DNA of 64,000 nt from Ralstonia pickettii (GTDB taxonomy: Bacteria > Pseudomonadota > Gammaproteobacteria > Burkholderiales > Burkholderiaceae): contig NZ_MCGB01000076.1 of NCBI RefSeq assembly GCF_001699815.1, positions 1 through 64,000 of the forward strand, in the 5' to 3' direction. This document shows positions 1-64,000 of the stretch, piece after piece. Position numbers and translations under genes: made by a program. The notes below the pieces were generated by a model, which was given only the letters and a program-made list of their open reading frames with translations, was not told the DNA's origin and did not search any database. The first letter of the stretch is position 1. Each line of letters begins with the position of its first letter.

Positions 1-168
1 CGGGTCAACGGCATCCTCAAAGGGGAGTTGCTGCTCAAGCGCCCCGCCGACCTAGAGCAGGCCGCACGCATGGTGGCGCAGGCCGTGCATATCTACAACC
101 ACGAACGGCCTCATCTGGCCTTGAAATACAAAACGCCCGATGCGGTGCATCGGGCGCTCGGAGACTGA
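1..168 (+). CDS. IS3-family transposase OrfB, C-terminal end (partial)
   Basis: The window opens inside a reading frame that closes with TGA at 166-168. The 55 visible residues end with the typical tail of an IS3-family DDE integrase: a glutamate-bearing helix (VNGILKGELLL) followed by YNHERPHLALKYKTPDAVHR. This tail follows the catalytic E in rve-type transposases. The start and the rest of the element lie to the left of the window. The C-terminal sequence is of the IS150/IS2-like type and differs from what is expected for the truncated IS3-family element at 18103, so they are probably two different insertion sequences. Confidence 0.85.
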   Translation, partial: RVNGILKGELLLKRPADLEQAARMVAQAVHIYNHERPHLALKYKTPDAVHRALGD

Positions 169-173
169 GCACA

Positions 174-200
174 GTGTCAACCTATGGCAGGACTTGACAC
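174..200. repeat. probable right terminal inverted repeat of the IS3-family element
   Basis: A few bases after the transposase stop, GTGTCAA (174-180) is mirrored by TTGACAC (194-200). The position directly behind orfB and the TG..CA-type terminus fit the right end of an IS3-family element. The matching left end lies outside the window, so the exact border cannot be fixed. Confidence 0.5.
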
Positions 201-213
201 GCGCGATCTTGGA

Positions 214-1770
214 TCAGTGCGCGCCGGCTGCAGCTTCTGCGCCGGCGGCCGACTTCGCCGGCTTGGTCAGCCAGATGAAGACGATCAGCACGATAAACAG
301 CACGGCCGAAATCCAGAAGATATCGTTGGCGCCCAGCATTGCGGCCTGCTGCGAGATCACACGTTCGATCACGCCATGGGCCTGCAGGTTGGGCATGCCC
401 AATTGCGTGTACTGGTTGATCGACGACGCATAGGCCGGGTTGTACGGATTCACGTGTTCAACCAGTTGCGCATGGTGCAGGGCGGAGCGGTTGTCCCACA
501 CCGTGGTCGAGATCGATGCACCGATACCGCCGAACATGATCCGCACAAAGTTCGATAGCCCGGAGGCGGCCGGAATCCGCTCGGGCGACAGACCCGACAG
601 GATGATCGACGTGAGCGGGATGAAGAACATCGCCATGGCCGCGCCCTGGATCAGCGTCGGGATCATCAGCGTCCACGTATCTACCTGTACGGTAAAGCGC
701 GAGCGCATCCAGAACACCAGCGCGAAGGTCATAAACGCCGTGGTCGCGACCCAGCGTGCATCCATCTTCGGCAGGTTCTTGCCGATCACGGGCGAGAGAA
801 TGATGGCGAAGATGCCCACCGGTGCCATGATCAGGCCCGCATCGGTGGCGGTGTAGCCGACGATGGTCTGCAGCCATAGCGGCAGGATCACGAGGTTGCC
901 GAAGAACAGGCCGTACGCCACGGAGATGGCGACGACACCCGCGCTGAAGTTGCGGCCCTTGAACAGCGTCAGATCCACCACGGGGTGATCTTCGGTCAGC
1001 TCCCATATGAGGAAGAACGCGAAGCCCACGATGGCGACGACCGTCAGCACCACGACTTCGGTCGAGTTGAACCAGTCGAGTTCCTTGCCGCGATCGAGCA
1101 TCAACTGAAGCGAGCCGACCCACAGGATCAACAGCGCCAGGCCGATCTTGTCGATGGGCAGCGAACGTGTCGGCGATTCACGGTCCTTGTAGATGACCCA
1201 CGTCGCATAGGCAGCCAGGATGCCCACCGGGATGTTGATGTAGAAGATCCAGGGCCAGCTCATGTTGTCGGAGATCCAGCCGCCGAAGATCGGGCCCATG
1301 ATTGGCGCGACCAGCGTCGTCATACCCCACAGCGCCAACGCCATTGAGCTTTTGGCGGGCGGATAGGTCGACAGCAGCAACGATTGCGACAGCGGAATCA
1401 TTGGGCCCGCCACAGCGCCCTGGATGATCCGGGCGGCGATCAGCATGCCCATATTGGGCGCCAGCCCGCACGCCCAAGACGACAACACGAACAGCAGGAT
1501 CGACGTGACGAACAGGCGCACTTGCCCGAAACGCTGCGTCAACCACCCCGTGAGCGGCACCGAGATGGCGTTGGCCACCGCAAACGAGGTGATGACCCAC
1601 GTGCCCTGGTTCGGGGCCACGCCCAGGTCGCCCGAAATGGCCGGGATCGACACGTTGGCGATGGACGAATCCAGCACGTTCATGAAGGTGGCCAGCGACA
1701 ACGCGACGGTACCGATCGCCAGCTTGGCGCCGGTCAGTGGCTGTAGCGGCTTGGGCGCGGCGGTTGCCAT
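214..1770 (-). CDS. emrB: EmrB/QacA-type (DHA2) MFS multidrug efflux transporter
   Basis: A 518-residue inner-membrane drug:proton antiporter of the DHA2 family with about 14 hydrophobic segments. Family motifs are visible: LDSSIANVSIPAISGDL near residues 32-50 (motif D1), LTGWLTQRFGQ near 75 (motif A), and the GGWISDNMSWPWIFYINIPV block near 165-180 (motif C and the DHA2 WRWIF signature). It would pump hydrophobic toxins through EmrA and the outer-membrane factor encoded upstream. It is the last gene of a leftward operon marR, outer-membrane factor, emrA, emrB, separated from emrA by only 3 bases. The length is typical of EmrB. Substrate cannot be told from sequence. Confidence 0.93.
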   Translation of the reverse strand: MATAAPKPLQPLTGAKLAIGTVALSLATFMNVLDSSIANVSIPAISGDLGVAPNQGTWVITSFAVANAISVPLTGWLTQRFGQVRLFVTSILLFVLSSWACGLAPNMGMLIAARIIQGAVAGPMIPLSQSLLLSTYPPAKSSMALALWGMTTLVAPIMGPIFGGWISDNMSWPWIFYINIPVGILAAYATWVIYKDRESPTRSLPIDKIGLALLILWVGSLQLMLDRGKELDWFNSTEVVVLTVVAIVGFAFFLIWELTEDHPVVDLTLFKGRNFSAGVVAISVAYGLFFGNLVILPLWLQTIVGYTATDAGLIMAPVGIFAIILSPVIGKNLPKMDARWVATTAFMTFALVFWMRSRFTVQVDTWTLMIPTLIQGAAMAMFFIPLTSIILSGLSPERIPAASGLSNFVRIMFGGIGASISTTVWDNRSALHHAQLVEHVNPYNPAYASSINQYTQLGMPNLQAHGVIERVISQQAAMLGANDIFWISAVLFIVLIVFIWLTKPAKSAAGAEAAAGAH

Positions 1771-1773
1771 GCG

Positions 1774-3063
1774 TCAGACCTTGGGTGCGGGTTGCGAAGT
1801 GCGCGGAGCCGATGCGGCCGGCACGTTGGCGGCGGCCGGTGCCGTGGCGCCGCCTCGGCCAGCGTTGGCGGCGATGATGCTGGCGATGACCTGATCTGCG
1901 TCCTTGCCGGCCTGGTCGTACACCGTCGTTTGTAGCGGCGACGCAGCCGGTGCGGTGGCCAGGCTCTGCCCGCCTTCGTCATGGATGTCGACCTTGGCTT
2001 CCATCGACAGACCCACGCGCAGCGGATGGTCCTTCAATTCCTTTGGATCGAGCGACACGCGCACCGGCAGGCGCTGCACGACCTTGATCCAGTTGCCGGT
2101 GGCGTTCTGTGCCGGCAACAGCGAGAACGCCGAGCCCGTACCCGCCGAGAAACCGACCACCTTGCCGTGGTACGTCACGCTGCTGCCATACACGTCGGCC
2201 ACCAGTTCAACCGGCTGGCCCACGCGCATGTGGCGCACCTGGACTTCCTTGAAGTTGGCGTCCACCCAGAGCTGATCCAGCGGCACGATGGCCATCAGCG
2301 GCGTGCCAGGAGCGACGCGCTGGCCGACCTGCACCGAACGCTTGGCCACATAGCCCGTGACCGATGCCGGCAGGCTAGTACGCGCATAGGCCAGGTAAGC
2401 CTCGCGGACCTTGGCGGCAGCCTGCAGCACGTTCGGATGACGCTCCAGCGTGGTCTGTTCCGTCAGCACACGGTTGCCTTGCAGCTGTTCCTTGGCGGCT
2501 TCCAGCGCGGACTGCGCAGCCTGCACGGCGGTTTGTGCGTGCGAGATTTCTTCCTGCGACACGGCGCCCGTACCGGCGATCTGCTTGCGGCGGGCCAAGT
2601 CATCCTTGGCCTTGGCGAGATCGCTTTCACGCATGGCCATCGTGGCGGTGAACGCGCTGGTGTTCGAGTACAGCGTGCGCACCTGGCGCACCGTTTGTGC
2701 GAGCGCGGCTTCGGCCTGCTCCAGCGCGACGCGTGCATCGGCCCGGTCCAGTTCGATCACGGGCTGGCCAGAGGTGACGAGTTGCGTGTCATCGGCGCGA
2801 ATGGCGACCACGGTACCAGCCACTTGCGGTGTCACCTGGACCACGTTGCCTTGCACGTATGCATCGTCGGTCGACTCGAACCAGCGGCCGTACAGGCCCC
2901 AGTAGAGGCCGTAGCCGACGCCGGCAACCACCAGTGCGGCGGCCAGCGTGGTCAGCATGCGCTTGCGCTTGCCGTTGCCGTTGCCGTTGCCGGTAGGCGT
3001 TGCCGCGGGGGCTGCGGGCGCGGGAGCAGCGGACGGTGCGGCTTGGGGCTTGTTGTCACTCAT
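1774..3063 (-). CDS. emrA: EmrA-type HlyD-family periplasmic adaptor
   Basis: A 429-residue membrane fusion protein. The N-terminus is a cytoplasmic Ala/Pro/Gly-rich stretch with GNGNGNGKRKR, then a single membrane anchor (residues about 36-58). It continues with the barrel-sandwich start STDDAYVQGNVVQVTPQVAG, a long alpha-hairpin coiled coil (about 100-210), and the second lipoyl half GYVAKRSVQVGQRVAPGTPL. This order is that of EmrA. The C-terminal about 50 residues are Ala/Pro-rich and look disordered. The protein would connect EmrB to the outer-membrane factor across the periplasm. It lies 3 bases from emrB and about 56 from the upstream efflux gene, indicating one operon. Confidence 0.93.
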   Translation of the reverse strand: MSDNKPQAAPSAAPAPAAPAATPTGNGNGNGKRKRMLTTLAAALVVAGVGYGLYWGLYGRWFESTDDAYVQGNVVQVTPQVAGTVVAIRADDTQLVTSGQPVIELDRADARVALEQAEAALAQTVRQVRTLYSNTSAFTATMAMRESDLAKAKDDLARRKQIAGTGAVSQEEISHAQTAVQAAQSALEAAKEQLQGNRVLTEQTTLERHPNVLQAAAKVREAYLAYARTSLPASVTGYVAKRSVQVGQRVAPGTPLMAIVPLDQLWVDANFKEVQVRHMRVGQPVELVADVYGSSVTYHGKVVGFSAGTGSAFSLLPAQNATGNWIKVVQRLPVRVSLDPKELKDHPLRVGLSMEAKVDIHDEGGQSLATAPAASPLQTTVYDQAGKDADQVIASIIAANAGRGGATAPAAANVPAASAPRTSQPAPKV

Positions 3064-3119
3064 GATGTTGGCTCGAAAGAATGCGTTGGAACGGTCGGTT
3101 CAGTTCAATTCAGTACAGG

Positions 3120-4649
3120 TCAGCCATGCGAGGCGGCGGCCTCAGGCTTGGCGCCCGGCAGGTCTTCTGCCGTATAGCCGCCGCCGAGGGCCTTGATGAG
3201 GGCCATCTGCGCGTCGAGTCGGCGTGCCTGCAGGTCGGTCGCGAGCTTGCGTTGCTGCAGCACGGTCGTCTCGGCGTTCAGCACGACCAGTTGCGTGCCG
3301 AGGCCGGCGCTGTAGCGCGTGCGGGCCAGGCTGTAGGCACGCTCAGCTTCGCTTAGGGCCGTGCGCTGGATCGTGATCTGCGAATCGATGCTGTGCAGCG
3401 TGGTGATCTGGTCAGCGGTGTCGTGCAGGGCTTCGGTCAGCGTCTGGTTGTAGCTGGCGACGGCGGCGTCATAGTTGGCGTACTTGCCCCGCAGGTTGGC
3501 GCGCAGCTTGCCGCCCTCGAAGATCGGCAGCTTGAGCGCCGGACCGATGCCGAGCTGACGCGATGCGCCGAGCAGCAGGTTTTCCGGCGCGATCGAAGCC
3601 AGCCCCAGGAATGCAGTCAGGCTGATATCCGGCAGGAACTGTGCCTTGGCCACGTCGATGTCCTTCGACGCTGCTTCCACTCGCCAGCGTGCAGCCACGA
3701 GATCCGGGCGGCGGCCGATCAGATCGATGGTCAGATTGTTCGGCAGCTTGGGCGTGGCTTGTGCGAGCAGCGTCGGGCGCGCAATCGTCAAGCCGCGGTC
3801 CGGGCCCTTGCCCAGTAGCGCAGCCAGCTGGTTGCGTGCCAGCGTGATCTGCTCGTCAACCTGCTCCAGTTCCGTCTGCGCGGCAGCCACGTTGGCGCGC
3901 GCCTGCGTGGTCTCGACTTGCGTATCCAGGCCGGCACGCAAGCGTTGGCCGGCAAGGTTGGTCAAATCCTTGCGCTGCGCGATGGACCGTTCAGCCACGT
4001 CGCGCTGCGCATAGAGTGCAGCCAGCTTGGCGTAGGTGCGTGCCACCGTGGTCGACAGCATCAGTCGCGAAGCCTGGCTTTCCGCTTCGATCGACTTGTC
4101 GTCGGACAGCGCCGCTTCCAATGCGGAGCGATTCTTGCCCCAGAAATCCAGGTCGTAGCTCACGCCTAGCTGGATCTTCGATTCTGTGAACCAGCGGCCG
4201 GCCAGCGGCGTGCCTTCAAACATGTCGTATTCCGATAGACGCTGGCGCGTCATGTCGGCATCGAGCCCGACGCTCGGATACAGATTGCCGCGCACGACAT
4301 CGGCCATCGCACGCGAAGCTCGGACGCGGGCAAAGGCGACTTGCAGGTTCGGGTTGTCCTTGATGGCCTCATCCACCAGCGCGCGCAATTGCGGATCGTC
4401 GAACTGATCGACCCAGTTCTGCGAAGGCCACTGGCCGCCTTCTGAGGGCAACGATTGCGCGCTCGCCAGCTGCCCCGGTGTTGTCAGCGTCTGCGTGCTA
4501 TGCGAATTGCCGAGGTTCGCGCAACCAGCCAGCACGGCCAGCGTCACGGCGGAAAGCGCCACGCCCAGGCGTGCCGGCCATTGCGCGCGCGTGTTGCCAG
4601 CGCGGCTTAGGGGCGAAGGTGCCTGAGGGGCGGAGTTCAAGGCGTTCAT
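3120..4649 (-). CDS. NodT/OprM-type outer-membrane efflux lipoprotein
   Basis: A 509-residue TolC-superfamily outer-membrane factor. After a leader the lipobox-like LAGCANLG places a probable acylated Cys near residue 42. Two repeats of the OEP fold follow, including PNLQVAFARVRASRA, the characteristic ARWRVEAASKDIDVAKAQFLPDISL, and the LARTRYSAGLGTQLVVLNAE helix near the end. The RPDLVAARWRVEAA element is typical of the NodT subgroup. It completes the tripartite pump with the downstream EmrA and EmrB proteins. The leader before the lipobox is long (about 41 residues), so the true start could be slightly downstream. Confidence 0.92.
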   Translation of the reverse strand: MNALNSAPQAPSPLSRAGNTRAQWPARLGVALSAVTLAVLAGCANLGNSHSTQTLTTPGQLASAQSLPSEGGQWPSQNWVDQFDDPQLRALVDEAIKDNPNLQVAFARVRASRAMADVVRGNLYPSVGLDADMTRQRLSEYDMFEGTPLAGRWFTESKIQLGVSYDLDFWGKNRSALEAALSDDKSIEAESQASRLMLSTTVARTYAKLAALYAQRDVAERSIAQRKDLTNLAGQRLRAGLDTQVETTQARANVAAAQTELEQVDEQITLARNQLAALLGKGPDRGLTIARPTLLAQATPKLPNNLTIDLIGRRPDLVAARWRVEAASKDIDVAKAQFLPDISLTAFLGLASIAPENLLLGASRQLGIGPALKLPIFEGGKLRANLRGKYANYDAAVASYNQTLTEALHDTADQITTLHSIDSQITIQRTALSEAERAYSLARTRYSAGLGTQLVVLNAETTVLQQRKLATDLQARRLDAQMALIKALGGGYTAEDLPGAKPEAAASHG

Positions 4650-4730
4650 GTTGTTCGTTGTATCAAGCGGTCGGGGAGAGCAAGAAGCGTTTGGTGCTGC
4701 GTGTCCATTTCGGACAAGGTGGCGTCAGTG

Positions 4731-5249
4731 TCAGTGATCGGCGGGGCGCATGCGGTGGCCCTCCGTGGCGGCACCGTTGTCGAGAATGCGCTTGAGAAGT
4801 CCGCGCAGCGTATCGACGTCGCCCGGCGTGAAGCCGGCAAAGAAACGGTTCAGCACGTGCGTATAGATGGCCGGCATGCGGTCGGCCAAGTCCCGGCCGG
4901 CTTCGGTCACCTCCAGATGCACGACGCGGCGGTCGGATTCGCTGCGCACGCGCTCGATCAAGCCGCGCTTTTCCATGCGGCTGAGCATGCGTGTAAGCGA
5001 ACCGATGTCGGTGTTCAGTTCGCGGCCGAGGTCGGTCGCGGTCTGGCATCGGCCGTTAGCGAGCAGCACTAGGCAACTAGCCTGGGAATGGGTCACGTCC
5101 ATCGCGGCAACTTCCTGCTCGATGGCCATGGACAGCGCTGTCTTGGCGCGCCCGACGAGGTAGCCAACGCTTTCGCACATGCGGTAGTCCTCCACCCGGA
5201 AGAGCGTTCCGGCAGCAACTTCGGTGGCGGGTCTTGTCTGTTCGGACAT
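4731..5249 (-). CDS. MarR-family transcriptional regulator of the efflux operon
   Basis: A 172-residue winged-helix regulator. The MarR core runs from about residue 30, with the recognition helix region DLGRELNTDIGSLTRMLSRM followed by the wing EKRGLIERVRSESDRRVVHLEVTEAG. Start at 5249 (MSEQTRP) is chosen because the family begins near there; an in-frame ATG at 5264 would add five residues. It is first in the operon with the three pump genes. A perfect palindrome lies 19-30 bases upstream of the start, so autorepression relieved by a ligand is the natural model (inference from EmrR/MarR precedents). Confidence 0.9.
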   Translation of the reverse strand: MSEQTRPATEVAAGTLFRVEDYRMCESVGYLVGRAKTALSMAIEQEVAAMDVTHSQASCLVLLANGRCQTATDLGRELNTDIGSLTRMLSRMEKRGLIERVRSESDRRVVHLEVTEAGRDLADRMPAIYTHVLNRFFAGFTPGDVDTLRGLLKRILDNGAATEGHRMRPADH

Positions 5250-5267
5250 CTTATGTATGCACAATCA

Positions 5268-5279
5268 TTGTCCGGACAA
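5268..5279. promoter_or_regulatory. candidate MarR operator palindrome
   Basis: A perfect 12-bp palindrome, TTGTCCGGACAA, sits just upstream of the marR start in the region divergent to typA. The size and position fit a MarR-type operator covering the marR promoter. A related imperfect element (TTGTCTGTTCGGACA) begins inside the first codons of marR at about 5234. No binding evidence exists in the sequence itself. Confidence 0.5.
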
Positions 5280-5499
5280 ATATACGAATTGACGCAGCAA
5301 ACAGCAAGGTACTGAATGTGTGATTCCATTTTTAGAAATAATGAGTGATCTTATATTCACCCGATCCACGTCCCTTCACCGATTCATCAACGAGTGTCAT
5401 GTATTGCGCATCGCAGCATGCTAGAATGTCAGGTTATTCCGCGAGCTGAATTTGGGTGCTGTCCCGGGCTCGTGTCACGTCTTTTCGAGTTCACATTCC

Positions 5500-7320
5500 A
5501 TGCGCGCGCTTCGCAACATCGCCATCATTGCCCACGTTGACCACGGCAAAACCACACTGGTCGACCAGCTCCTTCGCCAAGCCGGCACGTTCCGCGAGAA
5601 CGAACAGATCGCCGAGCGCGTGATGGATTCGAACGACATCGAAAAAGAGCGGGGCATCACGATCCTGGCCAAGAACTGCGCGGTCGAATACAACGGCACG
5701 CACATCAACATCGTCGACACGCCGGGGCACGCGGACTTCGGTGGTGAAGTGGAGCGTGTGCTCTCGATGGTCGATGGTGTGTTGCTGCTGGTGGATGCCG
5801 TGGAAGGCCCGATGCCGCAAACGCGTTTTGTGACGCGCAAGGCGCTGGCCCTGGGCCTGAAGCCGATCGTCGTGATCAACAAGGTGGACCGCCCGGGCGC
5901 ACGTCCGGAGTGGGTAATCAACCAGACCTTCGACCTGTTCGACAAGCTGGGCGCCAACGATGACCAGCTCGATTTCCCGGTGGTGTATGCCTCGGGCCTG
6001 AACGGCTACGCCGGCCTGACCGACGACGTGCGCGAAGGCGACATGAAGCCGCTGTTCGAGACCATTCTCGACAAGGTGCCGCAGCGTAACGACGACCCGA
6101 ACGGTCCGTTCCAACTGCAGATCATCTCGCTGGACTACTCGAGCTACGTCGGCAAGATCGGCGTTGGCCGCATTACGCGCGGCCGCGTGCGTCCGCTGCA
6201 GGACGTGGTGGTCAAGTTCGGCCCGGAAGGCAACCCGATCAAGGGTCGTATCAACCAGGTGCTGAAGTTCCGTGGCCTGGAGCGCGAACTGGTGCAGGAA
6301 GCTGAAGCCGGCGACATCGTGCTGATCAACGGTATTGAAGAACTGGGCATCGGCTGCACCGTGTGCGCGCCCGACGCCCAGGAAGCCCTGCCGATGCTGA
6401 AGGTGGACGAGCCGACGCTCACGATGAACTTCTGCGTCAACACCTCGCCGCTGGCAGGACGTGAAGGCAAGTTCGTGACGAGCCGCCAGCTGCGCGACCG
6501 TCTGGACCGCGAGCTGAAGTCCAACGTGGCTCTGCGCGTGAAGGACACCGGCGACGACACGATCTTCGAAGTGTCGGGCCGTGGCGAACTGCACCTGACG
6601 ATTCTGGTGGAAAACATGCGTCGTGAAGGCTACGAGCTGGCCGTGTCGCGCCCGCGCGTGGTGTTCAAGGAAATCGACGGTGTGAAGTGCGAGCCGTTCG
6701 AGCGCCTGACCGTGGACGTGGAAGACGGCCACCAGGGCGGCGTGATGGAAGAGCTGGGCCGCCGCAAGGGCGAACTGCTCGACATGGCGTCGGATGGCAA
6801 GGGCCGCACGCGTCTGGAATACCGCATTCCGGCCCGTGGCCTGATCGGCTTCCAGGGCGAATTCCTGACGCTTACGCGCGGCACGGGCCTGATCAGCCAC
6901 ATCTTCGACGACTACTCCCCGGTCAAGGAAGGTGATCTGGGCGAGCGTCACAACGGCGTGTTGATCTCGCAGGACGACGGCGCTGCCGTGGCCTACGCGC
7001 TGTGGAAGCTGCAGGATCGCGGCCGCATGTTCGTGTCGCCTGGCGACGCGCTGTACGAAGGCATGATCATCGGCATCCACAGCCGCGACAATGACCTGGT
7101 CGTGAACCCCATCAAGGGCAAGCAGCTGACCAACGTGCGCGCGTCGGGTACCGACGAAGCCGTGCGCCTGGTGCCGCCGATCCAGATGTCGCTGGAGTAC
7201 GCGGTGGAATTCATCGCCGACGACGAGCTGGTGGAAGTCACGCCGAAGAGTATCCGCCTGCGCAAGCGCCACCTGAAGGAGCACGAGCGCAAGCGCGCAT
7301 CGCGTGAAGAAGCGGTCTGA
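5500..7320 (+). CDS. typA: Ribosome-dependent GTPase TypA/BipA
   Basis: A 606-residue translational GTPase, the usual length for BipA. From the N-terminus: [19 protein letters not shown] (G1 P-loop), the switch region [18 protein letters not shown] (G3), and [10 protein letters not shown] (G4). Then come domain II, the EF-G-like domains III and V ([24 protein letters not shown]), and the BipA-specific C-terminal domain. The frame stays open upstream to 5452, but ATG 5500 places the protein at the conserved MRALRNIAI start. BipA acts on ribosome assembly and stress or cold adaptation. It is transcribed away from the marR operon and ends at a strong terminator. Confidence 0.98.
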
Positions 7321-7340
7321 TCGACAATCGATCTGCCAGA

Positions 7341-7372
7341 AAAACGCCCCGAGATTCCGGGGCGTTTTTTTT
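7341..7372 (+). terminator. rho-independent terminator of typA
   Basis: The stem CGCCCC / GGGGCG closes a GAGATTCC-type loop and is followed by a run of eight T (7365-7372), 20 bases after the typA stop. Preceding A residues (7340-7344) would let it work also on the opposite strand. Confidence 0.9.
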
Positions 7373-7399
7373 GCTCGGCGATGCCGCTAGTGCTATGCC

Positions 7400-7620
7400 T
7401 GAACGCTTGTGCCGGATCTTCGATCAGGTCTTGCGCATCTTCCAATCCGATGTGCAGGCGCACGATCGGGCTGGGCCAGCTGCAGACTGATCCGTGCAAG
7501 TGCGCGTGCCCGCCACATTACTGAACGTTGCTAGGCTCTCGAACCCGCCCCACGAGGTGCCAATACCGAACAGCGCCAGCGCATCGACGAAGCGCGCAGC
7601 GGCGACATGGTGCGTGGGTC
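7400..7620 (-). pseudogene. metC: Cystathionine beta-lyase (MetC) C-terminal remnant, frameshifted
   Basis: On the minus strand one frame reads RFVDALALFGIGTSWGGFES and then SNVAGTRT followed by a SAAGP segment; this is the conserved C-terminal part of PLP-dependent cystathionine beta-lyase. The homology then jumps to another frame that reads IVRLHIGLEDAQDLIEDPAQAF, the very end of the same protein. The shift lies close to 7470-7480. The first roughly 300 residues of the enzyme, including the PLP lysine region, are missing: the sequence abuts the end of the rhodanese gene at 7635. It is therefore a dead fragment left by a deletion. Confidence 0.75.
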
Positions 7621-7634
7621 TCAACGGTAGAGCG

Positions 7635-9224
7635 TCATGACTGCGCGCCACCCGCACCGACGCGAAAGGCGCCGAGTTCCTGCGCGTCGAGCTGAGCGAG
7701 CAGGCCGGTTTCCCAGGCCAGGTATTGCCTTGCCGCAGCCTTATTACCGTCATGCCGATCATGCACGAAGAAGAGATAGTCGATGCAATCGGCGTCAGGC
7801 GGTGCGCTGTCGGAACCTTCGGTGGCGTAGCCGGCGGCAGTCCACGCGGTGATGCCACCGGCCAGCAACTTGAGACGCGACGCGGCTTGCGGCGCGTGTG
7901 CTGCCCAATCTGCCGCGGCGAGCTGAGCGATACGCGGGTCGTCGGCGATCAGGACGGTATCGCGGTCGGCGGCCAGGGCCGGCAAGCGTGGACGAATGGC
8001 CCATGTGGCACCAGGCACGTGGGCGCGGCGAAAGCTCATGCTGGGGCGCAGGTCGATCACATGTGCGGTGCCGGCCGCGAGCGCAGTGGCGAGTGCTTGC
8101 ACGCTGAACTCGGGCAACGGCTGCGGCAACACTGTCATGGCCACCGGCAGGCTCGCGCGGCTGTCCAGGCCGTCGCGCAGCACATAGGCATCGTGACCAA
8201 GTTGCCGCAGCCAGCTGGCAACGATTGGCGCGCGGACGCCGTCGGCATCGAACAGCACGAGCCGCGCGTGGCGCACGCCGACGTACTGATCAGTTGCCTG
8301 GATCAACTGACCGCCCGGCGCATGCTGCGCGCCTTGTAAGCTGCCAGAGGCGAATTCCTCAGGTGTGCGGACATCGCACAGGTAGAGGCTCTGTTCGCCT
8401 TGTGCGACCCAGCGTGCGAGCGTTGCCGCATCCACCTCGGGCACGGCAGAGCGCGCGGCAAGTTGCTGACTGGCCTCGCGCATGTCCTTGACGTTAGCGG
8501 GCGCAATGACATCGGGATAGCGGCGGGTGCTGCCGTGTTCCAGTGGAAGGTCTTCCAGATACCAGCCTTGCGTGCCGTTCTCCAGCGCCATCACGGGGTT
8601 CGGGATGCCGAGGTTGATCAGCGTCTGCGCACCGATGATGCTGCGCGTGCGGCCCGCGCAGTTGACGACGATTGGCGTGGTTGCATCGGGGACAAGCTCG
8701 CGGATGCGCAGCCCCAGTTCGCCGTTCGGGCAGCAGATCGACGACGGGATCGTCATCTTCAGATATTCGCTGACGGGGCGGCCATCGACGATGACGACGT
8801 CGTCGCCGCGTTCACGCATGGCCGCAAGTTCACGCGCGGTGACGCGCGGCGTGTGGTACGCCCTCTCGACGAGTTCTCCGAAGGTTTTGGACGGCACGTT
8901 AACGCCGGCAAACAGCGTAAAGCCTGCCTGCGCCCAAGCTTGTGCGCCGCCTTGCAGTACGTGCACGTTGGTGTAGCCGATGGTGTTCAGGCGATCGGCC
9001 GCGCGATCGGCAACGCCATCGTTGTCGTCATAAACGACCATGCGAACCGCGCGGCGTGGCGCAAGGCGCGGGGCATCGATCTCAAGTCGGCTGTACGGCA
9101 GCGGGATGGCGTAGAAGGGATGGGCTTCGCCATACTGGCCGTGCTCGCGCACGTCGAACAGCGCGATCTCGGCGCCGTCGTGCAGCCACGCTTTCAGGGC
9201 CTGGGCGGTAACGAACGATGTCAT
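7635..9224 (-). CDS. Four-domain rhodanese-related sulfurtransferase
   Basis: A 529-residue cytoplasmic protein built of four rhodanese modules (about 1-125, 130-255, 265-375, 385-480), each with a DVR/DGR/DLR-type strand (ALFDVREHGQYGEAHPF, VDGRPVSEY, LCDVRTPEEFASG, IDLRPSMSFRRAHVPGA). Only the second keeps a catalytic loop with cysteine (VVNCAGRTRSIIG); the equivalent loops of the others carry Asp instead (for example VVYDDNDG, LFDADG). Start 9224 (MTSFVTAQ) is preferred; an upstream in-frame ATG at 9272 would add 16 residues. It is divergent from a LysR regulator and next to a metC remnant, suggesting sulfur metabolism. Confidence 0.88.
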   Translation of the reverse strand: MTSFVTAQALKAWLHDGAEIALFDVREHGQYGEAHPFYAIPLPYSRLEIDAPRLAPRRAVRMVVYDDNDGVADRAADRLNTIGYTNVHVLQGGAQAWAQAGFTLFAGVNVPSKTFGELVERAYHTPRVTARELAAMRERGDDVVIVDGRPVSEYLKMTIPSSICCPNGELGLRIRELVPDATTPIVVNCAGRTRSIIGAQTLINLGIPNPVMALENGTQGWYLEDLPLEHGSTRRYPDVIAPANVKDMREASQQLAARSAVPEVDAATLARWVAQGEQSLYLCDVRTPEEFASGSLQGAQHAPGGQLIQATDQYVGVRHARLVLFDADGVRAPIVASWLRQLGHDAYVLRDGLDSRASLPVAMTVLPQPLPEFSVQALATALAAGTAHVIDLRPSMSFRRAHVPGATWAIRPRLPALAADRDTVLIADDPRIAQLAAADWAAHAPQAASRLKLLAGGITAWTAAGYATEGSDSAPPDADCIDYLFFVHDRHDGNKAAARQYLAWETGLLAQLDAQELGAFRVGAGGAQS

Positions 9225-9480
9225 ATCGACGCGAAACGAATCAAAAAGGGTTAGTGACGCCCCTCCGCGCACGCAGCGCGGATTGCAGGCAACGCGATTC
9301 GGGTTGAGGCTGAAACCGATTCAGTGTCGGAGCGCGATTTCTCTGCGGCTGGGGTGTCTGCCTGAACAGAGTGTTTGTTCAGTTTTATTTGTGTGTCTGA
9401 CAGGTTATCGGCCAGAATTGCGCAGAACAATTTAATTTTTAGCGGGAATCAATTAGAAAATCTGAAGTATCGGGATCGGG

Positions 9481-10350
9481 ATGCGAAATCTGGACATCGA
9501 TCTGCTGCGCACCTTCGTGGCGATCGCTCAGCACGAAACGTTTGCCGCGGCAGCAGCACGGGTGGGGCGCACGCAGTCGGCGGTTACGCAGCAGATGCAG
9601 CGGTTGGAGGAGGAAATGGGCTGCGCGCTGTTCGAAAAGCGCGGCCGCCACAAGATGATGACGCCCGATGGCGTGCGGCTCGTCGCCTATGCGCACAAGA
9701 TCCTGGCGCTCAACGACCAGGCCGTGCAGGTGATCCAAACTGGTGGGCCGATCGAGAAAATCCGCATCGGCTCACCGCACGATGTGGCCGATTCGATCCT
9801 GCCGAATCTGCTGCGGCGGTTGTCCAAGCTGTCGCCGGAATTGCAGATGGAAATCAACGTGGGCCGCAGCCCGTTCCTGATGGACGCGTTGCGCGACAAG
9901 ACGCTCGATCTGGCGATCTCGACACGCTATGACGATGCCTTTCCCGGCATCAAGCTGCGCACGTCGCCGATGGTGTGGATCTGCGCGGAAGACTTCATCT
10001 TCAATCCCGCCGCGCCGGTGCCACTGGTCATGGCCGACGAGCTGAGCCTGTTCCGCCAATTGTCGATCGAATGCCTGGATGCCCACCACATTCCGTGGCG
10101 CACGAGCTATCTGTCGCCCACGCTGACGGGCATCAAGGCCGCGATCAGCGCGGGGCTCGGCGTGACCGCGCGCACGACCGAATTGCTCGATGCCAACATG
10201 CGTGTGCTGACCGAGGCCGATGGTCTGCCGCGTCTGCCCGAGGTAGCGTTCTACCTGTACGTGCAGCCGACGTGCACGAGTGCCGTGCTGCGCGATCTGT
10301 TCGATTCCACCGATCGCGTCGCCACGCGCTTCGGGCCGCCGTTCATGTGA
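9481..10350 (+). CDS. LysR-family transcriptional regulator
   Basis: A 289-residue LysR-type regulator of standard length. The N-terminal winged helix shows LRTFVAIAQHETFAAAAARV, then TQSAVTQQMQRLEEEMGCALFEK, which is the classic LTTR helix-turn-helix. The C-terminal ligand-binding domain begins around residue 90. It is divergent from the rhodanese gene across about 256 bases, the arrangement usual for an LTTR and its target. The inducer is unknown. The last codons overlap by 8 bases the 3' end of the convergent hydroxylase gene. Confidence 0.92.
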   Translation: MRNLDIDLLRTFVAIAQHETFAAAAARVGRTQSAVTQQMQRLEEEMGCALFEKRGRHKMMTPDGVRLVAYAHKILALNDQAVQVIQTGGPIEKIRIGSPHDVADSILPNLLRRLSKLSPELQMEINVGRSPFLMDALRDKTLDLAISTRYDDAFPGIKLRTSPMVWICAEDFIFNPAAPVPLVMADELSLFRQLSIECLDAHHIPWRTSYLSPTLTGIKAAISAGLGVTARTTELLDANMRVLTEADGLPRLPEVAFYLYVQPTCTSAVLRDLFDSTDRVATRFGPPFM

Positions 10351-11248
10351 GCGGCATCGCCTCGGCCGTGACCGCCGCGCGCGGGCTGCGCCACTCGGGC
10401 GGTTTCCACAGGTAGCGAATGTCCCGATCGCGGAACACATCAGCCCACATGTCGCGCCATTCGTGGAAGGTGAGGGTGATCGGGTTGTGCGTGTGAACCT
10501 GCCGCGTGATGCCGAAAACGGGGGCGTCCTCCTCCGGCACGAAGCTGCCGAACATGCGATCCCAGATGGTCAGCACGCCGGCGTAGTTGCGGTCGATGTA
10601 CTGCGGGTTCTTGGCGTGGTGCACGCGATGCACCGACGGCGTATTCACGTATTGCCCCAGCCAGCGCCAGAAGCCGGCGTAGCGCGAATCCAGCGCCCCC
10701 AGCCGTGTATGGACGAAAAACTGGAACGCGAGATTCAAGCCCACGGCGAGGATCACCCAGTCCGGCGTAAAGCCGATCCATGCAAGCGGAATCCAGAACA
10801 GCCACATGCCGGAAATCGGATAGGTCAGGCTCTGGCGGAATGCCGTCGAAAAATTCATGCCTTCCGACGAGTGGTGCGTCACATGCGAGGCCCACATCCA
10901 GCGCACGCGATGGCTGGCGCGGTGGAAGAAGTAGTACAGAAAATCCTGCAACAGCAGGAGCAGCACGAATGACCACCACGTCTCGGGCACTGTGCGCAGG
11001 CCGTGGCTGTACGTCCACGAATACACCGTCTTGATCATCAGCCACAGGAAGAACGCATCCGACGCCTGGTGCATGAGCGCGAGGCAGGCGTTTGAAACGG
11101 TGTCTTTGAGGCTGTAGACGGACGGGTCGCGCTTGCGCCAGTACCACGCCTCGGCGCCGATGGTCAGCAGGAAGACCGGCGCGAAGGCCAGAAGGATCAG
11201 GCCGGGGTCGAAACTCGACGCGCCCGGGGCGGCGTTGGCAGGGGTCAT
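10343..11248 (-). CDS. Sterol desaturase / fatty-acid hydroxylase family membrane protein
   Basis: A 301-residue integral membrane di-iron hydroxylase-type protein. The histidine clusters that bind the metal pair are present: FFHRASHRV (HX3H), HVTHHSSEGMN (HX2HH), and SVHRVHHAKNPQYIDRN (HX2HH) near residue 210-225. Four hydrophobic segments flank them. The start at 11248 (MTPANAAPG) is chosen because the family begins with a short tail before the first membrane segment; the frame remains open far upstream without coding character. Substrate is unknown. It converges on the LysR gene and is divergent from the next enzyme gene. Confidence 0.87.
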   Translation of the reverse strand: MTPANAAPGASSFDPGLILLAFAPVFLLTIGAEAWYWRKRDPSVYSLKDTVSNACLALMHQASDAFFLWLMIKTVYSWTYSHGLRTVPETWWSFVLLLLLQDFLYYFFHRASHRVRWMWASHVTHHSSEGMNFSTAFRQSLTYPISGMWLFWIPLAWIGFTPDWVILAVGLNLAFQFFVHTRLGALDSRYAGFWRWLGQYVNTPSVHRVHHAKNPQYIDRNYAGVLTIWDRMFGSFVPEEDAPVFGITRQVHTHNPITLTFHEWRDMWADVFRDRDIRYLWKPPEWRSPRAAVTAEAMPLT

Positions 11249-11395
11249 TGGATTGTTGTGATGTGTGTCGTCTCCAACTGGCAGGTATACGCCCAACACC
11301 CGCGCTGCGAAAGGGGGCAGGCTAGAGCCCTTCCTCGCTTCAATACGCTGTCGTGTACAGTGCGAGCCGTTATTACCCACAACAACATTCGAGAC

Positions 11396-12505
11396 ATGCA
11401 ATCCACCGCTTCCCCCGCGCCCCAGGCTGAAGTTCAACCCAACGTGATCGCCGAAGTACGCGGCGGCATCGGCTGGCTGACGCTGAACCGGCCGCAGGCG
11501 CTCAACGCGCTGTCGCTGGAGATGATTCGCGCCATGTCGCATGCGCTGCTGGCGTGGCAGCACGATCCGGAAGTCCACGCTGTCATCCTGCGTGGCGAGG
11601 GCGGCAAAGCCCTGTGCGCGGGCGGCGATATCCGTTTCTTCTACCGCGCGGCCACGGCAGGCGACCCGCAGCTCATCACCTTTTTCACCGAGGAGTACCG
11701 CCTCAACCACCTCATCTTCAGCTATGCCAAGCCCTACATCGCGCTGATGGACGGCGTCGTCATGGGCGGTGGCATGGGCATCTCGCAAGGCGCATCGCTG
11801 CGCGTGGTGACCGAACGCACGAAGATGGCCATGCCCGAAACCAACATCGGCCTGTTTCCGGACGTGGGCGGCGGGTGGTTCCTGGCGCGCGTGCCGGGTC
11901 ATGTGGGCGAATACCTGGGCGTGACCGGCCAGATGATCGAAGCGGCGGATGCGTTGTCGATCGGCCTTGCCGATTGCCATGTCACCACCGCGGCGCTGGC
12001 GTCCATCTTCCAGCGCCTGCGCGACGGCAACTGGGGCAGCGCCGAGCAGATCACCGCCTGCTTTACCGAAGCCGCATCGGCGCCCGATGATGCCAAGGCC
12101 ATCATCGCCCTTCACCGCGAGACCATTGATGCCTGCTTCAGCCAAAGCAGCGTGCAAGGCATCTTCGCGGATCTGGCCGGCAGCACGGATACCGAATGGG
12201 CCGCTCAGACCGCCGCGCACATGGCCAAGCGCTCGCCGTTGATGATCGCGGTGACGCTTGAGTTGATCCGCCGCGGCCGCCACACCACGTTGGCCGATGA
12301 GCTGCGCCGCGAACTGGACATGATGACGCACGTGTTTGCCGAAGGCGATGGCATCGAAGGCATTCGGGCCCTCGCGGTCGACAAGGATCATGCGCCCAAG
12401 TGGAAGCACGCCAGCATTGACGCCGTGCGTGACGACGAAGTGGCCGCCTTCTTTGTTTCGCCTTGGCGCCATGAGCAGCATCCGCTGCTGGGGCTGTCGG
12501 ACTAG
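11396..12505 (+). CDS. 3-hydroxyisobutyryl-CoA hydrolase / enoyl-CoA hydratase family
   Basis: A 369-residue crotonase-superfamily enzyme of the HIBCH subgroup, longer than ordinary enoyl-CoA hydratases. Motifs: GWLTLNRPQALNALSLEM, the oxyanion loop KALCAGGDIRFFY, MDGVVMGGGMGIS, and PETNIGLFPDVGGGWFLARV, whose Glu/Asp arrangement is that of 3-hydroxyisobutyryl-CoA hydrolases of valine breakdown. Start 11396 (MQSTASPAP) is chosen over the upstream ATG at 11258 because that extension has no family similarity. Whether the real substrate is 3-hydroxyisobutyryl-CoA cannot be settled from sequence. Confidence 0.88.
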   Translation: MQSTASPAPQAEVQPNVIAEVRGGIGWLTLNRPQALNALSLEMIRAMSHALLAWQHDPEVHAVILRGEGGKALCAGGDIRFFYRAATAGDPQLITFFTEEYRLNHLIFSYAKPYIALMDGVVMGGGMGISQGASLRVVTERTKMAMPETNIGLFPDVGGGWFLARVPGHVGEYLGVTGQMIEAADALSIGLADCHVTTAALASIFQRLRDGNWGSAEQITACFTEAASAPDDAKAIIALHRETIDACFSQSSVQGIFADLAGSTDTEWAAQTAAHMAKRSPLMIAVTLELIRRGRHTTLADELRRELDMMTHVFAEGDGIEGIRALAVDKDHAPKWKHASIDAVRDDEVAAFFVSPWRHEQHPLLGLSD

Positions 12506-12599
12506 AACCGGTAAATTGCGCGCCTGGATTTTGAACCGTTGACTTGCTGTGACTGGTGAACGCCCCTCGCCGAACCCCCGCCGCTTGTCGCTTGCGCCC

Positions 12600-12950
12600 A
12601 TGAGGATCAGCCTTGTGATCACACATGACGAACTGATTTTCTGCGTGCGGCAGAAGTACCCCAATCTTGTTCACGGCGTCGATTTCTGGGTTGGCCAGAA
12701 CATGTGCCGCGACACCGGCAAGCAGCTCGAAGCAGCACGGCTGCACGTGCTGGGCCAGCGCGCCCGCGAGGAGCGCGATCGTCGCCTCATGGCAGCCGAC
12801 GCCATGTTCTACAAGGCCATGGATTCCGGCGATGCGAGCAAAGCGCAGCAGGTCGGCCAGTACCGCCAGGCGCTGCGCGAAGTGCCCGGGCAACCCGGTT
12901 TTCCCGCCAATTTCACTGGGCCGGACACCCCGGATGCGCTGTTAGATTAG
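12600..12950 (+). CDS. Phage tail assembly (tail-fibre assembly/chaperone-like) protein
   Basis: A 116-residue protein whose C-terminal half has the ADAMFYKAMDSGDASKAQQ segment followed by YRQALREVPGQPGFPANF. The YRQALRDIP..PGFP pattern is typical of tail-fibre assembly and tail chaperone proteins of tailed phages. The chosen start is ATG 12600; a GTG at 12549 would give 133 residues. No clear ribosome site decides. It stands in front of a tail sheath remnant and spanin genes, so it belongs to the P2-like prophage remnant. Confidence 0.55.
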   Translation: MRISLVITHDELIFCVRQKYPNLVHGVDFWVGQNMCRDTGKQLEAARLHVLGQRAREERDRRLMAADAMFYKAMDSGDASKAQQVGQYRQALREVPGQPGFPANFTGPDTPDALLD

Positions 12951-13116
12951 GCGCCATCGAACGACAAAAACACCAAGACCCAGACCACCGACACATGACG
13001 CAAGCCCCATAGGAAACCGATTCACTGCTCCCTACCGTAGCAAGAGTCATCGGCGCGCATGTCACGCACATGCGCGCATGACGACCCATTCAACGCTGAT
13101 CAACCGTGGAGCCATC

Positions 13117-13350
13117 ATGACAAAAGTCATCGTCAATCTGGTAGGGGATAAAGAGAATCTGAAAACGCCGGCCGTCACAATCGACAAGGCGCGGTGGGGG
13201 CACAACGGATATACGGAGTTCGGCAAGGAGCAGGAAATCCCTGCCAAAAATTACACCGCGACGATCTACAGCGATGGGAAGGTCTATCGGACCAAAGAGG
13301 TCACTGTGCCGGCAAATGGCCCTGTGACGTTAAACATCAGCGTCGACTAG
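13117..13350 (+). CDS. Small hypothetical protein in prophage remnant
   Basis: A 77-residue soluble protein starting MTKVIVNLVGDKENLK, rich in short beta-strand patterns (ATIYSDGKVYRTKEVTV, GPVTLNIS) and without Cys. An in-frame upstream ATG at 13078 would give 90 residues, but 13117 has GTGGAG nearby as a ribosome site. I do not recognise the family. It sits between a phage tail assembly gene and the tail sheath remnant and is followed by a strong terminator, so it may be a morphon or moron-type gene expressed on its own. Confidence 0.6.
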   Translation: MTKVIVNLVGDKENLKTPAVTIDKARWGHNGYTEFGKEQEIPAKNYTATIYSDGKVYRTKEVTVPANGPVTLNISVD

Positions 13351-13401
13351 CACCGAAGACAGCGCCTGGACGCCCCCAGCGCCACACCCCGCAGCAAGCA
13401 A

Positions 13402-13430
13402 GCCCCGCCACCGCGCGGGGCGTTTTTTTT
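13402..13430 (+). terminator. rho-independent terminator
   Basis: The inverted repeat GCCCCGC / GCGGGGC (13402-13421) is followed by eight T (13423-13430). It lies about 50 bases behind the small prophage gene and just before the tail sheath remnant. Confidence 0.85.
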
Positions 13431-13452
13431 CTTCTTCCCGTCGAGGAGCCGC

Positions 13453-14546
13453 ATGGCATCTTCATTCTTCCACGGCATCACCACCACGATTATCGATAGC
13501 GGTCCACGGCCAATTGCCGTGCCCTCGTCGTCCATCATCGACCTGATAGACACCTACACCCCCGGTGCGGATCTCGTGCAGCCCGATGTGCCGGTGCAGA
13601 TCACCAACCCGCGCGAGGCCGCGCAGGCCTTCGGCCAGAACAGCGCCATCACCCGCGCCATCAATGCCATCTACGCCCGCACCTCCGCTGTCATCGTCGC
13701 GACCGGCGTGACGGAGTCGAAAGACACCAACGCGCTCACGTCCGGCATCATCGGTGGCGTCACGGCGGGCGGCGTGCGCACCGGCCTGCAGTCGATGCTC
13801 GATGCCAAATCGTGTTTCAACGTGCAGCCACGCTTGCTGATCGCACCGGGGTTCTCCGCGCGCCAGCCGGTCGCGACGGCCATGGATGGGCTTGCCGACA
13901 AGCTGCGCGCCGTCAGCATCATCGACGGCCCGGGCGTGCGCACGTGGGACACCACCGCCAATGCAGAAGTAGATGCACTGCATCCGCTTTCGCTGCAGGC
14001 CTGTTTGCGTACACCGATGCGCAATACGGCTACTGGGCGTCGCCGTCCAACAAGGAATTCGTTGGCATCACCGGCACAGGCCGGCCCATCGAGTATCTCG
14101 ACAACGATCTGACCTGCCGCGCGAACCCGCTCAACTAGGCCCGCATCGCCACCATCATTCGCGATGGTGGCTACCGCCTGTGGGGCAATCGCACGTTGTC
14201 GACCGATTCGAAATGGTCGTTCGTCACGCGCGTGCGTACGCTCGACCTCCTTATGGATGCAGCGCAGGCCGGTCACAAATGGGCCGTCGACCGTGGCATT
14301 ACGAAGACCTACGTGCACACGTCACCGAAGGCCTGCACGTATTCATGCGCAACGAGCGCAACGCGGGCGCGCTGATCGACTTCGAGGTCTACGCAGACCC
14401 GGTGCTCAACACCGCCAGCCGGATCGAGCAGGGCAGCGTCGTGTGGAACGTGCGCTTTACCGACGTCTTCCCGGCAGAAAACCCGATCTTCCGCTTCGAG
14501 GTCACCAACGAGTGGCTGACCCACATCATCAGACAAGGCAAAGCCA
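13453..14546 (+). pseudogene. P2-like phage tail sheath protein, multiply broken
   Basis: The first frame (13453 to about 13990) begins MASSFFHGITTTIIDSGPRP and continues through the conserved sheath segments LIAPGFSARQPVA and DGPGVRTWDTT. Near 13990 homology shifts to a second frame (FAYTDAQYGYWASPSNKEF, TGTGRPIEYLDNDLTCRANPLN). That frame is interrupted by an in-frame TAG at 14136-14138 and then resumes directly with ARIATIIRDGGYRLWGNRTL and WAVDRGITKTYV. Near 14315 homology shifts once more to a frame reading GLHVFMRNERNAGALIDFEV and PIFRFEVTNEW, which runs into the spanin gene without its own stop. Two frameshifts, one amber stop and a joined 3' end make a functional sheath impossible. 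Confidence 0.85.
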
Positions 14547-15068
14547 ATGAACTTCGCAATCGTCCGACTCCTGACAGTGGCAGCGGTGGCTGCAGCAGCT
14601 GTGTGTGGCTGGCTGGCCAACCGGTACGAGACGACCATCGCGCAGATCCAGCGCGACCACGCCAGCGAGCGCCAGGCTGCCGTCGATACCGTCGTGACCG
14701 CGCTGCAGGCAGCAATCGGCAAGCACCGGCAGCTTACCGACCAGCTCGACGCGCTCGACCGTACCCATTTCTCGGAGATGCAACGTGCCACCGCTGAAAA
14801 CACGCGTCTGCAGCGCGCTCTTGCTGCTGGTGATGTACGGATGTCAGTGCGCGCCCGTTGCCAGCCCGACGCCGGTGCCGGCGCAGGTGAAGATCAGCCC
14901 AGCACCGGCCTGGGCGATGGAGCCGCCGGCCGATGTGAGCTATCTGGAGAGGATGCGGCAGATCTTGTCGATCTCTTCGCTGGGGCCGAGCGGGATGCGG
15001 AGAAACTGAGGTATTTGCAGGGGAGGGAGCGGGCGCTTGAGGTGGCTGGTGTTTGCGTCCAACCATAA
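14547..15068 (+). CDS. Phage lysis inner-membrane spanin (Rz/LysB-like)
   Basis: A 173-residue protein with one N-terminal membrane segment (VRLLTVAAVAAAAVCGWLA) followed by a charged coiled-coil periplasmic part (YETTIAQIQRDHASERQAAV onward). This is the signal-anchor plus coiled-coil layout of i-spanins such as Rz and P2 LysB. An AAGGCAAAGCC stretch ahead of the ATG can serve as ribosome site. A second spanin gene is nested in the +1 frame inside its 3' half, which strongly supports the call. Together they would fuse inner and outer membranes at the end of lysis. Confidence 0.75.
   Translation: MNFAIVRLLTVAAVAAAAVCGWLANRYETTIAQIQRDHASERQAAVDTVVTALQAAIGKHRQLTDQLDALDRTHFSEMQRATAENTRLQRALAAGDVRMSVRARCQPDAGAGAGEDQPSTGLGDGAAGRCELSGEDAADLVDLFAGAERDAEKLRYLQGRERALEVAGVCVQP
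14785..15009 (+). CDS. Phage outer-membrane spanin lipoprotein (Rz1/LysC-like), nested
   Basis: A 74-residue product wholly inside the i-spanin gene in another frame. It begins MPPLKTRVCSALLLLVMYGC, a short signal with a lipobox-like LVMYGC, then a proline-rich stretch (APVASPTPVPAQVKISPAPAW) as in o-spanins. The nested position, size and Pro-rich mature region are the diagnostic features of Rz1/LysC. It is too short and overlapped to be noticed by ordinary gene calling. Confidence 0.7.
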   Translation: MPPLKTRVCSALLLLVMYGCQCAPVASPTPVPAQVKISPAPAWAMEPPADVSYLERMRQILSISSLGPSGMRRN

Positions 15069-15193
15069 AGGGGGCGTCAGCAAGTTGCGGTGGCGATTGG
15101 CGGCAATCGGCCATGAGCCGACAACCGATTCAATACTGTCGCCCGTGCCTGACACCCCTCCTCGAGCTGCTAGGTATGGCCGCGAGTCAGTGA

Positions 15194-15292
15194 TACGTTT
15201 CCGACAATGATCCGATACTGACCGGTGTTCCCTCGAAGATGGCGATGGAGATGGATCTGCTGCGAAAACAAGGCAACAAATTTTCTTCATGA
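15194..15292 (+). pseudogene. 3' fragment of an unknown gene, coupled to the exported protein
   Basis: Between an in-frame TGA at 15191 and TGA at 15290-15292 an open stretch encodes SDNDPILTGVPSKMAMEMDL and ends LLRKQGNKFSS. It looks like a natural C-terminus. Its stop overlaps the ATG at 15289 of the next gene as ATGA, the arrangement of translationally coupled genes. No upstream continuation with coding character is visible. Probably the truncated end of a partner gene lost by deletion; the family is not recognised. Confidence 0.35.
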
Positions 15293-15903
15293 CCCTTAAG
15301 CACACTGATCATCGGCAGCCTCAAATGCACAAGTGGTTTCCACTCATCGCGCTGCTGCTCTTGGTGCTCGCTAGTCCGGTGTGGGCCGACTATACGGTTG
15401 ATTTCGTGCGCATTTCATGCGTCCCGGATGCGCAATTCTTAGACGTCGAGTATCGAGGGATACACAACCCGGCGATCACCGCGTTGACTGAACACGGCAC
15501 GGTTCGTCCCGACGTGTTGGCTCGCCATGGATTTTTTTCGCCAAGCAAACTCTCCTACGAATGCTCATTGCCCGACTCGAAGTACACGATCATCGCTACT
15601 CAAACTGGCTGGAGTGAACGGGGAATGTGTGGGGCTGCACCAGAGATCTTCCTGAGTCTCCAGAGAAACGGTGAGCCGTTGCTTGAGCGCGTGGTATTTG
15701 GGTCAAGTTGCTTCGGTAATCCGTTAGTCACGCGCATCACGATCGAGGACGGAAAGCAGGGTTGGTATTCTCGCGAAGCCGAGGTATGCCTCGCGCGTGG
15801 TACCGATGAAACGGCTGACAAATGTGTATGGTTCTTTGAAGACTACGGCGACTTCAAGAAATTTCCTATACGGCAAGGCGACATTCAACGTCTGCTGCAG
15901 TAA
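15289..15903 (+). CDS. Hypothetical exported protein with signal peptide
   Basis: A 204-residue protein with a clear signal peptide (HKWFPLIALLLLVLASPVWA, cleavage after VWA) and a mature domain with several cysteines (residues near 46, 92, 115, 143, 170, 181). They are spaced as if forming periplasmic disulfides. Start 15289 overlaps the stop of the upstream fragment (ATGA); ATG 15325 (MHKWF) is an equally good start for a shorter signal. The family is not recognised. The layout, a small secreted protein coupled behind a truncated partner, resembles an orphan immunity gene, but this is inference only. Confidence 0.65.
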   Translation: MTLKHTDHRQPQMHKWFPLIALLLLVLASPVWADYTVDFVRISCVPDAQFLDVEYRGIHNPAITALTEHGTVRPDVLARHGFFSPSKLSYECSLPDSKYTIIATQTGWSERGMCGAAPEIFLSLQRNGEPLLERVVFGSSCFGNPLVTRITIEDGKQGWYSREAEVCLARGTDETADKCVWFFEDYGDFKKFPIRQGDIQRLLQ

Positions 15904-16087
15904 GCACAATACCGGCTAAGCTTTCGCTCTCGAGAAGTTCGATTGGCTGGTTTGGGTCGGTAGTTGCTTCTGGCGCCGGCTAGCCCACGCACCAAGCGGA
16001 GGGCCGAGACCGGCCAATAACGGCCAGCCCCAAGGGCCCGCACCGACGCCCGCAACCCGCCCAGCGATGCGAGCCCCATCCCGCCCC

Positions 16088-16375
16088 CTACACCCCCGCC
16101 TCAATCAAATCCGAGATCTGCACCGACGCCCGCGCAAAGTCAGTCAGCGCGCGGGCGCGCTTGTGCCGATAGCTGCCGGCGGAGATGACGACGGGTCTTT
16201 GGCGTCATCGTGCTGCAGGACGATGAGCATGCCGGTGTGGCGGTCTGCCTGGTAGATGTGTTTGTTGAGCAGTTGCAGCGCGCGCTCGACGTCGGCGGGT
16301 ACGCGAGCGGCGGCGGGCGCGGCGTCGATGCGTTGTGGTGCCGTGAACTGGCCGCTTAGATTCAACAAACTAGAA
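16088..16375 (-). pseudogene. Frame-broken hypothetical gene remnant
   Basis: One minus-strand frame reads VPADVERALQLLNKHIYQAD and RHTGMLIVLQHDDAKDPS and then runs to a stop at 16144. The neighbouring frame takes over with VVISAGSYRHKRARALTDFA and RASVQISDLIEAGV and stops at 16088. The two halves join naturally around 16195, so a one-base shift seems to have broken a small gene. No recognisable 5' end is present. The family is unknown to me. Confidence 0.35.
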
Positions 16376-16439
16376 GTTGCCCAGCGCCCTCCATGGTGCC
16401 GGCACATTCCCGAGGTCTTACGCCTATTGCTTCGCACCG

Positions 16440-17231
16440 TCAGGCCAGCTTCTGTAAGCCGTCTCCCGTCAGTAAGTAGGCAGGCGCAACCTCCGAAGTT
16501 CGAGTACTGGCTAGGCCGACTATTGCATGGCCGGCAGTCTCGGGCGTGACGAGTGCTCCGAAGGAGCGCTGAAACGTCTGGAGGAATTCATCGACGTCGA
16601 CCCGGGCATGCTCGGCGTAAGCGCGAACCGCAGGTGCACCAACGCCAGTTGTTGGCGCGAAACGCGGCATCACTGTCGAGATTGCAATGTCCAATCCGGC
16701 TCGCAATGCCTCATCCTGCGCATACTGTGCGATGAAGCGCTGAGTTGCCTTGGCGCCGGCGTAGCCCCCGCTTAGCGGTGAGCCGGAGATCGCTGCGCCG
16801 CTGCTGATCACGACTACGCGCGCTCCTGGCTTTAGCGGCTTCGACAGGACTGCCTGCAACCAATGGAAAGCCATTTTCACATCGGTGTCCCAGTTGAGAG
16901 AGAACGTCTCCCAAGACTGCTCCCGGATTGTCCTCATAACTGGAGTGGCACCGGCGGCTAGGACCAGGATATCGGGATCATGCTTTGTCAGCAGCGTGGC
17001 GGCAGTTGTATCAGTGCGGGCATCCGCAATCTCAGCATGTGTAGCGCCATCTTCCAGCTCACCTGCAGGCACTGGGGTGCGGGACACAACCACTACCTTG
17101 CTACCCGCGTCGGCAAACGCTTTGGCGATGCCTTTGCCCAAGCCGCGGCTTGCTCCAACAATCATCGCGACCTTTCCGTGCAAACCGCTGCTCGTCGCAG
17201 TTGCAGGCACAGGCGTATTTGGTGAGTTCAT
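16440..17231 (-). CDS. Short-chain dehydrogenase/reductase
   Basis: A 263-residue classical SDR. The Rossmann motif is MIVGASRGLGKGIAKAF (TGxxxGxG type with V for T) near residues 23-39. NAG is replaced by LAAGATP, the catalytic serine lies in VVVISSGAAISGS, and the usual YxxxK reads YAGAK near 160. NADP preference is suggested by the SRTP after the second strand (inference). It is 31 bases downstream of the glutathione S-transferase gene and in the same direction, so the two are likely co-transcribed. Substrate unknown. Confidence 0.88.
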   Translation of the reverse strand: MNSPNTPVPATATSSGLHGKVAMIVGASRGLGKGIAKAFADAGSKVVVVSRTPVPAGELEDGATHAEIADARTDTTAATLLTKHDPDILVLAAGATPVMRTIREQSWETFSLNWDTDVKMAFHWLQAVLSKPLKPGARVVVISSGAAISGSPLSGGYAGAKATQRFIAQYAQDEALRAGLDIAISTVMPRFAPTTGVGAPAVRAYAEHARVDVDEFLQTFQRSFGALVTPETAGHAIVGLASTRTSEVAPAYLLTGDGLQKLA

Positions 17232-17262
17232 GGAGTCCTCTTTGACCAGAAGTATTAAGGCG

Positions 17263-17874
17263 TCACGCGTCGATCAGACCTTGAGCGCGCATTGCTGCAG
17301 CGACTGCAGGACGCGCGGCGACACGCCCTTGGAAGCTTTGCAGGTGGCCGAACTGGGAAATATCCAACTGAATGAGCTTCGCCCAACGCGTCAAGGTAAA
17401 GAGATACGCGTCTGCGACGCTGAATTGGTGGCCGAGAAGAAACTGCGTGCGTGAAAGCTCAGTGTCGAGTACTGCATAGTGGCGCCGGAGGCTGGACTGT
17501 CGCTCTTCGCGGGTCTGAGCCGGCGTCTCGCGGCGAAATAGTGGGCTGTAGCCGCGGTGAATGTCGGTGCCCAGGTAATGCAGCATCTCGTGCAGGCGGG
17601 AGCGTTCGAACGTGCCGTTGGGAGGCGCCAATCCGACTGCGGGCGCCTGGTCGGCTAGAAATTGCAGGATCGCAGCGTTCTCCGTTAGAACCTGGCCATC
17701 AGACAGTTCAAGAGCCGGAACGAAGCCCTTTGGATTGATAGTCAGATAGTCGATACCGGTATCGGTTTTAAGCGTGGGAATGTCGACAGAGACAGCCGTG
17801 ATCGGGATACCAGCTTCGGCAGCGACGATGTGCGGTGCGAGAGCGCAGCTTTGGGGCGCGTAGTAGAGCTTCAT
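17263..17874 (-). CDS. Glutathione S-transferase (beta-class-like)
   Basis: A 203-residue two-domain GST. The N-terminal thioredoxin-like domain begins MKLYYAPQSCALAPHIVAAE, with the SCALAPH stretch of bacterial beta-class enzymes, then NPKGFVPALELSDGQVLTENAAIL holding the cis-Pro and SNAIL-like glutathione site. The helical C-terminal domain includes FLLGHQFSVADAYLF. ATG 17874 gives the canonical start; an ATG at 17913 would add 13 residues without similarity. It is first of a two-gene operon with the SDR and lies upstream of an IS insertion. Confidence 0.92.
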   Translation of the reverse strand: MKLYYAPQSCALAPHIVAAEAGIPITAVSVDIPTLKTDTGIDYLTINPKGFVPALELSDGQVLTENAAILQFLADQAPAVGLAPPNGTFERSRLHEMLHYLGTDIHRGYSPLFRRETPAQTREERQSSLRRHYAVLDTELSRTQFLLGHQFSVADAYLFTLTRWAKLIQLDISQFGHLQSFQGRVAARPAVAAAMRAQGLIDA

Positions 17875-18102
17875 GATTGATCCATGAGTGGATGGGGCAA
17901 TCGCCCCTGTCATCTACTCTGGGGCTTACTGATATGACTGGGCATGCGATCGATATTCATCGGTGCGCCAGCAAAATTTCGCTCATCGTCAGGGCGACCG
18001 ATGAGAAGGGCGGGGCAGATCAGTCTTGTTCAGCAGGGGATCGCAATATCGGTCCCCGCTGGCCCCTCGACTGACTACCCGGAGATACAAATATGCTGTT
18101 GC

Positions 18103-18987
18103 TGAATCGCCCCGGGATTTGAGGAGGCTCCAACTCTTGAGAGAATGGAGCAATGAACAAGACGAACAAGTTCTCACCCGAGGTGCGCGAGCGCGCCGTG
18201 CGCATGGTGCAAGAGCACCGATGCGAGTATCCGTCGTTGTGGGCGGCGGTTGAATCCATCGCGCCCAAGATTGGCTGCGTGCCGCAGACGCTGCTGGACT
18301 GGGTCAAGCGCGAGGAGGTCGATGGCGGGCAACGTGACGGCCTGACCAGCAGCGAGCGCGAGGAGCTCAAGCGGTTGCAGCGCGAGGTCAAGGAACTGAG
18401 CCGCGCCAACGAGATTCTCAAGACGGCCAGCGCGTTTTTTGCGCAGGCGGAGCTCGACCGCCGACTCAAGTCGTGAAGGCGTACATCGACCGCTACCGCG
18501 ATGCGTACGGGGTCGAGCCCATCTGCAAGGTCTTGCAGATTGCCCCGTCTTGCTACCGGCGCCACGCGGCCCAGCAACGCAAACCGGCGCTGCGCTGCAA
18601 ACGTGCCCAACGCGACGACGCGCTTATCCCCGACATCGAGCGCGTCTGGCATGCCAACTGGCAGGTGTATGGCGCCGACAAGGTCTGGAAGCCGATGAAT
18701 CGCGAGGGCATCCGTGTCGCGCGTTGCACAGTCGAACGCTTGACGAAGCGTCAGGGGTTGCGGGGCGTGCGTCGTGGCAAGGTGGTGCGGACCACGACGC
18801 CGGATGCTTCGGCGCCATGCCCATTGGACCGGGTCCAGCGAGTGTTCAAAGCCGAGCGGCCCAATCAACTGTGGGTGTCCGACTTCACTTATGTCAGCAC
18901 TTGGCAGGGCTGGCTGTACGTGGCGTTCGTCATCGACGTGTTCGCGCGGCGCATTGTGGGCTGGCGGGTGAGCAGCACCATGCGTAC
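18103..18987 (+). mobile_element. Truncated IS3-family insertion sequence (left end retained)
   Basis: The left terminus starts TGAATCGCCCCGGGATTT at 18103, followed by orfA and the 5' two thirds of orfB. Homology stops at about 18987, in the middle of the integrase core, where unrelated coding sequence begins. The right end is absent. The first 14 bases of the terminus recur at 57371, where two such ends are joined as a palindrome. Confidence 0.85.
18153..18476 (+). CDS. IS3-family transposase OrfA
   Basis: A 107-residue OrfA with the typical beginning [19 protein letters not shown], a helix-turn-helix ([17 protein letters not shown], then TLLDWVKR), and a leucine-zipper-like tail ([20 protein letters not shown]). 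The ending [13 protein letters not shown] is shared by many IS3-family OrfA proteins. It overlaps orfB by four bases, consistent with -1 frameshift production of the OrfAB transposase. The downstream partner is truncated, so the element cannot move by itself. Confidence 0.92.
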
Positions 18988-19024
18988 CTTTCGCCAACGG
19001 AACCTTTTCTGTCATTCAATCTAG
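18473..19024 (+). pseudogene. IS3-family transposase OrfB, 3'-truncated
   Basis: The frame encodes a normal OrfB N-terminus ([20 protein letters not shown]), the HTH_21 region (YGADKVWKPMNREG), and the start of the rve core with the first catalytic Asp in WVSDFTYVSTWQGWLYVAFV and the second in VIDVFARRIVGW. After RVSSTMRT it changes abruptly to unrelated sequence and stops at 19024. The catalytic Glu region is lost, so the enzyme is inactive. Confidence 0.88.
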
Positions 19025-19167
19025 ATACATTGCCGGTTGGTGAGTTGGTCAAGCTGGAAGCCATAGCCGCAGCATCCGATGACTACATTCTCAGCGGCCA
19101 TCTGCTTCGCGATGTGGATGTCCATTGGGATAGTGGTGGAGCACTGTTGAAGCGCGTTCATCGCTGA
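18988..19167 (+). pseudogene. C-terminal fragment of a gene cut by the IS
   Basis: Immediately after the IS breakpoint an open frame encodes a coherent end: NLDTLPVGELVKLEAIAAAS, then YILSGHLLRDVDVHWDSGG, ending at TGA 19165-19167. It has protein-like composition, whereas no start or upstream part exists. I take it as the 3' remnant of a host gene truncated by the IS-associated rearrangement. Family not recognised. Confidence 0.4.
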
Positions 19168-19240
19168 TGACGCGATACCGGGAAACCTTGCCACGCCGAA
19201 AGCCGAATACTCATCTTTCTTTTCCTAGAAACTTCGCTAC

Positions 19241-19528
19241 ATGCCGAATCGTGTTGATCTGTCCATGATCGAGTCCAGCCCTGCGGCGATGTTGCGGCGA
19301 CGGGCTGAGGCTATCGCGTGGGTTCGCATGCAGATCGCACGATATGGCCTGGCGTATGCCGATCTCACTGCCGCAGGGTGTTTTCCGCCGCTTCGTCGCG
19401 CTTCATCGAAAGCACGATATCGTAGTGCTGAGGGTCAAACGTGGGATGGAGAGGGCGATATGCCGGATTGGCTGCAGCGTGCGGTCAATGCTGGCCAGAG
19501 CCCGGAGCACTTCCGGGTTGGAACTTGA
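19241..19528 (+). CDS. Short H-NS-like nucleoid-associated protein
   Basis: A 95-residue protein whose C-terminal part (YRSAEGQTWDGEGDMPDWLQ, then RAVNAGQSPEHFRVG) matches the H-NS histone-like DNA-binding domain of Ralstonia/Burkholderia type. In it the AT-hook-like loop has the form W-x-G-x-G-x-x-P-x-W. The N-terminal half has only one short helix (AEAIAWVRMQIARYGLAYADL), much less than the coiled-coil oligomerisation domain of full-size H-NS. It lies between an IS remnant and the capsule operon. It may silence foreign DNA or act as a dominant-negative partner of full H-NS (inference). Confidence 0.65.
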   Translation: MPNRVDLSMIESSPAAMLRRRAEAIAWVRMQIARYGLAYADLTAAGCFPPLRRASSKARYRSAEGQTWDGEGDMPDWLQRAVNAGQSPEHFRVGT

Positions 19529-19656
19529 CAGAGAGGTCCATAGGCCGTCGCGGACTGTGTTGGTCGTGATGTCCAATCAGTCCCTGCCCGCATGCTAGCC
19601 GTCTGCTGGTAATAGCGCGTGGTGGGTCTGCACCTACTGGGCCGACACTCACCCAG

Positions 19657-20316
19657 TCAGCTGCAAGCGCAATACCGCATCCGAGTGGCCGCCAGGTGCG
19701 CTGGCAAGCTAGCCGAGCGGCGGCCACGTTCCATTGGTTCGAATCCGAGTTCCCGGTAAAGCGCCGCTGCACGGTGGTTCGTGTCCAGCACATCGAGCAC
19801 AAGCGTCTGCCCGACCGTGGAAGGAAGCAGTTGCTGCTTGATTGCGTGTGAGAAGAGGGCCCTGAAAATTCCCCGGCCGCGCAGATCGGGGTGCGTGGCG
19901 CAGTGGGCCACCAGCGTTTGTCGCCGCGTGGGAGCGGGAATCTCGCTTTCGAGAATCAGCCCGCGGCGGATGATGCTGGGCGTGCGGCGCAGGCCAAAAT
20001 GCTGCAGGAAGTCGCGGACTGCGTAGAGATCATCCAGCCAGTTGTGCCGACCGTCCTGGATCGCAAGGGCAGCGATTGGCTGACCGCCGATCGTGGCGAC
20101 CAAATGGCGCTTCCACGAGAAACGCCCGCTTGGGGTGGCGATGGCACGGCGCAGGAAAGCCTCGCATGCGGCCGGTGGCACGCCCAGCAGCCAGTCCAAT
20201 TCCTGGCGGCCGGAGGCGAGCACCAACGGCGCCAGCGCAGCGGCATCGCTAGCCGCAGCGCGACGGAACGTGAGTGCCGAGCCCGATGACTGATCCATCT
20301 GCAGCATCGTGTCCAT
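19657..20316 (-). CDS. GNAT-family acetyltransferase at the end of the capsule-lipid operon
   Basis: A 219-residue GCN5-related N-acetyltransferase. The acetyl-CoA-binding segment reads THPDLRGRGIFRALFSHAIK (Q/R-x-x-G-x-G/A form RGRGI) around residue 140. The C-terminal motif B follows with HRAAALYRELGFEPMERG. Start 20316 (MDTMLQMDQ) lies four bases beyond the stop of the alpha-oxoamine synthase gene; ATG 20343 would overlap it. It is the last gene of the leftward operon. It could N-acylate an amine made by that pathway (inference); the acceptor is unknown. Confidence 0.78.
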   Translation of the reverse strand: MDTMLQMDQSSGSALTFRRAAASDAAALAPLVLASGRQELDWLLGVPPAACEAFLRRAIATPSGRFSWKRHLVATIGGQPIAALAIQDGRHNWLDDLYAVRDFLQHFGLRRTPSIIRRGLILESEIPAPTRRQTLVAHCATHPDLRGRGIFRALFSHAIKQQLLPSTVGQTLVLDVLDTNHRAAALYRELGFEPMERGRRSASLPAHLAATRMRYCACS

Positions 20317-20320
20317 AGTG

Positions 20321-21682
20321 CTAACGCCGTGCCAGCTGCGCAACGGACGCTATCGTATAAGCGATCTGTTCCGGCGTGTGGGTGGAGCAGATAAAGAAGC
20401 GCAGCCGCGCGGCTTTCTCCTCCACCGCGGGATAAAAGATCGGCTGCGTGTTGATGCCTTTCTCGAACAGTGCATTGGCCCATTGCGCGGCCTTGAGCGA
20501 ACTGCCGATAATCACTGGCACGACCGAGTATCCGGCGCTCAGCCCCGTGTTGAGGCCCGCTTCACGTGCGGCGTCCAGGAACTGACGTCCGCGCTCGCGC
20601 AGCTTGGCGACTCGTTGCGGCTCATCCAGCATGCGCCGAAGAGCGGTCAGCGAGGTGGCGGCCAGCACCGGTGACAATCCAACGCTGTACAGGAAACCGG
20701 GTGCCAGGTGGCGCAGGATGTCGATCAGCGCCTGCTCGCCGGCGATGTACCCGCCGCAGCCCGCCAGCGTCTTGCTGAAAGTCCCCATCCAGATATCGAC
20801 GTCGCGGCCGGCCAGCCCGAAATGCTCCCGGATGCCTTTGCCTGTCGCACCGAGCACGCCGAACGAGTGCGCTTCGTCGACCATGAGGAAGGCACCGTGG
20901 CGGCGCTTGATGTCGATGAAGCGTTCCAGCTCGGGGAAGTCTCCATCCATGCTGTAGATGCCTTCCACGGCGATCAGCACACGGCGGTAGTCGCGCCGCA
21001 CGCGCGTGAGCAGGGCGTCAAGCGCTGCCCAGTCGTTATGCGGGAAGTTCAGCCGCTTGGCGCCGCTGAGCTGCGCCCCCTGCACGATGCTGTTGTGCGC
21101 CAACGCGTCATGCACGATCAGGTCGCCGGGGCCAAACAGGCATCCGATCACGGTGACGTTGGTGGCATGCCCGCTGACGAAGGCGACGCAGTCGTCGACC
21201 TCGTAGACGCTTGCCAGCGCGCGCTCTAGCTCGCGCTGGACCGGCCGCTCGCCGGCCACCATGCGGCTTGCCGACGCCGAGGTGCCATACTGGTCGACTG
21301 CGGCTTTGGCGCTGGCCGATACCTCAGCATCCCCGGATAGGCCGAGATAATTGTAGTTGGCGAAGTTGATATAGGACTGGCCGTTGATCTGCGTGGTGGC
21401 CCCGGCCACGCCTTCGTGGACGCGGAAGAACGGCGACGCAATGCCCAAACGCTCGCTTACCTCGCGGATGATCGAGACCTGCTGGTACGCAGGCAGCGTG
21501 TCGAAGCGGCACAGTGCCGCATAGTCCGCCGGATTGACCGGCTGTGCTGCCGACGCTTCACCGGTATGGGCCGCAACTGCCGCCCGTTCGGCTCCCGTCT
21601 CCATTTCTTTCGTGACCCGATCAAGCTGCCGCTTCAGGGCCTTAGCAGCAAGCTGCTGTCGCAACTGGTCGCCCAGTCTCAT
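20321..21682 (-). CDS. Alpha-oxoamine synthase (RkpG-like; serine palmitoyltransferase/KBL/BioF family)
   Basis: A 453-residue PLP enzyme of the alpha-oxoamine synthase family, which condenses an acyl thioester with an amino acid with loss of CO2. Seen: YINFANYNYLGLSGDAEVS, GTSASASRMVAGERPVQREL, the VDEAHSFGVLGATGKG aspartate motif, and GTFSKTLAGCGGYIAGEQAL with the PLP lysine in SKTL. An N-terminal helical extension of about 85 residues precedes the core. It lies 16 bases downstream of the LpxC-like gene in the same operon as the polyketide synthase, which lacks a thioesterase. So this enzyme probably releases the finished acyl chain from the ACP, as in S. meliloti rkp and fungal Fum1/Fum8 systems. 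The amino acid used is unknown. Confidence 0.88.
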   Translation of the reverse strand: MRLGDQLRQQLAAKALKRQLDRVTKEMETGAERAAVAAHTGEASAAQPVNPADYAALCRFDTLPAYQQVSIIREVSERLGIASPFFRVHEGVAGATTQINGQSYINFANYNYLGLSGDAEVSASAKAAVDQYGTSASASRMVAGERPVQRELERALASVYEVDDCVAFVSGHATNVTVIGCLFGPGDLIVHDALAHNSIVQGAQLSGAKRLNFPHNDWAALDALLTRVRRDYRRVLIAVEGIYSMDGDFPELERFIDIKRRHGAFLMVDEAHSFGVLGATGKGIREHFGLAGRDVDIWMGTFSKTLAGCGGYIAGEQALIDILRHLAPGFLYSVGLSPVLAATSLTALRRMLDEPQRVAKLRERGRQFLDAAREAGLNTGLSAGYSVVPVIIGSSLKAAQWANALFEKGINTQPIFYPAVEEKAARLRFFICSTHTPEQIAYTIASVAQLARR

Positions 21683-21698
21683 ACTGCGGATTCCTTCG

Positions 21699-22592
21699 TC
21701 AGTGTGTGGGGTATGCCCATTCCCAGGCATCGGGCCGGGCGAGCAGGGCGGCACAAAGCCGGTAATTCATTTCGTGGCTGGGGCGCAAGGCTGTGACCTT
21801 GCCTAACAGCGGCGCGCCCAGCAGAGCTAGGTCGCCGATTAGATCAAGCACGCGGTGCCGCACGAACTCCATCGGCAGGCGCATGCCGCCGATCACGCCG
21901 GAGCCGACAATGGTAGCGGTGCATGACGGCCTCGCGCCGCGCAGAATCGGTTGGCCCCGCAGATAGCCAAACAAGATGGCTGGCACCGCCCAGCGCAGGC
22001 GGCCATATGAGCGCGATGGCGCGATGTCGGAAGCGAACGAAACGGGGTCGATGATGCCCTGCCAGTTCATCTCGCCGAACCCCTTGAGGTCGTTGGTTAC
22101 GGACATCGCATAGTGGTCGGCCGGTTCGATGATCGTGCGATGCATGCCGCCATCTTCCACAGCAACCGTCTTGAGAATCCGCAGGAAGCGCTTGGGTGCA
22201 TCCAGCGGGAGGCGTCCACAGGCCTCGATCGCCTGCAGCCAGGGCTGTGCGCTGCCATCCAGGATCGGCACCTCTTCGGCATCGATCTCGACGGTGGCGT
22301 GGTCGATCTGGCATGCCAGCAAAGCTGCCAGCAGGTGTTCGACGGTGCGCACGCGCCAGCCATCGGCATTCTGGAGTGCCGTGCACAACGGCTGCCCCAG
22401 GCGCAGCGCCGCAGAGGCGGGCAGTAATGCAAGCTGCTGGCCGCCGCGCATGCGCCGGAACACGATGCCGTGTCCGACGCGCTCAGGATGCACGCGGACA
22501 TTGACGCGCTTGCCGGTGTGCAGCCCGCGGCCGTACAGCCGCAGCTCGCGCGCCAGTGTTCCCTGATTGCTTGCCCAGCCCGGCGCGGTCAT
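21699..22592 (-). CDS. LpxC-like zinc deacetylase paralog in capsule operon
   Basis: A 297-residue homolog of UDP-3-O-acyl-N-acetylglucosamine deacetylase. The catalytic Glu and first zinc His are kept in RTVEHLLAALLACQIDHATV. The second site reads EFVRHRVLDLIGDLALLG with the zinc His and Asp, and the general acid His lies in RPSHEMNYRL. The DAEEVPILDGSAQPW loop is also canonical. The loop that is ARTFGF in LpxC is SRSYGR here, and the substrate region is divergent. Its start overlaps the PKS stop (TGATG), so it is translationally coupled. Being in a capsule operon rather than a cell-division cluster, it is unlikely to be the housekeeping lipid A enzyme. It may deacylate an intermediate of the capsule lipid (inference). 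Confidence 0.88.
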   Translation of the reverse strand: MTAPGWASNQGTLARELRLYGRGLHTGKRVNVRVHPERVGHGIVFRRMRGGQQLALLPASAALRLGQPLCTALQNADGWRVRTVEHLLAALLACQIDHATVEIDAEEVPILDGSAQPWLQAIEACGRLPLDAPKRFLRILKTVAVEDGGMHRTIIEPADHYAMSVTNDLKGFGEMNWQGIIDPVSFASDIAPSRSYGRLRWAVPAILFGYLRGQPILRGARPSCTATIVGSGVIGGMRLPMEFVRHRVLDLIGDLALLGAPLLGKVTALRPSHEMNYRLCAALLARPDAWEWAYPTH

Positions 22593-25500
22593 CACGAGGT
22601 CGTCTCAGTGAGGACATCTGCGACTGCTCGGTTGGCGGTCATTTCGCGTGCCATGCGTTGCAGTTCGTCGCTGCTGATTTCCGAGCCATGGATGGCCGAC
22701 AGTGAGGCCAATTGCTGCTCGACATCACTTGCAGCGCCTGCTTCCTGGCCGTCGGTTGCGCCGGCGCGCACCGATTCAGCTATCTTCTGCGCGAGCGAGC
22801 GCACGGTCGCACCTTCGGCCAACATCATCACCGGCAGCTTGACCTCGAAGCACTCCTCAATTGCCATGCCGAGCTCCATGCCCATCAGCGAGTCCATGCC
22901 CAGATCGGTCACTGAGCGATCAGGATCGACCTTGGCGGCAGATAGGTGGAGGATCCGAGCGATCTGTGCCTGCAGTGTCTCGATCACCAGTTGCACGGCT
23001 TCGGCGGAGTCAAGCGCGCGGATCTCGGCTTGCATGCTGGCGCCATCGGCGCGCTGCGTTTCCTGTCCGATGCCGCCCCGCATGTCGAGATAGCGCAGCG
23101 AGCGTGCGGCTGGCATGACGCGCGAGATGGACTTCCAGTCGAGCCACAGTAGCGCTTCGCCGGCATGGCCGCACTGCAGCACCTGTTCGAGCGCGGTCAT
23201 CGCCTGTGCGGAGGTGATTGCGCGGCCGCCAATGCGGGCCTGCAACGCCTCCAGTGTTTGGGCATTGCGGGCGAGGAAGCCCACGTCCTCGAGTGGGCCC
23301 CAAGCCATGTAGGTGCCCGGCAGGCCTTGCGCGCGGCGCTGGTGAATCAGCGCCTCAAGGAAGGCGTTGGCGGCCACGTAGTTGGACTGCCCGGGGTTGC
23401 CCAGGAAGGTGGTGGCCGACGAATACACCACGAAAAAGTCCAGGGCGAGTTCGCGCGTGGCCTGATGCAGGTTCCAGGCACCGGCAACCTTGGGCGCCAG
23501 TACGTCGCGCATCTTGGCGTCGTCCAGGTTGGCGATCAGGCCGTCGGCAATGGTCATTGCCGAATGCACGAGCCCCTTCAGCGGCGTGCCGCTGCGGCCC
23601 AGTCCGTCGACCAGCGCGCGCACCGCCGCGCCATTATTGAGGTCGCACGACACGACCGCCGTATCTACCTGGAGCGTGTCGCGCCAGTGCGCCGCTTCCT
23701 CGGCCAGTTCGGGCGCGAGCGTGCCGCGCCGGCTGGCCAGCACCAGATGACGTGCGCCGCGCTCGACCAGCCAGCGTGCCGTGGCGAAGCCCAGACCGCC
23801 GGTGCCGCCCGCAACCAGATAGGCGGCCGACGGATCCAGCGCGAGATGCGATGCGCTGGCGGCCTGTGGTGCGGGCACCCCGCCGGCGAAGGTGACCACG
23901 ATCTTGCCGATCTGGCGGGCCTGCTGCATGTAGCGGAAGGCTTCCTCGATGCGTGCGGCAGGGAACGCGCGGTAGGGCAGCGGATCGAGCACGCCCTGAT
24001 CGAGCAGCGCCATCACCTGGGCGAACAGGGATGCGGTGAGCTGCGGCGACGCATCCATCAACTGGTCGGCGTCGATGCCGAAATAGCTGATGTTGTTGCG
24101 GAACGGGCGCAGGCCGATACGGCTGTTCTCGTAGAAATCGCGCTTGCCGAGCTCGAGGAAGCGACCGAACGGACGTAGCACGTCGATGCTGCGCACCATC
24201 GCCTCGCCGGCGAGCGAGTTGAGCACGACATCGACACCTTCGCCTCCGGTCGCGCGCCGGATCTCGTCGGCGAATGCCAGGCTGCGTGAGTCGAACACGC
24301 GGCTTGCGCCGAGCAGGCGTACAAACTCGCGCTTTTCATTGCTACTTGCGGTGGCGAATACTTCGGCACCGAGGTGGCGTGCCAACTGGATTGCAGCGAT
24401 GCCGACACCGCCGGCCGCGCCATGCACCAGTACGCGCTCGCCCTTGCGAATGCGCGCCAGTTCGTTGAGCCCGTAATAGGCGGTGAAGAACGTGGTCGGG
24501 ATCGTGGCGGCTTCCTCAAAGCTCAGCCGCGCGGGTTTGTGTGCCAGCGCCGTCGCGCGGGTACGCAACCGGCTCGCATAACACGCGGGGGCAAAACCGA
24601 GCACCAGATCGCCGCTGGCGAAATTCGCGACCGCACTGCCCACACGCGTGACGCGGCCGGAGAACTCCATGCCGATGGTCGGACCGGCAAAACCGTTCTC
24701 GACGGCTTCGTCAGACAACAGGCCCATCGCGTACATCACGTCACGGAAATTCAGGCCCGCGGCCATCGGCTCCACTTCGACTTCGTCGGGTTCCAGCTCG
24801 AACTCGGGCAGCGGGAACCACTGCAGGTGACTCAGTGAGCCCGGCGATTCAAAGCCGAGCACAGCGGGTATGGCCGATGCACCTGCGGCGGCCCGTGTGG
24901 CCTGTTCGCGCAGCTCGCTCACTTCGGCGGTCAGCATGCGCGGCACGTAGCGTTCTTCGAGGCCGAGCACGACTTCATCTTCCGCATCGGCACATAGCAG
25001 CTCACGGCTGAGCGCCGGTACTGGCTGCGTCTCGCGTGGATCGATATCGATGAGCCTGCAATGCAGTTCGGCGTGCTCGTTCATCAGCACGCGGCCCAGA
25101 CCCCACAGGGTGGCCTGCGACGGCTGCAGCGCCATTGCTGGCGTGCCGGGCGCAGCCAGCGGCGCGCCGCCGCAGGTGACGATCGACAGTTGCGCGCTGG
25201 CGCGCTTACCGCTCAAGCCGCGCACTAAACGTGCTAGCGCGACTGAAGTCGGCTCTTGCGCCTGCATCAGCGTGCCCGCGTCGGCGCTATCGTCAAGCCT
25301 TGGCGCGTCTGCAGCAAGGAAGACGATCTGGCACGGTGCTCCCGCTTCGTCCAGTGCGGCATGCGCCAGCGCCGCTTCGGGGGACTCCACCAACGCAACG
25401 CGCGGGCTGCGGCTCGCTAGGCTTGCGCCAGCAAGGGCCTCTTCGAGCGCGGCAGCCAGCGTGGTGGCGAGTTCGGCCGGTGTGCCAGGACAGACCACCA

Positions 25501-28500
25501 GCCAGTTCGCCCCCAATTGCTCGGCGTTGCCGTCAATTCCTTCTGTGACGATCTCGCCGATATCGCATGAATCGGCTTGACGTCCAAGCTGGCGGCGCGC
25601 CAGCAGCAGCGCCGGTGCGCCTTCAATCTGGAGATCAGCCTCGACGTGGCGGGCTGGTGACTGGAAGCCCTCGGCAAGCAGCATGGCTTCGATGGACTCG
25701 GCGGGGAGCAAATCCCCACGACCTGCGGACCACCATTCCGGCGACAAACCGAACACAATGTCGGAGAAACGGCTTGGCTGGGCCTCGCTAAGCACCAGCA
25801 GTGCCCCAGGCGTCATCCACGTGCGCACGGCCGCCAGCAATCGATTCGGCTTGCCAGATGTGCGCAGCAGGTTATTGACCACCACCACATCGAACGTGTG
25901 GCTGCGTCCCGGCTCGACGGTCAACTCGGGCTGATCGCTCAGTTGTAGCGTCGCCGTGCGGATTAGCGGATGACGGCCGGTATCAAAGGCGCCGAGCTGC
26001 TCGGGGCTGCCGGCGATGGTGTACTCGCAGCGGCCCTGCAGGTGCGCGCCGATCGGCTCGAATAGATTGGCTTCCGGCGGGACGATTTCCAGAACCCGCA
26101 TCGGGCGGCGCTGGGTCCATCTCTCGATGCACGCATCCAGGCTAGCACTGGCCATTGCGTTGACATGCGACCACGTCGGGGAGGCCTCGAACAGATGGTC
26201 CAGCAGGCTGTTGCGCGCCGGGGGCAGCACGGCGCCAGCTTCCAGCTCGCCGTTCAGAATGGCCGGCAGCGAGGCGCCGCAATGTGCCAGCAGCGTCAGC
26301 TCGGCCACATGGCTGGGCGACAGGGATAGCAGGCTCCGCCAGAGTTCTTCGATAGGCGGCAGCGTTTCGTCGTCCAGTGCCAGCACGCCGTCGCGGCGCA
26401 CGAGGATGCCGTCTTCCAGCAACATGTCGACTAGCCGTGCGAGCAGTGCTGGATTCGCGCAGGCCGGCAGCTCGGCCTTGGCGCGGACGTGCAGCGCTTC
26501 GACGGCACGCAACGCGTAGGCCGCAGCCAGCACGTCGATCAGCGGCATGACTTCGGTGAGGTGCCTGTCGCGATGCGCGGCGTCTTCGGTGCCGGCGACC
26601 ATGGTGGCTGCCGTGGCCAACAGGCTGGCCGGCGAAGGCGTCGCAGCCGCAGCAATCGCTTCGGTTGCCGGCTTGGCTTCCAGCGCAAAGACATAGCGCC
26701 CAGGTTTGCCGTGGCGACGGCGGATCAGATCTACGCGGCGGAAGCGGCATGCGGAGAGCTTCAGCACTGTATTGCCGCCGGCATCCAGGTATTGGAAATT
26801 GGCGACCAACGAATGCGGACTGCGGCGTTCGATCCGCGCCACCACGCGGGCCGGCACGCCGCCAAAGTAATCCATGCGGCCAAACTGCACCGGTACGTAG
26901 GCGGCCTGCTCAGCACTGGGCTTGCCGGCGGCCATCAGGGCCAGCAGCGGATGCAGGCCGCTGTCGAGCGCGCCCGGATGCATCGTGTAGCGATCCAGAT
27001 GAGCCTGCTGCGAGGCGGGCGCTGCAAGCTCAGCGAGTGCAACGTCACCGTCGATGCGGACCGTCTGCACCCAGCGGAAGGCCTCGCCAAACTCCAAGCC
27101 GATCGCGAGTGCCGCCTGGTACAGCGTGCTGCCGGCAATGGGGGCCTGCTCTTCGAGCGCAGCCATGCTTTGCGGCTCGATGGCCGGCGCGGTCTGCGAC
27201 GGGCCGCCGATCAGCAAGCGACCGGCCACATTGATGGTCCAGGGATCGTCGCTCACGCGTGGGCGCGTTTCGATCACGAAACCCGCAGTGCGCGGATCGA
27301 GCGTAAAGCGGAACAGTCGGCCCTGCTGCGGTTGGAATACCACCGGGGTGCGAATCTCCAGATTCTCCACCGCGCAAGTCACGGTACCGAAGTAGCTGCG
27401 CGCCGCAGCCAGCGCCATCTCCGCGTAACCCGCCCCAGGAAAGGTGACAGCCCCGTCCACCACGTGGCTGGCGAGCATGGGGAGCTTGACTGGGTCGATC
27501 TGGTTTTCCCAGGCTGCCGCGCAGTCCTTCAGCCGGTAGCCAAGCAGCGGGTGCTGGCGGTGGCGGTGGACCAGGTCGTAGCCTTCTGCGGTGATGGGGG
27601 CCCAGTAGGGCGTGCGCTGCCACGGATAGGTCGGCAGCACGACGTCGCGGTGTGCGTCGGGGTAGACGGTATTGCGATCCAGCCGCGCGCCGTGTGCGAG
27701 CGCCGTGCAGAACGCGTGGCGCAGCTGGCTGCTCTGGTCGTGGTTGCGCTTGAGCGTTGGCAGGGCGCTGCCGTTCGCGCGTGCCGCCTCCAATGATTGC
27801 GACACGTAGGCGCGCAGGATCGAGTGCGGCCCGATTTCCAGGAACAGCCGCATGCCGCCATCGATCAGCTGGCGCGTGGCCGGCTCGAACTGGACAGGCT
27901 CGCGGATATTGCGCCACCAATAGCTGGCGTCCAGTTCGGCGCCCGACAGCGGCGTGCCGGTCACCGTTGAGACAAAAGTGCTGTGCGTTGCCCGCGGTTG
28001 CAGGCCTCGCAGACCTTCCACCACAACATCATGGATGGCATCCATTTGCCGACTGTGGAAGGCGTAGTCTAGATCGAGCATCTGGAAGAACTGATTTGCC
28101 TGCGCCAAATGCGCCTGCACGGCTTCCAGTGCCGTGAGGGGGCCGGCCAGCGTGACGGCGCCGGGGCTGTTGATGCCGGCGACTTCCAACACGTCGTCAA
28201 GGCCCAACGCGGCGATCAGTTCGCGCGCGGCCCCTTCCCCCACGCCTGCAGCGGCCATCTTGCCTTTGCCAGCGGTGAGCGCCTGGGCGCGGCTGCGAAC
28301 CTTGATGACGCGCACGGCCTGCTCCATCGACAAGGCGCCCGCGGCATACGCCGCCGCGACTTCGCCCACGCTATGGCCATAGCATGCGTCAAAGCGCAGG
28401 CCCTGCTCGAGCAGCGATTGCACGATGCCCGCCTGTATGGCAAACAGCAGTGGCTGCGCGTTTTCCGTGCGCTGCAGCCACTCCGCGGTGGCGCCTGCAC

Positions 28501-30262
28501 GCATCACATCGAGCAGCGATGCGCTGCCGTCGGCGCACCAGAAGGCATCGATCTGCTTTACGGTTGCGCAGAAGACACTGTCCTCCTGCAGCAGGCGCTG
28601 CCCCATGCCGGCCCACTGAGAGCCATTGCCGGAGAACACCAGCGCCAGCTTGCCGTCGTTGGCGACGGCCTCGCCCGTCACCACAGCGGGGCAGGTGTCG
28701 CCTTGCGCCAGCGCAGCCAGCGCCGCGATGCCATCTGCGGCAACGTCTGCAGCGTTAGATGGGTCGATGACGGCGCGGTAGCGTAAGGGCTGTCGGCGAT
28801 GAGCCGTCGCGCCTGCCAGCGCCTGCCAGGACGTGCCTGCGCCGAGTTGGTCCCGATAGGCGGCGGCCAGCGCCTGCAGCGCTTCTTGCGAACGCGCGCT
28901 GAGCATCAACGGGGCGGGGCGGTTTTGCGCAACGCTGATCGCCTTGCCGGCTTTTGCTGCTTTGGAAGGCGGCGCGGCTTCGCGCAGCAGAACGTGCGCA
29001 TTGGTGCCGCCAAAACCAAACGAATTTACGCCGACAAGCAGGCGCTTGTCCTTGGCCGCCAACGGTGTGTAGCGATCGACCACACGCAGGTTGCCACCCG
29101 TGAAGTCGATATTGGGGTTCGGCGTGCGGAAGTGGATCGACGCTGGCACCGCGCGATGTTTCAGGCACAGGATTGCCTTGATCAGACCAGCCATGCCGGA
29201 CGCCGTTTCCAGATGCCCGACATTGGTCTTGGCCGAGCCGATTAGCAACGGCGCATCGGGGCTGCGCAGCTTGCCAATCACGTCGATCAGCGCGCGCGTC
29301 TCGATTGGGTCTCCGACTGCGGTGCCGGTGCCGTGCGCCTCCAGATAGTCCACTTCGCGCGGATCGACCCCGGCGCGGGCGTACACGTTTTCCAGCAGCG
29401 CCGCTTGCGTGGCCGACGCCGGCACATTGATGCCGCCTTGCGAGTGGCCATCGGAGTTGACCCCCGACGACGCGATCACGGCATGGATGGTGTCACCGTC
29501 GGCCAGCGCCTTGGACAGCGACTTGAGCAGCACCAGCGCGCCGCCTTCGGCACGCACATAACCGTCGCCAGAAGCATCGAAAGCGCGGCAGCGGCCGGTG
29601 GGCGACAGCATCGAGGCTTTGGCGAAGCTGACAAAGGGGAACGGGTGCAGCAGCAGATTGACGCCGCCTGCCAGCGCCGTTTCCACCTCTCCGGCTCGGA
29701 TCGCGTTGCATGCCTGGTGCAGTGCCACCAGCGACGACGAGCATGCGGTGTCGATCGACATGCTCGGCCCGCGCAGGTCGAACAGATACGAGATGCGGTT
29801 GGAGGCGATGCTCAGCGTATTGCCGGTGGCGGAGTAGGCGTCCACCACGCTGAGGTCGTCGACGCCCCGGTCGCCATAGTCCTGCGCCGCCACCCCGACG
29901 AACACTGCGCAGTTCTGGCCCGCCATCTGTTGGGGGTGGTGCCCTGCATGTTCGAAGGCTTCCCAGGCCAGTTCGAGGAGCAGGCGCTGCTGAGGATCCA
30001 TCTGCTGCGCTTCGCGCGGCGAGATGCCAAAGAAGTCGGCATCAAAGCCCGCGACGTTGTCGATGACGCCGGCCGCAAAAGTATAGCTCTTGCCGGGCTC
30101 ACGCTTGGAGGGGTGTTGATAAAACTCGGTACTGAAGCGGTCCGCCGGCACTTCGGTCACGGCGTCGGTTTCAGCAACCAGGAGCTTCCAATAATCCTCC
30201 GGGCTGTGAACACCGCCCGGAAACCGACACGACATTCCGACAATAGCTATTGCATCTTTCAT
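22592..30262 (-). CDS. Highly reducing type I polyketide/fatty-acid synthase (RkpA-like)
   Basis: A 2556-residue single-module synthase. Domains in order: KS (about 1-430; DTACSSSLVALH, EAHGTGTAVGDP, NVGHLE). AT (about 545-850; GHSVGEVAAAY, and YAFHS at the specificity loop, closest to malonyl types). DH (about 920-1190; ASHVVDGAVTFPGAGY and ALDSGLHPL). A methyltransferase-like region (about 1250-1550) whose SAM loop is degenerate (RVLEIVPPEANLFEP). A ketoreductase structural half, ER (about 1770-2080; VLVHGAAGGVGIAAIQLA), KR (about 2110-2330; VAGGTGGLGFATARW, YSSATTFLGNPGQSNY). ACP (about 2425-2500; LGMDSLMGMEL). No thioesterase. The architecture fits a saturated chain made iteratively and passed to the oxoamine synthase downstream. 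An AGGTTAAGAAG stretch lies before the ATG. Confidence 0.92.
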   Translation of the reverse strand: MKDAIAIVGMSCRFPGGVHSPEDYWKLLVAETDAVTEVPADRFSTEFYQHPSKREPGKSYTFAAGVIDNVAGFDADFFGISPREAQQMDPQQRLLLELAWEAFEHAGHHPQQMAGQNCAVFVGVAAQDYGDRGVDDLSVVDAYSATGNTLSIASNRISYLFDLRGPSMSIDTACSSSLVALHQACNAIRAGEVETALAGGVNLLLHPFPFVSFAKASMLSPTGRCRAFDASGDGYVRAEGGALVLLKSLSKALADGDTIHAVIASSGVNSDGHSQGGINVPASATQAALLENVYARAGVDPREVDYLEAHGTGTAVGDPIETRALIDVIGKLRSPDAPLLIGSAKTNVGHLETASGMAGLIKAILCLKHRAVPASIHFRTPNPNIDFTGGNLRVVDRYTPLAAKDKRLLVGVNSFGFGGTNAHVLLREAAPPSKAAKAGKAISVAQNRPAPLMLSARSQEALQALAAAYRDQLGAGTSWQALAGATAHRRQPLRYRAVIDPSNAADVAADGIAALAALAQGDTCPAVVTGEAVANDGKLALVFSGNGSQWAGMGQRLLQEDSVFCATVKQIDAFWCADGSASLLDVMRAGATAEWLQRTENAQPLLFAIQAGIVQSLLEQGLRFDACYGHSVGEVAAAYAAGALSMEQAVRVIKVRSRAQALTAGKGKMAAAGVGEGAARELIAALGLDDVLEVAGINSPGAVTLAGPLTALEAVQAHLAQANQFFQMLDLDYAFHSRQMDAIHDVVVEGLRGLQPRATHSTFVSTVTGTPLSGAELDASYWWRNIREPVQFEPATRQLIDGGMRLFLEIGPHSILRAYVSQSLEAARANGSALPTLKRNHDQSSQLRHAFCTALAHGARLDRNTVYPDAHRDVVLPTYPWQRTPYWAPITAEGYDLVHRHRQHPLLGYRLKDCAAAWENQIDPVKLPMLASHVVDGAVTFPGAGYAEMALAAARSYFGTVTCAVENLEIRTPVVFQPQQGRLFRFTLDPRTAGFVIETRPRVSDDPWTINVAGRLLIGGPSQTAPAIEPQSMAALEEQAPIAGSTLYQAALAIGLEFGEAFRWVQTVRIDGDVALAELAAPASQQAHLDRYTMHPGALDSGLHPLLALMAAGKPSAEQAAYVPVQFGRMDYFGGVPARVVARIERRSPHSLVANFQYLDAGGNTVLKLSACRFRRVDLIRRRHGKPGRYVFALEAKPATEAIAAAATPSPASLLATAATMVAGTEDAAHRDRHLTEVMPLIDVLAAAYALRAVEALHVRAKAELPACANPALLARLVDMLLEDGILVRRDGVLALDDETLPPIEELWRSLLSLSPSHVAELTLLAHCGASLPAILNGELEAGAVLPPARNSLLDHLFEASPTWSHVNAMASASLDACIERWTQRRPMRVLEIVPPEANLFEPIGAHLQGRCEYTIAGSPEQLGAFDTGRHPLIRTATLQLSDQPELTVEPGRSHTFDVVVVNNLLRTSGKPNRLLAAVRTWMTPGALLVLSEAQPSRFSDIVFGLSPEWWSAGRGDLLPAESIEAMLLAEGFQSPARHVEADLQIEGAPALLLARRQLGRQADSCDIGEIVTEGIDGNAEQLGANWLVVCPGTPAELATTLAAALEEALAGASLASRSPRVALVESPEAALAHAALDEAGAPCQIVFLAADAPRLDDSADAGTLMQAQEPTSVALARLVRGLSGKRASAQLSIVTCGGAPLAAPGTPAMALQPSQATLWGLGRVLMNEHAELHCRLIDIDPRETQPVPALSRELLCADAEDEVVLGLEERYVPRMLTAEVSELREQATRAAAGASAIPAVLGFESPGSLSHLQWFPLPEFELEPDEVEVEPMAAGLNFRDVMYAMGLLSDEAVENGFAGPTIGMEFSGRVTRVGSAVANFASGDLVLGFAPACYASRLRTRATALAHKPARLSFEEAATIPTTFFTAYYGLNELARIRKGERVLVHGAAGGVGIAAIQLARHLGAEVFATASSNEKREFVRLLGASRVFDSRSLAFADEIRRATGGEGVDVVLNSLAGEAMVRSIDVLRPFGRFLELGKRDFYENSRIGLRPFRNNISYFGIDADQLMDASPQLTASLFAQVMALLDQGVLDPLPYRAFPAARIEEAFRYMQQARQIGKIVVTFAGGVPAPQAASASHLALDPSAAYLVAGGTGGLGFATARWLVERGARHLVLASRRGTLAPELAEEAAHWRDTLQVDTAVVSCDLNNGAAVRALVDGLGRSGTPLKGLVHSAMTIADGLIANLDDAKMRDVLAPKVAGAWNLHQATRELALDFFVVYSSATTFLGNPGQSNYVAANAFLEALIHQRRAQGLPGTYMAWGPLEDVGFLARNAQTLEALQARIGGRAITSAQAMTALEQVLQCGHAGEALLWLDWKSISRVMPAARSLRYLDMRGGIGQETQRADGASMQAEIRALDSAEAVQLVIETLQAQIARILHLSAAKVDPDRSVTDLGMDSLMGMELGMAIEECFEVKLPVMMLAEGATVRSLAQKIAESVRAGATDGQEAGAASDVEQQLASLSAIHGSEISSDELQRMAREMTANRAVADVLTETTS

Positions 30263-30337
30263 CTTCTTAACCTGCTCGATTTCTGCGCTGCTTGCGGCTT
30301 CACGTTGCTATCTCTGGGCACACCAAGGTGGCAGAGA

Positions 30338-31915
30338 CTACTGTTGTTGCTGCTGTTGGCTTTCAGTGCTCGCCGCGTTTGTTCTTGATGCCCCGGCATC
30401 CCGCGATGCCGGTAGCGGGGCGCTGATGCAATCGATCAGCAGTTGGCCCAACGATTCGGCATGTACCCGCATGCGCTTCTGCTGGCTTGGTGGCGCCGAG
30501 GCGGCATCACTGCGCCACAACAGATAGTCGCTATGGATGGGTAGATGGTCGGTCTGGCGATAAACCGCCGGGAGTGCCGGCACGTGGTCGCCATAGAAGC
30601 AGAGGATCGCGGGACGCTTGCGGGTAGCCAGATAGCGCGTCAACTGCCCGATCATGGCGTCCGCATTTGCGAGGTGGCGGAGGTAGGCGGTCAGATCGTT
30701 CCAAGGCTTGCCTTCGCCAAACGCATGATAGGAAGCCGCCTCCCCGGGCGCCACGTGTTCCAGGTGCAGCGGCCCATGGTTCTCGATGGTCATCGCGAAG
30801 ACGAACGCCGGCGAATCGCCGGCGGCCTCAAGTTCGACCTGAATGGCATCGGCCACCGCAAGGTCGGCCACGTAGGGACCCGCGCGCTGCGCCTTGTTGA
30901 AATGGCGGATATCGAGAAAGCGATCGAAATGCATTAGCGGCAGAACGCGGTGCCTGCCGAAGAAGTCTCCGTGGTACGGATGCATAGCCACCGTACGGTA
31001 GTCCGCGCGCCGGAACCACCCCGCCAACGAAGTACACGGCTGGCGTATATAAGCATATGGGTAGAACTTGGCGTAGCCTTGCGCGCCAGAATCCAGCCCC
31101 GAGAGCACGGCAAATTCCGTGCGCATCGTGTTGGCGCCCCAGGCCGGCACTTCCAGTTGGCCGCACTGCACCGCTTCGGCGCAGGCTGCATCAAAGTTCG
31201 GCAGCAGATCGGCGCGCACGGCGAGACCGAGCCGGCGCGCGTCGAAAAACGATTCGCTCTGGATGACGATGACGTCCGGCCGTACCGTTGGTTCCGCCGT
31301 GCGCGAGAACGGCCCATGGCTCATCGCTGTGCGCAGCGCTGCCGCAGTGGTGGGGCGCAGGCCGTTCAGCAAGTAGGCCACGAACACCGCGTAGAAGCCA
31401 TGCTGGCGCTGGTCGGCATCGGGCTGCATTGTGAGCCGAAGCGTTCGCACGGCCCATGCGTGCAAAAGGAAGCTAGCCGCCGCGCCGGCCAGCAGCAGCC
31501 CCCGCGAGGCGCCCTGCAGCGGCATGCTCAGCACCAGCATCCCTACGAAGACCGCCACACCAAAGCCAAGCGCCAGCACGTTGGCAAAGCTGAGGAACGG
31601 CAGGTACATGCGCGGATGTCGGAACAACTGGCTGAACAGGCTTAAGTCCGAGAACACCAGTGGTTCGCGCAGCGACGCATACTTGGCGTTGCTGACCACG
31701 GCCAGCAATCCCGTCAGCGACACGGCCACGAAACCCGCGAACACCGGGCGTGCCGATACCGCCAGCGTCAGCAGGAACACCGTTGCCACCGAAAAACCAT
31801 GCGTGGCAAGCGCCGCAGCGTTGCGCCGCCACGGCGGCGCGGAACGCGGCAAGGCGATGGCGTCCGGCAGGAACGACATCGCCAGGGCAAGCAGGAAAAT
31901 GGCTGCGCCTGGCAT
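30338..31915 (-). CDS. LtaS-type membrane sulfatase-fold protein (RkpI-like)
   Basis: A 525-residue protein with about four or five N-terminal membrane segments (to about residue 165) and an extracytoplasmic alkaline-phosphatase/sulfatase domain. The metal and active-site elements are visible: DVIVIQSESFFDARRLG, a threonine at the nucleophile position in NTMRTEFAVLSGLDS, MTIENHGPL, and CFYGDHVPAL (the terminal DH metal pair). This is the plan of lipoteichoic-acid synthase and phosphoglycerol/phosphoethanolamine transferases. The C-terminus ends in six glutamines before the stop. It lies between the PKS and SDR genes, 6 bases from the SDR stop. It may add a phospho-head group to the capsule lipid (inference). 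Confidence 0.8.
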   Translation of the reverse strand: MPGAAIFLLALAMSFLPDAIALPRSAPPWRRNAAALATHGFSVATVFLLTLAVSARPVFAGFVAVSLTGLLAVVSNAKYASLREPLVFSDLSLFSQLFRHPRMYLPFLSFANVLALGFGVAVFVGMLVLSMPLQGASRGLLLAGAAASFLLHAWAVRTLRLTMQPDADQRQHGFYAVFVAYLLNGLRPTTAAALRTAMSHGPFSRTAEPTVRPDVIVIQSESFFDARRLGLAVRADLLPNFDAACAEAVQCGQLEVPAWGANTMRTEFAVLSGLDSGAQGYAKFYPYAYIRQPCTSLAGWFRRADYRTVAMHPYHGDFFGRHRVLPLMHFDRFLDIRHFNKAQRAGPYVADLAVADAIQVELEAAGDSPAFVFAMTIENHGPLHLEHVAPGEAASYHAFGEGKPWNDLTAYLRHLANADAMIGQLTRYLATRKRPAILCFYGDHVPALPAVYRQTDHLPIHSDYLLWRSDAASAPPSQQKRMRVHAESLGQLLIDCISAPLPASRDAGASRTNAASTESQQQQQQ

Positions 31916-31921
31916 GCTGCG

Positions 31922-32707
31922 TTAACGCTCTGCCCGGGGCAGGTAGGACAGCCGGTCCAGGATGCGGTCCCCCAGCCGTGGAGGCAGCAGTGGCAGCAGG
32001 CGCATACCCAGCGCCAGCAGCGCCGGAAATGCAATCTCCGCTCGCCCCGCATCCAGCTTGGCGCGGATGTGGCGAGCCGCCTTGTCAGCTGACCACAGGA
32101 AAGGCTTATCGCCGGGGAAGACGTCGCTCATCGCCGTCTTGACGAAGCCGGGAAAGACCAATGACAGGAGCACCCCGTCCGCCGCCAGCAACGGTCGCAC
32201 CGATTCTCCATAAGCCTTGATTGCCGACTTGCTCGCGCAATAAGCCGGCGAGATGGCCATGCCGCGAATGGCCGCCAGCGAGCTGATCACCGCCACATGG
32301 CCACGCTTGCGTGCACGCAGGCGTGCCAGCACAGGCAACAGCGTATGAAACGCCCCATAGAAGTTGGTGTCGAAGACCTCGCGTGTGCGCGCAAGGTCTT
32401 CCCAGTCGCTGGCCGAAGACAATGTATTTGCCACGCCAGCGTTTGCGATCAGCAGGTCGATCGGGTGCGCATCGTCGAATGCCGTCAGCCATGCGGCGAC
32501 GGCCCCAGCGTCACGGACGTCCAATTGCGCAGTGATTACGGTGGCGCCGGCCTGCCGGCACTGATCGGCGCAGGCTTCCAACCGCACTGCATCGCGCGCA
32601 ACCAGTCCGAGCGTGACGCCGGGTGCCGCGTATGCGCGAGCTAGTGCCTGGCCAATGCCTGCGCTGGCGCCGGTGATGACAATGCAATGGGCGCGGCGGT
32701 CAGTCAT
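31922..32707 (-). CDS. Short-chain dehydrogenase/reductase (RkpH-like)
   Basis: A 261-residue classical SDR. The cofactor motif is VITGASAGIGQALARAYA, followed by LIANAGVA, the catalytic Ser in VAVISSLAAIRGMA, and YCASKSAIKAYGES with the catalytic Tyr and Lys. The C-terminus carries a hydrophobic patch (ALLALGMRLLPLLPPRLG) that may touch the membrane. It starts within the last 8 bases of the kpsS gene. In the S. meliloti rkp region and in sphingoid-base pathways an SDR of this kind reduces the keto group made by the oxoamine synthase; I infer the same role here. Confidence 0.9.
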   Translation of the reverse strand: MTDRRAHCIVITGASAGIGQALARAYAAPGVTLGLVARDAVRLEACADQCRQAGATVITAQLDVRDAGAVAAWLTAFDDAHPIDLLIANAGVANTLSSASDWEDLARTREVFDTNFYGAFHTLLPVLARLRARKRGHVAVISSLAAIRGMAISPAYCASKSAIKAYGESVRPLLAADGVLLSLVFPGFVKTAMSDVFPGDKPFLWSADKAARHIRAKLDAGRAEIAFPALLALGMRLLPLLPPRLGDRILDRLSYLPRAER

Positions 32708-33908
32708 GGGCCGCAGCCTCCAGCCGCTTCACCGCGCCGGCCGTGGCCATGGCGATGCCGGTGCGTGTGTAAAAGTCGCCGTTGATTTGCGTGTGGTGCA
32801 CTAGGTAGTCCAGGAACGCCTGGTACAAGGCCATGTCCGGTTCGTCCGCTTCTCGCCAGAACGTATCCAGGTTGCCTTGCCAGGTCATGCCTTCCATGTC
32901 GTAGATCGCCGTTCCCAATGCCTTCAGCGGCCGGCGGTGGTGCAGGGCAGACAGCCCGACCGTGCTGTTGACCACCACCACGCCACGCGCGTGATCGAGC
33001 AAGGTCGGCAGGTGGCCGGCATCGATGAACTCAAGGCGGTCTGCCATGCCGAGCGCTTTTGCGGCTTTATTGGCGTAGTGGCGATACTCGATCAGCCCTG
33101 TGTCAAGCGGATGATTCTTGATGACCAGAAGCGCATCAGCAGGCGCATGCGCGGCGAACGAGGCAAGCACATGGTCAATCGCCTGCCGGATGCCATCGAA
33201 CGGCGAGTGGGTCTGGATCTGGGAGTCCGAATTCAGTTGCAGCGGAAACAAGTAGTAGGGCAGCTTCTTTGCGAGCAGGCGCTCCGTCAGCCGTTCCGCT
33301 TCAACCCGATACTGGCGCTCCTGAAGCAGGCGCCGGGCCAGCCCCGCGTATTCGCGGTAGCCGTTATGGGGGCGATGGCTTTGGTAGTGCGGAAAACGGC
33401 TGGCGTACAAGGCATTTGCCATGCGGTAGCGGATGTCGTGGTAAGCGCGTTCGTAGAGGTTGTAGCCAGTGTTTTGGCCAGGAGCGTGACGCGGCGTTAC
33501 TGCGCGGTGCTCGCGATACCACGCCGGGTCGCGCGGCAACCGCGAGCGACCATTCACGCCGTGCACTTCCATGGTAAACCAATGAGGCCGGACATAACCT
33601 TCTTCGAATACGTTCACGCGAATATTATTTCGCTCGGCACTCGGATATACAGGCTGATGGATTTTCCTGCAATCCCCAAAGAGTAGGAGGTCGGTAAAGC
33701 TACCTGATTTGAGTAGGTCGGAATACCAGCCAGAAAGGGCATTTAGTTCACCCGTGTAATTGCACCCTCTCTCGATGCCGGTATAGGCGAGATCGCCCCC
33801 GCAGAAGTTCACCCGCTGCACATGGTGTCCGCGTGAGCTCAGAGCGGACAGCAGTTGGCGGAAGAAAGGCGATGCCGTGCCTTGCAGGGCGAGAAACGAT
33901 CGGCGCAT
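32700..33908 (-). CDS. kpsS: KpsS/RkpJ-type capsule polysaccharide Kdo transferase
   Basis: A 402-residue protein of the KpsS/LipB family. Seen are NVFEEGYVRPHWFTMEV, which is the family hallmark, LVIKNHPLDTGLIEYRHYA, and the acceptor/CMP-binding segment VVVVNSTVGLSALHHRRPLK. In E. coli group 2 capsules KpsS adds the first beta-Kdo to the lipid, and KpsC extends the linker. The first ATG at 33908 gives the normal length. It is the promoter-proximal gene of the leftward capsule-lipid operon, which ties lipid synthesis to linker synthesis. Confidence 0.9.
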   Translation of the reverse strand: MRRSFLALQGTASPFFRQLLSALSSRGHHVQRVNFCGGDLAYTGIERGCNYTGELNALSGWYSDLLKSGSFTDLLLFGDCRKIHQPVYPSAERNNIRVNVFEEGYVRPHWFTMEVHGVNGRSRLPRDPAWYREHRAVTPRHAPGQNTGYNLYERAYHDIRYRMANALYASRFPHYQSHRPHNGYREYAGLARRLLQERQYRVEAERLTERLLAKKLPYYLFPLQLNSDSQIQTHSPFDGIRQAIDHVLASFAAHAPADALLVIKNHPLDTGLIEYRHYANKAAKALGMADRLEFIDAGHLPTLLDHARGVVVVNSTVGLSALHHRRPLKALGTAIYDMEGMTWQGNLDTFWREADEPDMALYQAFLDYLVHHTQINGDFYTRTGIAMATAGAVKRLEAAAHD

Positions 33909-34230
33909 CTGTTGGGGCGTGCAGCAGCCTAAGTATCAGGGAAGAGGGATGAGGCAGTCAGATCTGCAGGGCGAGGCAAAGCTCGCTTCGGTGACAGTCC
34001 GAGCAGGGCAGGAGGATACCCTAGGCGGCAATGTCTCGTAAGGGGATGCCCTGGAGGCGTTGTTAATCTGATGCGTTTGGCGGCGGCGCGCAATAGCGCC
34101 GTCATGAGGCCCTGGCTATAATCAACTCCCCTCAATTGTGGAATTGCGAACGCGTCATGCGGCCGTCATATTGGGGTGGTAACGCGCAGATAAGTCTGCG
34201 TTTATTGATGGATCGCCCGGCGTTGAGCGC
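33909..34230. promoter_or_regulatory. Divergent intergenic region between the two capsule operons
   Basis: This 322-bp non-coding stretch separates the leftward kpsS operon from the rightward kpsE operon and must hold both promoters. Its base composition becomes more AT-rich between about 34060 and 34210. I cannot assign -35/-10 elements with confidence and see no JUMPstart/ops sequence. Confidence 0.5.
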
Positions 34231-35448
34231 GTGCTCAGCTTCAGGGTACCGGCCTGGCGCACTGCGTCGGGATGCACTGCATTGGAAAATACGTTGGATA
34301 CGGTACTGAGAGAAGACACGGCCGCTGAGGCGACCAGAAGCAGAAGTGGGCTTTGGCAGCGTTTGAAACGCGTTAACCGGCTCTTTCTCGGCACTGTTGT
34401 TGTGCCAACCGCGCTCGCGACGCTCTACTTTGGCGTTGTTGCGTCCGATATCTACGTTTCTGAGTCGCGCTTTGTGGTGCGCAGCCCGCAGCGGCAGAGC
34501 CAGAGCGGCAGCCTGAGTGCGCTCTTGCAGGGCACCGGCTTCTCGCGGGCGCAGGATGACACCTATCCGGTGATCGATTACATCGAATCGCGCGATGCCC
34601 TGGGCGAGCTGAACCGAAACAACTATATCCTCGACGCCTACGGCAACCACGGCGACATCCTGAGCCGGTTCCTGCGGCAGTTCGACGATAGTTTTGAAGC
34701 GCTCTGGAAGTACTATAACAAGCGCGTGGTCACGGTGGAGTTCGACTCCACCTCCGCGATCACCACGCTGCAGGTGCGCTCGTTCTCCTCGCAGGATGCG
34801 ATCAAGATCAATGAGTCTCTGCTGGAACTGAGTGAACACTTGATCAACCGCATGAACGAGCGCGCCGCGAAAGACATGGTGCAGTTCGCGCGCGCCGAGG
34901 TCGATGCGGCTGCGGCCAAAGCCAAGGATGCAGCGGCGGCGCTGGCGGCCTATCGTAAATCGAACACCGTGTTCGACCCCGACAGGCAGTCGGCCTTGCA
35001 ATTGCAGCAGGTAACTACGCTGCAGGCGCAACTGTTCAGTGCGCAGACGCAGCTGTCCCAGCTACAAGCCATTGCGCCACAGAATCCGCAGATTCCGGTG
35101 CTGAAAACCAATATTGCCGCAGTGGAAAAACAAATCCAGGAGGCAACGGGCGGTGTAACGGGGGGCAAGGGTTCGCTGTCGGATAAGGCCGCCAACTACA
35201 CCCGCCTTCAACTCGACTCGCAGTTTGCCGACAAACAGTTGGCATCGGCGATGGCGGCGCTGGAGAATGCCCGCGCTGAAGCGCAGCGCAAGCAACTGTA
35301 CCTGGAACGTCTGGTGCAGCCGAATCAGCCGGATGTGGCGGTCGAACCGAAGCGGTTGAAGCGGATTTTCGAAATTTTCGCCCTGGGCATGCTGGTGTGG
35401 GGGGTTCTCAGCTTAGTGCTTGCCGGCGTTCGCGAGCATCACGATTAA
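34231..35448 (+). CDS. kpsE: KpsE/CtrB-type capsule export inner-membrane protein
   Basis: A 405-residue polysaccharide co-polymerase/export protein. After about 50 N-terminal residues a membrane segment (LGTVVVPTALATLYFGVVAS) is followed by the family signature ISESRFVV-like YVSESRFVVRSPQRQSQSG. A long periplasmic coiled-coil part follows (about 195-360), then the C-terminal membrane segment (ALGMLVWGVLSLVLAGVRE). This is the KpsE/CtrB/BexC layout. The frame opens with GTG 34231; an internal TTG could also start it, so the N-terminus is uncertain. It heads the operon kpsE, kpsM, kpsT, glycosyltransferase. Confidence 0.9.
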   Translation: MLSFRVPAWRTASGCTALENTLDTVLREDTAAEATRSRSGLWQRLKRVNRLFLGTVVVPTALATLYFGVVASDIYVSESRFVVRSPQRQSQSGSLSALLQGTGFSRAQDDTYPVIDYIESRDALGELNRNNYILDAYGNHGDILSRFLRQFDDSFEALWKYYNKRVVTVEFDSTSAITTLQVRSFSSQDAIKINESLLELSEHLINRMNERAAKDMVQFARAEVDAAAAKAKDAAAALAAYRKSNTVFDPDRQSALQLQQVTTLQAQLFSAQTQLSQLQAIAPQNPQIPVLKTNIAAVEKQIQEATGGVTGGKGSLSDKAANYTRLQLDSQFADKQLASAMAALENARAEAQRKQLYLERLVQPNQPDVAVEPKRLKRIFEIFALGMLVWGVLSLVLAGVREHHD

Positions 35449-35466
35449 GGTAGAGAAGAGACCTGC

Positions 35467-36258
35467 ATGCGACATGACACGCCATTGCTGAGATCATTCC
35501 AGATCCAGTTGCGCGTGGTGGGGGCTTTGCTGATGCGCGAAATCCTTACCCGCTACGGGCGGCACAACATCGGCTTCCTGTGGGTGTTTTTCGAGCCGAT
35601 GATGTTCACCTTGGGGGTGACAGCGCTATGGACGTTGAGCAAAGCCACCCATGGTTCCAGTTTGCCTATCACCGCGTTTGCTGTAACTGGATATTCCTCG
35701 GTACTGGTCTGGCGAAACAGCGCAAGCCGTTGCGCGTTGGCGATTGAGCCTAATCAGAGCTTGCTGTATCACCGTAATGTCCGGGTGATCGATCTGTTTT
35801 TGTCGCGCGTCATTCTGGAGATTGCCGGGGCGACCATTTCCTTTTTGTTTTTGACAACGCTGTTTGTTACCTTGGGCATGATGGAGCCGCCGGCTGATAT
35901 CACGCAGATCATTGGCGGCTGGATCTATCTGTCCGTCTTTGGCATTGGGCTGGGTTTTATCGTCGGTGCGCTAAGCGAGCGGAGTGAAGCTGCTGAACGG
36001 ATCTGGCATACCGTCGCCTATCTGCTATTTCCGCTTTCGGGGGCGCTGTTCATGGTCGACTGGATGCCAAGGGCCGTCCAAAAGTACATTTTGCTGCTTC
36101 CGATGGTTCATGGCGTCGAGATGGTACGCGGGGGCTATTTCGGTGCGCTAGTCAAGCCCCATTACGACATCGGTTACATGGTCGTTGCCGATCTGGTGAT
36201 GCTGTTGGTCGGTCTGTTTTTCGTGATGGACGCCAGCAAGCGAGTGGAGCCGGAATGA
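35467..36258 (+). CDS. kpsM: Capsule polysaccharide ABC transporter permease KpsM
   Basis: A 263-residue ABC-2-type permease with six membrane segments. The cytoplasmic start [21 protein letters not shown], then [19 protein letters not shown], is characteristic of KpsM/BexB/CtrC. It works with KpsT to move the completed, lipid-linked chain across the inner membrane. The gene follows kpsE by 18 bases and its stop overlaps the kpsT start as ATGA, so stoichiometric translation is expected. Confidence 0.95.
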
Positions 36259-36908
36259 TCGAATTGGCGAATCTCTCCAAGATCTACCATACCCGTCAGG
36301 GTCGGCGCACTGTTCTGGACGGGATCAACCTGCGCGTCGCCAAGGGAGAAAAGATTGGTGTTCTCGGCCGCAATGGCGCCGGGAAATCCACGATGATTCG
36401 CATGATCAGCGGTGCGGAACTTCCCTCTGCAGGTAAGATTCGCCGCGGCATGAGTGTGTCCTGGCCCCTGGCATTTGGTGGCGCATTCCAAGGTAGTCTG
36501 ACCGGCATGGACAATCTGCGCTTCATCTGCCGGGTGTACGGCAGCGATGCCAAAGCGGCAGAACCGTTCGTGCAAGAGTTCTCCGAATTGGGGTACTACC
36601 TGCGTGAGCCGGTAAAAACCTATTCGGCAGGCATGCGAGCCAGGCTGGCGTTCGCCATTTCCATGGCCATTGAGTTCGACTGCTTTTTGATTGATGAAAT
36701 CATCGCGGTGGGCGATAGCCGGTTCCATAGCAAATGCCACCGCGAACTATTCGAAAAGCGCCGCGACCGTTCGCTGATCATCGTCAGCCATGACGCCGGC
36801 TATATTCGCGAACACTGCGACAGCGCGGCCGTCCTGGTGCAGGGCAAGCTGCATACCTTCGAACAAGTCGACGACGCATATGCCTTCTACCAGGAAAGCG
36901 TTGGCTAA
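36255..36908 (+). CDS. kpsT: Capsule polysaccharide ABC transporter ATPase KpsT
   Basis: A 217-residue ATPase of typical KpsT size. Walker A is [17 protein letters not shown] near residue 36-52, the signature is [17 protein letters not shown], and Walker [16 protein letters not shown]. The switch histidine lies in [11 protein letters not shown]. It lacks the extra C-terminal carbohydrate-binding domain found in Wzt proteins for O-antigen. So chain recognition must be through the lipid/Kdo part, as in group 2 capsules. Confidence 0.95.
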
Positions 36909-36990
36909 CTTGGTCGTGCCCTGCGCTTAAGGGGATGGCGTTGCGGCTAAGTTGGTTTTTTTCTTATCCTGCCCAGCAAGACAGGACTTC

Positions 36991-38286
36991 ATGATTCGCC
37001 GTCGCAGCCTTCTTGAAATCTACCTGTTGCTGCGATTGGCTCAATGGTGGCCACATCGGTGGGTGAACGCCGCCCGGGTTGCCGTCCAGTCTCGCACCGC
37101 CAGCAAGGCAGCGCCAGGATCGGACGGTAGACCACGGCAACTGCTGGTGGATGTATCCATTATCGCCCGCAATGACGCAGGCAGTGGCATACAGCGTGTA
37201 GTGCGGGCACTGCTGCTGTGCGTACTCCAATCGCCTCCCGATGGGTTTATCGTGCGCCCGGTGCAGGCTACCCGCAAGCAGGGCTATCGTTATGCCGACA
37301 ACTATCTTGTCAAGCTGAGCGGACAACCACGCTCCGACTCTTCAGATAGTGAGGTGGTTCAGGTCGCTGCAGGCGACGTGTTCCTTGGGCTGGATCTGAC
37401 CAGTCGCATTTTGCCCCGGCGGCAGAGTGAACTGCTGCGCTGGCGCCAGCAGGGCGTCAAGCTGGTCGTCGTGGTGTATGACCTGTTGCCGGTACTGCAT
37501 CCTGACTGGTTTACGCCGATTGCACGCAAGGCCTTCCCGCGCTGGCTGGCGACGCTGGCTGTGCATGCTGATGCATTGTTTTGCATCTCGGCATCAGTGG
37601 CAAAGCAGGCGGATGATTGGCTGCGCCGGCAATACAGCATGCAGCCGGCCGCTTTGCCAACGCGGTGGTTTCACCTAGGGGCCGATTTGGTCGCCAGCCA
37701 GTTGCCGTCCAACCAGGGAGAAAGCCCCAGGTACGCCCAGTTTGAAGAGGGCTCGGGCCCCGTCATCTTGATGGTGGGGACGATTGAACCGCGCAAAGGC
37801 CATGCGCAAGTGCTGGACGCGCTGGACATCCTGTGGGAGCAGGGTGGGAATGTGAAGCTGGTCATTGTTGGCAAGCCGGGCTGGCATATGGAGGCGATGG
37901 CTGCCCGCTTGCGGCAGCACCCCGAGGCCGGTAAACGCCTGATTTGGCTAGAGCGGGCAGGCGATGCTGAGTTGAGCCACCTCTATTGCCGTTCAAATGG
38001 TCTGGTGATGGCGTCCGAGGCCGAGGGCTTTGGGCTGCCTCTGGTGGAAGCTGCACAACATGGCATACCGTTACTTGTGCGCGATATTGAAGTATTTCGG
38101 GAAATAGCTGGCGCCCATGCCAGCTATTTTGCCGCCGGCACAGGTGCTGAACTTGCTCCTGTGCTCGCGCGCTGGCTCGATCAGCTACAGGCGGGTAGTG
38201 CACCCGATAGCCGGTCCATGCCGTGGCTCACGTGGTCCGAAAGTGCCATGCAGCTCAAAAAATTGCTGGCCACCTTGCCCTGGTAA
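36991..38286 (+). CDS. GT4-family glycosyltransferase
   Basis: A 431-residue GT-B glycosyltransferase. The N-terminal domain begins after about 50 residues with LLVDVSIIARNDAGSGIQRV. The C-terminal domain has MVGTIEPRKGHAQVLDAL, LVIVGKPGW and the EX7E segment ASEAEGFGLPLVEAAQHG. The tail SMPWLTWSESAMQLKKLL is nearly repeated in the third domain of the large glycosyltransferase at 42405-46604, so the two are paralogs. ATG 36991 is preferred over 36952. It is the fourth gene of the kpsE operon. Sugar specificity unknown; GDP-rhamnose or mannose is plausible from context. Confidence 0.88.
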   Translation: MIRRRSLLEIYLLLRLAQWWPHRWVNAARVAVQSRTASKAAPGSDGRPRQLLVDVSIIARNDAGSGIQRVVRALLLCVLQSPPDGFIVRPVQATRKQGYRYADNYLVKLSGQPRSDSSDSEVVQVAAGDVFLGLDLTSRILPRRQSELLRWRQQGVKLVVVVYDLLPVLHPDWFTPIARKAFPRWLATLAVHADALFCISASVAKQADDWLRRQYSMQPAALPTRWFHLGADLVASQLPSNQGESPRYAQFEEGSGPVILMVGTIEPRKGHAQVLDALDILWEQGGNVKLVIVGKPGWHMEAMAARLRQHPEAGKRLIWLERAGDAELSHLYCRSNGLVMASEAEGFGLPLVEAAQHGIPLLVRDIEVFREIAGAHASYFAAGTGAELAPVLARWLDQLQAGSAPDSRSMPWLTWSESAMQLKKLLATLPW

Positions 38287-38428
38287 GCGAGTTAAGCTCG
38301 CATGGTCTCGGCTTTGGACAAAGCGGCATCTCTCTCGGCTGCAGCGACATGCGTTGCATCACTGCATAAGCTCGCCGTCGTTGGTCAGGTTTGCGCCGCC
38401 AACGTGCACATGAATGTCAGGTTGCAGA

Positions 38429-39019
38429 CTAGTGTACGGATGAACAAGGACTTGATACTCCTCGCTTTTCCCCTGCAAAGGCCAAGAGTGCATCAAGATC
38501 GCCAGAACACAGATATTCTGCAGCTTCTTCAATGTGTTCTCGTGGCCAATTCCACCAGCCGAGTTTCAATAGTTGTTCAATCTGCGGCTCGCTAAAGCGC
38601 TTTCTGATTAATTTTGCCGGGTTACCTGCAACAATGGCGTAAGGCGGCACATCACTCGCGACAACAGTACGGGCCCCGATGACTGCGCCATCTCCAATTT
38701 TAACTCCGGACAAAATTGTTGCACCATGACCGATCCATACATCGTTCCCAATTGTCGTTGTTTCAGCGTCATCGCCACAATCGGCGGACCAGTCCTCAAA
38801 TGATCCCTTACCCAAATAGAGCTTCAGAGGATGCATTGTCAGATAGCCCATGGGATGGTTGCCGCCGGCAAAAATAGTCACGTCGTGCGCGAGGCAGCAA
38901 TAGTTGCCAATGACTATTCGATTATTCGCATGATGTGGGCGGATAATTGGCGGAGAGGACGCATAGGTGCCTTTACCTATCGAAACCCTGATATCTTCTG
39001 AAACTAAATCACTGATCAT
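38429..39019 (-). CDS. Left-handed beta-helix O-acetyltransferase (CatB/WbbJ-like)
   Basis: A 196-residue hexapeptide-repeat acyltransferase. The hexad turns are evident in [19 protein letters not shown], then [20 protein letters not shown] and [20 protein letters not shown], followed by [18 protein letters not shown], typical of the xenobiotic/CatB-type family with its catalytic His in the FAGGNHPMG loop. The start at 39019 has AACGGAG about ten bases ahead; an ATG at 39088 would add 23 residues without similarity. Probably O-acetylates the capsule sugar. It lies at the end of a leftward block. Confidence 0.85.
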
Positions 39020-39156
39020 ATAAAGTCGGCTCCGTTGGCTGAGTGGCTCAGTGTGACCTTGCAAACGCAGGAGCTCGGCGAAGAGCATGAGATAAGACGG
39101 ACTTCACTGGCGGTTCGATAACACCTCGCCCGCACGGTACATCATCGCGCCACCCA

Positions 39157-40272
39157 TCACGCGAACTGCCGGCACACCTCCAGCGTACCCGCCGCACAGC
39201 GGGCCCAACTGTGCTGCTGGGCCACTTGCAGTCCGCGTTCCACTGCCTGCGCGCGCCATGCTTCGTCGGACAAGACCTTGGCGATCCCTTCACACAGCGC
39301 GGCGTGATCATCCGGCTGCACCAACCAAGCGGCGCCGTCGGCGACCTCCGGCAGCGACGAGCAATCGGACGTCAGCGTCGGTACGCCACTGGCAAGGGCT
39401 TCCAATACGGGAAGGCCGAAGCCTTCATACACCGAAGGGTACAGGAAGGCCCGCGCACCAGCGTACAGCAAGGGAAGGACGGGCTCGGGCACGAAGCCCA
39501 GGTAGTGCAGCCATCCCTCGCTCTGGCCGCGCGCAATCTGCTCCTGCAAACCGTCGCTCAGCCAGCCCTTGCTGCCTGCCAGCACAAGCGGACAGCTCTC
39601 GCGCAATGCCGAGGGCAGGGTGCCGTAGGCAGTGAGCAGGCGGTCGACGCGCTTGCGCGGCTCCAGTGTTGAGACGCAAAGCGCATAGGCTCCCGGCGCC
39701 AGGCCATACTGCTCTAGCGCCGCACGCAGTTCTGCGTGCGGACGCGGCCCGAATTCGGTCGGCACCCCAAGCCTGATTGCGGTGACCTTGTCACGCGGCC
39801 AGCCAAAGTATTCCACCACCTCTGCACGAACCGCCTCGGAATCGGTGATCAGATGTGCAGCCCGCTTCAGTGTGGAAGCAAAGCCTTGCTCGAAATGCCG
39901 CAAGCGCTCCGCCGGATGGGTCTCGGGGTACTTGAATACGGACAGGTCGTGCACCGTGACGATGCCGCCATCCACCGCATCGGGAAGGAAATAGTTTGGC
40001 GAATGAAATACATGGCTTCGCATTTGGCGCCGCATGTTCCAGCGGCGCCAACTGGCAGGCATGCGGGGCAGCAAGCCCTTGCGCCGACGCGGCTGCGCTG
40101 TGGCAGGCTGTAGCAGCGAGGCAGGATCCTCCACCCAGCGGCCGGCAAAGAAGAAGCGCGCTTGGTCCAGTCCGATTTGCGGCAGGGTGTAGTGCCTGGC
40201 CAGTTCCCACGTGTAGCGGCCGATGCCCGTCAATGGTGGCACGATCGCATCCACCGCAAGGATCAGCTTCAT
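39157..40272 (-). CDS. GT4-family glycosyltransferase (mannosyl/rhamnosyl type)
   Basis: A 371-residue GT-B enzyme. N-terminal: ILAVDAIVPPLTGIGRYTWE, the start typical of WbaZ/WbpY-like mannosyl- and rhamnosyltransferases, then SPNYFLPD and TVHDLSVFKYPETHPAER. C-terminal: CVSTLEPRKRVDRLL and the EX7E motif YPSVYEGFGLPVLEALASG. The start at 40272 overlaps the rmd stop as ATGA. Being coupled to rmd, it probably uses GDP-D-rhamnose (inference). Confidence 0.9.
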   Translation of the reverse strand: MKLILAVDAIVPPLTGIGRYTWELARHYTLPQIGLDQARFFFAGRWVEDPASLLQPATAQPRRRKGLLPRMPASWRRWNMRRQMRSHVFHSPNYFLPDAVDGGIVTVHDLSVFKYPETHPAERLRHFEQGFASTLKRAAHLITDSEAVRAEVVEYFGWPRDKVTAIRLGVPTEFGPRPHAELRAALEQYGLAPGAYALCVSTLEPRKRVDRLLTAYGTLPSALRESCPLVLAGSKGWLSDGLQEQIARGQSEGWLHYLGFVPEPVLPLLYAGARAFLYPSVYEGFGLPVLEALASGVPTLTSDCSSLPEVADGAAWLVQPDDHAALCEGIAKVLSDEAWRAQAVERGLQVAQQHSWARCAAGTLEVCRQFA

Positions 40273-41162
40273 TCTTCGGCTTCCAGCATCCACTGCAGTG
40301 TGTCGCGCAACGCAATGGTGGGCTGCGCGCCAATGGCCTCACGCAACTTGGCGTTGCTACCGATCAGCGTGTGCACTTCGTTGGCGCGTACAAAGGCCAT
40401 GTTCACCTTGATCTCCGGCTGGTATCCGGCGAGATCGCACATCATGGCCAGCACATCCTCCAACGCATAGCCAGTACCCGAACAGACATTGAAGGTCTGG
40501 CCCGCGAATTGCTCGTCGAGCAAGCGCCCATAGGCGGACACAACGCTGCGCACATCGGAGAAATCGCGGACGACGTGCAGATTCCCCAGTTCTAGGACAG
40601 GCTTGCGCTCGCGGAAGTGCGAGACGATCTTCGGCAGCAGGAAGTTGGGCGACTGTCCTACCCCTGTGTAGTTGAACGGCCTCACGATGGTGATTGGCAG
40701 CTTGTCTTCCCACAGCCTGGCCATGTATTCCATGGCCAGCTTGCTGACCGCGTAGTCATTGGCAGGCGCAGCGGGAGTGGACTCGTCAATCACCTCGCGG
40801 TCTGCATTGCCGTAGATGTTGGCGCTGCTGGCCAGCAGTACGGACTTTGGCCGACAGCCCGACGTATGGATAGCATCCAGCAGATTGCGGGTGCCCACCA
40901 CATTGGTCTCGTAGATTGCCCGGGCGTCGCCATGGGCAACAAACGCAATGGCGGCGAGGTGCACCACCGCCTCGGGCTGCTCTCGGGCGAGCACCTCCGT
41001 CAGTGCCGTGCGGTCAAGCAGGTCGCACACATGCACACGCACCGACGCCTCGGGCGCCGGTGTGTGTGCCAGGCCGCAGACTTCGTGACCGGCATCAAGC
41101 AACTCCTTGAGCAAGTGCTGCCCGGTGAAGCCGCGAATGCCGGTAATCAGGACCTTTGCCAT
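40269..41162 (-). CDS. rmd: GDP-6-deoxy-D-mannose reductase (GDP-D-rhamnose synthesis)
   Basis: A 297-residue extended SDR. The cofactor motif is VLITGIRGFTGQHLLKEL. The catalytic Ser region is LLASSANIYGNAD and the YxxxK reads YAVSKLAMEYMAR, followed by RPFNYTGVGQSPNFLLPKIV, the segment conserved in Rmd proteins. It reduces the 4-keto intermediate from Gmd to GDP-D-rhamnose. The gene lies 3 bases downstream of gmd, which strongly supports the assignment over GDP-fucose synthase. Confidence 0.92.
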   Translation of the reverse strand: MAKVLITGIRGFTGQHLLKELLDAGHEVCGLAHTPAPEASVRVHVCDLLDRTALTEVLAREQPEAVVHLAAIAFVAHGDARAIYETNVVGTRNLLDAIHTSGCRPKSVLLASSANIYGNADREVIDESTPAAPANDYAVSKLAMEYMARLWEDKLPITIVRPFNYTGVGQSPNFLLPKIVSHFRERKPVLELGNLHVVRDFSDVRSVVSAYGRLLDEQFAGQTFNVCSGTGYALEDVLAMMCDLAGYQPEIKVNMAFVRANEVHTLIGSNAKLREAIGAQPTIALRDTLQWMLEAEE

Positions 41163-41165
41163 GTC

Positions 41166-42329
<1,164 letters not shown>

Positions 42330-42404
42330 TTAATGGAGTCATTAAATTGAGTCCAAGGGTTGCGCTGTTGCATCGTCGAAATATGAAAGGCTGAAAAAAA
42401 CTAT

Positions 42405-45400
42405 CTAGACGGATAATGGGCTATCCGCTGTATTGCAATCCGATTCTTCCTTTTTAATTTTTTTATCAATGCACGTTGAAATATCAATACGGCTCACTTC
42501 GATTTCGCTATCTTCGCTTACCCACAGACGAACTTCCAGATCGTGGCAGCCATTAAGTAACGAAACGGCAATGGGTGGTATAAGTTCTACTGGTTTGGCA
42601 GATGCGACTTGCTTCGGCAAGGTCGCCTCAGCCAAGATCGTCGTTCCACTGTCAATGCAAATGTCAAGCTTGGCGCGACCGGGGGCCCTCACGCTACCCC
42701 ACACGCGAATCACGTATTGCCCTGACTGCAAGGGCAGGAAGGGGCCAAAGAGCAAATAGCCTGCCTGACCGGTCGTTCTGACCAGTCCACCTTCTTTCTT
42801 CCCCACCTGGGATCGCAGAGACGACGATGACCCCCGAAACCGAGGAGTTCTGTCCGGCATCCACTCAAAAGCCCAACGACGGTTCGATACGACGCTCATT
42901 AACTGGCGCGCGCTTTCGGACCACGTCTGCCACGGCATATTCTTCGATTGAGGTACTTCGCCACGCTGGTGTTTCTTCAGCCAGACTGAAAGTCGCGCCG
43001 ATAGTTCGGCCGGGCCGTTGCCGGAGAAGTAGAAGGCATGTTCGCCCGCTACCTCGCGGAAGACAGGAATGTCGCGTGCAATAATGGGAATGCCGAACTG
43101 CGCTGCTTCGATGAGTGGCAAGCCAAAGCCCTCAGCCTCCGATGCCGCCAGCAACGCGGACGAATTAGCGTAAATCGCTTGCAGATACTCGTCGCTGACG
43201 CTGTCCAACCAGAACAGACGTTGTCCACGTTCGGGGTGGTTCCTCAGTTGTTCGGCCAGTTTTTCGACCAACCATCCTTGCTTGCCGACAATAACCAGGT
43301 TGGCTTGCACCCCCTGTTCCCACAAGTGTTCAAAAGCTGCCAACGCTTGGCCTTGTCCCTTGCGCGGCTCAAGTGTCCCCACCATGAGTATTGTTTGGCG
43401 TTTCACAAGATTTGCCAACACGTTGGTCGAGTCTTCCGGCATACCCTTTGTCGGTATGCTGGCTTCGACATCCGCTCCCAAATGAAACCAGCCGATTCCC
43501 AAAGCACGATCGCGCTTCACGCGCGATAAGTACAGCCACTCGTGAAGCTCTTCGGCGACTGTTCGAGAGATACAAATCAGACTATCCGAGACGGCCGTGA
43601 TTGCGTCTACCCAGGAGTCGAATGACTCAGTCACGCCCGATTCGAAATGCTGTGAGTGAAGCAAGGGCAAGAGGTCGTACACGACAAAATGAATCCCCAC
43701 GCCACGAGCGCGCCACCGAGAGTAAAAGCCAATGTCAGCCATCCTCGATGCCCGGTGGAGAGTCAAATCGAGGCCGAGAAAAGTGTCTCCGCGATACGGC
43801 TCTACGACATCGTCCGTAACCGTAGGGTCGGTATGGCCGAGCATCGCCAGCGTGTACTGACGAGCATACCTGTAGCCTAGCCATGCCCCTTCCTGCGTAC
43901 TGTAGATGGGCTCGACTCGATAGCCGGGAGGCGGATTCCGCAGCAACTGGCTCAGGATAGATCGGACAACTCGCTGAATCCCTGATTTCGCATCAACCTG
44001 GACCAAGACGGAAATATCGACCAGCAACTCACGTTGTCTCAGTGACGGCGTATTGATATTGAGGTTACGTGCGGTCGTGCACAAATCATCGTCAGATGTC
44101 GCTACGTCAGTCAGATTGCCGATCGCCTCCGTCAAGCGCTGCGCTCTGGCCTTACTGCCGTAACGCGCAAATTTCTCGACGGTGGTATAGAAGCGGTGCC
44201 CCACCTTCGCGGGCGCATGCTGCTCGCGAACGAGGGCAAGCGCGCGCGCGCGCAACCGCTCGCCTGTGGTCTTGCTTTTGCGCAGTCGCTCGAGCGCAAG
44301 CACAAGTTCGCGATCTTCAAACTCGTCCGAGATTTTTATTGCTGCGTCGTCCGGGAACTCGGCCATGGTCCCATGCGCGTTGAAAATCAAGGGCAATCCA
44401 TGCGCCATGCAATCTAGTGCCGCGCGGGAGGTCTCGCCACGTGTTTGCGTCCGTAGTTGTACTGCTGCATCGCCACCACAAAGGTACGCATTGAAAAGAT
44501 CAGGCGGCAAGAATCCTGTGATGACGATGCGATCCTCGCACCCACTCTCCTTGATGCACTGCTCGATTTCCTTACCATAAGCGCCCGCGTCATTCGAGCC
44601 GACGAACACGAGCCGGCATTTCGGATCTTTGGCTAGGCTCGAGTTTAGGAACGCGGTTAAGAGCCGCTGATTTAGCTTGATCGGGCCAAGCATTCCGAAC
44701 GAGCAGATGACAAAGTCGTCATCGTCAAAACCTAGTTGCATTCGAGCGCTCTGGCGATCCACTTGTGGGATTGCTCGTAACTGATGGATGTGTTCCATCT
44801 CGCGGATACTCGCATTGCCATAGAATTGCTCAGCAGCGGCAAACGCGAATTGCGAATGAACGATGACGCCGGATGCGCGTGCAAAGATGTCGAAATTAGC
44901 AGGATAGCGCCATACGACGCTGTCATTCTCGTCATCTACGTGCTCGATCAGAGCACGATAGCCGTGCGACGTCAGCAGGCTACGCGAAAAATATCCAGGC
45001 CACTGGTGTTGATGTTGACGCCATTGCTGCAGATGACTCAGATAGAAGTCGTGCAACACGACGGTGCCAGGATGCCTCTCAAGCAAGCCGAACATCTTCT
45101 CGTGGAAATGCGAATTTCCAAAGTTGTAGACGATTCGGTCAAATTGTTTTGCGTTCCTGTCGAACCAGTCGAAATCTCGGATTGCCAGGTTGCTGCATAC
45201 CCACGGGTCGCTGACTTCCGGCTGATCGACGACGACATCAATATCATAGTAACGTGTCAGTTCAGGAAGCAGCTCTGCGCTGTAATCGGCGATGCCAGTC
45301 TTTGCAGGCGGCATGGGCGAAACGTATGCAAGGCGTGCACGGAGGGGCTTGGAGACGACAAATGTTCGCGCAACGTCGCACATCTCCGCTGCCGCTTCCA

Positions 45401-46604
45401 TGGCGGCCAGGGCACTTTTCGCGCTGTTATCCCATGAGAATTTGGATGCTTGTTTGAGTCCGTGCTCGCGCAACGTTGCCCGAAACGCCTCGTCCTGCAA
45501 CACGGCCGCAATTTTTGCCGCGATGTGGCGAGGGGTGCGCGCATCGAACAACGCATCATCGCGTCCGATCACCTCGGGGATGCTGCTATTGTTTGCGCCG
45601 ATTGTTGCCGCGCCGCAAGCCATCGCCTCGAGTGCCGGCAGGCCGAATCCTTCATGCAGAGATGGAAATACGAACAATGTGCAAAGGTTGTAGAGGCCGA
45701 GCAAGTCATCCTCAGGAACGTATCCTGTGAATACCACCTCGTTGTTGGCAAGGCCTTCTTTCAAGCATAGCGCGGAAAGGCGGTCCCGATCCGCCTGTTG
45801 AATGGAGCAGACAATCGCAAGCTGATTGTCCCGGCGCAGTTCCGCTGGCAGCATTGCGTATGCAGCGATCAGACCTTCAATGTTCTTACGATGATCGATC
45901 CCGCCCGTGTACATCAAGAAGCGCTCTTTGAGACCGTAACGAAGGCGCAGTGACGATTTAGCTGCGTCCCCTAATACAACTGGCCGGAAAGACGAATCGA
46001 TCGCAGTTGAAATGTTAAAAACCCGTTCTGGCGGGAGCTGAAGTGCATGAATGCCTTCTTGTCGGCTCGATTCCGAAATTGCCAGCAGCAAGTCACTGCG
46101 TTTAGCGAACTGCAGTTTTCGATAGTACCAATCTCGTACCGTTGCATTCTCGAGATATGGTTTGGGATTCAGCAGAGGGATCAGATCGTATAGCGTCACC
46201 GCGTGAGGTGTAATCTGATCGAGATGACCAATCGACGTCACCGCGTCTTCGACCAGACCCTCAAACAGACTGCTGACGTGAACGAAGTCCGGCTGCAAGT
46301 CTGCGATGAAAGCCTCCCGCATACGCTCTGACACCTGACGGCGCCACGTGTTGGCCGCATCAATGTCCGCGACCGGCGTCGTAACCTCGAATGTGCAGAT
46401 GTGATCTTGCGGAATCAGTCCCTCAAATGCGGCTCGAATCGGTTCAATGGTGTTGAGGTAGTGCCCATTCAACGCGAGCCAGAAATCGTGTTTGCTCCCA
46501 TTCTTCACCATCGCTTGCGCGAGCGCCATTGAATACCGGCCGATACCACGATTCCTGCTACCGGCAGTCTGGCAAGCTTGCAGGTCAATCACAATTCGCA
46601 TCAT
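42405..46604 (-). CDS. Three-domain glycosyltransferase with C-terminal beta-rich domain
   Basis: A 1399-residue protein with three GT-B modules in series. Module 1 (about 1-405) starts MRIVIDLQACQTAGSRNRGI and has FPSLHEGFGLPALEAMACG. Module 2 (about 425-830) starts RLAYVSPMPPAKTGIADYSA and ends with a weaker donor site (TRGETSRAALDCMAHGLPL). Module 3 (about 870-1240) starts LLVDISVLVQVDAKSGIQRV and has SEAEGFGLPLIEAAQFG; it closely resembles the glycosyltransferase at 36991. A final about 150 residues look like a beta-sandwich, possibly sugar binding. Multi-module enzymes of this kind (WbdA in E. coli O8/O9a) polymerise mannose or rhamnose repeats. It is coupled by ATGA to the FkbM/coiled-coil gene upstream. 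Confidence 0.88.
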   Translation of the reverse strand: MMRIVIDLQACQTAGSRNRGIGRYSMALAQAMVKNGSKHDFWLALNGHYLNTIEPIRAAFEGLIPQDHICTFEVTTPVADIDAANTWRRQVSERMREAFIADLQPDFVHVSSLFEGLVEDAVTSIGHLDQITPHAVTLYDLIPLLNPKPYLENATVRDWYYRKLQFAKRSDLLLAISESSRQEGIHALQLPPERVFNISTAIDSSFRPVVLGDAAKSSLRLRYGLKERFLMYTGGIDHRKNIEGLIAAYAMLPAELRRDNQLAIVCSIQQADRDRLSALCLKEGLANNEVVFTGYVPEDDLLGLYNLCTLFVFPSLHEGFGLPALEAMACGAATIGANNSSIPEVIGRDDALFDARTPRHIAAKIAAVLQDEAFRATLREHGLKQASKFSWDNSAKSALAAMEAAAEMCDVARTFVVSKPLRARLAYVSPMPPAKTGIADYSAELLPELTRYYDIDVVVDQPEVSDPWVCSNLAIRDFDWFDRNAKQFDRIVYNFGNSHFHEKMFGLLERHPGTVVLHDFYLSHLQQWRQHQHQWPGYFSRSLLTSHGYRALIEHVDDENDSVVWRYPANFDIFARASGVIVHSQFAFAAAEQFYGNASIREMEHIHQLRAIPQVDRQSARMQLGFDDDDFVICSFGMLGPIKLNQRLLTAFLNSSLAKDPKCRLVFVGSNDAGAYGKEIEQCIKESGCEDRIVITGFLPPDLFNAYLCGGDAAVQLRTQTRGETSRAALDCMAHGLPLIFNAHGTMAEFPDDAAIKISDEFEDRELVLALERLRKSKTTGERLRARALALVREQHAPAKVGHRFYTTVEKFARYGSKARAQRLTEAIGNLTDVATSDDDLCTTARNLNINTPSLRQRELLVDISVLVQVDAKSGIQRVVRSILSQLLRNPPPGYRVEPIYSTQEGAWLGYRYARQYTLAMLGHTDPTVTDDVVEPYRGDTFLGLDLTLHRASRMADIGFYSRWRARGVGIHFVVYDLLPLLHSQHFESGVTESFDSWVDAITAVSDSLICISRTVAEELHEWLYLSRVKRDRALGIGWFHLGADVEASIPTKGMPEDSTNVLANLVKRQTILMVGTLEPRKGQGQALAAFEHLWEQGVQANLVIVGKQGWLVEKLAEQLRNHPERGQRLFWLDSVSDEYLQAIYANSSALLAASEAEGFGLPLIEAAQFGIPIIARDIPVFREVAGEHAFYFSGNGPAELSARLSVWLKKHQRGEVPQSKNMPWQTWSESARQLMSVVSNRRWAFEWMPDRTPRFRGSSSSLRSQVGKKEGGLVRTTGQAGYLLFGPFLPLQSGQYVIRVWGSVRAPGRAKLDICIDSGTTILAEATLPKQVASAKPVELIPPIAVSLLNGCHDLEVRLWVSEDSEIEVSRIDISTCIDKKIKKEESDCNTADSPLSV

Positions 46605-49240
46605 GCGACTCCCTTGGCATGAATGGCAGCAGACTTCTTAAGCTGAAGATAGATTTCCCGCGCGCGTGGCGAGAGTTGCTTGAGACTTTCGAACTCAGGC
46701 GGTCGGATGCCGTCGGTAGCTGCGGCGACTTCGCTCGGATTCGATGCGTCACCTAGATCGGCACCTACTGAGTGAACTTGCTGCATGACCACGTGGTGTA
46801 GGCTGGCCATTGCTTGTTCGAGTTGCACAAAGCGGTGCCGGTTTTCGTCGCCGAGGACACAGATTTGATTTTCGATCGCGTTCAATTTCTGGTGATTGAC
46901 GCCAGGGCCTTGGACTCCTATCAAAAAACCAAGCAACGAGCCGATCACGGGAAGCTTGAGGTAGCGATAGGGCGTCACTACTGCATCCAAGCCCGCAAGG
47001 GGTGATGCGCCACGTGCTTTCCCCTCTGGAGAGAGGCGAAGCTGTGAAAGAATCTCTATTTTGCCAACCCCTTGACGCACGCGAGCTAGGTAGTAGCGCA
47101 AACCTTCCGGGTCGGGCTCCCGGCCAAGTAAGGTTATGTAAGCACAAAAGACGAAGTCCTGATCGTGGTACGACAAGAGTTCATCCAGCGTGTGTGCTGT
47201 TGATAGACGGTTCATGGGGGGGGTGATCGCTAAGGCAGAAATTGGGGTCTCACTCGAGTGTTGTTGGGTGAGAGCAGATGTTGGGGCTGGTGCTGCAGGC
47301 TGAGCTTCTGGAGGTGAAAATATCGGCGCCGCCTGAGTTCGCGGCAGTGGCAAAGGGGTGAACAACAGGGAGCCAATCCAGCGCACTGGTGCCGTGAGAC
47401 GCCATGCGAAAGAGGTGTGAATCGCATCTAACGATGCCTTAAGCGCCAAGGTTGTATGTTGTGCTGCCGCCATTTGCTCTCTGAGCTGCGCCTCGAGTGT
47501 CGCATGGGCCTGCGTCAGTTGGATAAGCTCTGCCTGCGTGCTGGAAATTTCCTGGTCAAGCTGTCGTTCTCGATCACGGCCGCGCGCTTCGGCGCTACGC
47601 AATTCTGCGTATGCGGTCAGAAGTTGTTGAACCAATGCCTGGTCGCGCTCGGCATGCACTCGGGCTTGTTCGCCGACGGCTTGCTGGGCGTCGCGGTGAA
47701 CCTGCTGAAGTTCTCGGGAAAATTCGCTTTCCCGTTGCGCCAACGAATGGAGCAGTTCTTTAACTTCCAGTCGAAGTTGGCCGATTTGCTCGGTCAACGC
47801 GTATTCGCGCTCGGCCCCTTCGTGACGCAGAGTCCGCTCTAGCTCCGCGTGGACGCGGGCTTGTTCGGCAGTGATCTGCTCGACCTCGCGCCGGGTTTGT
47901 AGCAGTTCTCTGGCAAAGTCGCTTTCCCGCTGCGCTACTGAGCGCAGTAGGGCTTCCATCTGCTGCCGAACCTGGAGGTTGTGCTGGGTCAGTACTTGTT
48001 CCCGTTCGATTCCCTCCTGGGCCAGCCGTCGCAGCTCGGCTTGGCTCGCGGAAAACTGGTCGGCCAGGGCTTGTTCGCCATGTTGGCGGGTTTGCATGAG
48101 TTCTTGGGAGAACTCTTTTTCCCGCTGTACCAAGGTGCGCAGCAGCTCGTCCACTTCCTCACGGATTTGGGCAGCCTGCCGTGTTAGCTCTCTTTCGCGC
48201 GCAGCCCCTTCCTGCATTAACTGACGAAGCTCCGTCTCGCTGGCTTGGAGTTGCTGGAGCAGAGATTCGACCCGATTAGCATGGTCGCGCATCAGCGATT
48301 GTTCTTTCTCGACATTGGCGCGGCCCTGATCAACCAGCGTGGACTCGAGCTGGTGCACGGCATCGTTCGCTGCTCGTAACTGTTCCCCCAGGGCCTGCTC
48401 TTGTTTGGTGTGAAGCTCCTGTTGCGTAGCCAATGCGTCGGTCAGGCGCGTGATTTCTTGCTGGGCAGTGTGTTTTGCCTGGGCCAGCTCCGCCTGCGCG
48501 CAGTCAACTTGTGCTTGATGGTGTTCCTGCACCAGGTGGCAAAAAGGGGCGCTGGCAGTGCCGTTAAGCGCAAAGCCATCGAACACATTCGGCCCTGCGC
48601 GGAACGCTTCGCGCAGTTCGGGGTGGCCGGCAGAGACGTAGTAGCGGTTAAGTCCGTCGAAATAGGCGTGTTCGTAGTCGCGGCCAAGCAGTAGCGGTTC
48701 CCAATGTGAGTGGGATTCGATAGTTGTTAGCGGAAGCGTACTTTCCACTATGACTATCCATGGCCGGGCTAGTGACTGCCCCCAGCCTTCCAGCACCTGC
48801 CGTTCGAATCCTTCGACATCAATCTTGAGCCAGTGGATGTCGCGTGAGCCGGCATGTTCAAACACATCGGCCAGGGTGAGGCAGGGAACTGTGGTTTCAC
48901 GGGTTTGGAAGCCCTGCTGCTTGTGGCGCTCGGCAATGGTGGCATCCGCCGTAGACAGGCCGGTTTCGGGGATTTCGTAAAACGTCAGCGTGCCATGGGT
49001 GTGGGTCAGGGCGGCCTGCAGAACGGTTTCGTCCGGGCGATCCTGTCTCAGCAAGGTGGCATAGGTGCTGGTGGGTTCCACATGAATGCCGCGCCAGCCA
49101 TGCTCGTAAAACGCTTTACTGACGGAATCGATAGTGGGGTGCTGGGCGCCCACATCGATATAGAAGCCTTCTGCTACGTGCCCCAAGGCACGCCATAGCA
49201 TGACGTCTTCAAAGTTCTGGGCGTAAGAAATAATACTCAT
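46601..49240 (-). CDS. FkbM methyltransferase fused to a long coiled coil and DUF4214
   Basis: An 879-residue protein. Residues about 1-235 form an FkbM SAM methyltransferase (SYAQNFEDVMLWRAL, GFYIDVGAQHPTIDSVSKAF, WLKIDVEGFERQVLEGW). Then about 380 residues of uninterrupted coiled coil include three copies of a 65-residue repeat. A short HTSFAWRLTAPVRWIGSLL stretch typical of membrane-proximal glycan enzymes follows. A DUF4214-like domain (FCAYITLLGREPDPEGLRYY) precedes a C-terminal hydrophobic/helical end. The combination of methyltransferase with a rigid coiled coil, next to a multi-domain polymerase, resembles WbdD, which caps and measures O8/O9a chains. That function is inference. Start 49240 (MSIISYAQ) is preferred over the ATG at 49261. 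Confidence 0.85.
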   Translation of the reverse strand: MSIISYAQNFEDVMLWRALGHVAEGFYIDVGAQHPTIDSVSKAFYEHGWRGIHVEPTSTYATLLRQDRPDETVLQAALTHTHGTLTFYEIPETGLSTADATIAERHKQQGFQTRETTVPCLTLADVFEHAGSRDIHWLKIDVEGFERQVLEGWGQSLARPWIVIVESTLPLTTIESHSHWEPLLLGRDYEHAYFDGLNRYYVSAGHPELREAFRAGPNVFDGFALNGTASAPFCHLVQEHHQAQVDCAQAELAQAKHTAQQEITRLTDALATQQELHTKQEQALGEQLRAANDAVHQLESTLVDQGRANVEKEQSLMRDHANRVESLLQQLQASETELRQLMQEGAARERELTRQAAQIREEVDELLRTLVQREKEFSQELMQTRQHGEQALADQFSASQAELRRLAQEGIEREQVLTQHNLQVRQQMEALLRSVAQRESDFARELLQTRREVEQITAEQARVHAELERTLRHEGAEREYALTEQIGQLRLEVKELLHSLAQRESEFSRELQQVHRDAQQAVGEQARVHAERDQALVQQLLTAYAELRSAEARGRDRERQLDQEISSTQAELIQLTQAHATLEAQLREQMAAAQHTTLALKASLDAIHTSFAWRLTAPVRWIGSLLFTPLPLPRTQAAPIFSPPEAQPAAPAPTSALTQQHSSETPISALAITPPMNRLSTAHTLDELLSYHDQDFVFCAYITLLGREPDPEGLRYYLARVRQGVGKIEILSQLRLSPEGKARGASPLAGLDAVVTPYRYLKLPVIGSLLGFLIGVQGPGVNHQKLNAIENQICVLGDENRHRFVQLEQAMASLHHVVMQQVHSVGADLGDASNPSEVAAATDGIRPPEFESLKQLSPRAREIYLQLKKSAAIHAKGVA
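47561..48262 (-). repeat. 65-residue (195-bp) coiled-coil repeats inside the FkbM gene
   Basis: Repeat units begin at about 48145, 47950 and 47755 on the minus strand, exactly 195 bases apart. Their starts read LLRTLVQREKEFSQEL, LLRSVAQRESDFAREL and LLHSLAQRESEFSREL. A partial unit precedes the first one (ELRQLMQEGAARERELTRQ, matching ELRRLAQEGIEREQVLTQ). The fixed spacing shows growth by tandem duplication. Such repeats could change copy number and thereby the length of the coil. Confidence 0.8.
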
Positions 49241-49448
49241 GCTATTACATCCGGGCAGCACTCATGCCGTCACGTCCGACGTCCACTGAGGTGCCGCGGC
49301 CGGAACTGTCATCAAACCAGTTGTCTTGGTAGACCAAATTCCCAAAATGCTGAGCAATTGCAGGGCGGTACCCGCCCGGGCAAGCGCTCGAGAGCTGAGG
49401 CACGGTATAGCCAGCCCCCATTTAGACTGGCTACCGAAGCAAACAGAA

Positions 49449-50615
49449 TTACTTGAACGTATTCACCGTAGTCACCACCGGATAAGCCACGGAAAACACT
49501 ACATTCAAGAACTTCTGCAGCTCAGCAATCGGTGCATTCGACACGTACAGCAAATCCTTGTTATCCATCACAAACGTCTGCGCTACAAAAAAGCTGCCGG
49601 GGTCCTTTAGGTTCAAACGGTAGACCACCGGCACCTTGCCGTTCTGTGTGGTGCGCACCGGCTGGCGCGGCCAGGGCAGGGCGTTGGCATCTTCAAAGCG
49701 GAAAATGAACACGCCCCGCGCATCGGCGCGAGAGTCTTCCAGGCCGCCGGCACGGGCAATGGCCTGGGCCAGCGTAATGCCTTGCGCTTCGAAATTGATT
49801 TCCTGGTTTTTGCCGGTGGCACCCAGCGCAGTAAAGCTGAGGGGCTGGAATAGCGCGGTTACGACGTCACCAGCACGCAGCGGCACATTCTGGCGCGGGT
49901 CGCGAATGATGGTTTGCAGCGGCAGGGTTTGAGCCGCGTTGCCGCGGGTGACTTGAATCGTTATCTTGTCTACCGGCTGGCGCACGCCGCCGGCACTGGC
50001 CACGGCATCAAGCAGCCGTTCACCGCGTGCAGTCAGTTGCATGCGGGTGCTGGTGGCAACGTCGCCCACTACGGTCACGTAGGAGGTAACGTTCTTGGAC
50101 AGCCGCACCAGCACCTGGGGCTGGTTGGCCTTGCCTTTCAGGGCGGCGGTAATGTCCTTTTCCAGTTGTGTGGTGGTGCGCCCGGCGGCCTTGATTTGCC
50201 CGGCAAATGGGACATTGATATAACCGTCGCCGCTGATCATCTGTTCGGGTAGCACGGAGACGCGGGCGTTGCTTGGCGCAACACGCGGGTCCATGCCGGT
50301 GGCGCCAAACAGGGTGGCCGGCGGGGCTTCCCAGACGGAAACTTCAATGACGTCGCCCACGCCCAGTTGCTGCTGGAATTGCGCCCCGCCCCCCAACGTC
50401 CGGGCAAAGTCGGCGGTCTGGCGCTCGGCCAGAAGACGCTGGGCCACTTCTTCGGTCACGTCTACGATCTGGATTCCGGCTGTGACGGACGCATCGGTGG
50501 CGGCGTCGGTTACCTGCGATCGGGTTGGGCCGGAAGAGGGGACGGACGAACAGGCGGTAAGGCTGGCAATGCCGACAATCGACACTGCCGAAAGCAAGGC
50601 GGGCAGGCTGCGCAT
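49449..50615 (-). CDS. Outer-membrane capsule export lipoprotein (KpsD/BexD/CtrA, OPX family)
   Basis: A 388-residue polysaccharide export protein. The signal ends in a lipobox (IASLTACSS), followed by the Poly_export domain (GVGDVIEVSVWEAPPATLFG, SGDGYINVPFAGQIKAAGRT). SLBB-type repeats come next (VTVVGDVATSTRMQL, LLDAVASAGGVRQP, and a second one with ITLAQAIARAGGLEDSRA). Length matches BexD/CtrA rather than the 558-residue KpsD. Start 50615 (MRSLPALLS) is chosen because it places the lipobox normally; the ATG at 50705 would add 30 residues. It forms the outer-membrane exit for the KpsMTE machine. Confidence 0.9.
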   Translation of the reverse strand: MRSLPALLSAVSIVGIASLTACSSVPSSGPTRSQVTDAATDASVTAGIQIVDVTEEVAQRLLAERQTADFARTLGGGAQFQQQLGVGDVIEVSVWEAPPATLFGATGMDPRVAPSNARVSVLPEQMISGDGYINVPFAGQIKAAGRTTTQLEKDITAALKGKANQPQVLVRLSKNVTSYVTVVGDVATSTRMQLTARGERLLDAVASAGGVRQPVDKITIQVTRGNAAQTLPLQTIIRDPRQNVPLRAGDVVTALFQPLSFTALGATGKNQEINFEAQGITLAQAIARAGGLEDSRADARGVFIFRFEDANALPWPRQPVRTTQNGKVPVVYRLNLKDPGSFFVAQTFVMDNKDLLYVSNAPIAELQKFLNVVFSVAYPVVTTVNTFK

Positions 50616-50762
50616 TCTGGAGAAGGTTCTTGAGGTCAAGCAAAACTTTGCAAGTATCACATGCCCGTCGCTAGAATATGCAGCCCTTTGGCAATTTTCC
50701 CGCAAAAGTCGTTGGCATATTTTTACTCTCCACCCGCTAATTCATGCATTCGTAATAAAGCT

Positions 50763-51917
50763 GTGCTACCGATATTCTTAGACGTCACGCGGCTTCTGGA
50801 CAGGCTGGCCAAACAGACTCTGCCAACTGGCGTGGATCGCGTTGGCCTTGCCTACATCCGCCACTATGCATCCCGCGCGCGTGCCGTACTGAGCGAGCGC
50901 GGATTTTATGTCGTATTGCCGGAGCGGGAATCGGCGCAGGCATTTGAGTTGTTGCTAAATCAGGACGCCACCCGTTGGAGGGATGCTCGGCGACTGATGG
51001 TGCGTGCTATTCTCGGCGCGCTGCGTCGGGAGCGATTTGCTCGGGGGGTGCTGCTGCATACCAGCCATTCCGGGTTGGAATATTGCCGGTATTTTCAATC
51101 ACTGGCGAACCGGAATATCCGTACGGTTTTCATGCTGCACGATTTGATTCCGCTCACACACGCTGAATATTGTCGCCCAGGAGTGCGGGAGCTCCATCGG
51201 GAGCGGATGCGTGTGGCGCTTCGCCATGCGTCTGGTGTTATCGCTAATTCCAAAGCTACGCTCGATTCCTTAATCGAAGAAGCGCGATGGGCCGGATGGC
51301 CGTTGCCGAAGACGGTAGTGGCGCGTCTGGCTTCAGGCGTGCCGGCTGCCAACGTAGACGCGCGCCCGCTCGCGCAGCCGTATTTCGTCATGCTGGGCAC
51401 AATTGAGCCGCGCAAGAATCACTGGTTTTTGCTCCATGTCTGGCGCCGTATGGTCGAGGAACTGGGTGAACGTGCCCCGACGTTGGTTGTCATCGGGCGG
51501 CGAGGGTGGGAGTGCGAAAACGTGGTGGATATGCTGGAACGCTGTGTGGCCCTGCGCGGCAAAGTCATAGAAGAGGCCAATTGTTCCGACCAGCGCCTCT
51601 ACAACTATCTGCATCACGCCCAGGCCCTGCTGTTCCCATCTTTCGTGGAAGGCTACGGCATGCCGCTGGCCGAAGCACTGTCAATGCGGGTGCCTGTGAT
51701 TGCCAGTGATCTGCCGGTGTTCCGGGAGATCGCAGGCGAGATACCGGACTATCTCGATCCGCTTGACGGCCCTGGCTGGATGGCGCGCATTTTGGAATAT
51801 TCCACGGCGAATAGCGTGCGGCGCGCGAGCCAACTGATCCGCATTGAAGGGTTCCGCGAGCCCACATGGCAGCAGCACTTCGAGGTAGTTGATCAATTTA
51901 TCGAGGAGCTGGCGTAA
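50763..51917 (+). CDS. GT4-family glycosyltransferase
   Basis: A roughly 384-residue GT-B enzyme. It begins LPIFLDVTRLLDRLAKQTLP, then TGVDRVGLAYIRHY. The C-terminal half has MLGTIEPRKNHWFLLHVW, LVVIGRRGWECENV and FPSFVEGYGMPLAEALSM (EX7E). The frame is open from ATG 50661, but family members begin just before the first beta strand, so GTG 50763 is my choice; this start is uncertain. The stop is directly followed by the kpsC start (TAAATG), showing translational coupling. Acceptor unknown; adding the first capsule sugar onto the Kdo linker is one possibility. Confidence 0.85.
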   Translation: MLPIFLDVTRLLDRLAKQTLPTGVDRVGLAYIRHYASRARAVLSERGFYVVLPERESAQAFELLLNQDATRWRDARRLMVRAILGALRRERFARGVLLHTSHSGLEYCRYFQSLANRNIRTVFMLHDLIPLTHAEYCRPGVRELHRERMRVALRHASGVIANSKATLDSLIEEARWAGWPLPKTVVARLASGVPAANVDARPLAQPYFVMLGTIEPRKNHWFLLHVWRRMVEELGERAPTLVVIGRRGWECENVVDMLERCVALRGKVIEEANCSDQRLYNYLHHAQALLFPSFVEGYGMPLAEALSMRVPVIASDLPVFREIAGEIPDYLDPLDGPGWMARILEYSTANSVRRASQLIRIEGFREPTWQQHFEVVDQFIEELA

Positions 51918-53933
51918 ATGCGCGACATGGGCGCGGTTGCCGGGCCTGTGCCTCAGGTCGCCTCATACCTGCGTGGCGTGACGCGGGGCTGGCGCACGCT
52001 TGGCTCCATCGCGGGCGTTGCCGGTGGTGTATGGGGCGAGCGGCGGGTGGGGCGGGCAGTGCTCCGGCTCAAACGCTGCATTGATTCGACCACACCGACT
52101 TTGCTTCCAGGTCCGATCTGGTCGGAATGCAAGCTCGGGGAGCCGATGCTGTCTTGGTTCGTGCTGCCCGGGCCAGGTGGCGCGGGTGATCCGATGGAAC
52201 AGGCCGTGCAGGGATTGCTTGCCAGCGTCGATAGCCTGGGGACCTCGCCGGAACTGCCTGACCTTATGGCGCGCATGGTCGCCGCCCGTGCGGACCTTGC
52301 ACGCAATGCCACGCCTGTTTGTCCACCGGAGTTAATGCAGCCGCATAGTAAGCCGCGCGTGTTACTGATTGACCAGCAATGCGGTTGGGGCGCAACGAGG
52401 GCCGCGTTTGCGCGCATGGTGGCGGCGGCACAGAGCGAGCACCCCGGCGCAGAAATCTGGATCTGGCCCGCTGCCCGTGGCGCTGCGGGCGGGCTGTCCG
52501 GAGCGGGTGATCTGCCTACAGGCACGCGCAGAATTGCTGCGGGTTTCAGTTTTTTCGCCACGCTGTCACATATTGACCATACATATACGGTGAGCGCGCC
52601 CGAAGGCATGCAGGCTCTGTTGGCTGGCATACCTGTGCGCGTGTTTGGTCGCCCATACTATGCGGGCTGGGGCCTGACAACGGATGATCTTCCGATGCCG
52701 GACCGCCCCCACCGCCCCACACTCGCCGCATTGTTCGACGCGGTCTATCTGCGACTCGCGCGCTATCTTGACCCCGAAACCCATGGTGTTGGCACGCTGG
52801 AACGCTCGCTTGACAGCATTGAGCTGCAGCGCACGGTGCGTGCGCGCTATGCAGATTGCGAGCGAGTGGCGGGGGTGCGTTTCCAGCTATGGAAGCGGTT
52901 TTTCGCCACACCATTCCTGATGGCTGGCGGGAGCAAATTGCGCTGGGCGCGCGTGTCAGAAAAGATAGAGCACGGGGAGCGTGTGGCGCTGTGGGGGGGC
53001 AAGAGCACGGAGGGCATTCCAGCGAGTGCACCCATGTTGCGCATGGAAGATGGTTTCTTCCACTCCGACGGACTTGGCTCCGACATGAATGCGCCGTGCA
53101 GCCAGGTGCTCGATCGGGAGGGGCTGTATTTCGATGCGCGCACCCCGAACGAACTGACGCATACCCTGAACAGCGCGCAATTCGATGATGCGGAACTTGC
53201 TCGAGCGGCGGCTTTGCGTGAGTTGATAGCTCGCCTTGGCGTCACGAAGTACAACCTCGGCCGGCGCGCGCCGGGCTGGAACGCACCGGCCGGCAAGACG
53301 GTCATCCTCGTGGCTGGCCAGGTGGCCGACGATGCGTCGATCCGCTTCGGCACCGGGGCACTCGGCACGGCTGAAGCGCTGCTCGAAGCGGTGCGCAAGC
53401 GCAATCCAGATGGCTTCATCGTCTACAAGCCGCATCCAGATGTGTTGTCCGGCAACCGGCAGGGGCTGGTGCATGCCCACGAATTGGCCGACATTGTCGA
53501 CGCCGAGTCCGACGTGGTCTCGTTGGTCGATTGCGCCGATGAGGTGCACGTGCTGTCATCGCTCGTTGGATTTGATGCTCTGCTGCGAGGCAAGCGCGTC
53601 TTCACCTATGGGTTGCCGTTCTATGCAGGCTGGGGGCTGACACAAGATGCGCTGGAGCAGCCGTGGCGGCAGCGCAAGCTGACGCTCGACATGCTGGTGG
53701 CTGGTGCGTTGCTGCGCTACCCAATCTATTGGGACTGGCGCACCCGGCTGTTCACCACGCCGGAAGCGGTGGTGCGCAAGCTCGGATCAACGGCAGCACG
53801 CCCGCTTGGGCGGATTGCGGATGACTGGAAGCGGCCGCTGCGCAAGGCGTGGCGCTGGAGCCGGAATGCGGCGTGGTACGGATATTGGGCCTGGGCGCAA
53901 CGTCGGCAGGCGCGCCTGCGTGGAGTGCTGTAG
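51918..53933 (+). CDS. kpsC: Capsule Kdo-linker transferase KpsC (two-module)
   Basis: A 671-residue protein, the usual KpsC length, made of two related GT modules. The first carries GIPVRVFGRPYYAGWGLTTD (about 245), the second GKRVFTYGLPFYAGWGLTQD (about 585). A second-half DALLRG and YKPHPDVLSGNRQG are further family marks. KpsC alternately adds beta-2,4 and beta-2,7 Kdo to form the poly-Kdo linker of group 2 capsules. Its presence with KpsS means that the capsule is lipid-anchored through Kdo. It starts one base after the glycosyltransferase stop. Confidence 0.93.
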   Translation: MRDMGAVAGPVPQVASYLRGVTRGWRTLGSIAGVAGGVWGERRVGRAVLRLKRCIDSTTPTLLPGPIWSECKLGEPMLSWFVLPGPGGAGDPMEQAVQGLLASVDSLGTSPELPDLMARMVAARADLARNATPVCPPELMQPHSKPRVLLIDQQCGWGATRAAFARMVAAAQSEHPGAEIWIWPAARGAAGGLSGAGDLPTGTRRIAAGFSFFATLSHIDHTYTVSAPEGMQALLAGIPVRVFGRPYYAGWGLTTDDLPMPDRPHRPTLAALFDAVYLRLARYLDPETHGVGTLERSLDSIELQRTVRARYADCERVAGVRFQLWKRFFATPFLMAGGSKLRWARVSEKIEHGERVALWGGKSTEGIPASAPMLRMEDGFFHSDGLGSDMNAPCSQVLDREGLYFDARTPNELTHTLNSAQFDDAELARAAALRELIARLGVTKYNLGRRAPGWNAPAGKTVILVAGQVADDASIRFGTGALGTAEALLEAVRKRNPDGFIVYKPHPDVLSGNRQGLVHAHELADIVDAESDVVSLVDCADEVHVLSSLVGFDALLRGKRVFTYGLPFYAGWGLTQDALEQPWRQRKLTLDMLVAGALLRYPIYWDWRTRLFTTPEAVVRKLGSTAARPLGRIADDWKRPLRKAWRWSRNAAWYGYWAWAQRRQARLRGVL

Positions 53934-54009
53934 CGGGGCAGGTGGCGACGAGCGTTGCGATGGGCCAAATGCATTGATTGAGTGAGTGGTAGTCCTTGAG
54001 GGAGTTGAT

Positions 54010-55434
54010 ATGAATATTTACCCCGTCATTCTGTGTGGCGGAAGCGGTACCCGTCTCTGGCCAATGTCGCGCGGCGGCTATCCGAAACAGTATCTGAAGC
54101 TCGTCGGCGAACACACGCTGGTGCAACAGACGGCGCTGCGCCTGCGCGGTATCGGCAATGTGGCCGCCCCGATCGTGATCACCAATGAGGAGCAGCGCTT
54201 TCTGGTGGCCGAGCAACTGCGCAGCGTCGACGTGAAACCGTCGGCAATCGTGCTTGAGCCGGTCGGCCGCGATACGGCGCCAGCCGTAGCCGTGGCGGCC
54301 CTGCTTGCATCGCAGGCAACGCCCGATGCGCTGCTGCTGGTACTGCCGTCGGATCACGTGATCGAGGACGACGTGGTGTTCGGCAAGCTCGCCACGGTTG
54401 CAGCCAGTGTCGCCAAGGATAACTTCTTGGTCACTTTTGGCATCGAGCCCACCGAGCCGCATACGGGTTACGGCTACATCCGCGGTGGCGAAGCGCTGGT
54501 TGCAGTCGATGGCACGTACCGGGTGGAGCGTTTTGTGGAAAAGCCGGACGCGGTGACCGCCGCCCGCTTGCTGGAAGAGGGTGGGTACTACTGGAACAGC
54601 GGCATGTTCATGCTGAAGGCGGCCGCTTACCTGGACGAACTCCGCCAGCATGCGCCCGAGATTCTCCGTCAAGCAGAACTGGCACTGAACGCCGCCAAGC
54701 GCGACGCTGATTTCGTGCGGCTCGATGCAGAGGCCTTCGGCGCCAGCCCCAAGCTGTCGATCGACTACGCCGTCATGGAAAAAACGGCACATGCTGCCGT
54801 TGTGACGGCGGCTGGCCTGGGCTGGAACGACATCGGTTCGTGGACGGCTCTTGCCGAGATCGCCAACGTCGACGACAACGGCAATGCGTTGTTTGGGGAC
54901 GTGCTGGTCGAGGACGCGAGGAACACATACGTGCGGGCCGAGCACCGCATGGTGGCGGCGGTGGGCGTCAACGACCTGGTGATTGTGGAAACCGCCGATG
55001 CGATTCTGGTGTCGCACCGTGACAGAGCGCAGGACGTCAAGAAGATCGTCGAGCGTCTGAACAGCTCGGGCCGTCACGAGTCGGTCACGCACCGCAAGGT
55101 GTTTCGCCCTTGGGGTTCATATGAGGGCATTGACCAAGGCGAGCGCTTCCAGGTCAAGCGCATCATCGTCAATCCGGGCTCGTCGCTCAGTCTGCAAATG
55201 CATCACCATCGTGCAGAACATTGGATCGTGGTGTGCGGCACCGCCAAGGTATTCAACGGTGATCAGGTGATGCTGCTGTCGGAAAACCAGTCAACGTATA
55301 TACCGCTAGGCGTGACGCATCGCCTGGAAAACCCGGGCAAGATTCCGCTTGAGCTGATTGAAGTGCAATCCGGATCCTACCTTGGCGAGGACGATATTGT
55401 TCGCTTCCAGGATCACTACGGGCGCGTTGCTTAG
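54010..55434 (+). CDS. manC: Mannose-1-phosphate guanylyltransferase / mannose-6-phosphate isomerase
   Basis: A 474-residue bifunctional type II enzyme. The N-terminal nucleotidyltransferase has VILCGGSGTRLWPMSRGGYP with the pyrophosphorylase motif, FVEKPD and YYWNSGMFML. The C-terminal cupin isomerase domain (from about 350) has VFRPWGSYEGIDQGERFQVK, LQMHHHRAEHWIVVCGTAKV and GVTHRLENPG with the metal histidines. Start 54010 has a GAGGGAG ribosome site. It makes GDP-mannose, the substrate for gmd and rmd in the same locus. Confidence 0.96.
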   Translation: MNIYPVILCGGSGTRLWPMSRGGYPKQYLKLVGEHTLVQQTALRLRGIGNVAAPIVITNEEQRFLVAEQLRSVDVKPSAIVLEPVGRDTAPAVAVAALLASQATPDALLLVLPSDHVIEDDVVFGKLATVAASVAKDNFLVTFGIEPTEPHTGYGYIRGGEALVAVDGTYRVERFVEKPDAVTAARLLEEGGYYWNSGMFMLKAAAYLDELRQHAPEILRQAELALNAAKRDADFVRLDAEAFGASPKLSIDYAVMEKTAHAAVVTAAGLGWNDIGSWTALAEIANVDDNGNALFGDVLVEDARNTYVRAEHRMVAAVGVNDLVIVETADAILVSHRDRAQDVKKIVERLNSSGRHESVTHRKVFRPWGSYEGIDQGERFQVKRIIVNPGSSLSLQMHHHRAEHWIVVCGTAKVFNGDQVMLLSENQSTYIPLGVTHRLENPGKIPLELIEVQSGSYLGEDDIVRFQDHYGRVA

Positions 55435-55538
55435 GCGAGCTCACGACTGCAAAGACTACCTCGCGCACGCGCCCACGGGCGCATGCCGAGGGCGGTGAGG
55501 CTACTGTTGGTCTGGTGGTTTGGTTTAGTTGGGGACGC

Positions 55539-56642
55539 TTATTTGTAGTCCCACTGCATCTGCTCGGTGATCGACACGGCGTCCGACGTGTCGAGGCAGC
55601 GGTCTAGATAACTGAGCAGCGAGCGCGGCTGAAAGCCCGTCTCTGTTACCAGTCGCGTGTTATCGAACACGTAGCTCATGCTGGCGAACTTGGCATATAG
55701 GTGGATGGATCGCGCGACCAGACGCACGTTGCCATCTTCGGTCAAGCGCAGAAATTTGCGAGCCAGCGCCTTCTCCTCGATTTTTTCCTGATACACGTAA
55801 TCGGCCAGTGCCTGGGCATCTTCTTCCGGGCTCGCGCAGCGCTTGACGCGCGGGTACAGCGTGGCGATCTGCTCCGAATGCGCGTCGCCAGCGCTGATGT
55901 GATACAGGTCGTGCGCCAGCATCGGCTTGAGCGCCAGCCGCACGATGGCCTCGGCGCAATCGTCCACGGGGAGGATGTCGATACGGTCGCCCAACCGGCA
56001 ACTGAAGGTCTCCAGCAGGGCGACCATGCGCAGCATCCAGAAGATGCTGCCAGACGGCGCGCAGCCCAACTGGCTGTGGCCGACTACGATGGACGGTCGG
56101 ACTACCACCAGCGGCAACTCGGGATACGCTTCGCGCAGCTTCAGCTCGGCCATCCCTTTGGAATAGGTGTACTGCACCGCGTGTTGCTCAAGCGGCGGCA
56201 CGTTCCAGCTTTCCTGCACGTGGCGGTCAGCAAGTTTGCCGCACGACATGCCGGTGCCAACCTGCAGAAAGCGCTTCAGCCGTTTGCCTTGGACAGCCTG
56301 CCTGCCCAGTGCCAGCACGCCACCCACGTTGGTTTCCCACAGCGACGGATGGTTGGAAAACGTCGCCAGCGCGGCGCAGTTGATGATGATTTCCGGGTCG
56401 CCAAGCGCGGTGGCGGCCGCATTGCGCAAGTCGAACGGCACGATTTGCGCTTCGCTAATGCCATCCAGCACCGTCTTCGGCAATTGAAAACGGCGCAGGT
56501 TGTTTCGCAGGCGCACGAGCCCGTCGGCGGGGGTGCCGCCGCGCACCGCAAATCGGGTGTCGCGCAGCAAACCCTTGTCCGCAAGGTTGGCGGCAACAGC
56601 GCCGCCTACAAAACCGGTCGCGCCGGTTAGCAGAATACTCAT
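55539..56642 (-). CDS. Extended SDR, thioester-reductase / NAD_binding_4 type
   Basis: A 367-residue NAD(P)-binding protein. The Rossmann motif is ILLTGATGFVGGAVAANL. Then come LRNNLRRFQLP, IINCAALATFSNHPSLWETN and VGTGMSCGK. The Tyr-Lys pair lies in VQYTYSKGMAELKLREAYP, and PLVVVRPSIVVGHSQ follows. The layout is that of male-sterility/thioester-reductase-like proteins that act on acyl thioesters or polyol lipids. The gene converges on manC and is coupled by ATGA to a small upstream frame. Its closeness to the capsule-lipid genes could be relevant, but no direct link is visible. Confidence 0.8.
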   Translation of the reverse strand: MSILLTGATGFVGGAVAANLADKGLLRDTRFAVRGGTPADGLVRLRNNLRRFQLPKTVLDGISEAQIVPFDLRNAAATALGDPEIIINCAALATFSNHPSLWETNVGGVLALGRQAVQGKRLKRFLQVGTGMSCGKLADRHVQESWNVPPLEQHAVQYTYSKGMAELKLREAYPELPLVVVRPSIVVGHSQLGCAPSGSIFWMLRMVALLETFSCRLGDRIDILPVDDCAEAIVRLALKPMLAHDLYHISAGDAHSEQIATLYPRVKRCASPEEDAQALADYVYQEKIEEKALARKFLRLTEDGNVRLVARSIHLYAKFASMSYVFDNTRLVTETGFQPRSLLSYLDRCLDTSDAVSITEQMQWDYK

Positions 56643-56884
56643 GCCTGAGACTCGAAAATTCGTCGCGTTGCGCAAAGGTACTTGCTCATCCGCGAGAAAT
56701 GTAGGTTGCCGCCGTTATCGATATTGGCGCAGATGCGCTTGTCAGAGTCCGGTGACCAAACCGGATGTCGCCTCGGGGCTGGCCAGCCCGGAAAGGCATC
56801 GCCAAATCCAGGAGACGTATACGCTTGATGCTTTCGGCTCGCCAAGCGGTAGTCAAGCATGCTGCCGGGATCAGCGCCAAGCAT
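56639..56884 (-). CDS. Small hypothetical reading frame coupled to the SDR gene
   Basis: An 81-residue frame starting MLGADPGSMLDYRLASRK, rich in Arg, Ser and aromatic residues, with a C-terminal ICANIDNGGNLHFSRMSKYL. Its TGA overlaps the SDR start as ATGA, the usual sign of translational coupling. An in-frame TAA nine bases before the ATG limits it. I do not recognise a family. It may be a real small protein or the decayed end of a longer gene. Confidence 0.35.
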   Translation of the reverse strand: MLGADPGSMLDYRLASRKHQAYTSPGFGDAFPGWPAPRRHPVWSPDSDKRICANIDNGGNLHFSRMSKYLCATRRIFESQA

Positions 56885-57370
56885 CTGATTTTACAAGAAT
56901 GTAGCCTTTCGGTCCCCTTTAGGGTGGCGTGTTTGCTTACCCCTCGTTGATAGGGTTGATTTCATGCGTGCAGTACCGTGCCGTTGGAGGTCTTGCTCGT
57001 GGTGATCTCTGGCGGTGTGTTGCTGGCGTTGTAGATGTCGACCGGCCCTTCCAGCCGAGCTGGTTTGGCTTCGTTCGGTAGGCTTCATCAAGAGAGCGAT
57101 TGAAGTCAGGATGCTGGTAGGTACGGCTACAAGCCCTAGCGACACAGCCGCAGCGTCGTTGGATCGTCACCGGATTCACAAATCGAATTTCCCAACACAA
57201 TCGGTCAAAGCCATCCACCCGAAGGGATGCAACTGCCGCCCCGCATACGCAGCGCATCGTTCGCAAATCTCTTGAGCAGTGGCGCGCGCGCCTTGCCCTT
57301 TCGTGCGCTGGAGAGGGCTCCATATAGGCATGGAAACTCCTCCTCTCGAATCGTTACGCACATATCAAAC
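56885..57370. other. Region with only degenerate reading frames
   Basis: No convincing gene is present in these 486 bases. On the minus strand a good ribosome site (GAGGAGG) precedes ATG 57331-57333 of a short frame beginning MPIWSPLQRTKGQGARAT, but protein-like sequence switches among frames. Another frame carries TYQHPDFNRSLDEAYRTKPN. I read it as a decayed gene left of an IS scar; function unknown. Confidence 0.4.
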
Positions 57371-57392
57371 TGAATCGCCCCGGGGCGATTCA
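57371..57392. repeat. IS scar: two IS3-type ends joined as a perfect palindrome
   Basis: TGAATCGCCCC is followed directly by its exact reverse complement GGGGCGATTCA, a 22-bp perfect palindrome. The half site equals the left terminus of the IS3-family element at 18103, and 14 bases match in all. The palindrome sits exactly where the NmrA-type gene loses its 5' part, so it is best read as abutted IS ends left by a deletion. Confidence 0.6.
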
Positions 57393-58030
57393 AGTTCCGT
57401 ACGCAAGTGACTTTCATCGACGCCTGTAGAGCGGCTGGCGTTCATCACCTGATCAAGCTATCCGGACTGAACGCAGGACGAGAAACGACGTTCGTGTTCA
57501 GCAACATGCACAAGCGGATCGAAGAGCACCTGCGAGGTAGTGGCATGGCGTGGACGAGCCTGAGACCCACGGGTTTCATGCAGGAGTACATTTTTGAAGC
57601 ACCGAGCATCGTTAACGATGGCTCGCTGTATCTGGCGCTCGACAACATCAAGCTGAGTCCGGTTGATTTGATGGACGTTGGAAAAGTTGGATTCCAGTTG
57701 CTTCGTGATGGCGGCTACCATGGGGAGGTGCTGCCCATGACGGGCCCCGACCTTTTGAGCATGGCTGACGTCGCCCAGCATTTGTCGACAGCAACGGGTC
57801 GCAAGGTACGGTATGTGCCCATCAGTCCGCTCGAGCGTTGGCGCGCCCTGGTTGCGGCTGGTATTCCTACGGAGGTGGCCGACGCGCTGGACAAGCAAGT
57901 CCACGAGCGGCTCCAGGGCGGGTCTGAGTCGACCATTGAACTATCGACGCACAAGCGCTTCAACGTGTTGCCGACGTCTTTTAGCCAATTTGCCGAACGG
58001 CATGCCATGGACTTTGGCGCAGGCCAGTAA
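57393..58030 (+). pseudogene. NmrA-type NAD(P)-binding protein, 5'-truncated
   Basis: The reading frame continues upstream through the IS scar without a proper start; the protein part begins at about FRTQVTFIDACRAAGVHHLI, which corresponds to roughly residue 90 of NmrA/YbjT-like proteins. Following segments are SGMAWTSLRPTGFMQEYIFE and the C-terminal part with HLSTATGRKVRYVPISPLE. The N-terminal Rossmann half, including the glycine-rich motif, is missing, so cofactor binding is lost. A GTG at 57407 could still give a 207-residue product. It is 14 bases upstream of the sigma-factor gene and probably once formed an operon with it. Confidence 0.75.
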
Positions 58031-58044
58031 AGCGGGAACAAAGC

Positions 58045-59109
58045 ATGAAGCCTCAGGACAGCAGGCTGGGAGTTGACCCCGGCAGCGATGAATCAGGTGG
58101 CAGGGATATCAATGAACTTCTCGGCGCGGCGCGACGGGAAATCAAGGTGCACTGTTACCGCATGTTGGGGTCACTGCATGAGGCTGATGACGCCGTTCAG
58201 GATGCGTTCGTTCGTGCATGGCGAAGCTACGGCACGTTCGATGGCCGCGGTTCGTTTCGAGCGTGGCTCTATCGGATCGCGACAAACGTCTGTCTTGATG
58301 CGCTCAGCAAACGGAAAAATCTAGCGCGCCGCCTCCCAGATCAGCTCGACGGCCCCACCACCGCCATGCCGGACGGACAACCTGCGCCTGATGTTGCTTG
58401 GCTGGAGCCTTACCCCCAATCGGAACTGGACGCCGTCACCGACCCAGGCCCAACTCCTGAGGCGCGCATCAGCATGAGGGAAGCTACGGGCCTGGCGTTC
58501 ATGGCGGCTATCCAGCAACTCGCCCCACGACAACGGGCTGCGCTTTTGCTGTGTGATGTACTGGGGTGGTCGGTAGCGGAGACGGCAGGTTTGCTGGGAG
58601 GGTCTGTCGCCTCAATCAATAGCGCCTTGCAACGCGCCCGCTCGAAGTTGGCCACTGGTTACAGTTCCGGAGAGATCACCAACGTAAGCGAGACAACGCC
58701 AAGCGAAAGGAGTCTTCTTCGCGGCTACGTACAAGCGTGGGAAGAGCGCGATGCCGATCGGTTGGCCACACTGCTCAAGCACGACGCGATCTATACGATG
58801 CCACCGCTCGCGCAGTGGTATGCCGGACGAGAATCGATACGAGCCTTCTTCGCATGGGCGTGGCCGGCATATTCGGACATACGGATGAAAGAAATCCGCG
58901 CAAATGGCGAACCTGGATTTGCTGCGTATTTCCGTTCGCGCTCCTCACCAATGGCGCCGCTGGCAGCGCACTCACTGCATGTCGTTTCGGTTGATGCAGA
59001 CGGAATCTCACGGATGACCCTTTTTGTGGGCGGGAATGTGACGCGCCTTTTTGATGCGTTCGGCTTGCCCACGACTATCGCTGACGCTGCTTCTCCGACT
59101 CTTTCTTGA
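58045..59109 (+). CDS. ECF sigma factor with C-terminal SnoaL-like domain
   Basis: A 354-residue sigma factor. Region 2 (about 25-95) has RMLGSLHEADDAVQDAFVRA and FRAWLYRIATNVCLDALSKR. Region 4 (about 155-215) has LAPRQRAALLLCDVLGWSVA, ETAGLLGGSVASINSALQRA. The C-terminal 130 residues form an NTF2/SnoaL-like domain (MPPLAQWYAGRESIRAFFAW), which in the ECF41/SigJ-like groups controls activity in place of an anti-sigma factor. Its partner gene upstream is an NmrA-type reductase, here truncated, so the regulon may have lost its main target. Confidence 0.88.
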   Translation: MKPQDSRLGVDPGSDESGGRDINELLGAARREIKVHCYRMLGSLHEADDAVQDAFVRAWRSYGTFDGRGSFRAWLYRIATNVCLDALSKRKNLARRLPDQLDGPTTAMPDGQPAPDVAWLEPYPQSELDAVTDPGPTPEARISMREATGLAFMAAIQQLAPRQRAALLLCDVLGWSVAETAGLLGGSVASINSALQRARSKLATGYSSGEITNVSETTPSERSLLRGYVQAWEERDADRLATLLKHDAIYTMPPLAQWYAGRESIRAFFAWAWPAYSDIRMKEIRANGEPGFAAYFRSRSSPMAPLAAHSLHVVSVDADGISRMTLFVGGNVTRLFDAFGLPTTIADAASPTLS

Positions 59110-59183
59110 TCTCAAGGGATCTCCCGGAGGAGCCGCATGACGGTTTCGTTGTCGCGGTGCTCTTCGGCCTGCGATTTGGCCAA

Positions 59184-60434
59184 TCAAGCCGCGATTGACA
59201 GCCGGTTGCGCCCGGCGCGTTTCGCATCGTAAAGAGCCGAGTCAGCACGTGCGATGAGCTCATCGATCGCCTCGTCTGGGGCCAGCGTCGCGAGCCCGAG
59301 CGAGAGGGTCAGCGCGGGGACTTCCCCATCTTCATGGGCGTTGACGCGATCGAGAATGCGCTTGGCAAGGTCGACGGTATCCGTCTGTGAGCATTCGTCG
59401 AGCACGATCATGAATTCTTCGCCACCCCAGCGAATGACAGCGTCGCGGCTGCGGACCGCTTGCCGGAGCATGTCGGCCACCTCGGCCAGTACGCGGTCTC
59501 CGGTGGGATGACCGAACTCGTCATTGATTCTCTTGAAGTGGTCGATGTCGCACATGACGAGGGTAAGGGGGCGCTGCAGCGTCCTGGCGGTCCTGTACCG
59601 CTCCGCAAGGAGTTGCTCGCCATGGTGACGATTGTGCAGACCGGTGAGCTTGTCTTTGGTGGCTGCACGTAACAGTGCCTGTTCCCGCTCTACGCGTTTG
59701 GTAATGTCTTTGCTCACACTAACGTAGTGGCTTATACGCCCTTTCTCTCCGAATATCGGCGAGATGCTTTGTTCTGCATGGTAGAGCGAGCCGTCACGGC
59801 GCCGATTGATGAAGGTGGCGCGAAAATTTTGTCCGCTGGCAAGCGAGCGGCGCATAGCCGCATAAAAAGCCTCGTCATGTTTGCCTGACTTGAACATGGC
59901 GGGCGTGCTGCCTTGGATTTCGTCGACCGTGTAGCCCGTGGACTTGGCGAAGGCAGCATTCGCGAAGATGATCCGAGCTTTTGCATCCGTAAGCATGACC
60001 GGGTCACTTGTTGCATCAAGCGCGCGTGCGAGCAGTCTGTTTGTCTGCTCTGCCTGTTCGTAGTCGGAAATATCCTGTTGCACCGAGACAAAATTGGTGA
60101 CCAACCCGCTGTCGTCGCGAACTGGTGAAATGCTCCAGCGGACGGTGTAGCTTGAGCCGTCCTTTCGATAGTTCGTTGCGGTGCCCTCGAAGAGTCGCGC
60201 CTCTTTCAGGCAGATGCGAAGTTCATCAATCAATGCCGGATCGGTGTCCGGACCTTGAAGAATCCTAAGGGAGTGGCCGCGTAGCTCGTCCAGAGAATAG
60301 CCCGTCATGGCTGTGAACGCTGGATTGGCAAATTGCACTCGGCAACCGACAGCGATGTCGGCATCGGTGATCACGATGGCATTCCATGCCTGCGTAATGG
60401 CCGCCTCGAATAGTTTTAGCAGTGGTGGGCTCAT
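59184..60434 (-). CDS. Diguanylate cyclase with two PAS domains
   Basis: A 416-residue signalling protein. PAS 1 (about 5-125) has QFANPAFTAMTGYSLDELRG and GHSLRILQGPDTDPA; the LOV cysteine position is not Cys, so it is not a flavin LOV domain. PAS 2 (about 130-255) has IIFANAAFAKSTGYTVDEIQ. The GGDEF domain follows (MCDIDHFKRINDEFGHPTGD, VIRWGGEEFMIVL), with an intact GGEEF catalytic site for making cyclic di-GMP. No RxxD inhibitory site is evident. It has no membrane segment. The EAL gene immediately upstream suggests a paired synthesis/degradation unit. Confidence 0.93.
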   Translation of the reverse strand: MSPPLLKLFEAAITQAWNAIVITDADIAVGCRVQFANPAFTAMTGYSLDELRGHSLRILQGPDTDPALIDELRICLKEARLFEGTATNYRKDGSSYTVRWSISPVRDDSGLVTNFVSVQQDISDYEQAEQTNRLLARALDATSDPVMLTDAKARIIFANAAFAKSTGYTVDEIQGSTPAMFKSGKHDEAFYAAMRRSLASGQNFRATFINRRRDGSLYHAEQSISPIFGEKGRISHYVSVSKDITKRVEREQALLRAATKDKLTGLHNRHHGEQLLAERYRTARTLQRPLTLVMCDIDHFKRINDEFGHPTGDRVLAEVADMLRQAVRSRDAVIRWGGEEFMIVLDECSQTDTVDLAKRILDRVNAHEDGEVPALTLSLGLATLAPDEAIDELIARADSALYDAKRAGRNRLSIAA

Positions 60435-60558
60435 AAGTTACCGGGCTCGGTTGTCCAATCGAACGGGGTTGATGGGAATCAGCCGTCCGCCAGCCCGGAC
60501 GGATCGGCCCGAATAGCCGGTGTGCCCGCAGTCGGTCTGGCTAAAGTCCGTGTGACCA

Positions 60559-61335
60559 TCAGCGAGTGTTTGATACCGGTGGCATTGCTCTGAACGTAGG
60601 CTTTGCGAACAGATAGCCTTGCATGAGCGTGATACCCGCGGCAGCGAGGAAGTCGCGTTCCGGTGCCGTTTCAACACCTTCGGCAATGACCCGGATCCCG
60701 AGGTCGTTGCAGATGCTGAGCACACCGCAAACAATGCGTTGACGCACCAGATCTGAATCGATTCCTCGGATAAGTGCCATATCCAACTTGATCAGGTCCG
60801 GCTGGAAATCGGCGAGTAGGGTGAGCCCGGAGTGGCCGGCACCGAAATCATCAATCGCGGTTTGGAAGCCGAACGATTGATATGCCCGAAAGATCTCCAG
60901 GAGGTGGGGGCGGTTGATGATGTCTTCGCCCTCGATGGTTTCGAAGATGATCCGATTGATGGGAAAGCCGAATTTTTCGGCCGCTTCAAACGTTGTGCGG
61001 ATACATGCGGCAGGCTGATACACCGCATTCGGCATGAAATTGATGGATAGAAAGGTGTCCATCCCTATCCCGGCCGCCTGCTCAATTGCGGTGGTGCGGC
61101 ACCGTTGGTCAAACCGGTAACGGTTTGCCTCGTCCACTTGCGTCAGCACCGATGCCGCAGGCTCTCCGTTGGGTCCGCGTACGAGCGCTTCGTGTGCGTA
61201 GGCGTCGCCCGTGCGCAGATCAACGATCGGCTGAAATGCGAAGGCCATCTCGATAGCGGTGCCATCATCGGAGTTGCATCCGGAGCAGCGCTTGTTGGGT
61301 GCCGATGGTTGGCTTGCGTTATGGATCTGAATCAT
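60559..61335 (-). CDS. EAL-domain cyclic di-GMP phosphodiesterase
   Basis: A 258-residue stand-alone EAL protein with a short N-terminal CSGC pair. Catalytic elements are kept: YAHEALVRG, FLSINFMPNAV (N), IIFETIEGED (E), AIDDFGAGHSG (DD), LIKLDMALI (K), and VIAEGVETAPE (E). So it should hydrolyse cyclic di-GMP. The gene points toward the diguanylate cyclase gene, 124 bases away in the same direction, so they may be co-transcribed. Confidence 0.92.
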   Translation of the reverse strand: MIQIHNASQPSAPNKRCSGCNSDDGTAIEMAFAFQPIVDLRTGDAYAHEALVRGPNGEPAASVLTQVDEANRYRFDQRCRTTAIEQAAGIGMDTFLSINFMPNAVYQPAACIRTTFEAAEKFGFPINRIIFETIEGEDIINRPHLLEIFRAYQSFGFQTAIDDFGAGHSGLTLLADFQPDLIKLDMALIRGIDSDLVRQRIVCGVLSICNDLGIRVIAEGVETAPERDFLAAAGITLMQGYLFAKPTFRAMPPVSNTR

Positions 61336-61590
61336 CTTGGCAAAACGAGTAAAGGATTTTGGGCAACGGCTTCACGCCTGGTCGGGGCGTGGTCGTTGAA
61401 CACTGCACGCTCCTGCCAAGCAGGCTTGTGCGACGTTGACTTCACTCGAAGTGCAGTACAGCGCCAGTAGTGGATCGACGCGAGCTAACTTCGCTCACGT
61501 GACGGGGAAGGGGGAGTTGGATAATAGATCAATTGCCCATCCCGCGCAGTGCACTCTTAGTCGGCAAAGAGGGGGGCGGGGGATGACCGA

Positions 61591-61806
61591 TCACCGCTGC
61601 CGGCGGATCCAGCTCGCCAATGCCAGTAGTACGCACAGGCCAGCCAGCCACAGCGGCAAACGTGTAAGTCCGAAGATCGCCGCTCGGTAGCTCGGGAGTG
61701 AGGCGTACCACTCTGCTGGTTCGGGCTGGGCAGACAGCGCGTACGTCAAAAAATGAGCGGTGACGGCGACAAGCCAAGCGCCAACAACTACCCGCGTGCG
61801 AGCCAT
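61591..61806 (-). CDS. Small two-helix membrane protein
   Basis: A 71-residue protein with two hydrophobic segments (VVVGAWLVAVTAHFLTYAL and LPLWLAGLCVLLALASWI) and a positively charged end RRQR. It starts inside the last codons of the integrase remnant. No family recognised. The membrane-like composition supports it as real, but it could be a fragment. Confidence 0.45.
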   Translation of the reverse strand: MARTRVVVGAWLVAVTAHFLTYALSAQPEPAEWYASLPSYRAAIFGLTRLPLWLAGLCVLLALASWIRRQR

Positions 61807-62134
61807 AGCTTGACCGCGTTATTTACTTCGGTGGCGATCTCAGGTGCCACCAACCGGTCCTTGTAAATTGTTTGGTGCGCCTGAGCGGCTGGACAGATTC
61901 GCAGATGTACCGATCGATGACCTCCGAGAGCAGCGGATCTTCCTGCTTGGCGGTCTTCAGGGCGCCTGACTGGTCGAGCTCCTTTTCGCGCTTCACGAGC
62001 CAGGCCCGCGCAGCCGGCGCACGGTCGAACGTCTTGGTCTCTGTATGTACGACCACGCCGCCTTCCTTCCGGCGGATTTGGGCCGTGTACCCTATACTCC
62101 CGTCCCTGCGTTTTCGCTCGCTGATCGAGCCCAT
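61788..62134 (-). pseudogene. Phage/ICE integrase N-terminal remnant next to dusA
   Basis: From ATG 62134 the frame reads MGSISERKRRDGSIGYTAQI, then KTFDRAPAARAWLVKREKEL. This is the arm-type and SAM-like N-terminal part of a tyrosine recombinase of the dusA-associated kind. After VIDRYICESVQPLRRTKQ homology breaks; another frame continues VAPEIATEVNNAVKLWLARG to a stop at 61788. The catalytic domain with the R-H-R-Y residues is absent. The gene is divergent from dusA at about 120 bases, which is the known neighbourhood of integrases targeting the 5' end of dusA. Confidence 0.75.
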
Positions 62135-62253
62135 TTTTCCTCGATGCCACGCCGTAGCATTGGGCCGAAAAAATGAGCGGAAACCGCCACAAATCTCATG
62201 AAATCGCGCAGAAAACAGTAGGGTGTAAGCGCTTGAATTCAAACCGTATTCCA

Positions 62254-63273
62254 ATGAAATCAACGCCTAGGCGGCTGAGCGTGGCCCCGATGATGGATTG
62301 GACTGACAGACATTGCCGGTTCTTCCATCGCCAGATCTCGCGCCACACGTGGCTCTACACCGAAATGGTGACCACGGGCGCGCTGCTGCACGGCGACGTC
62401 CCGCGCCACCTCGATTTTGACGAGTTCGAGCATCCCGTGGCGCTCCAGCTCGGCGGCAGTGAACCGGACGATCTGGCCCAGGCCGCGCGCCTCGGCCAGC
62501 AATGGGGCTACAAAGAAATCAACCTCAACTGCGGCTGCCCGTCGGAGCGCGTGCAGCGCGGTGCGTTCGGCGCCTGCCTGATGGCTGAGCCCAAGCTCGT
62601 CGCGCAGGGTGTCACGGCGATGCGCGATGCGGTGTCGATTCCGGTCACGGTCAAGCACCGCATCGGCATTGATGCAATCGAGACCTACGATTTCGTGCGC
62701 GATTTCGTCGGCACCATCGCCGAGGCGGGTTGCGAGACGTTCATCGTGCACGCGCGCAATGCCATCCTGAAAGGCCTGAGCCCGAAGGAAAATCGCGAGA
62801 TTCCGCCGCTGCGCTACGAAGTCGTCTATCAGCTCAAGCGGGATTTCCCGCATCTGGAAATTCTGCTCAACGGTGGGGTGCAGACGCTCGAGCAGATCGA
62901 CACGCACCTGGCGCACGTTGATGGCGTAATGATCGGCCGTGAGGCGTATCACCATCCGCATCTGATGGCTGCGTTCGATGCGCGCTACTACGGCGCAGGC
63001 ACCGAGGCCCCCACGCGCGCCGAGGTGGAAGACGCGATGATCGGCTACGTCGGCCGCTGGGTAGAGCGTGGCGGCTACGCAGGTGCGGCGGTGCGGCACA
63101 TGCTGGGGCTGTATCGCGGTGTGGCGGGCGCGCGCGGCTGGCGGCGCGTGCTGTCGGACTCCAAGGCGCTGGGCCGCGTCAAGACGCTGGCCGACGCCCA
63201 TGCACTGTTCGACGAGGCGCGTGCCCACCTGCGGCGTGGCGAAGAATCGAATGAGGAGGCGGTAGCGGTTTGA
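62254..63273 (+). CDS. dusA: tRNA-dihydrouridine(20/20a) synthase DusA
   Basis: A 339-residue flavoenzyme. The N-terminus RLSVAPMMDWTDRHCRFFHR is typical of DusA, with LYTEMVTTGALLHGD and the active-site cysteine in INLNCGCPSERVQRGAFGA. FMN-site elements are VTVKHRIGID, FIVHARNAILKGLSPKENR and LLNGGVQTLEQ, GVMIGREAYHHP. ATG 62254 gives the canonical start; the frame opens upstream at 62173. It reduces uridines in the D-loop of tRNA. It ends before a bidirectional terminator shared with tRNA-His. Confidence 0.95.
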   Translation: MKSTPRRLSVAPMMDWTDRHCRFFHRQISRHTWLYTEMVTTGALLHGDVPRHLDFDEFEHPVALQLGGSEPDDLAQAARLGQQWGYKEINLNCGCPSERVQRGAFGACLMAEPKLVAQGVTAMRDAVSIPVTVKHRIGIDAIETYDFVRDFVGTIAEAGCETFIVHARNAILKGLSPKENREIPPLRYEVVYQLKRDFPHLEILLNGGVQTLEQIDTHLAHVDGVMIGREAYHHPHLMAAFDARYYGAGTEAPTRAEVEDAMIGYVGRWVERGGYAGAAVRHMLGLYRGVAGARGWRRVLSDSKALGRVKTLADAHALFDEARAHLRRGEESNEEAVAV

Positions 63274-63309
63274 TGCGGGGAAAGGGGCGTTGCCCCGATC
63301 GCTGAATGC

Positions 63310-63338
63310 AAAAAAGCCCGCGAATGCGGGCTTTTTCT
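63310..63338. terminator. bidirectional terminator between dusA and tRNA-His
   Basis: The stem AGCCCGC / GCGGGCT (63315-63332) closes a GAAT loop, with A residues on the left flank and TTTTTCTT on the right. It can end transcription of dusA from the left and of the convergent tRNA-His from the right. Confidence 0.85.
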
Positions 63339-63345
63339 TGAAACT

Positions 63346-63422
63346 TGGGGTGACTGATGGGATTCGAACCCACGACAACCAGAATCACAATCTGGGACTC
63401 TACCAACTGAGCTACAGCCACC
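63346..63422 (-). tRNA. tRNA-His (anticodon GTG)
   Basis: The minus strand folds as a complete tRNA. The acceptor GGTGGCTG pairs with CAGTCACC, including the extra G at -1 opposite C73 that marks tRNA-His. The anticodon stem CCAGA / TCTGG encloses TTGTGAT, giving GTG. The T arm contains GTTCGAATC, and CCA is encoded at the 3' end. Confidence 0.96.
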
Positions 63423-63511
63423 GTTGTTGCCTGACCGGCGTGTCGCCGTTCAAGGAAACAGCGATTATACAAACATTCTTTCGCCTTGCCTAGAGGGTTT
63501 CGCAACGGAGT

Positions 63512-63907
63512 TCAACGACTCTCCGCCACGATGGTTCCCTGGTGGTATATGACCTTCCAGCCATCCAGCGTCCGCCGCCACAACGTCGCCCGCCGCGTCG
63601 TCCGGTTCGACTGCACCAGCGTGTACGTCAGCAGGTAGTTGTCCGGCGCAATCTCTTGGCAGCGGAAATCGCGCGTTTGCCAGAAATCCTCGCCGATGTG
63701 GCCGTGCCGGGCATCGAGAACGCCAAGCACATAGCTGCGGCTGTAGCGCTGACCCGAGGCACCGGTTTCCCAGAAGTCTTCCGTGGTCATGCGCTCGAAG
63801 TCTTCGCGGCGCGTGCCGAACTCGGGGCGATGGAAGATGGGTTCGCGCCGGCGCAGTTCTTCCAGCACGCTCAACAGACCGGGGGCGGTGTCCAGAGACG
63901 GTTCCAT
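63512..63907 (-). CDS. DUF4440 / SnoaL-like (NTF2-fold) protein
   Basis: A 131-residue small soluble protein with the NTF2-like pattern. LLSVLEELRRREPIFHRPEF is the first helix, then MTTEDFWETGASGQRYSR, the segment CQEIAPDNYLLTYTLVQSNR, and WRRTLDGWKVIYHQGTIV closing the sheet. The W..HQGT end is typical of DUF4440 proteins. The start at 63907 (MEPSLDTAP) is preferred to the ATG at 63979. Function not known. It lies about 90 bases upstream of tRNA-His and reads in the same direction. Confidence 0.8.
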   Translation of the reverse strand: MEPSLDTAPGLLSVLEELRRREPIFHRPEFGTRREDFERMTTEDFWETGASGQRYSRSYVLGVLDARHGHIGEDFWQTRDFRCQEIAPDNYLLTYTLVQSNRTTRRATLWRRTLDGWKVIYHQGTIVAESR

Positions 63908-64000
63908 GCGGCAAGCCTCCTGGGAAAGCTCCAAGCATACCGCGCAGCGGGCGTGCCTTAGCGTTTTCGCGCTGCACAATGCGTGGCTTGCGCTTCGCCC

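What the first reader, a model, noticed from the sequence alone, without database searches (positions are those of the whole stretch)
19657..33908. Capsule-lipid operon: reducing PKS + oxoamine synthase + SDR + LpxC-like + LtaS-like + KpsS
Seven co-directional genes, mostly overlapping or a few bases apart, join a KpsS Kdo transferase with a single-module highly reducing PKS without thioesterase, an alpha-oxoamine synthase, a reductase, an LpxC-like deacetylase, an LtaS-type transferase and a GNAT. The rhizobial K-antigen genes rkpA, G, H, I, J have the same core. The PKS (KS-AT-DH-MT-ER-KR-ACP) plus oxoamine synthase plus SDR set also parallels fungal sphinganine-analogue synthesis (Fum1, Fum8, Fum13). 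Inference: the operon makes a long-chain amino alcohol (sphingoid-like) lipid that carries the capsule or primes its Kdo linker. That would differ from the lyso-phosphatidylglycerol anchor known for E. coli group 2 capsules.
Basis: partly seen in the sequence, partly recalled or inferred. Interest (0 to 1): 0.88.

Follow-up and report, generated by a model that had tools for sequence, protein, structure and literature searches.

The report
Capsule operon with predicted sphingoid-lipid pathway
A bacterial capsule gene cluster carries a complete-looking enzyme set for building its own sphingosine-like lipid, probably the lipid that anchors or carries the capsule; the core set was already known from rhizobia and Burkholderia but its chemistry appears to be unsolved.

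Summary
The seven-gene operon is real: KpsS, SDR, LtaS-like, reducing PKS, LpxC-like, alpha-oxoamine synthase (OAS), GNAT, beside kpsE/M/T and kpsC. Five genes are collinear homologues of Sinorhizobium meliloti rkpA-G-H-I-J, which print already credits with a "specific lipid carrier". So the kind is known. LpxC-like and GNAT are add-ons (15 and 14 of 88 loci, all Burkholderiaceae-type). Correction: the PKS methyltransferase keeps the fold but lacks the SAM motif in 64 of 65 PKSs; the other domains are intact, so a saturated, probably unbranched acyl-ACP is expected. OAS is the likely release step: a PKS lies with it in 67 of 80 named loci, and relatives are fused to acyl-AMP ligase plus ACP (8 of 80) or to KS-AT. 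An SPT-type serine beside the PLP lysine (89 of 89 rows) hints at serine. Best reading: a serine-derived long-chain base, reduced, given a phosphoglycerol-type head group, then Kdo. The anchor role is inferred. Against exclusivity: 7 of 50 OAS-locus genomes have no KpsS-family protein, and three of these have other glycosyltransferases beside the LtaS-like gene.

The parts
32700..33908 (-). KpsS-family beta-Kdo transferase (rkpJ-like; wcbO by recall), 402 aa
   Evidence: PF05159 356.5 bits; NCBIfam KpsS model 280 bits, under its cut-off of 600
31922..32707 (-). classical SDR, proposed 3-keto reductase (rkpH-like), 261 aa
   Evidence: PF00106 134 bits; Tyr156 and Lys160 in 29 of 29 rows; 33% to the S. 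meliloti rkpH-position gene
30338..31915 (-). LtaS/GacH-like phosphoglycerol-transferase-fold membrane enzyme (rkpI-like), 525 aa
   Evidence: PF00884 126 bits; nearest solved relatives GacH and LTA primase; E221, T263, D443, H444 in 36 of 36 rows, five hydropathy peaks in residues 4-131
22592..30262 (-). single-module reducing PKS KS-AT-DH-PsiMT-ER-KR-ACP, no TE (wcbR/rkpA-like), 2556 aa
   Evidence: Pfam domains; catalytic residues kept across 65 PKSs
25463..26710 (-). pseudo-C-methyltransferase region of the PKS (residues 1185-1600)
   Evidence: model pLDDT 84.4, best matches CurJ and citrinin PKS CMeT; GxGxG missing from the motif segment in 64 of 65
22787..22978 (-). ACP domain of the PKS (residues 2429-2492)
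   Evidence: PF00550 54.9 bits; attachment Ser2458 in 64 of 65, gap in one
21699..22595 (-). LpxC paralogue (LpxC2), 298 aa
   Evidence: PF03331 233.5 bits; second LpxC of the genome; catalytic residues kept in 16 of 16 rows, acyl-passage region remodelled
20321..21754 (-). alpha-oxoamine synthase (rkpG-like), 477 aa as listed, probably 453 aa from ATG 21682
   Evidence: PF00155 152 bits; best PDB relative serine palmitoyltransferase; 53% to the S. meliloti rkpG-position gene
19657..20343 (-). GNAT-fold N-acyltransferase, add-on gene
   Evidence: PF00583 34 bits; model pLDDT 86.6, GNAT acetyltransferases as best matches
34231..36908 (+). kpsE (34231-35448), kpsM (35467-36258), kpsT (36255-36908): divergent export genes
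51918..53933 (+). KpsC-type two-domain Kdo transferase
   Evidence: two PF05159 stretches

Best explanation
The operon makes a long-chain amino alcohol (sphinganine-like) lipid for the capsule. (1) The PKS works iteratively like a fatty acid synthase on malonyl units and gives a saturated, probably unbranched acyl-ACP. (2) It has no thioesterase: the OAS releases the chain by decarboxylative condensation with an amino acid, most likely serine, giving a 3-keto long-chain base. (3) The SDR reduces the ketone. (4) The LtaS-like enzyme adds a phosphoglycerol-type head group to the hydroxyl that serine supplied, which would give a sphingoid counterpart of (lyso)phosphatidylglycerol. (5) KpsS and KpsC add the Kdo linker and the capsule is exported by KpsMTE. 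(6) In Burkholderiaceae the LpxC paralogue and the GNAT exchange the acyl group on an amine, as LpxC and LpxD do in lipid A. Shown by sequence: gene set, order, conserved catalytic residues, lost SAM motif, PKS-OAS pairing, link to KpsS. Inferred: steps 1-3 from family chemistry. Conjecture: serine, head group, steps 4 and 6, and the anchor role.
For: PKS with the OAS in 67 of 80 named loci: in 57 within 200 bases on the same strand, in the other 10 only LpxC2 lies between. OAS fused in one chain with acyl-AMP ligase and ACP in 8 of 80, with KS-AT in L099, and lying under one 'type I polyketide synthase' gene in Planktothrix: its substrate is very likely ACP-bound. Rhodobacterial SPTs prefer acyl-ACP (abstract and passages of PMC9386255), and PLP-dependent PKS chain release is known for fumonisin (passage in PMC3870968). 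Nearest solved relative is SPT; PLP Lys, the stacking His, the Arg pair and an SPT-like Ser before the Lys are invariant in 89 of 89 rows, while KBL has Gly there. PKS catalytic residues kept, AT motif GHSVGE in 65 of 65; SAM motif lost. LtaS-like protein nearest GacH, a phosphoglycerol transferase, found in 40 of 50 OAS-locus genomes. PF05159 proteins in 43 of these 50 (41 above 200 bits) against 29 of 229 in a class sample (8 above 200 bits); within the sample 4 of 7 with OAS against 4 of 222 without have one above 200 bits, Fisher p = 2e-5, or 3 of 6 against 4 of 222, 3e-4, without the own genome. rkpA-G-H-I-J collinear in S. meliloti, whose rkp-1 products are said in print to make a lipid carrier.
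Against: No lipid has been measured. The LtaS-like active site should face the periplasm (family knowledge; N-terminal hydrophobic segments) while KpsS works in the cytoplasm, so step 4 before step 5 needs flipping. 7 of 50 OAS-locus genomes have no PF05159 protein; in three of them the LtaS-like gene, away from the PKS-OAS locus, sits beside glycosyltransferase genes instead. PF05159 alone is not proof of KpsS: it also rings in the Bacillus subtilis control. 10 of 50 have no LtaS-like match. G031 keeps SDR-PKS-OAS but has no LtaS-like gene, no second LpxC and no GNAT in its locus. Three of the 7 OAS genomes in the class sample lack PF05159. OAS scores below every NCBIfam equivalog cut-off listed, SPT included, so serine is a hint only. 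The SDR is an ordinary classical SDR with no specific relative.
Confidence: 0.5

Rival explanations
1. The operon makes the amino lipid, but as a free or differently glycosylated membrane lipid co-regulated with the capsule, not as the capsule anchor.
For: Genomes with PKS-OAS and an LtaS-like gene but no PF05159 protein (Nitrosomonas, Leeia and a betaproteobacterial MAG), where GT2 and GT1-like genes, and a GT4 gene in two of the three, lie beside the LtaS-like gene; that gene is on another contig than PKS-OAS in two and some 13 kb from the locus fetched in the third. Planctomycete FAAL-ACP-OAS fusions show no PKS or KpsS within their fetched loci.
Against: KpsS is the first gene of the same operon with 8 bases overlap and is enriched in OAS genomes; rkp-1 is described in print as involved in K-antigen export and required for poly-Kdo secretion (passage in PMC4881576).
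Confidence: 0.25
2. The anchor is ordinary phosphatidylglycerol; the PKS only supplies a special fatty acid that an acyltransferase-like OAS passes to it.
For: The capsule anchor is described as highly conserved among all species, PG-poly(Kdo) (passage in PMC11666461). OAS-family proteins have often been called acyltransferases (recalled).
Against: Full OAS catalytic set conserved in 89 of 89, which simple acyl transfer would not need; SDR and LtaS-like partners unexplained.
Confidence: 0.12
3. The PKS-OAS pair makes a diffusible signal or secondary metabolite (alpha-aminoketone type, as CqsA does for CAI-1).
For: The CqsA-type model matches weakly (146 bits against a cut-off of 428).
Against: Clustering with KpsS and LtaS-like genes in distant genera and in rhizobia. 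No receptor or signal partner was looked for; GGDEF and EAL genes lie about 26 kb away in the window.
Confidence: 0.08

Closest known systems
Sinorhizobium meliloti rkp-1 (rkpA,G,H,I,J)
   Same: All five homologues, collinear: PKS 37%, OAS 53%, SDR 33%, LtaS-like 31%, KpsS 38% identity.
   Different: No LpxC2 or GNAT match in the 33 kb fetched; gene order differs: here KpsS and SDR come first and OAS follows LpxC2.
Burkholderia capsule wcb genes
   Same: wcb and rkp clusters are stated to be mostly homologous, with wcbR/rkpA the PKS (passage in PMC3908369). That wcbO-P-Q-R-S-T correspond in order to KpsS-SDR-LtaS-PKS-LpxC2-OAS is my recollection and was not tested on that genome. All seven genes are seen in Cupriavidus sp. 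U2, B. lata, B. singularis and P. bryophila (L026, L027, L031, L030 with L122, L123, L125, L124).
   Different: Not examined beyond this gene set.
Fumonisin Fum1/Fum8/Fum13
   Same: Reducing PKS without TE, OAS release, SDR (fungal side recalled; release in a passage of PMC3870968).
   Different: C-methylation in fumonisin (recalled); here the MT has lost its SAM motif.
Rhodobacterial sphingolipid set (AasR, AcpR, SPT)
   Same: SPT-like OAS working on acyl-ACP (PMC9386255, abstract and passages).
   Different: There a fatty acid is loaded by a ligase; here a PKS builds the chain on its own ACP. Planctomycete FAAL-ACP-OAS fusions look intermediate.
E. coli group 2 capsule (KpsS, KpsC on phosphatidylglycerol)
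   Same: KpsS, KpsC, KpsM, KpsT, KpsE.
   Different: E. coli group 2 loci have no PKS-OAS set (recalled).

Membership tests
rkp-1 / wcb capsule lipid cluster | PKS, OAS, SDR, LtaS-like and KpsS homologues clustered | tested here: met
rkp-1 / wcb capsule lipid cluster | cluster needed for capsule production | not testable with these tools
   only published for other strains (passages in PMC4881576)
fumonisin-type PKS with PLP-dependent release | reducing PKS without TE plus OAS | tested here: met
fumonisin-type PKS with PLP-dependent release | working C-methyltransferase in the PKS | tested here: not met
   fold present, SAM motif absent in window and in 64 of 65 PKSs; activity itself not assayed
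serine palmitoyltransferase | OAS catalytic residues with Ser before the PLP Lys | tested here: met
   89 of 89 rows
serine palmitoyltransferase | score above the NCBIfam SPT equivalog cut-offs | tested here: not met
   287.6 of 500, 284 of 640, 231.1 of 670
serine palmitoyltransferase | uses L-serine and acyl thioester | not testable with these tools
   needs enzyme assay
LpxC | zinc and catalytic residues | tested here: met
   16 of 16 rows (residue roles recalled)
LpxC | main lipid A deacetylase of the cell | tested here: inconclusive
   TIGR00325 175.4 under its cut-off 187.25, PRK13187 528.2 over 423; a better-scoring LpxC lies on contig C61, which suggests a second role for this copy
LtaS / phosphoglycerol transferases | metal ligands and Thr nucleophile | tested here: met
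   36 of 36 rows (residue roles recalled)
LtaS / phosphoglycerol transferases | phosphatidylglycerol as donor | not testable with these tools
   nearest solved relative is GacH
KpsS | Capsule_synth domain, single | tested here: met
KpsS | NCBIfam KpsS equivalog cut-off | tested here: not met
   280.3 of 600
bacterial ceramide synthase (GNAT type) | sequence relation of the GNAT to it | not tested
   no reference sequence was fetched

The most novel reading that the evidence does not exclude
The operon builds a 'sphingo-phosphatidylglycerol': a PKS-made chain released with serine, reduced, and given phosphoglycerol by the LtaS-like enzyme, so that KpsS meets a glycerol head group like that of PG but on a sphingoid lipid; in Burkholderiaceae LpxC2 and GNAT then set its N-acyl group. 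This would be a second chemical class of lipid anchor for Kdo-linked capsules, shared by rhizobia, Burkholderiaceae, Bordetella relatives and Halomonas-type bacteria.
Probability: 0.25. Interest if true: 0.85.

Novelty: new variant of a known kind. Interest (0 to 1): 0.58.

Why it matters
The anchor of ABC-transporter capsules is described as one PG-poly(Kdo) lipid, 'highly conserved among all species' (PMC11666461 passage). A widely distributed gene set that appears to make a sphingoid lipid beside KpsS suggests that this rule may have been drawn from a few groups only. It turns the decades-old 'rkp lipid carrier' question into concrete, testable chemistry: a serine-derived, saturated long-chain base. 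It would also add sphingolipid-type chemistry to bacteria that are not usually counted as sphingolipid producers.

Tried and rejected
Active methyl branching: rejected, SAM motif lost and the region is less conserved than every catalytic domain tested (mean pairwise identity 0.25, against 0.38-0.64; the linker/PsiKR stretch has 0.30 and the C-terminal tail 0.20). The motif was sought in the aligned segment 1370-1420 only; one of the 64, L025, has no MT region at all.

OAS fused to PKS in L043: the long frame holds only the OAS family, so it is an overlapping open frame, not a fusion; L059, L097, L098 and L104 show long frames too, were not scanned by Pfam and were not counted as fusions.

KpsS specialisation by tree: three KpsS from genomes without PKS-OAS form one 100/100 branch among 38 rows, but it lies nested among the others under an arbitrary root; three rows are few and the fourth such genome (G334) fell under my score limit. 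Not used as evidence.

LpxC2 alignment row L030 is a wrong segment of the frame and was ignored there; the other rows stand.

First Lys-context count by regular expression mis-picked 14 of 88 rows; replaced by the alignment count. In one search the printed window letters are shifted because the window row had been read with gap signs; the column counts are right.

PKS set: 64 relatives with a frame over 2000 aa and score over 1500; split, truncated or weakly matching PKSs (such as L077, L085, L098, L099) were left out.

SDR as a specific 3-ketosphinganine reductase: the PDB comparison gave only generic SDRs in the 60 of 91 rows shown; not decidable by sequence.

Papers: Kiss 1997 by PMC number and two papers that I tried by DOI (S. 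meliloti 1021 rkp-1; a capsule paper recalled as being on B. pseudomallei) are not held; what I know of them is recalled or second-hand. That I found no sphingoid capsule lipid in print rests on searches of the open-access library only. Identity of wcbS is recalled.

Organism: no tool named it. Genome size and two large replicons in relatives suggest Ralstonia or a near genus; this is a guess.
Full report
What is there. The window (contig C76 of a 5.24 Mb, 99.99% complete genome) carries an ABC-transporter capsule locus. On the minus strand seven genes run KpsS, SDR, LtaS-like, PKS, LpxC2, OAS, GNAT, with overlaps or short gaps. Divergent on the plus strand lie kpsE, kpsM and kpsT; further on are glycosyltransferases, a GDP-mannose dehydratase and partner, an export protein with SLBB domains and KpsC.

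How widespread. In 61 genomes (the own one, others of genus, family and order) a search with the OAS gave 9 clear relatives at 47-100% identity, the own genome included (other hits are 36% or less). Five of the 16 genus genomes have it, so it is patchy. My own profile search over these 80 plus 8 unnamed loci found a PKS in 67 of the 80 and in 8 of 8; in 57 of the 67 it lies within 200 bases of the OAS frame on the same strand and in the other 10 only LpxC2 lies between. LpxC2 occurs in 15 of 88 and GNAT in 14 of 88, the 14 all among the 15, and all from Burkholderiaceae-type genomes (Cupriavidus, Burkholderia, Paraburkholderia, Pandoraea, the window's genus and G026).

Core and known relatives. 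In S. meliloti (L106, a record labelled pSymB) tblastn finds PKS, OAS, SDR, LtaS-like and KpsS in this order at 37, 53, 33, 31 and 38% identity, the order of rkpA-G-H-I-J. The rkpI frame is unlisted in the plasmid gene table but open. [quoted passage not shown] PMC7902896 (passages read) reports that rkpABCDEF is one large rkpA gene. The kind of system is therefore known; its lipid was not identified in any passage that I saw.

The PKS. Pfam finds KS, AT, DH, ER, KR and ACP, and no thioesterase. Across 65 near-complete PKSs (64 relatives and the window) the KS Cys and two His, AT Ser and His, DH His and Asp, and KR Tyr and Asn are invariant; the ER glycine is kept in 64 and the ACP Ser in 64, with a gap in one. 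The AT motif is GHSVGE in 65 and YAFHS in 56 of 65, the malonyl type by recalled rules. Residues 1185-1600 model well (pLDDT 84.4) and match PKS C-methyltransferases first (CurJ, citrinin CMeT), but Pfam finds no methyltransferase and the GxGxG motif is absent from 64 of 65, the exception being L081; L025 lacks the region. Mean pairwise identity of this region is 0.25 against 0.38-0.64 for KS, AT, DH, ER, KR and ACP. I take it for a structural pseudo-domain. A saturated, unbranched chain follows by inference.

The OAS. Its nearest solved relatives are serine palmitoyltransferases. His220, Asp293, His296, Ser327, Lys328, Arg450 and Arg452 are invariant in 89 rows (88 loci and the window). The Ser before the Lys is shared with the SPTs and is Gly in KBL in the printed alignments; PMC3870968 (passages read) assigns an active-site serine to binding of the substrate hydroxyl, though its numbering could not be mapped with certainty. 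Fusions show what the OAS works on: acyl-AMP ligase-ACP-OAS in 8 of 80 loci, which are L072, L087, L092, L094, L096, L102, L103 and L105; KS-AT-OAS in Kibdelosporangium (L099); and an OAS match inside a PKS gene in Planktothrix. With PMC9386255 (abstract and passages), where SPTs prefer acyl-ACP, this makes chain release by OAS the best-supported inference of this report.

Tie to capsule. I searched 50 of the 80 OAS-locus genomes (limit 50; 49 of them have a PKS in the locus, the Nitrospira locus L057 has none). PF05159 proteins occur in 43 of 50, 41 above 200 bits, against 29 of 229 of a class sample, 8 above 200 bits. Inside the sample 4 of 7 OAS genomes have a KpsS above 200 bits against 4 of 222 others (Fisher p = 2e-5; without the own genome 3 of 6 against 4 of 222, p = 3e-4). 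The family is not specific on its own: it also rings in the Bacillus subtilis control. The LtaS-like protein occurs in 40 of 50, 39 of them below 1e-80. In one sample genome (G184, L120) KpsS-SDR-LtaS lies divergently beside OAS-PKS. Against an exclusive tie: G068, G073, G075, G076, G094, G101 and G103 have no PF05159 protein. In G073, G075 and G076 the LtaS-like gene stands beside GT2 and GT1-like genes and, in two of the three, a GT4 gene, but on another contig than PKS-OAS in G073 and G075 and about 13 kb outside the fetched locus in G076. G068 has only LtaS-PKS-LpxC2-OAS, next to cytochrome oxidase genes.

Add-ons. LpxC2 is one of two LpxC genes, also in the four genus relatives and in G026, while G031, G035 and G055 have one. 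Its zinc and catalytic residues are kept in 16 of 16 rows; the canonical Lys next to the zinc His is Arg in all 16, and the segment corresponding to the acyl passage is rebuilt (residue roles recalled). GNAT is a GNAT acetyltransferase fold with no close solved relative by sequence. That the two go together in 14 of 15 loci suggests one joint deacylation and reacylation step; this is a guess by analogy with LpxC and LpxD. G031 lacks LtaS-like and LpxC2, and a GNAT in its locus, but keeps SDR-PKS-OAS.

Weak point. LtaS-type enzymes act outside the inner membrane, KpsS inside (family knowledge). Either the base flips, or the head group is added to the exported lipid, or the enzyme acts on something else.

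Verdict. A member of the rkp/wcb kind with two lineage-specific genes, whose chemistry can now be stated sharply.

Noticed in passing
L018:16655-19223: In a near-identical genome of the genus the GNAT gene is split by an insertion of about 2.6 kb, so the GNAT may be dispensable there.
   Followed up: partly
L112:9631-16262, L114:9412-15573, L113:5814-10754: Genomes without a PF05159 protein (Nitrosomonas, Leeia, a betaproteobacterial MAG) keep the LtaS-like gene beside GT2 and GT1-like genes, plus a GT4 gene in L112 and L114: possibly a glycolipid version of the same pathway.
   Followed up: partly
L096:7877-11281, L072:7997-11458 and six more Planctomycete loci: One-chain acyl-AMP ligase-ACP-OAS proteins, a ready-made sphingoid-base synthase by architecture.
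   Followed up: partly
L099:6737-11314: Kibdelosporangium 1525 aa protein with KS-AT followed by OAS.
   Followed up: no
L082, L084, L089, L095: Stappiaceae loci carry two KpsS-like genes side by side, forming two separate branches in the tree.
   Followed up: no
window 42405-46604: 1399 aa protein with three GT1-type glycosyltransferase stretches.
   Followed up: no
window 46601-49261: 886 aa protein joining an FkbM methyltransferase domain with DUF4214.
   Followed up: no
window 58045-59109: Sigma-70 family factor with a SnoaL-like C-terminal domain, near the capsule region.
   Followed up: no
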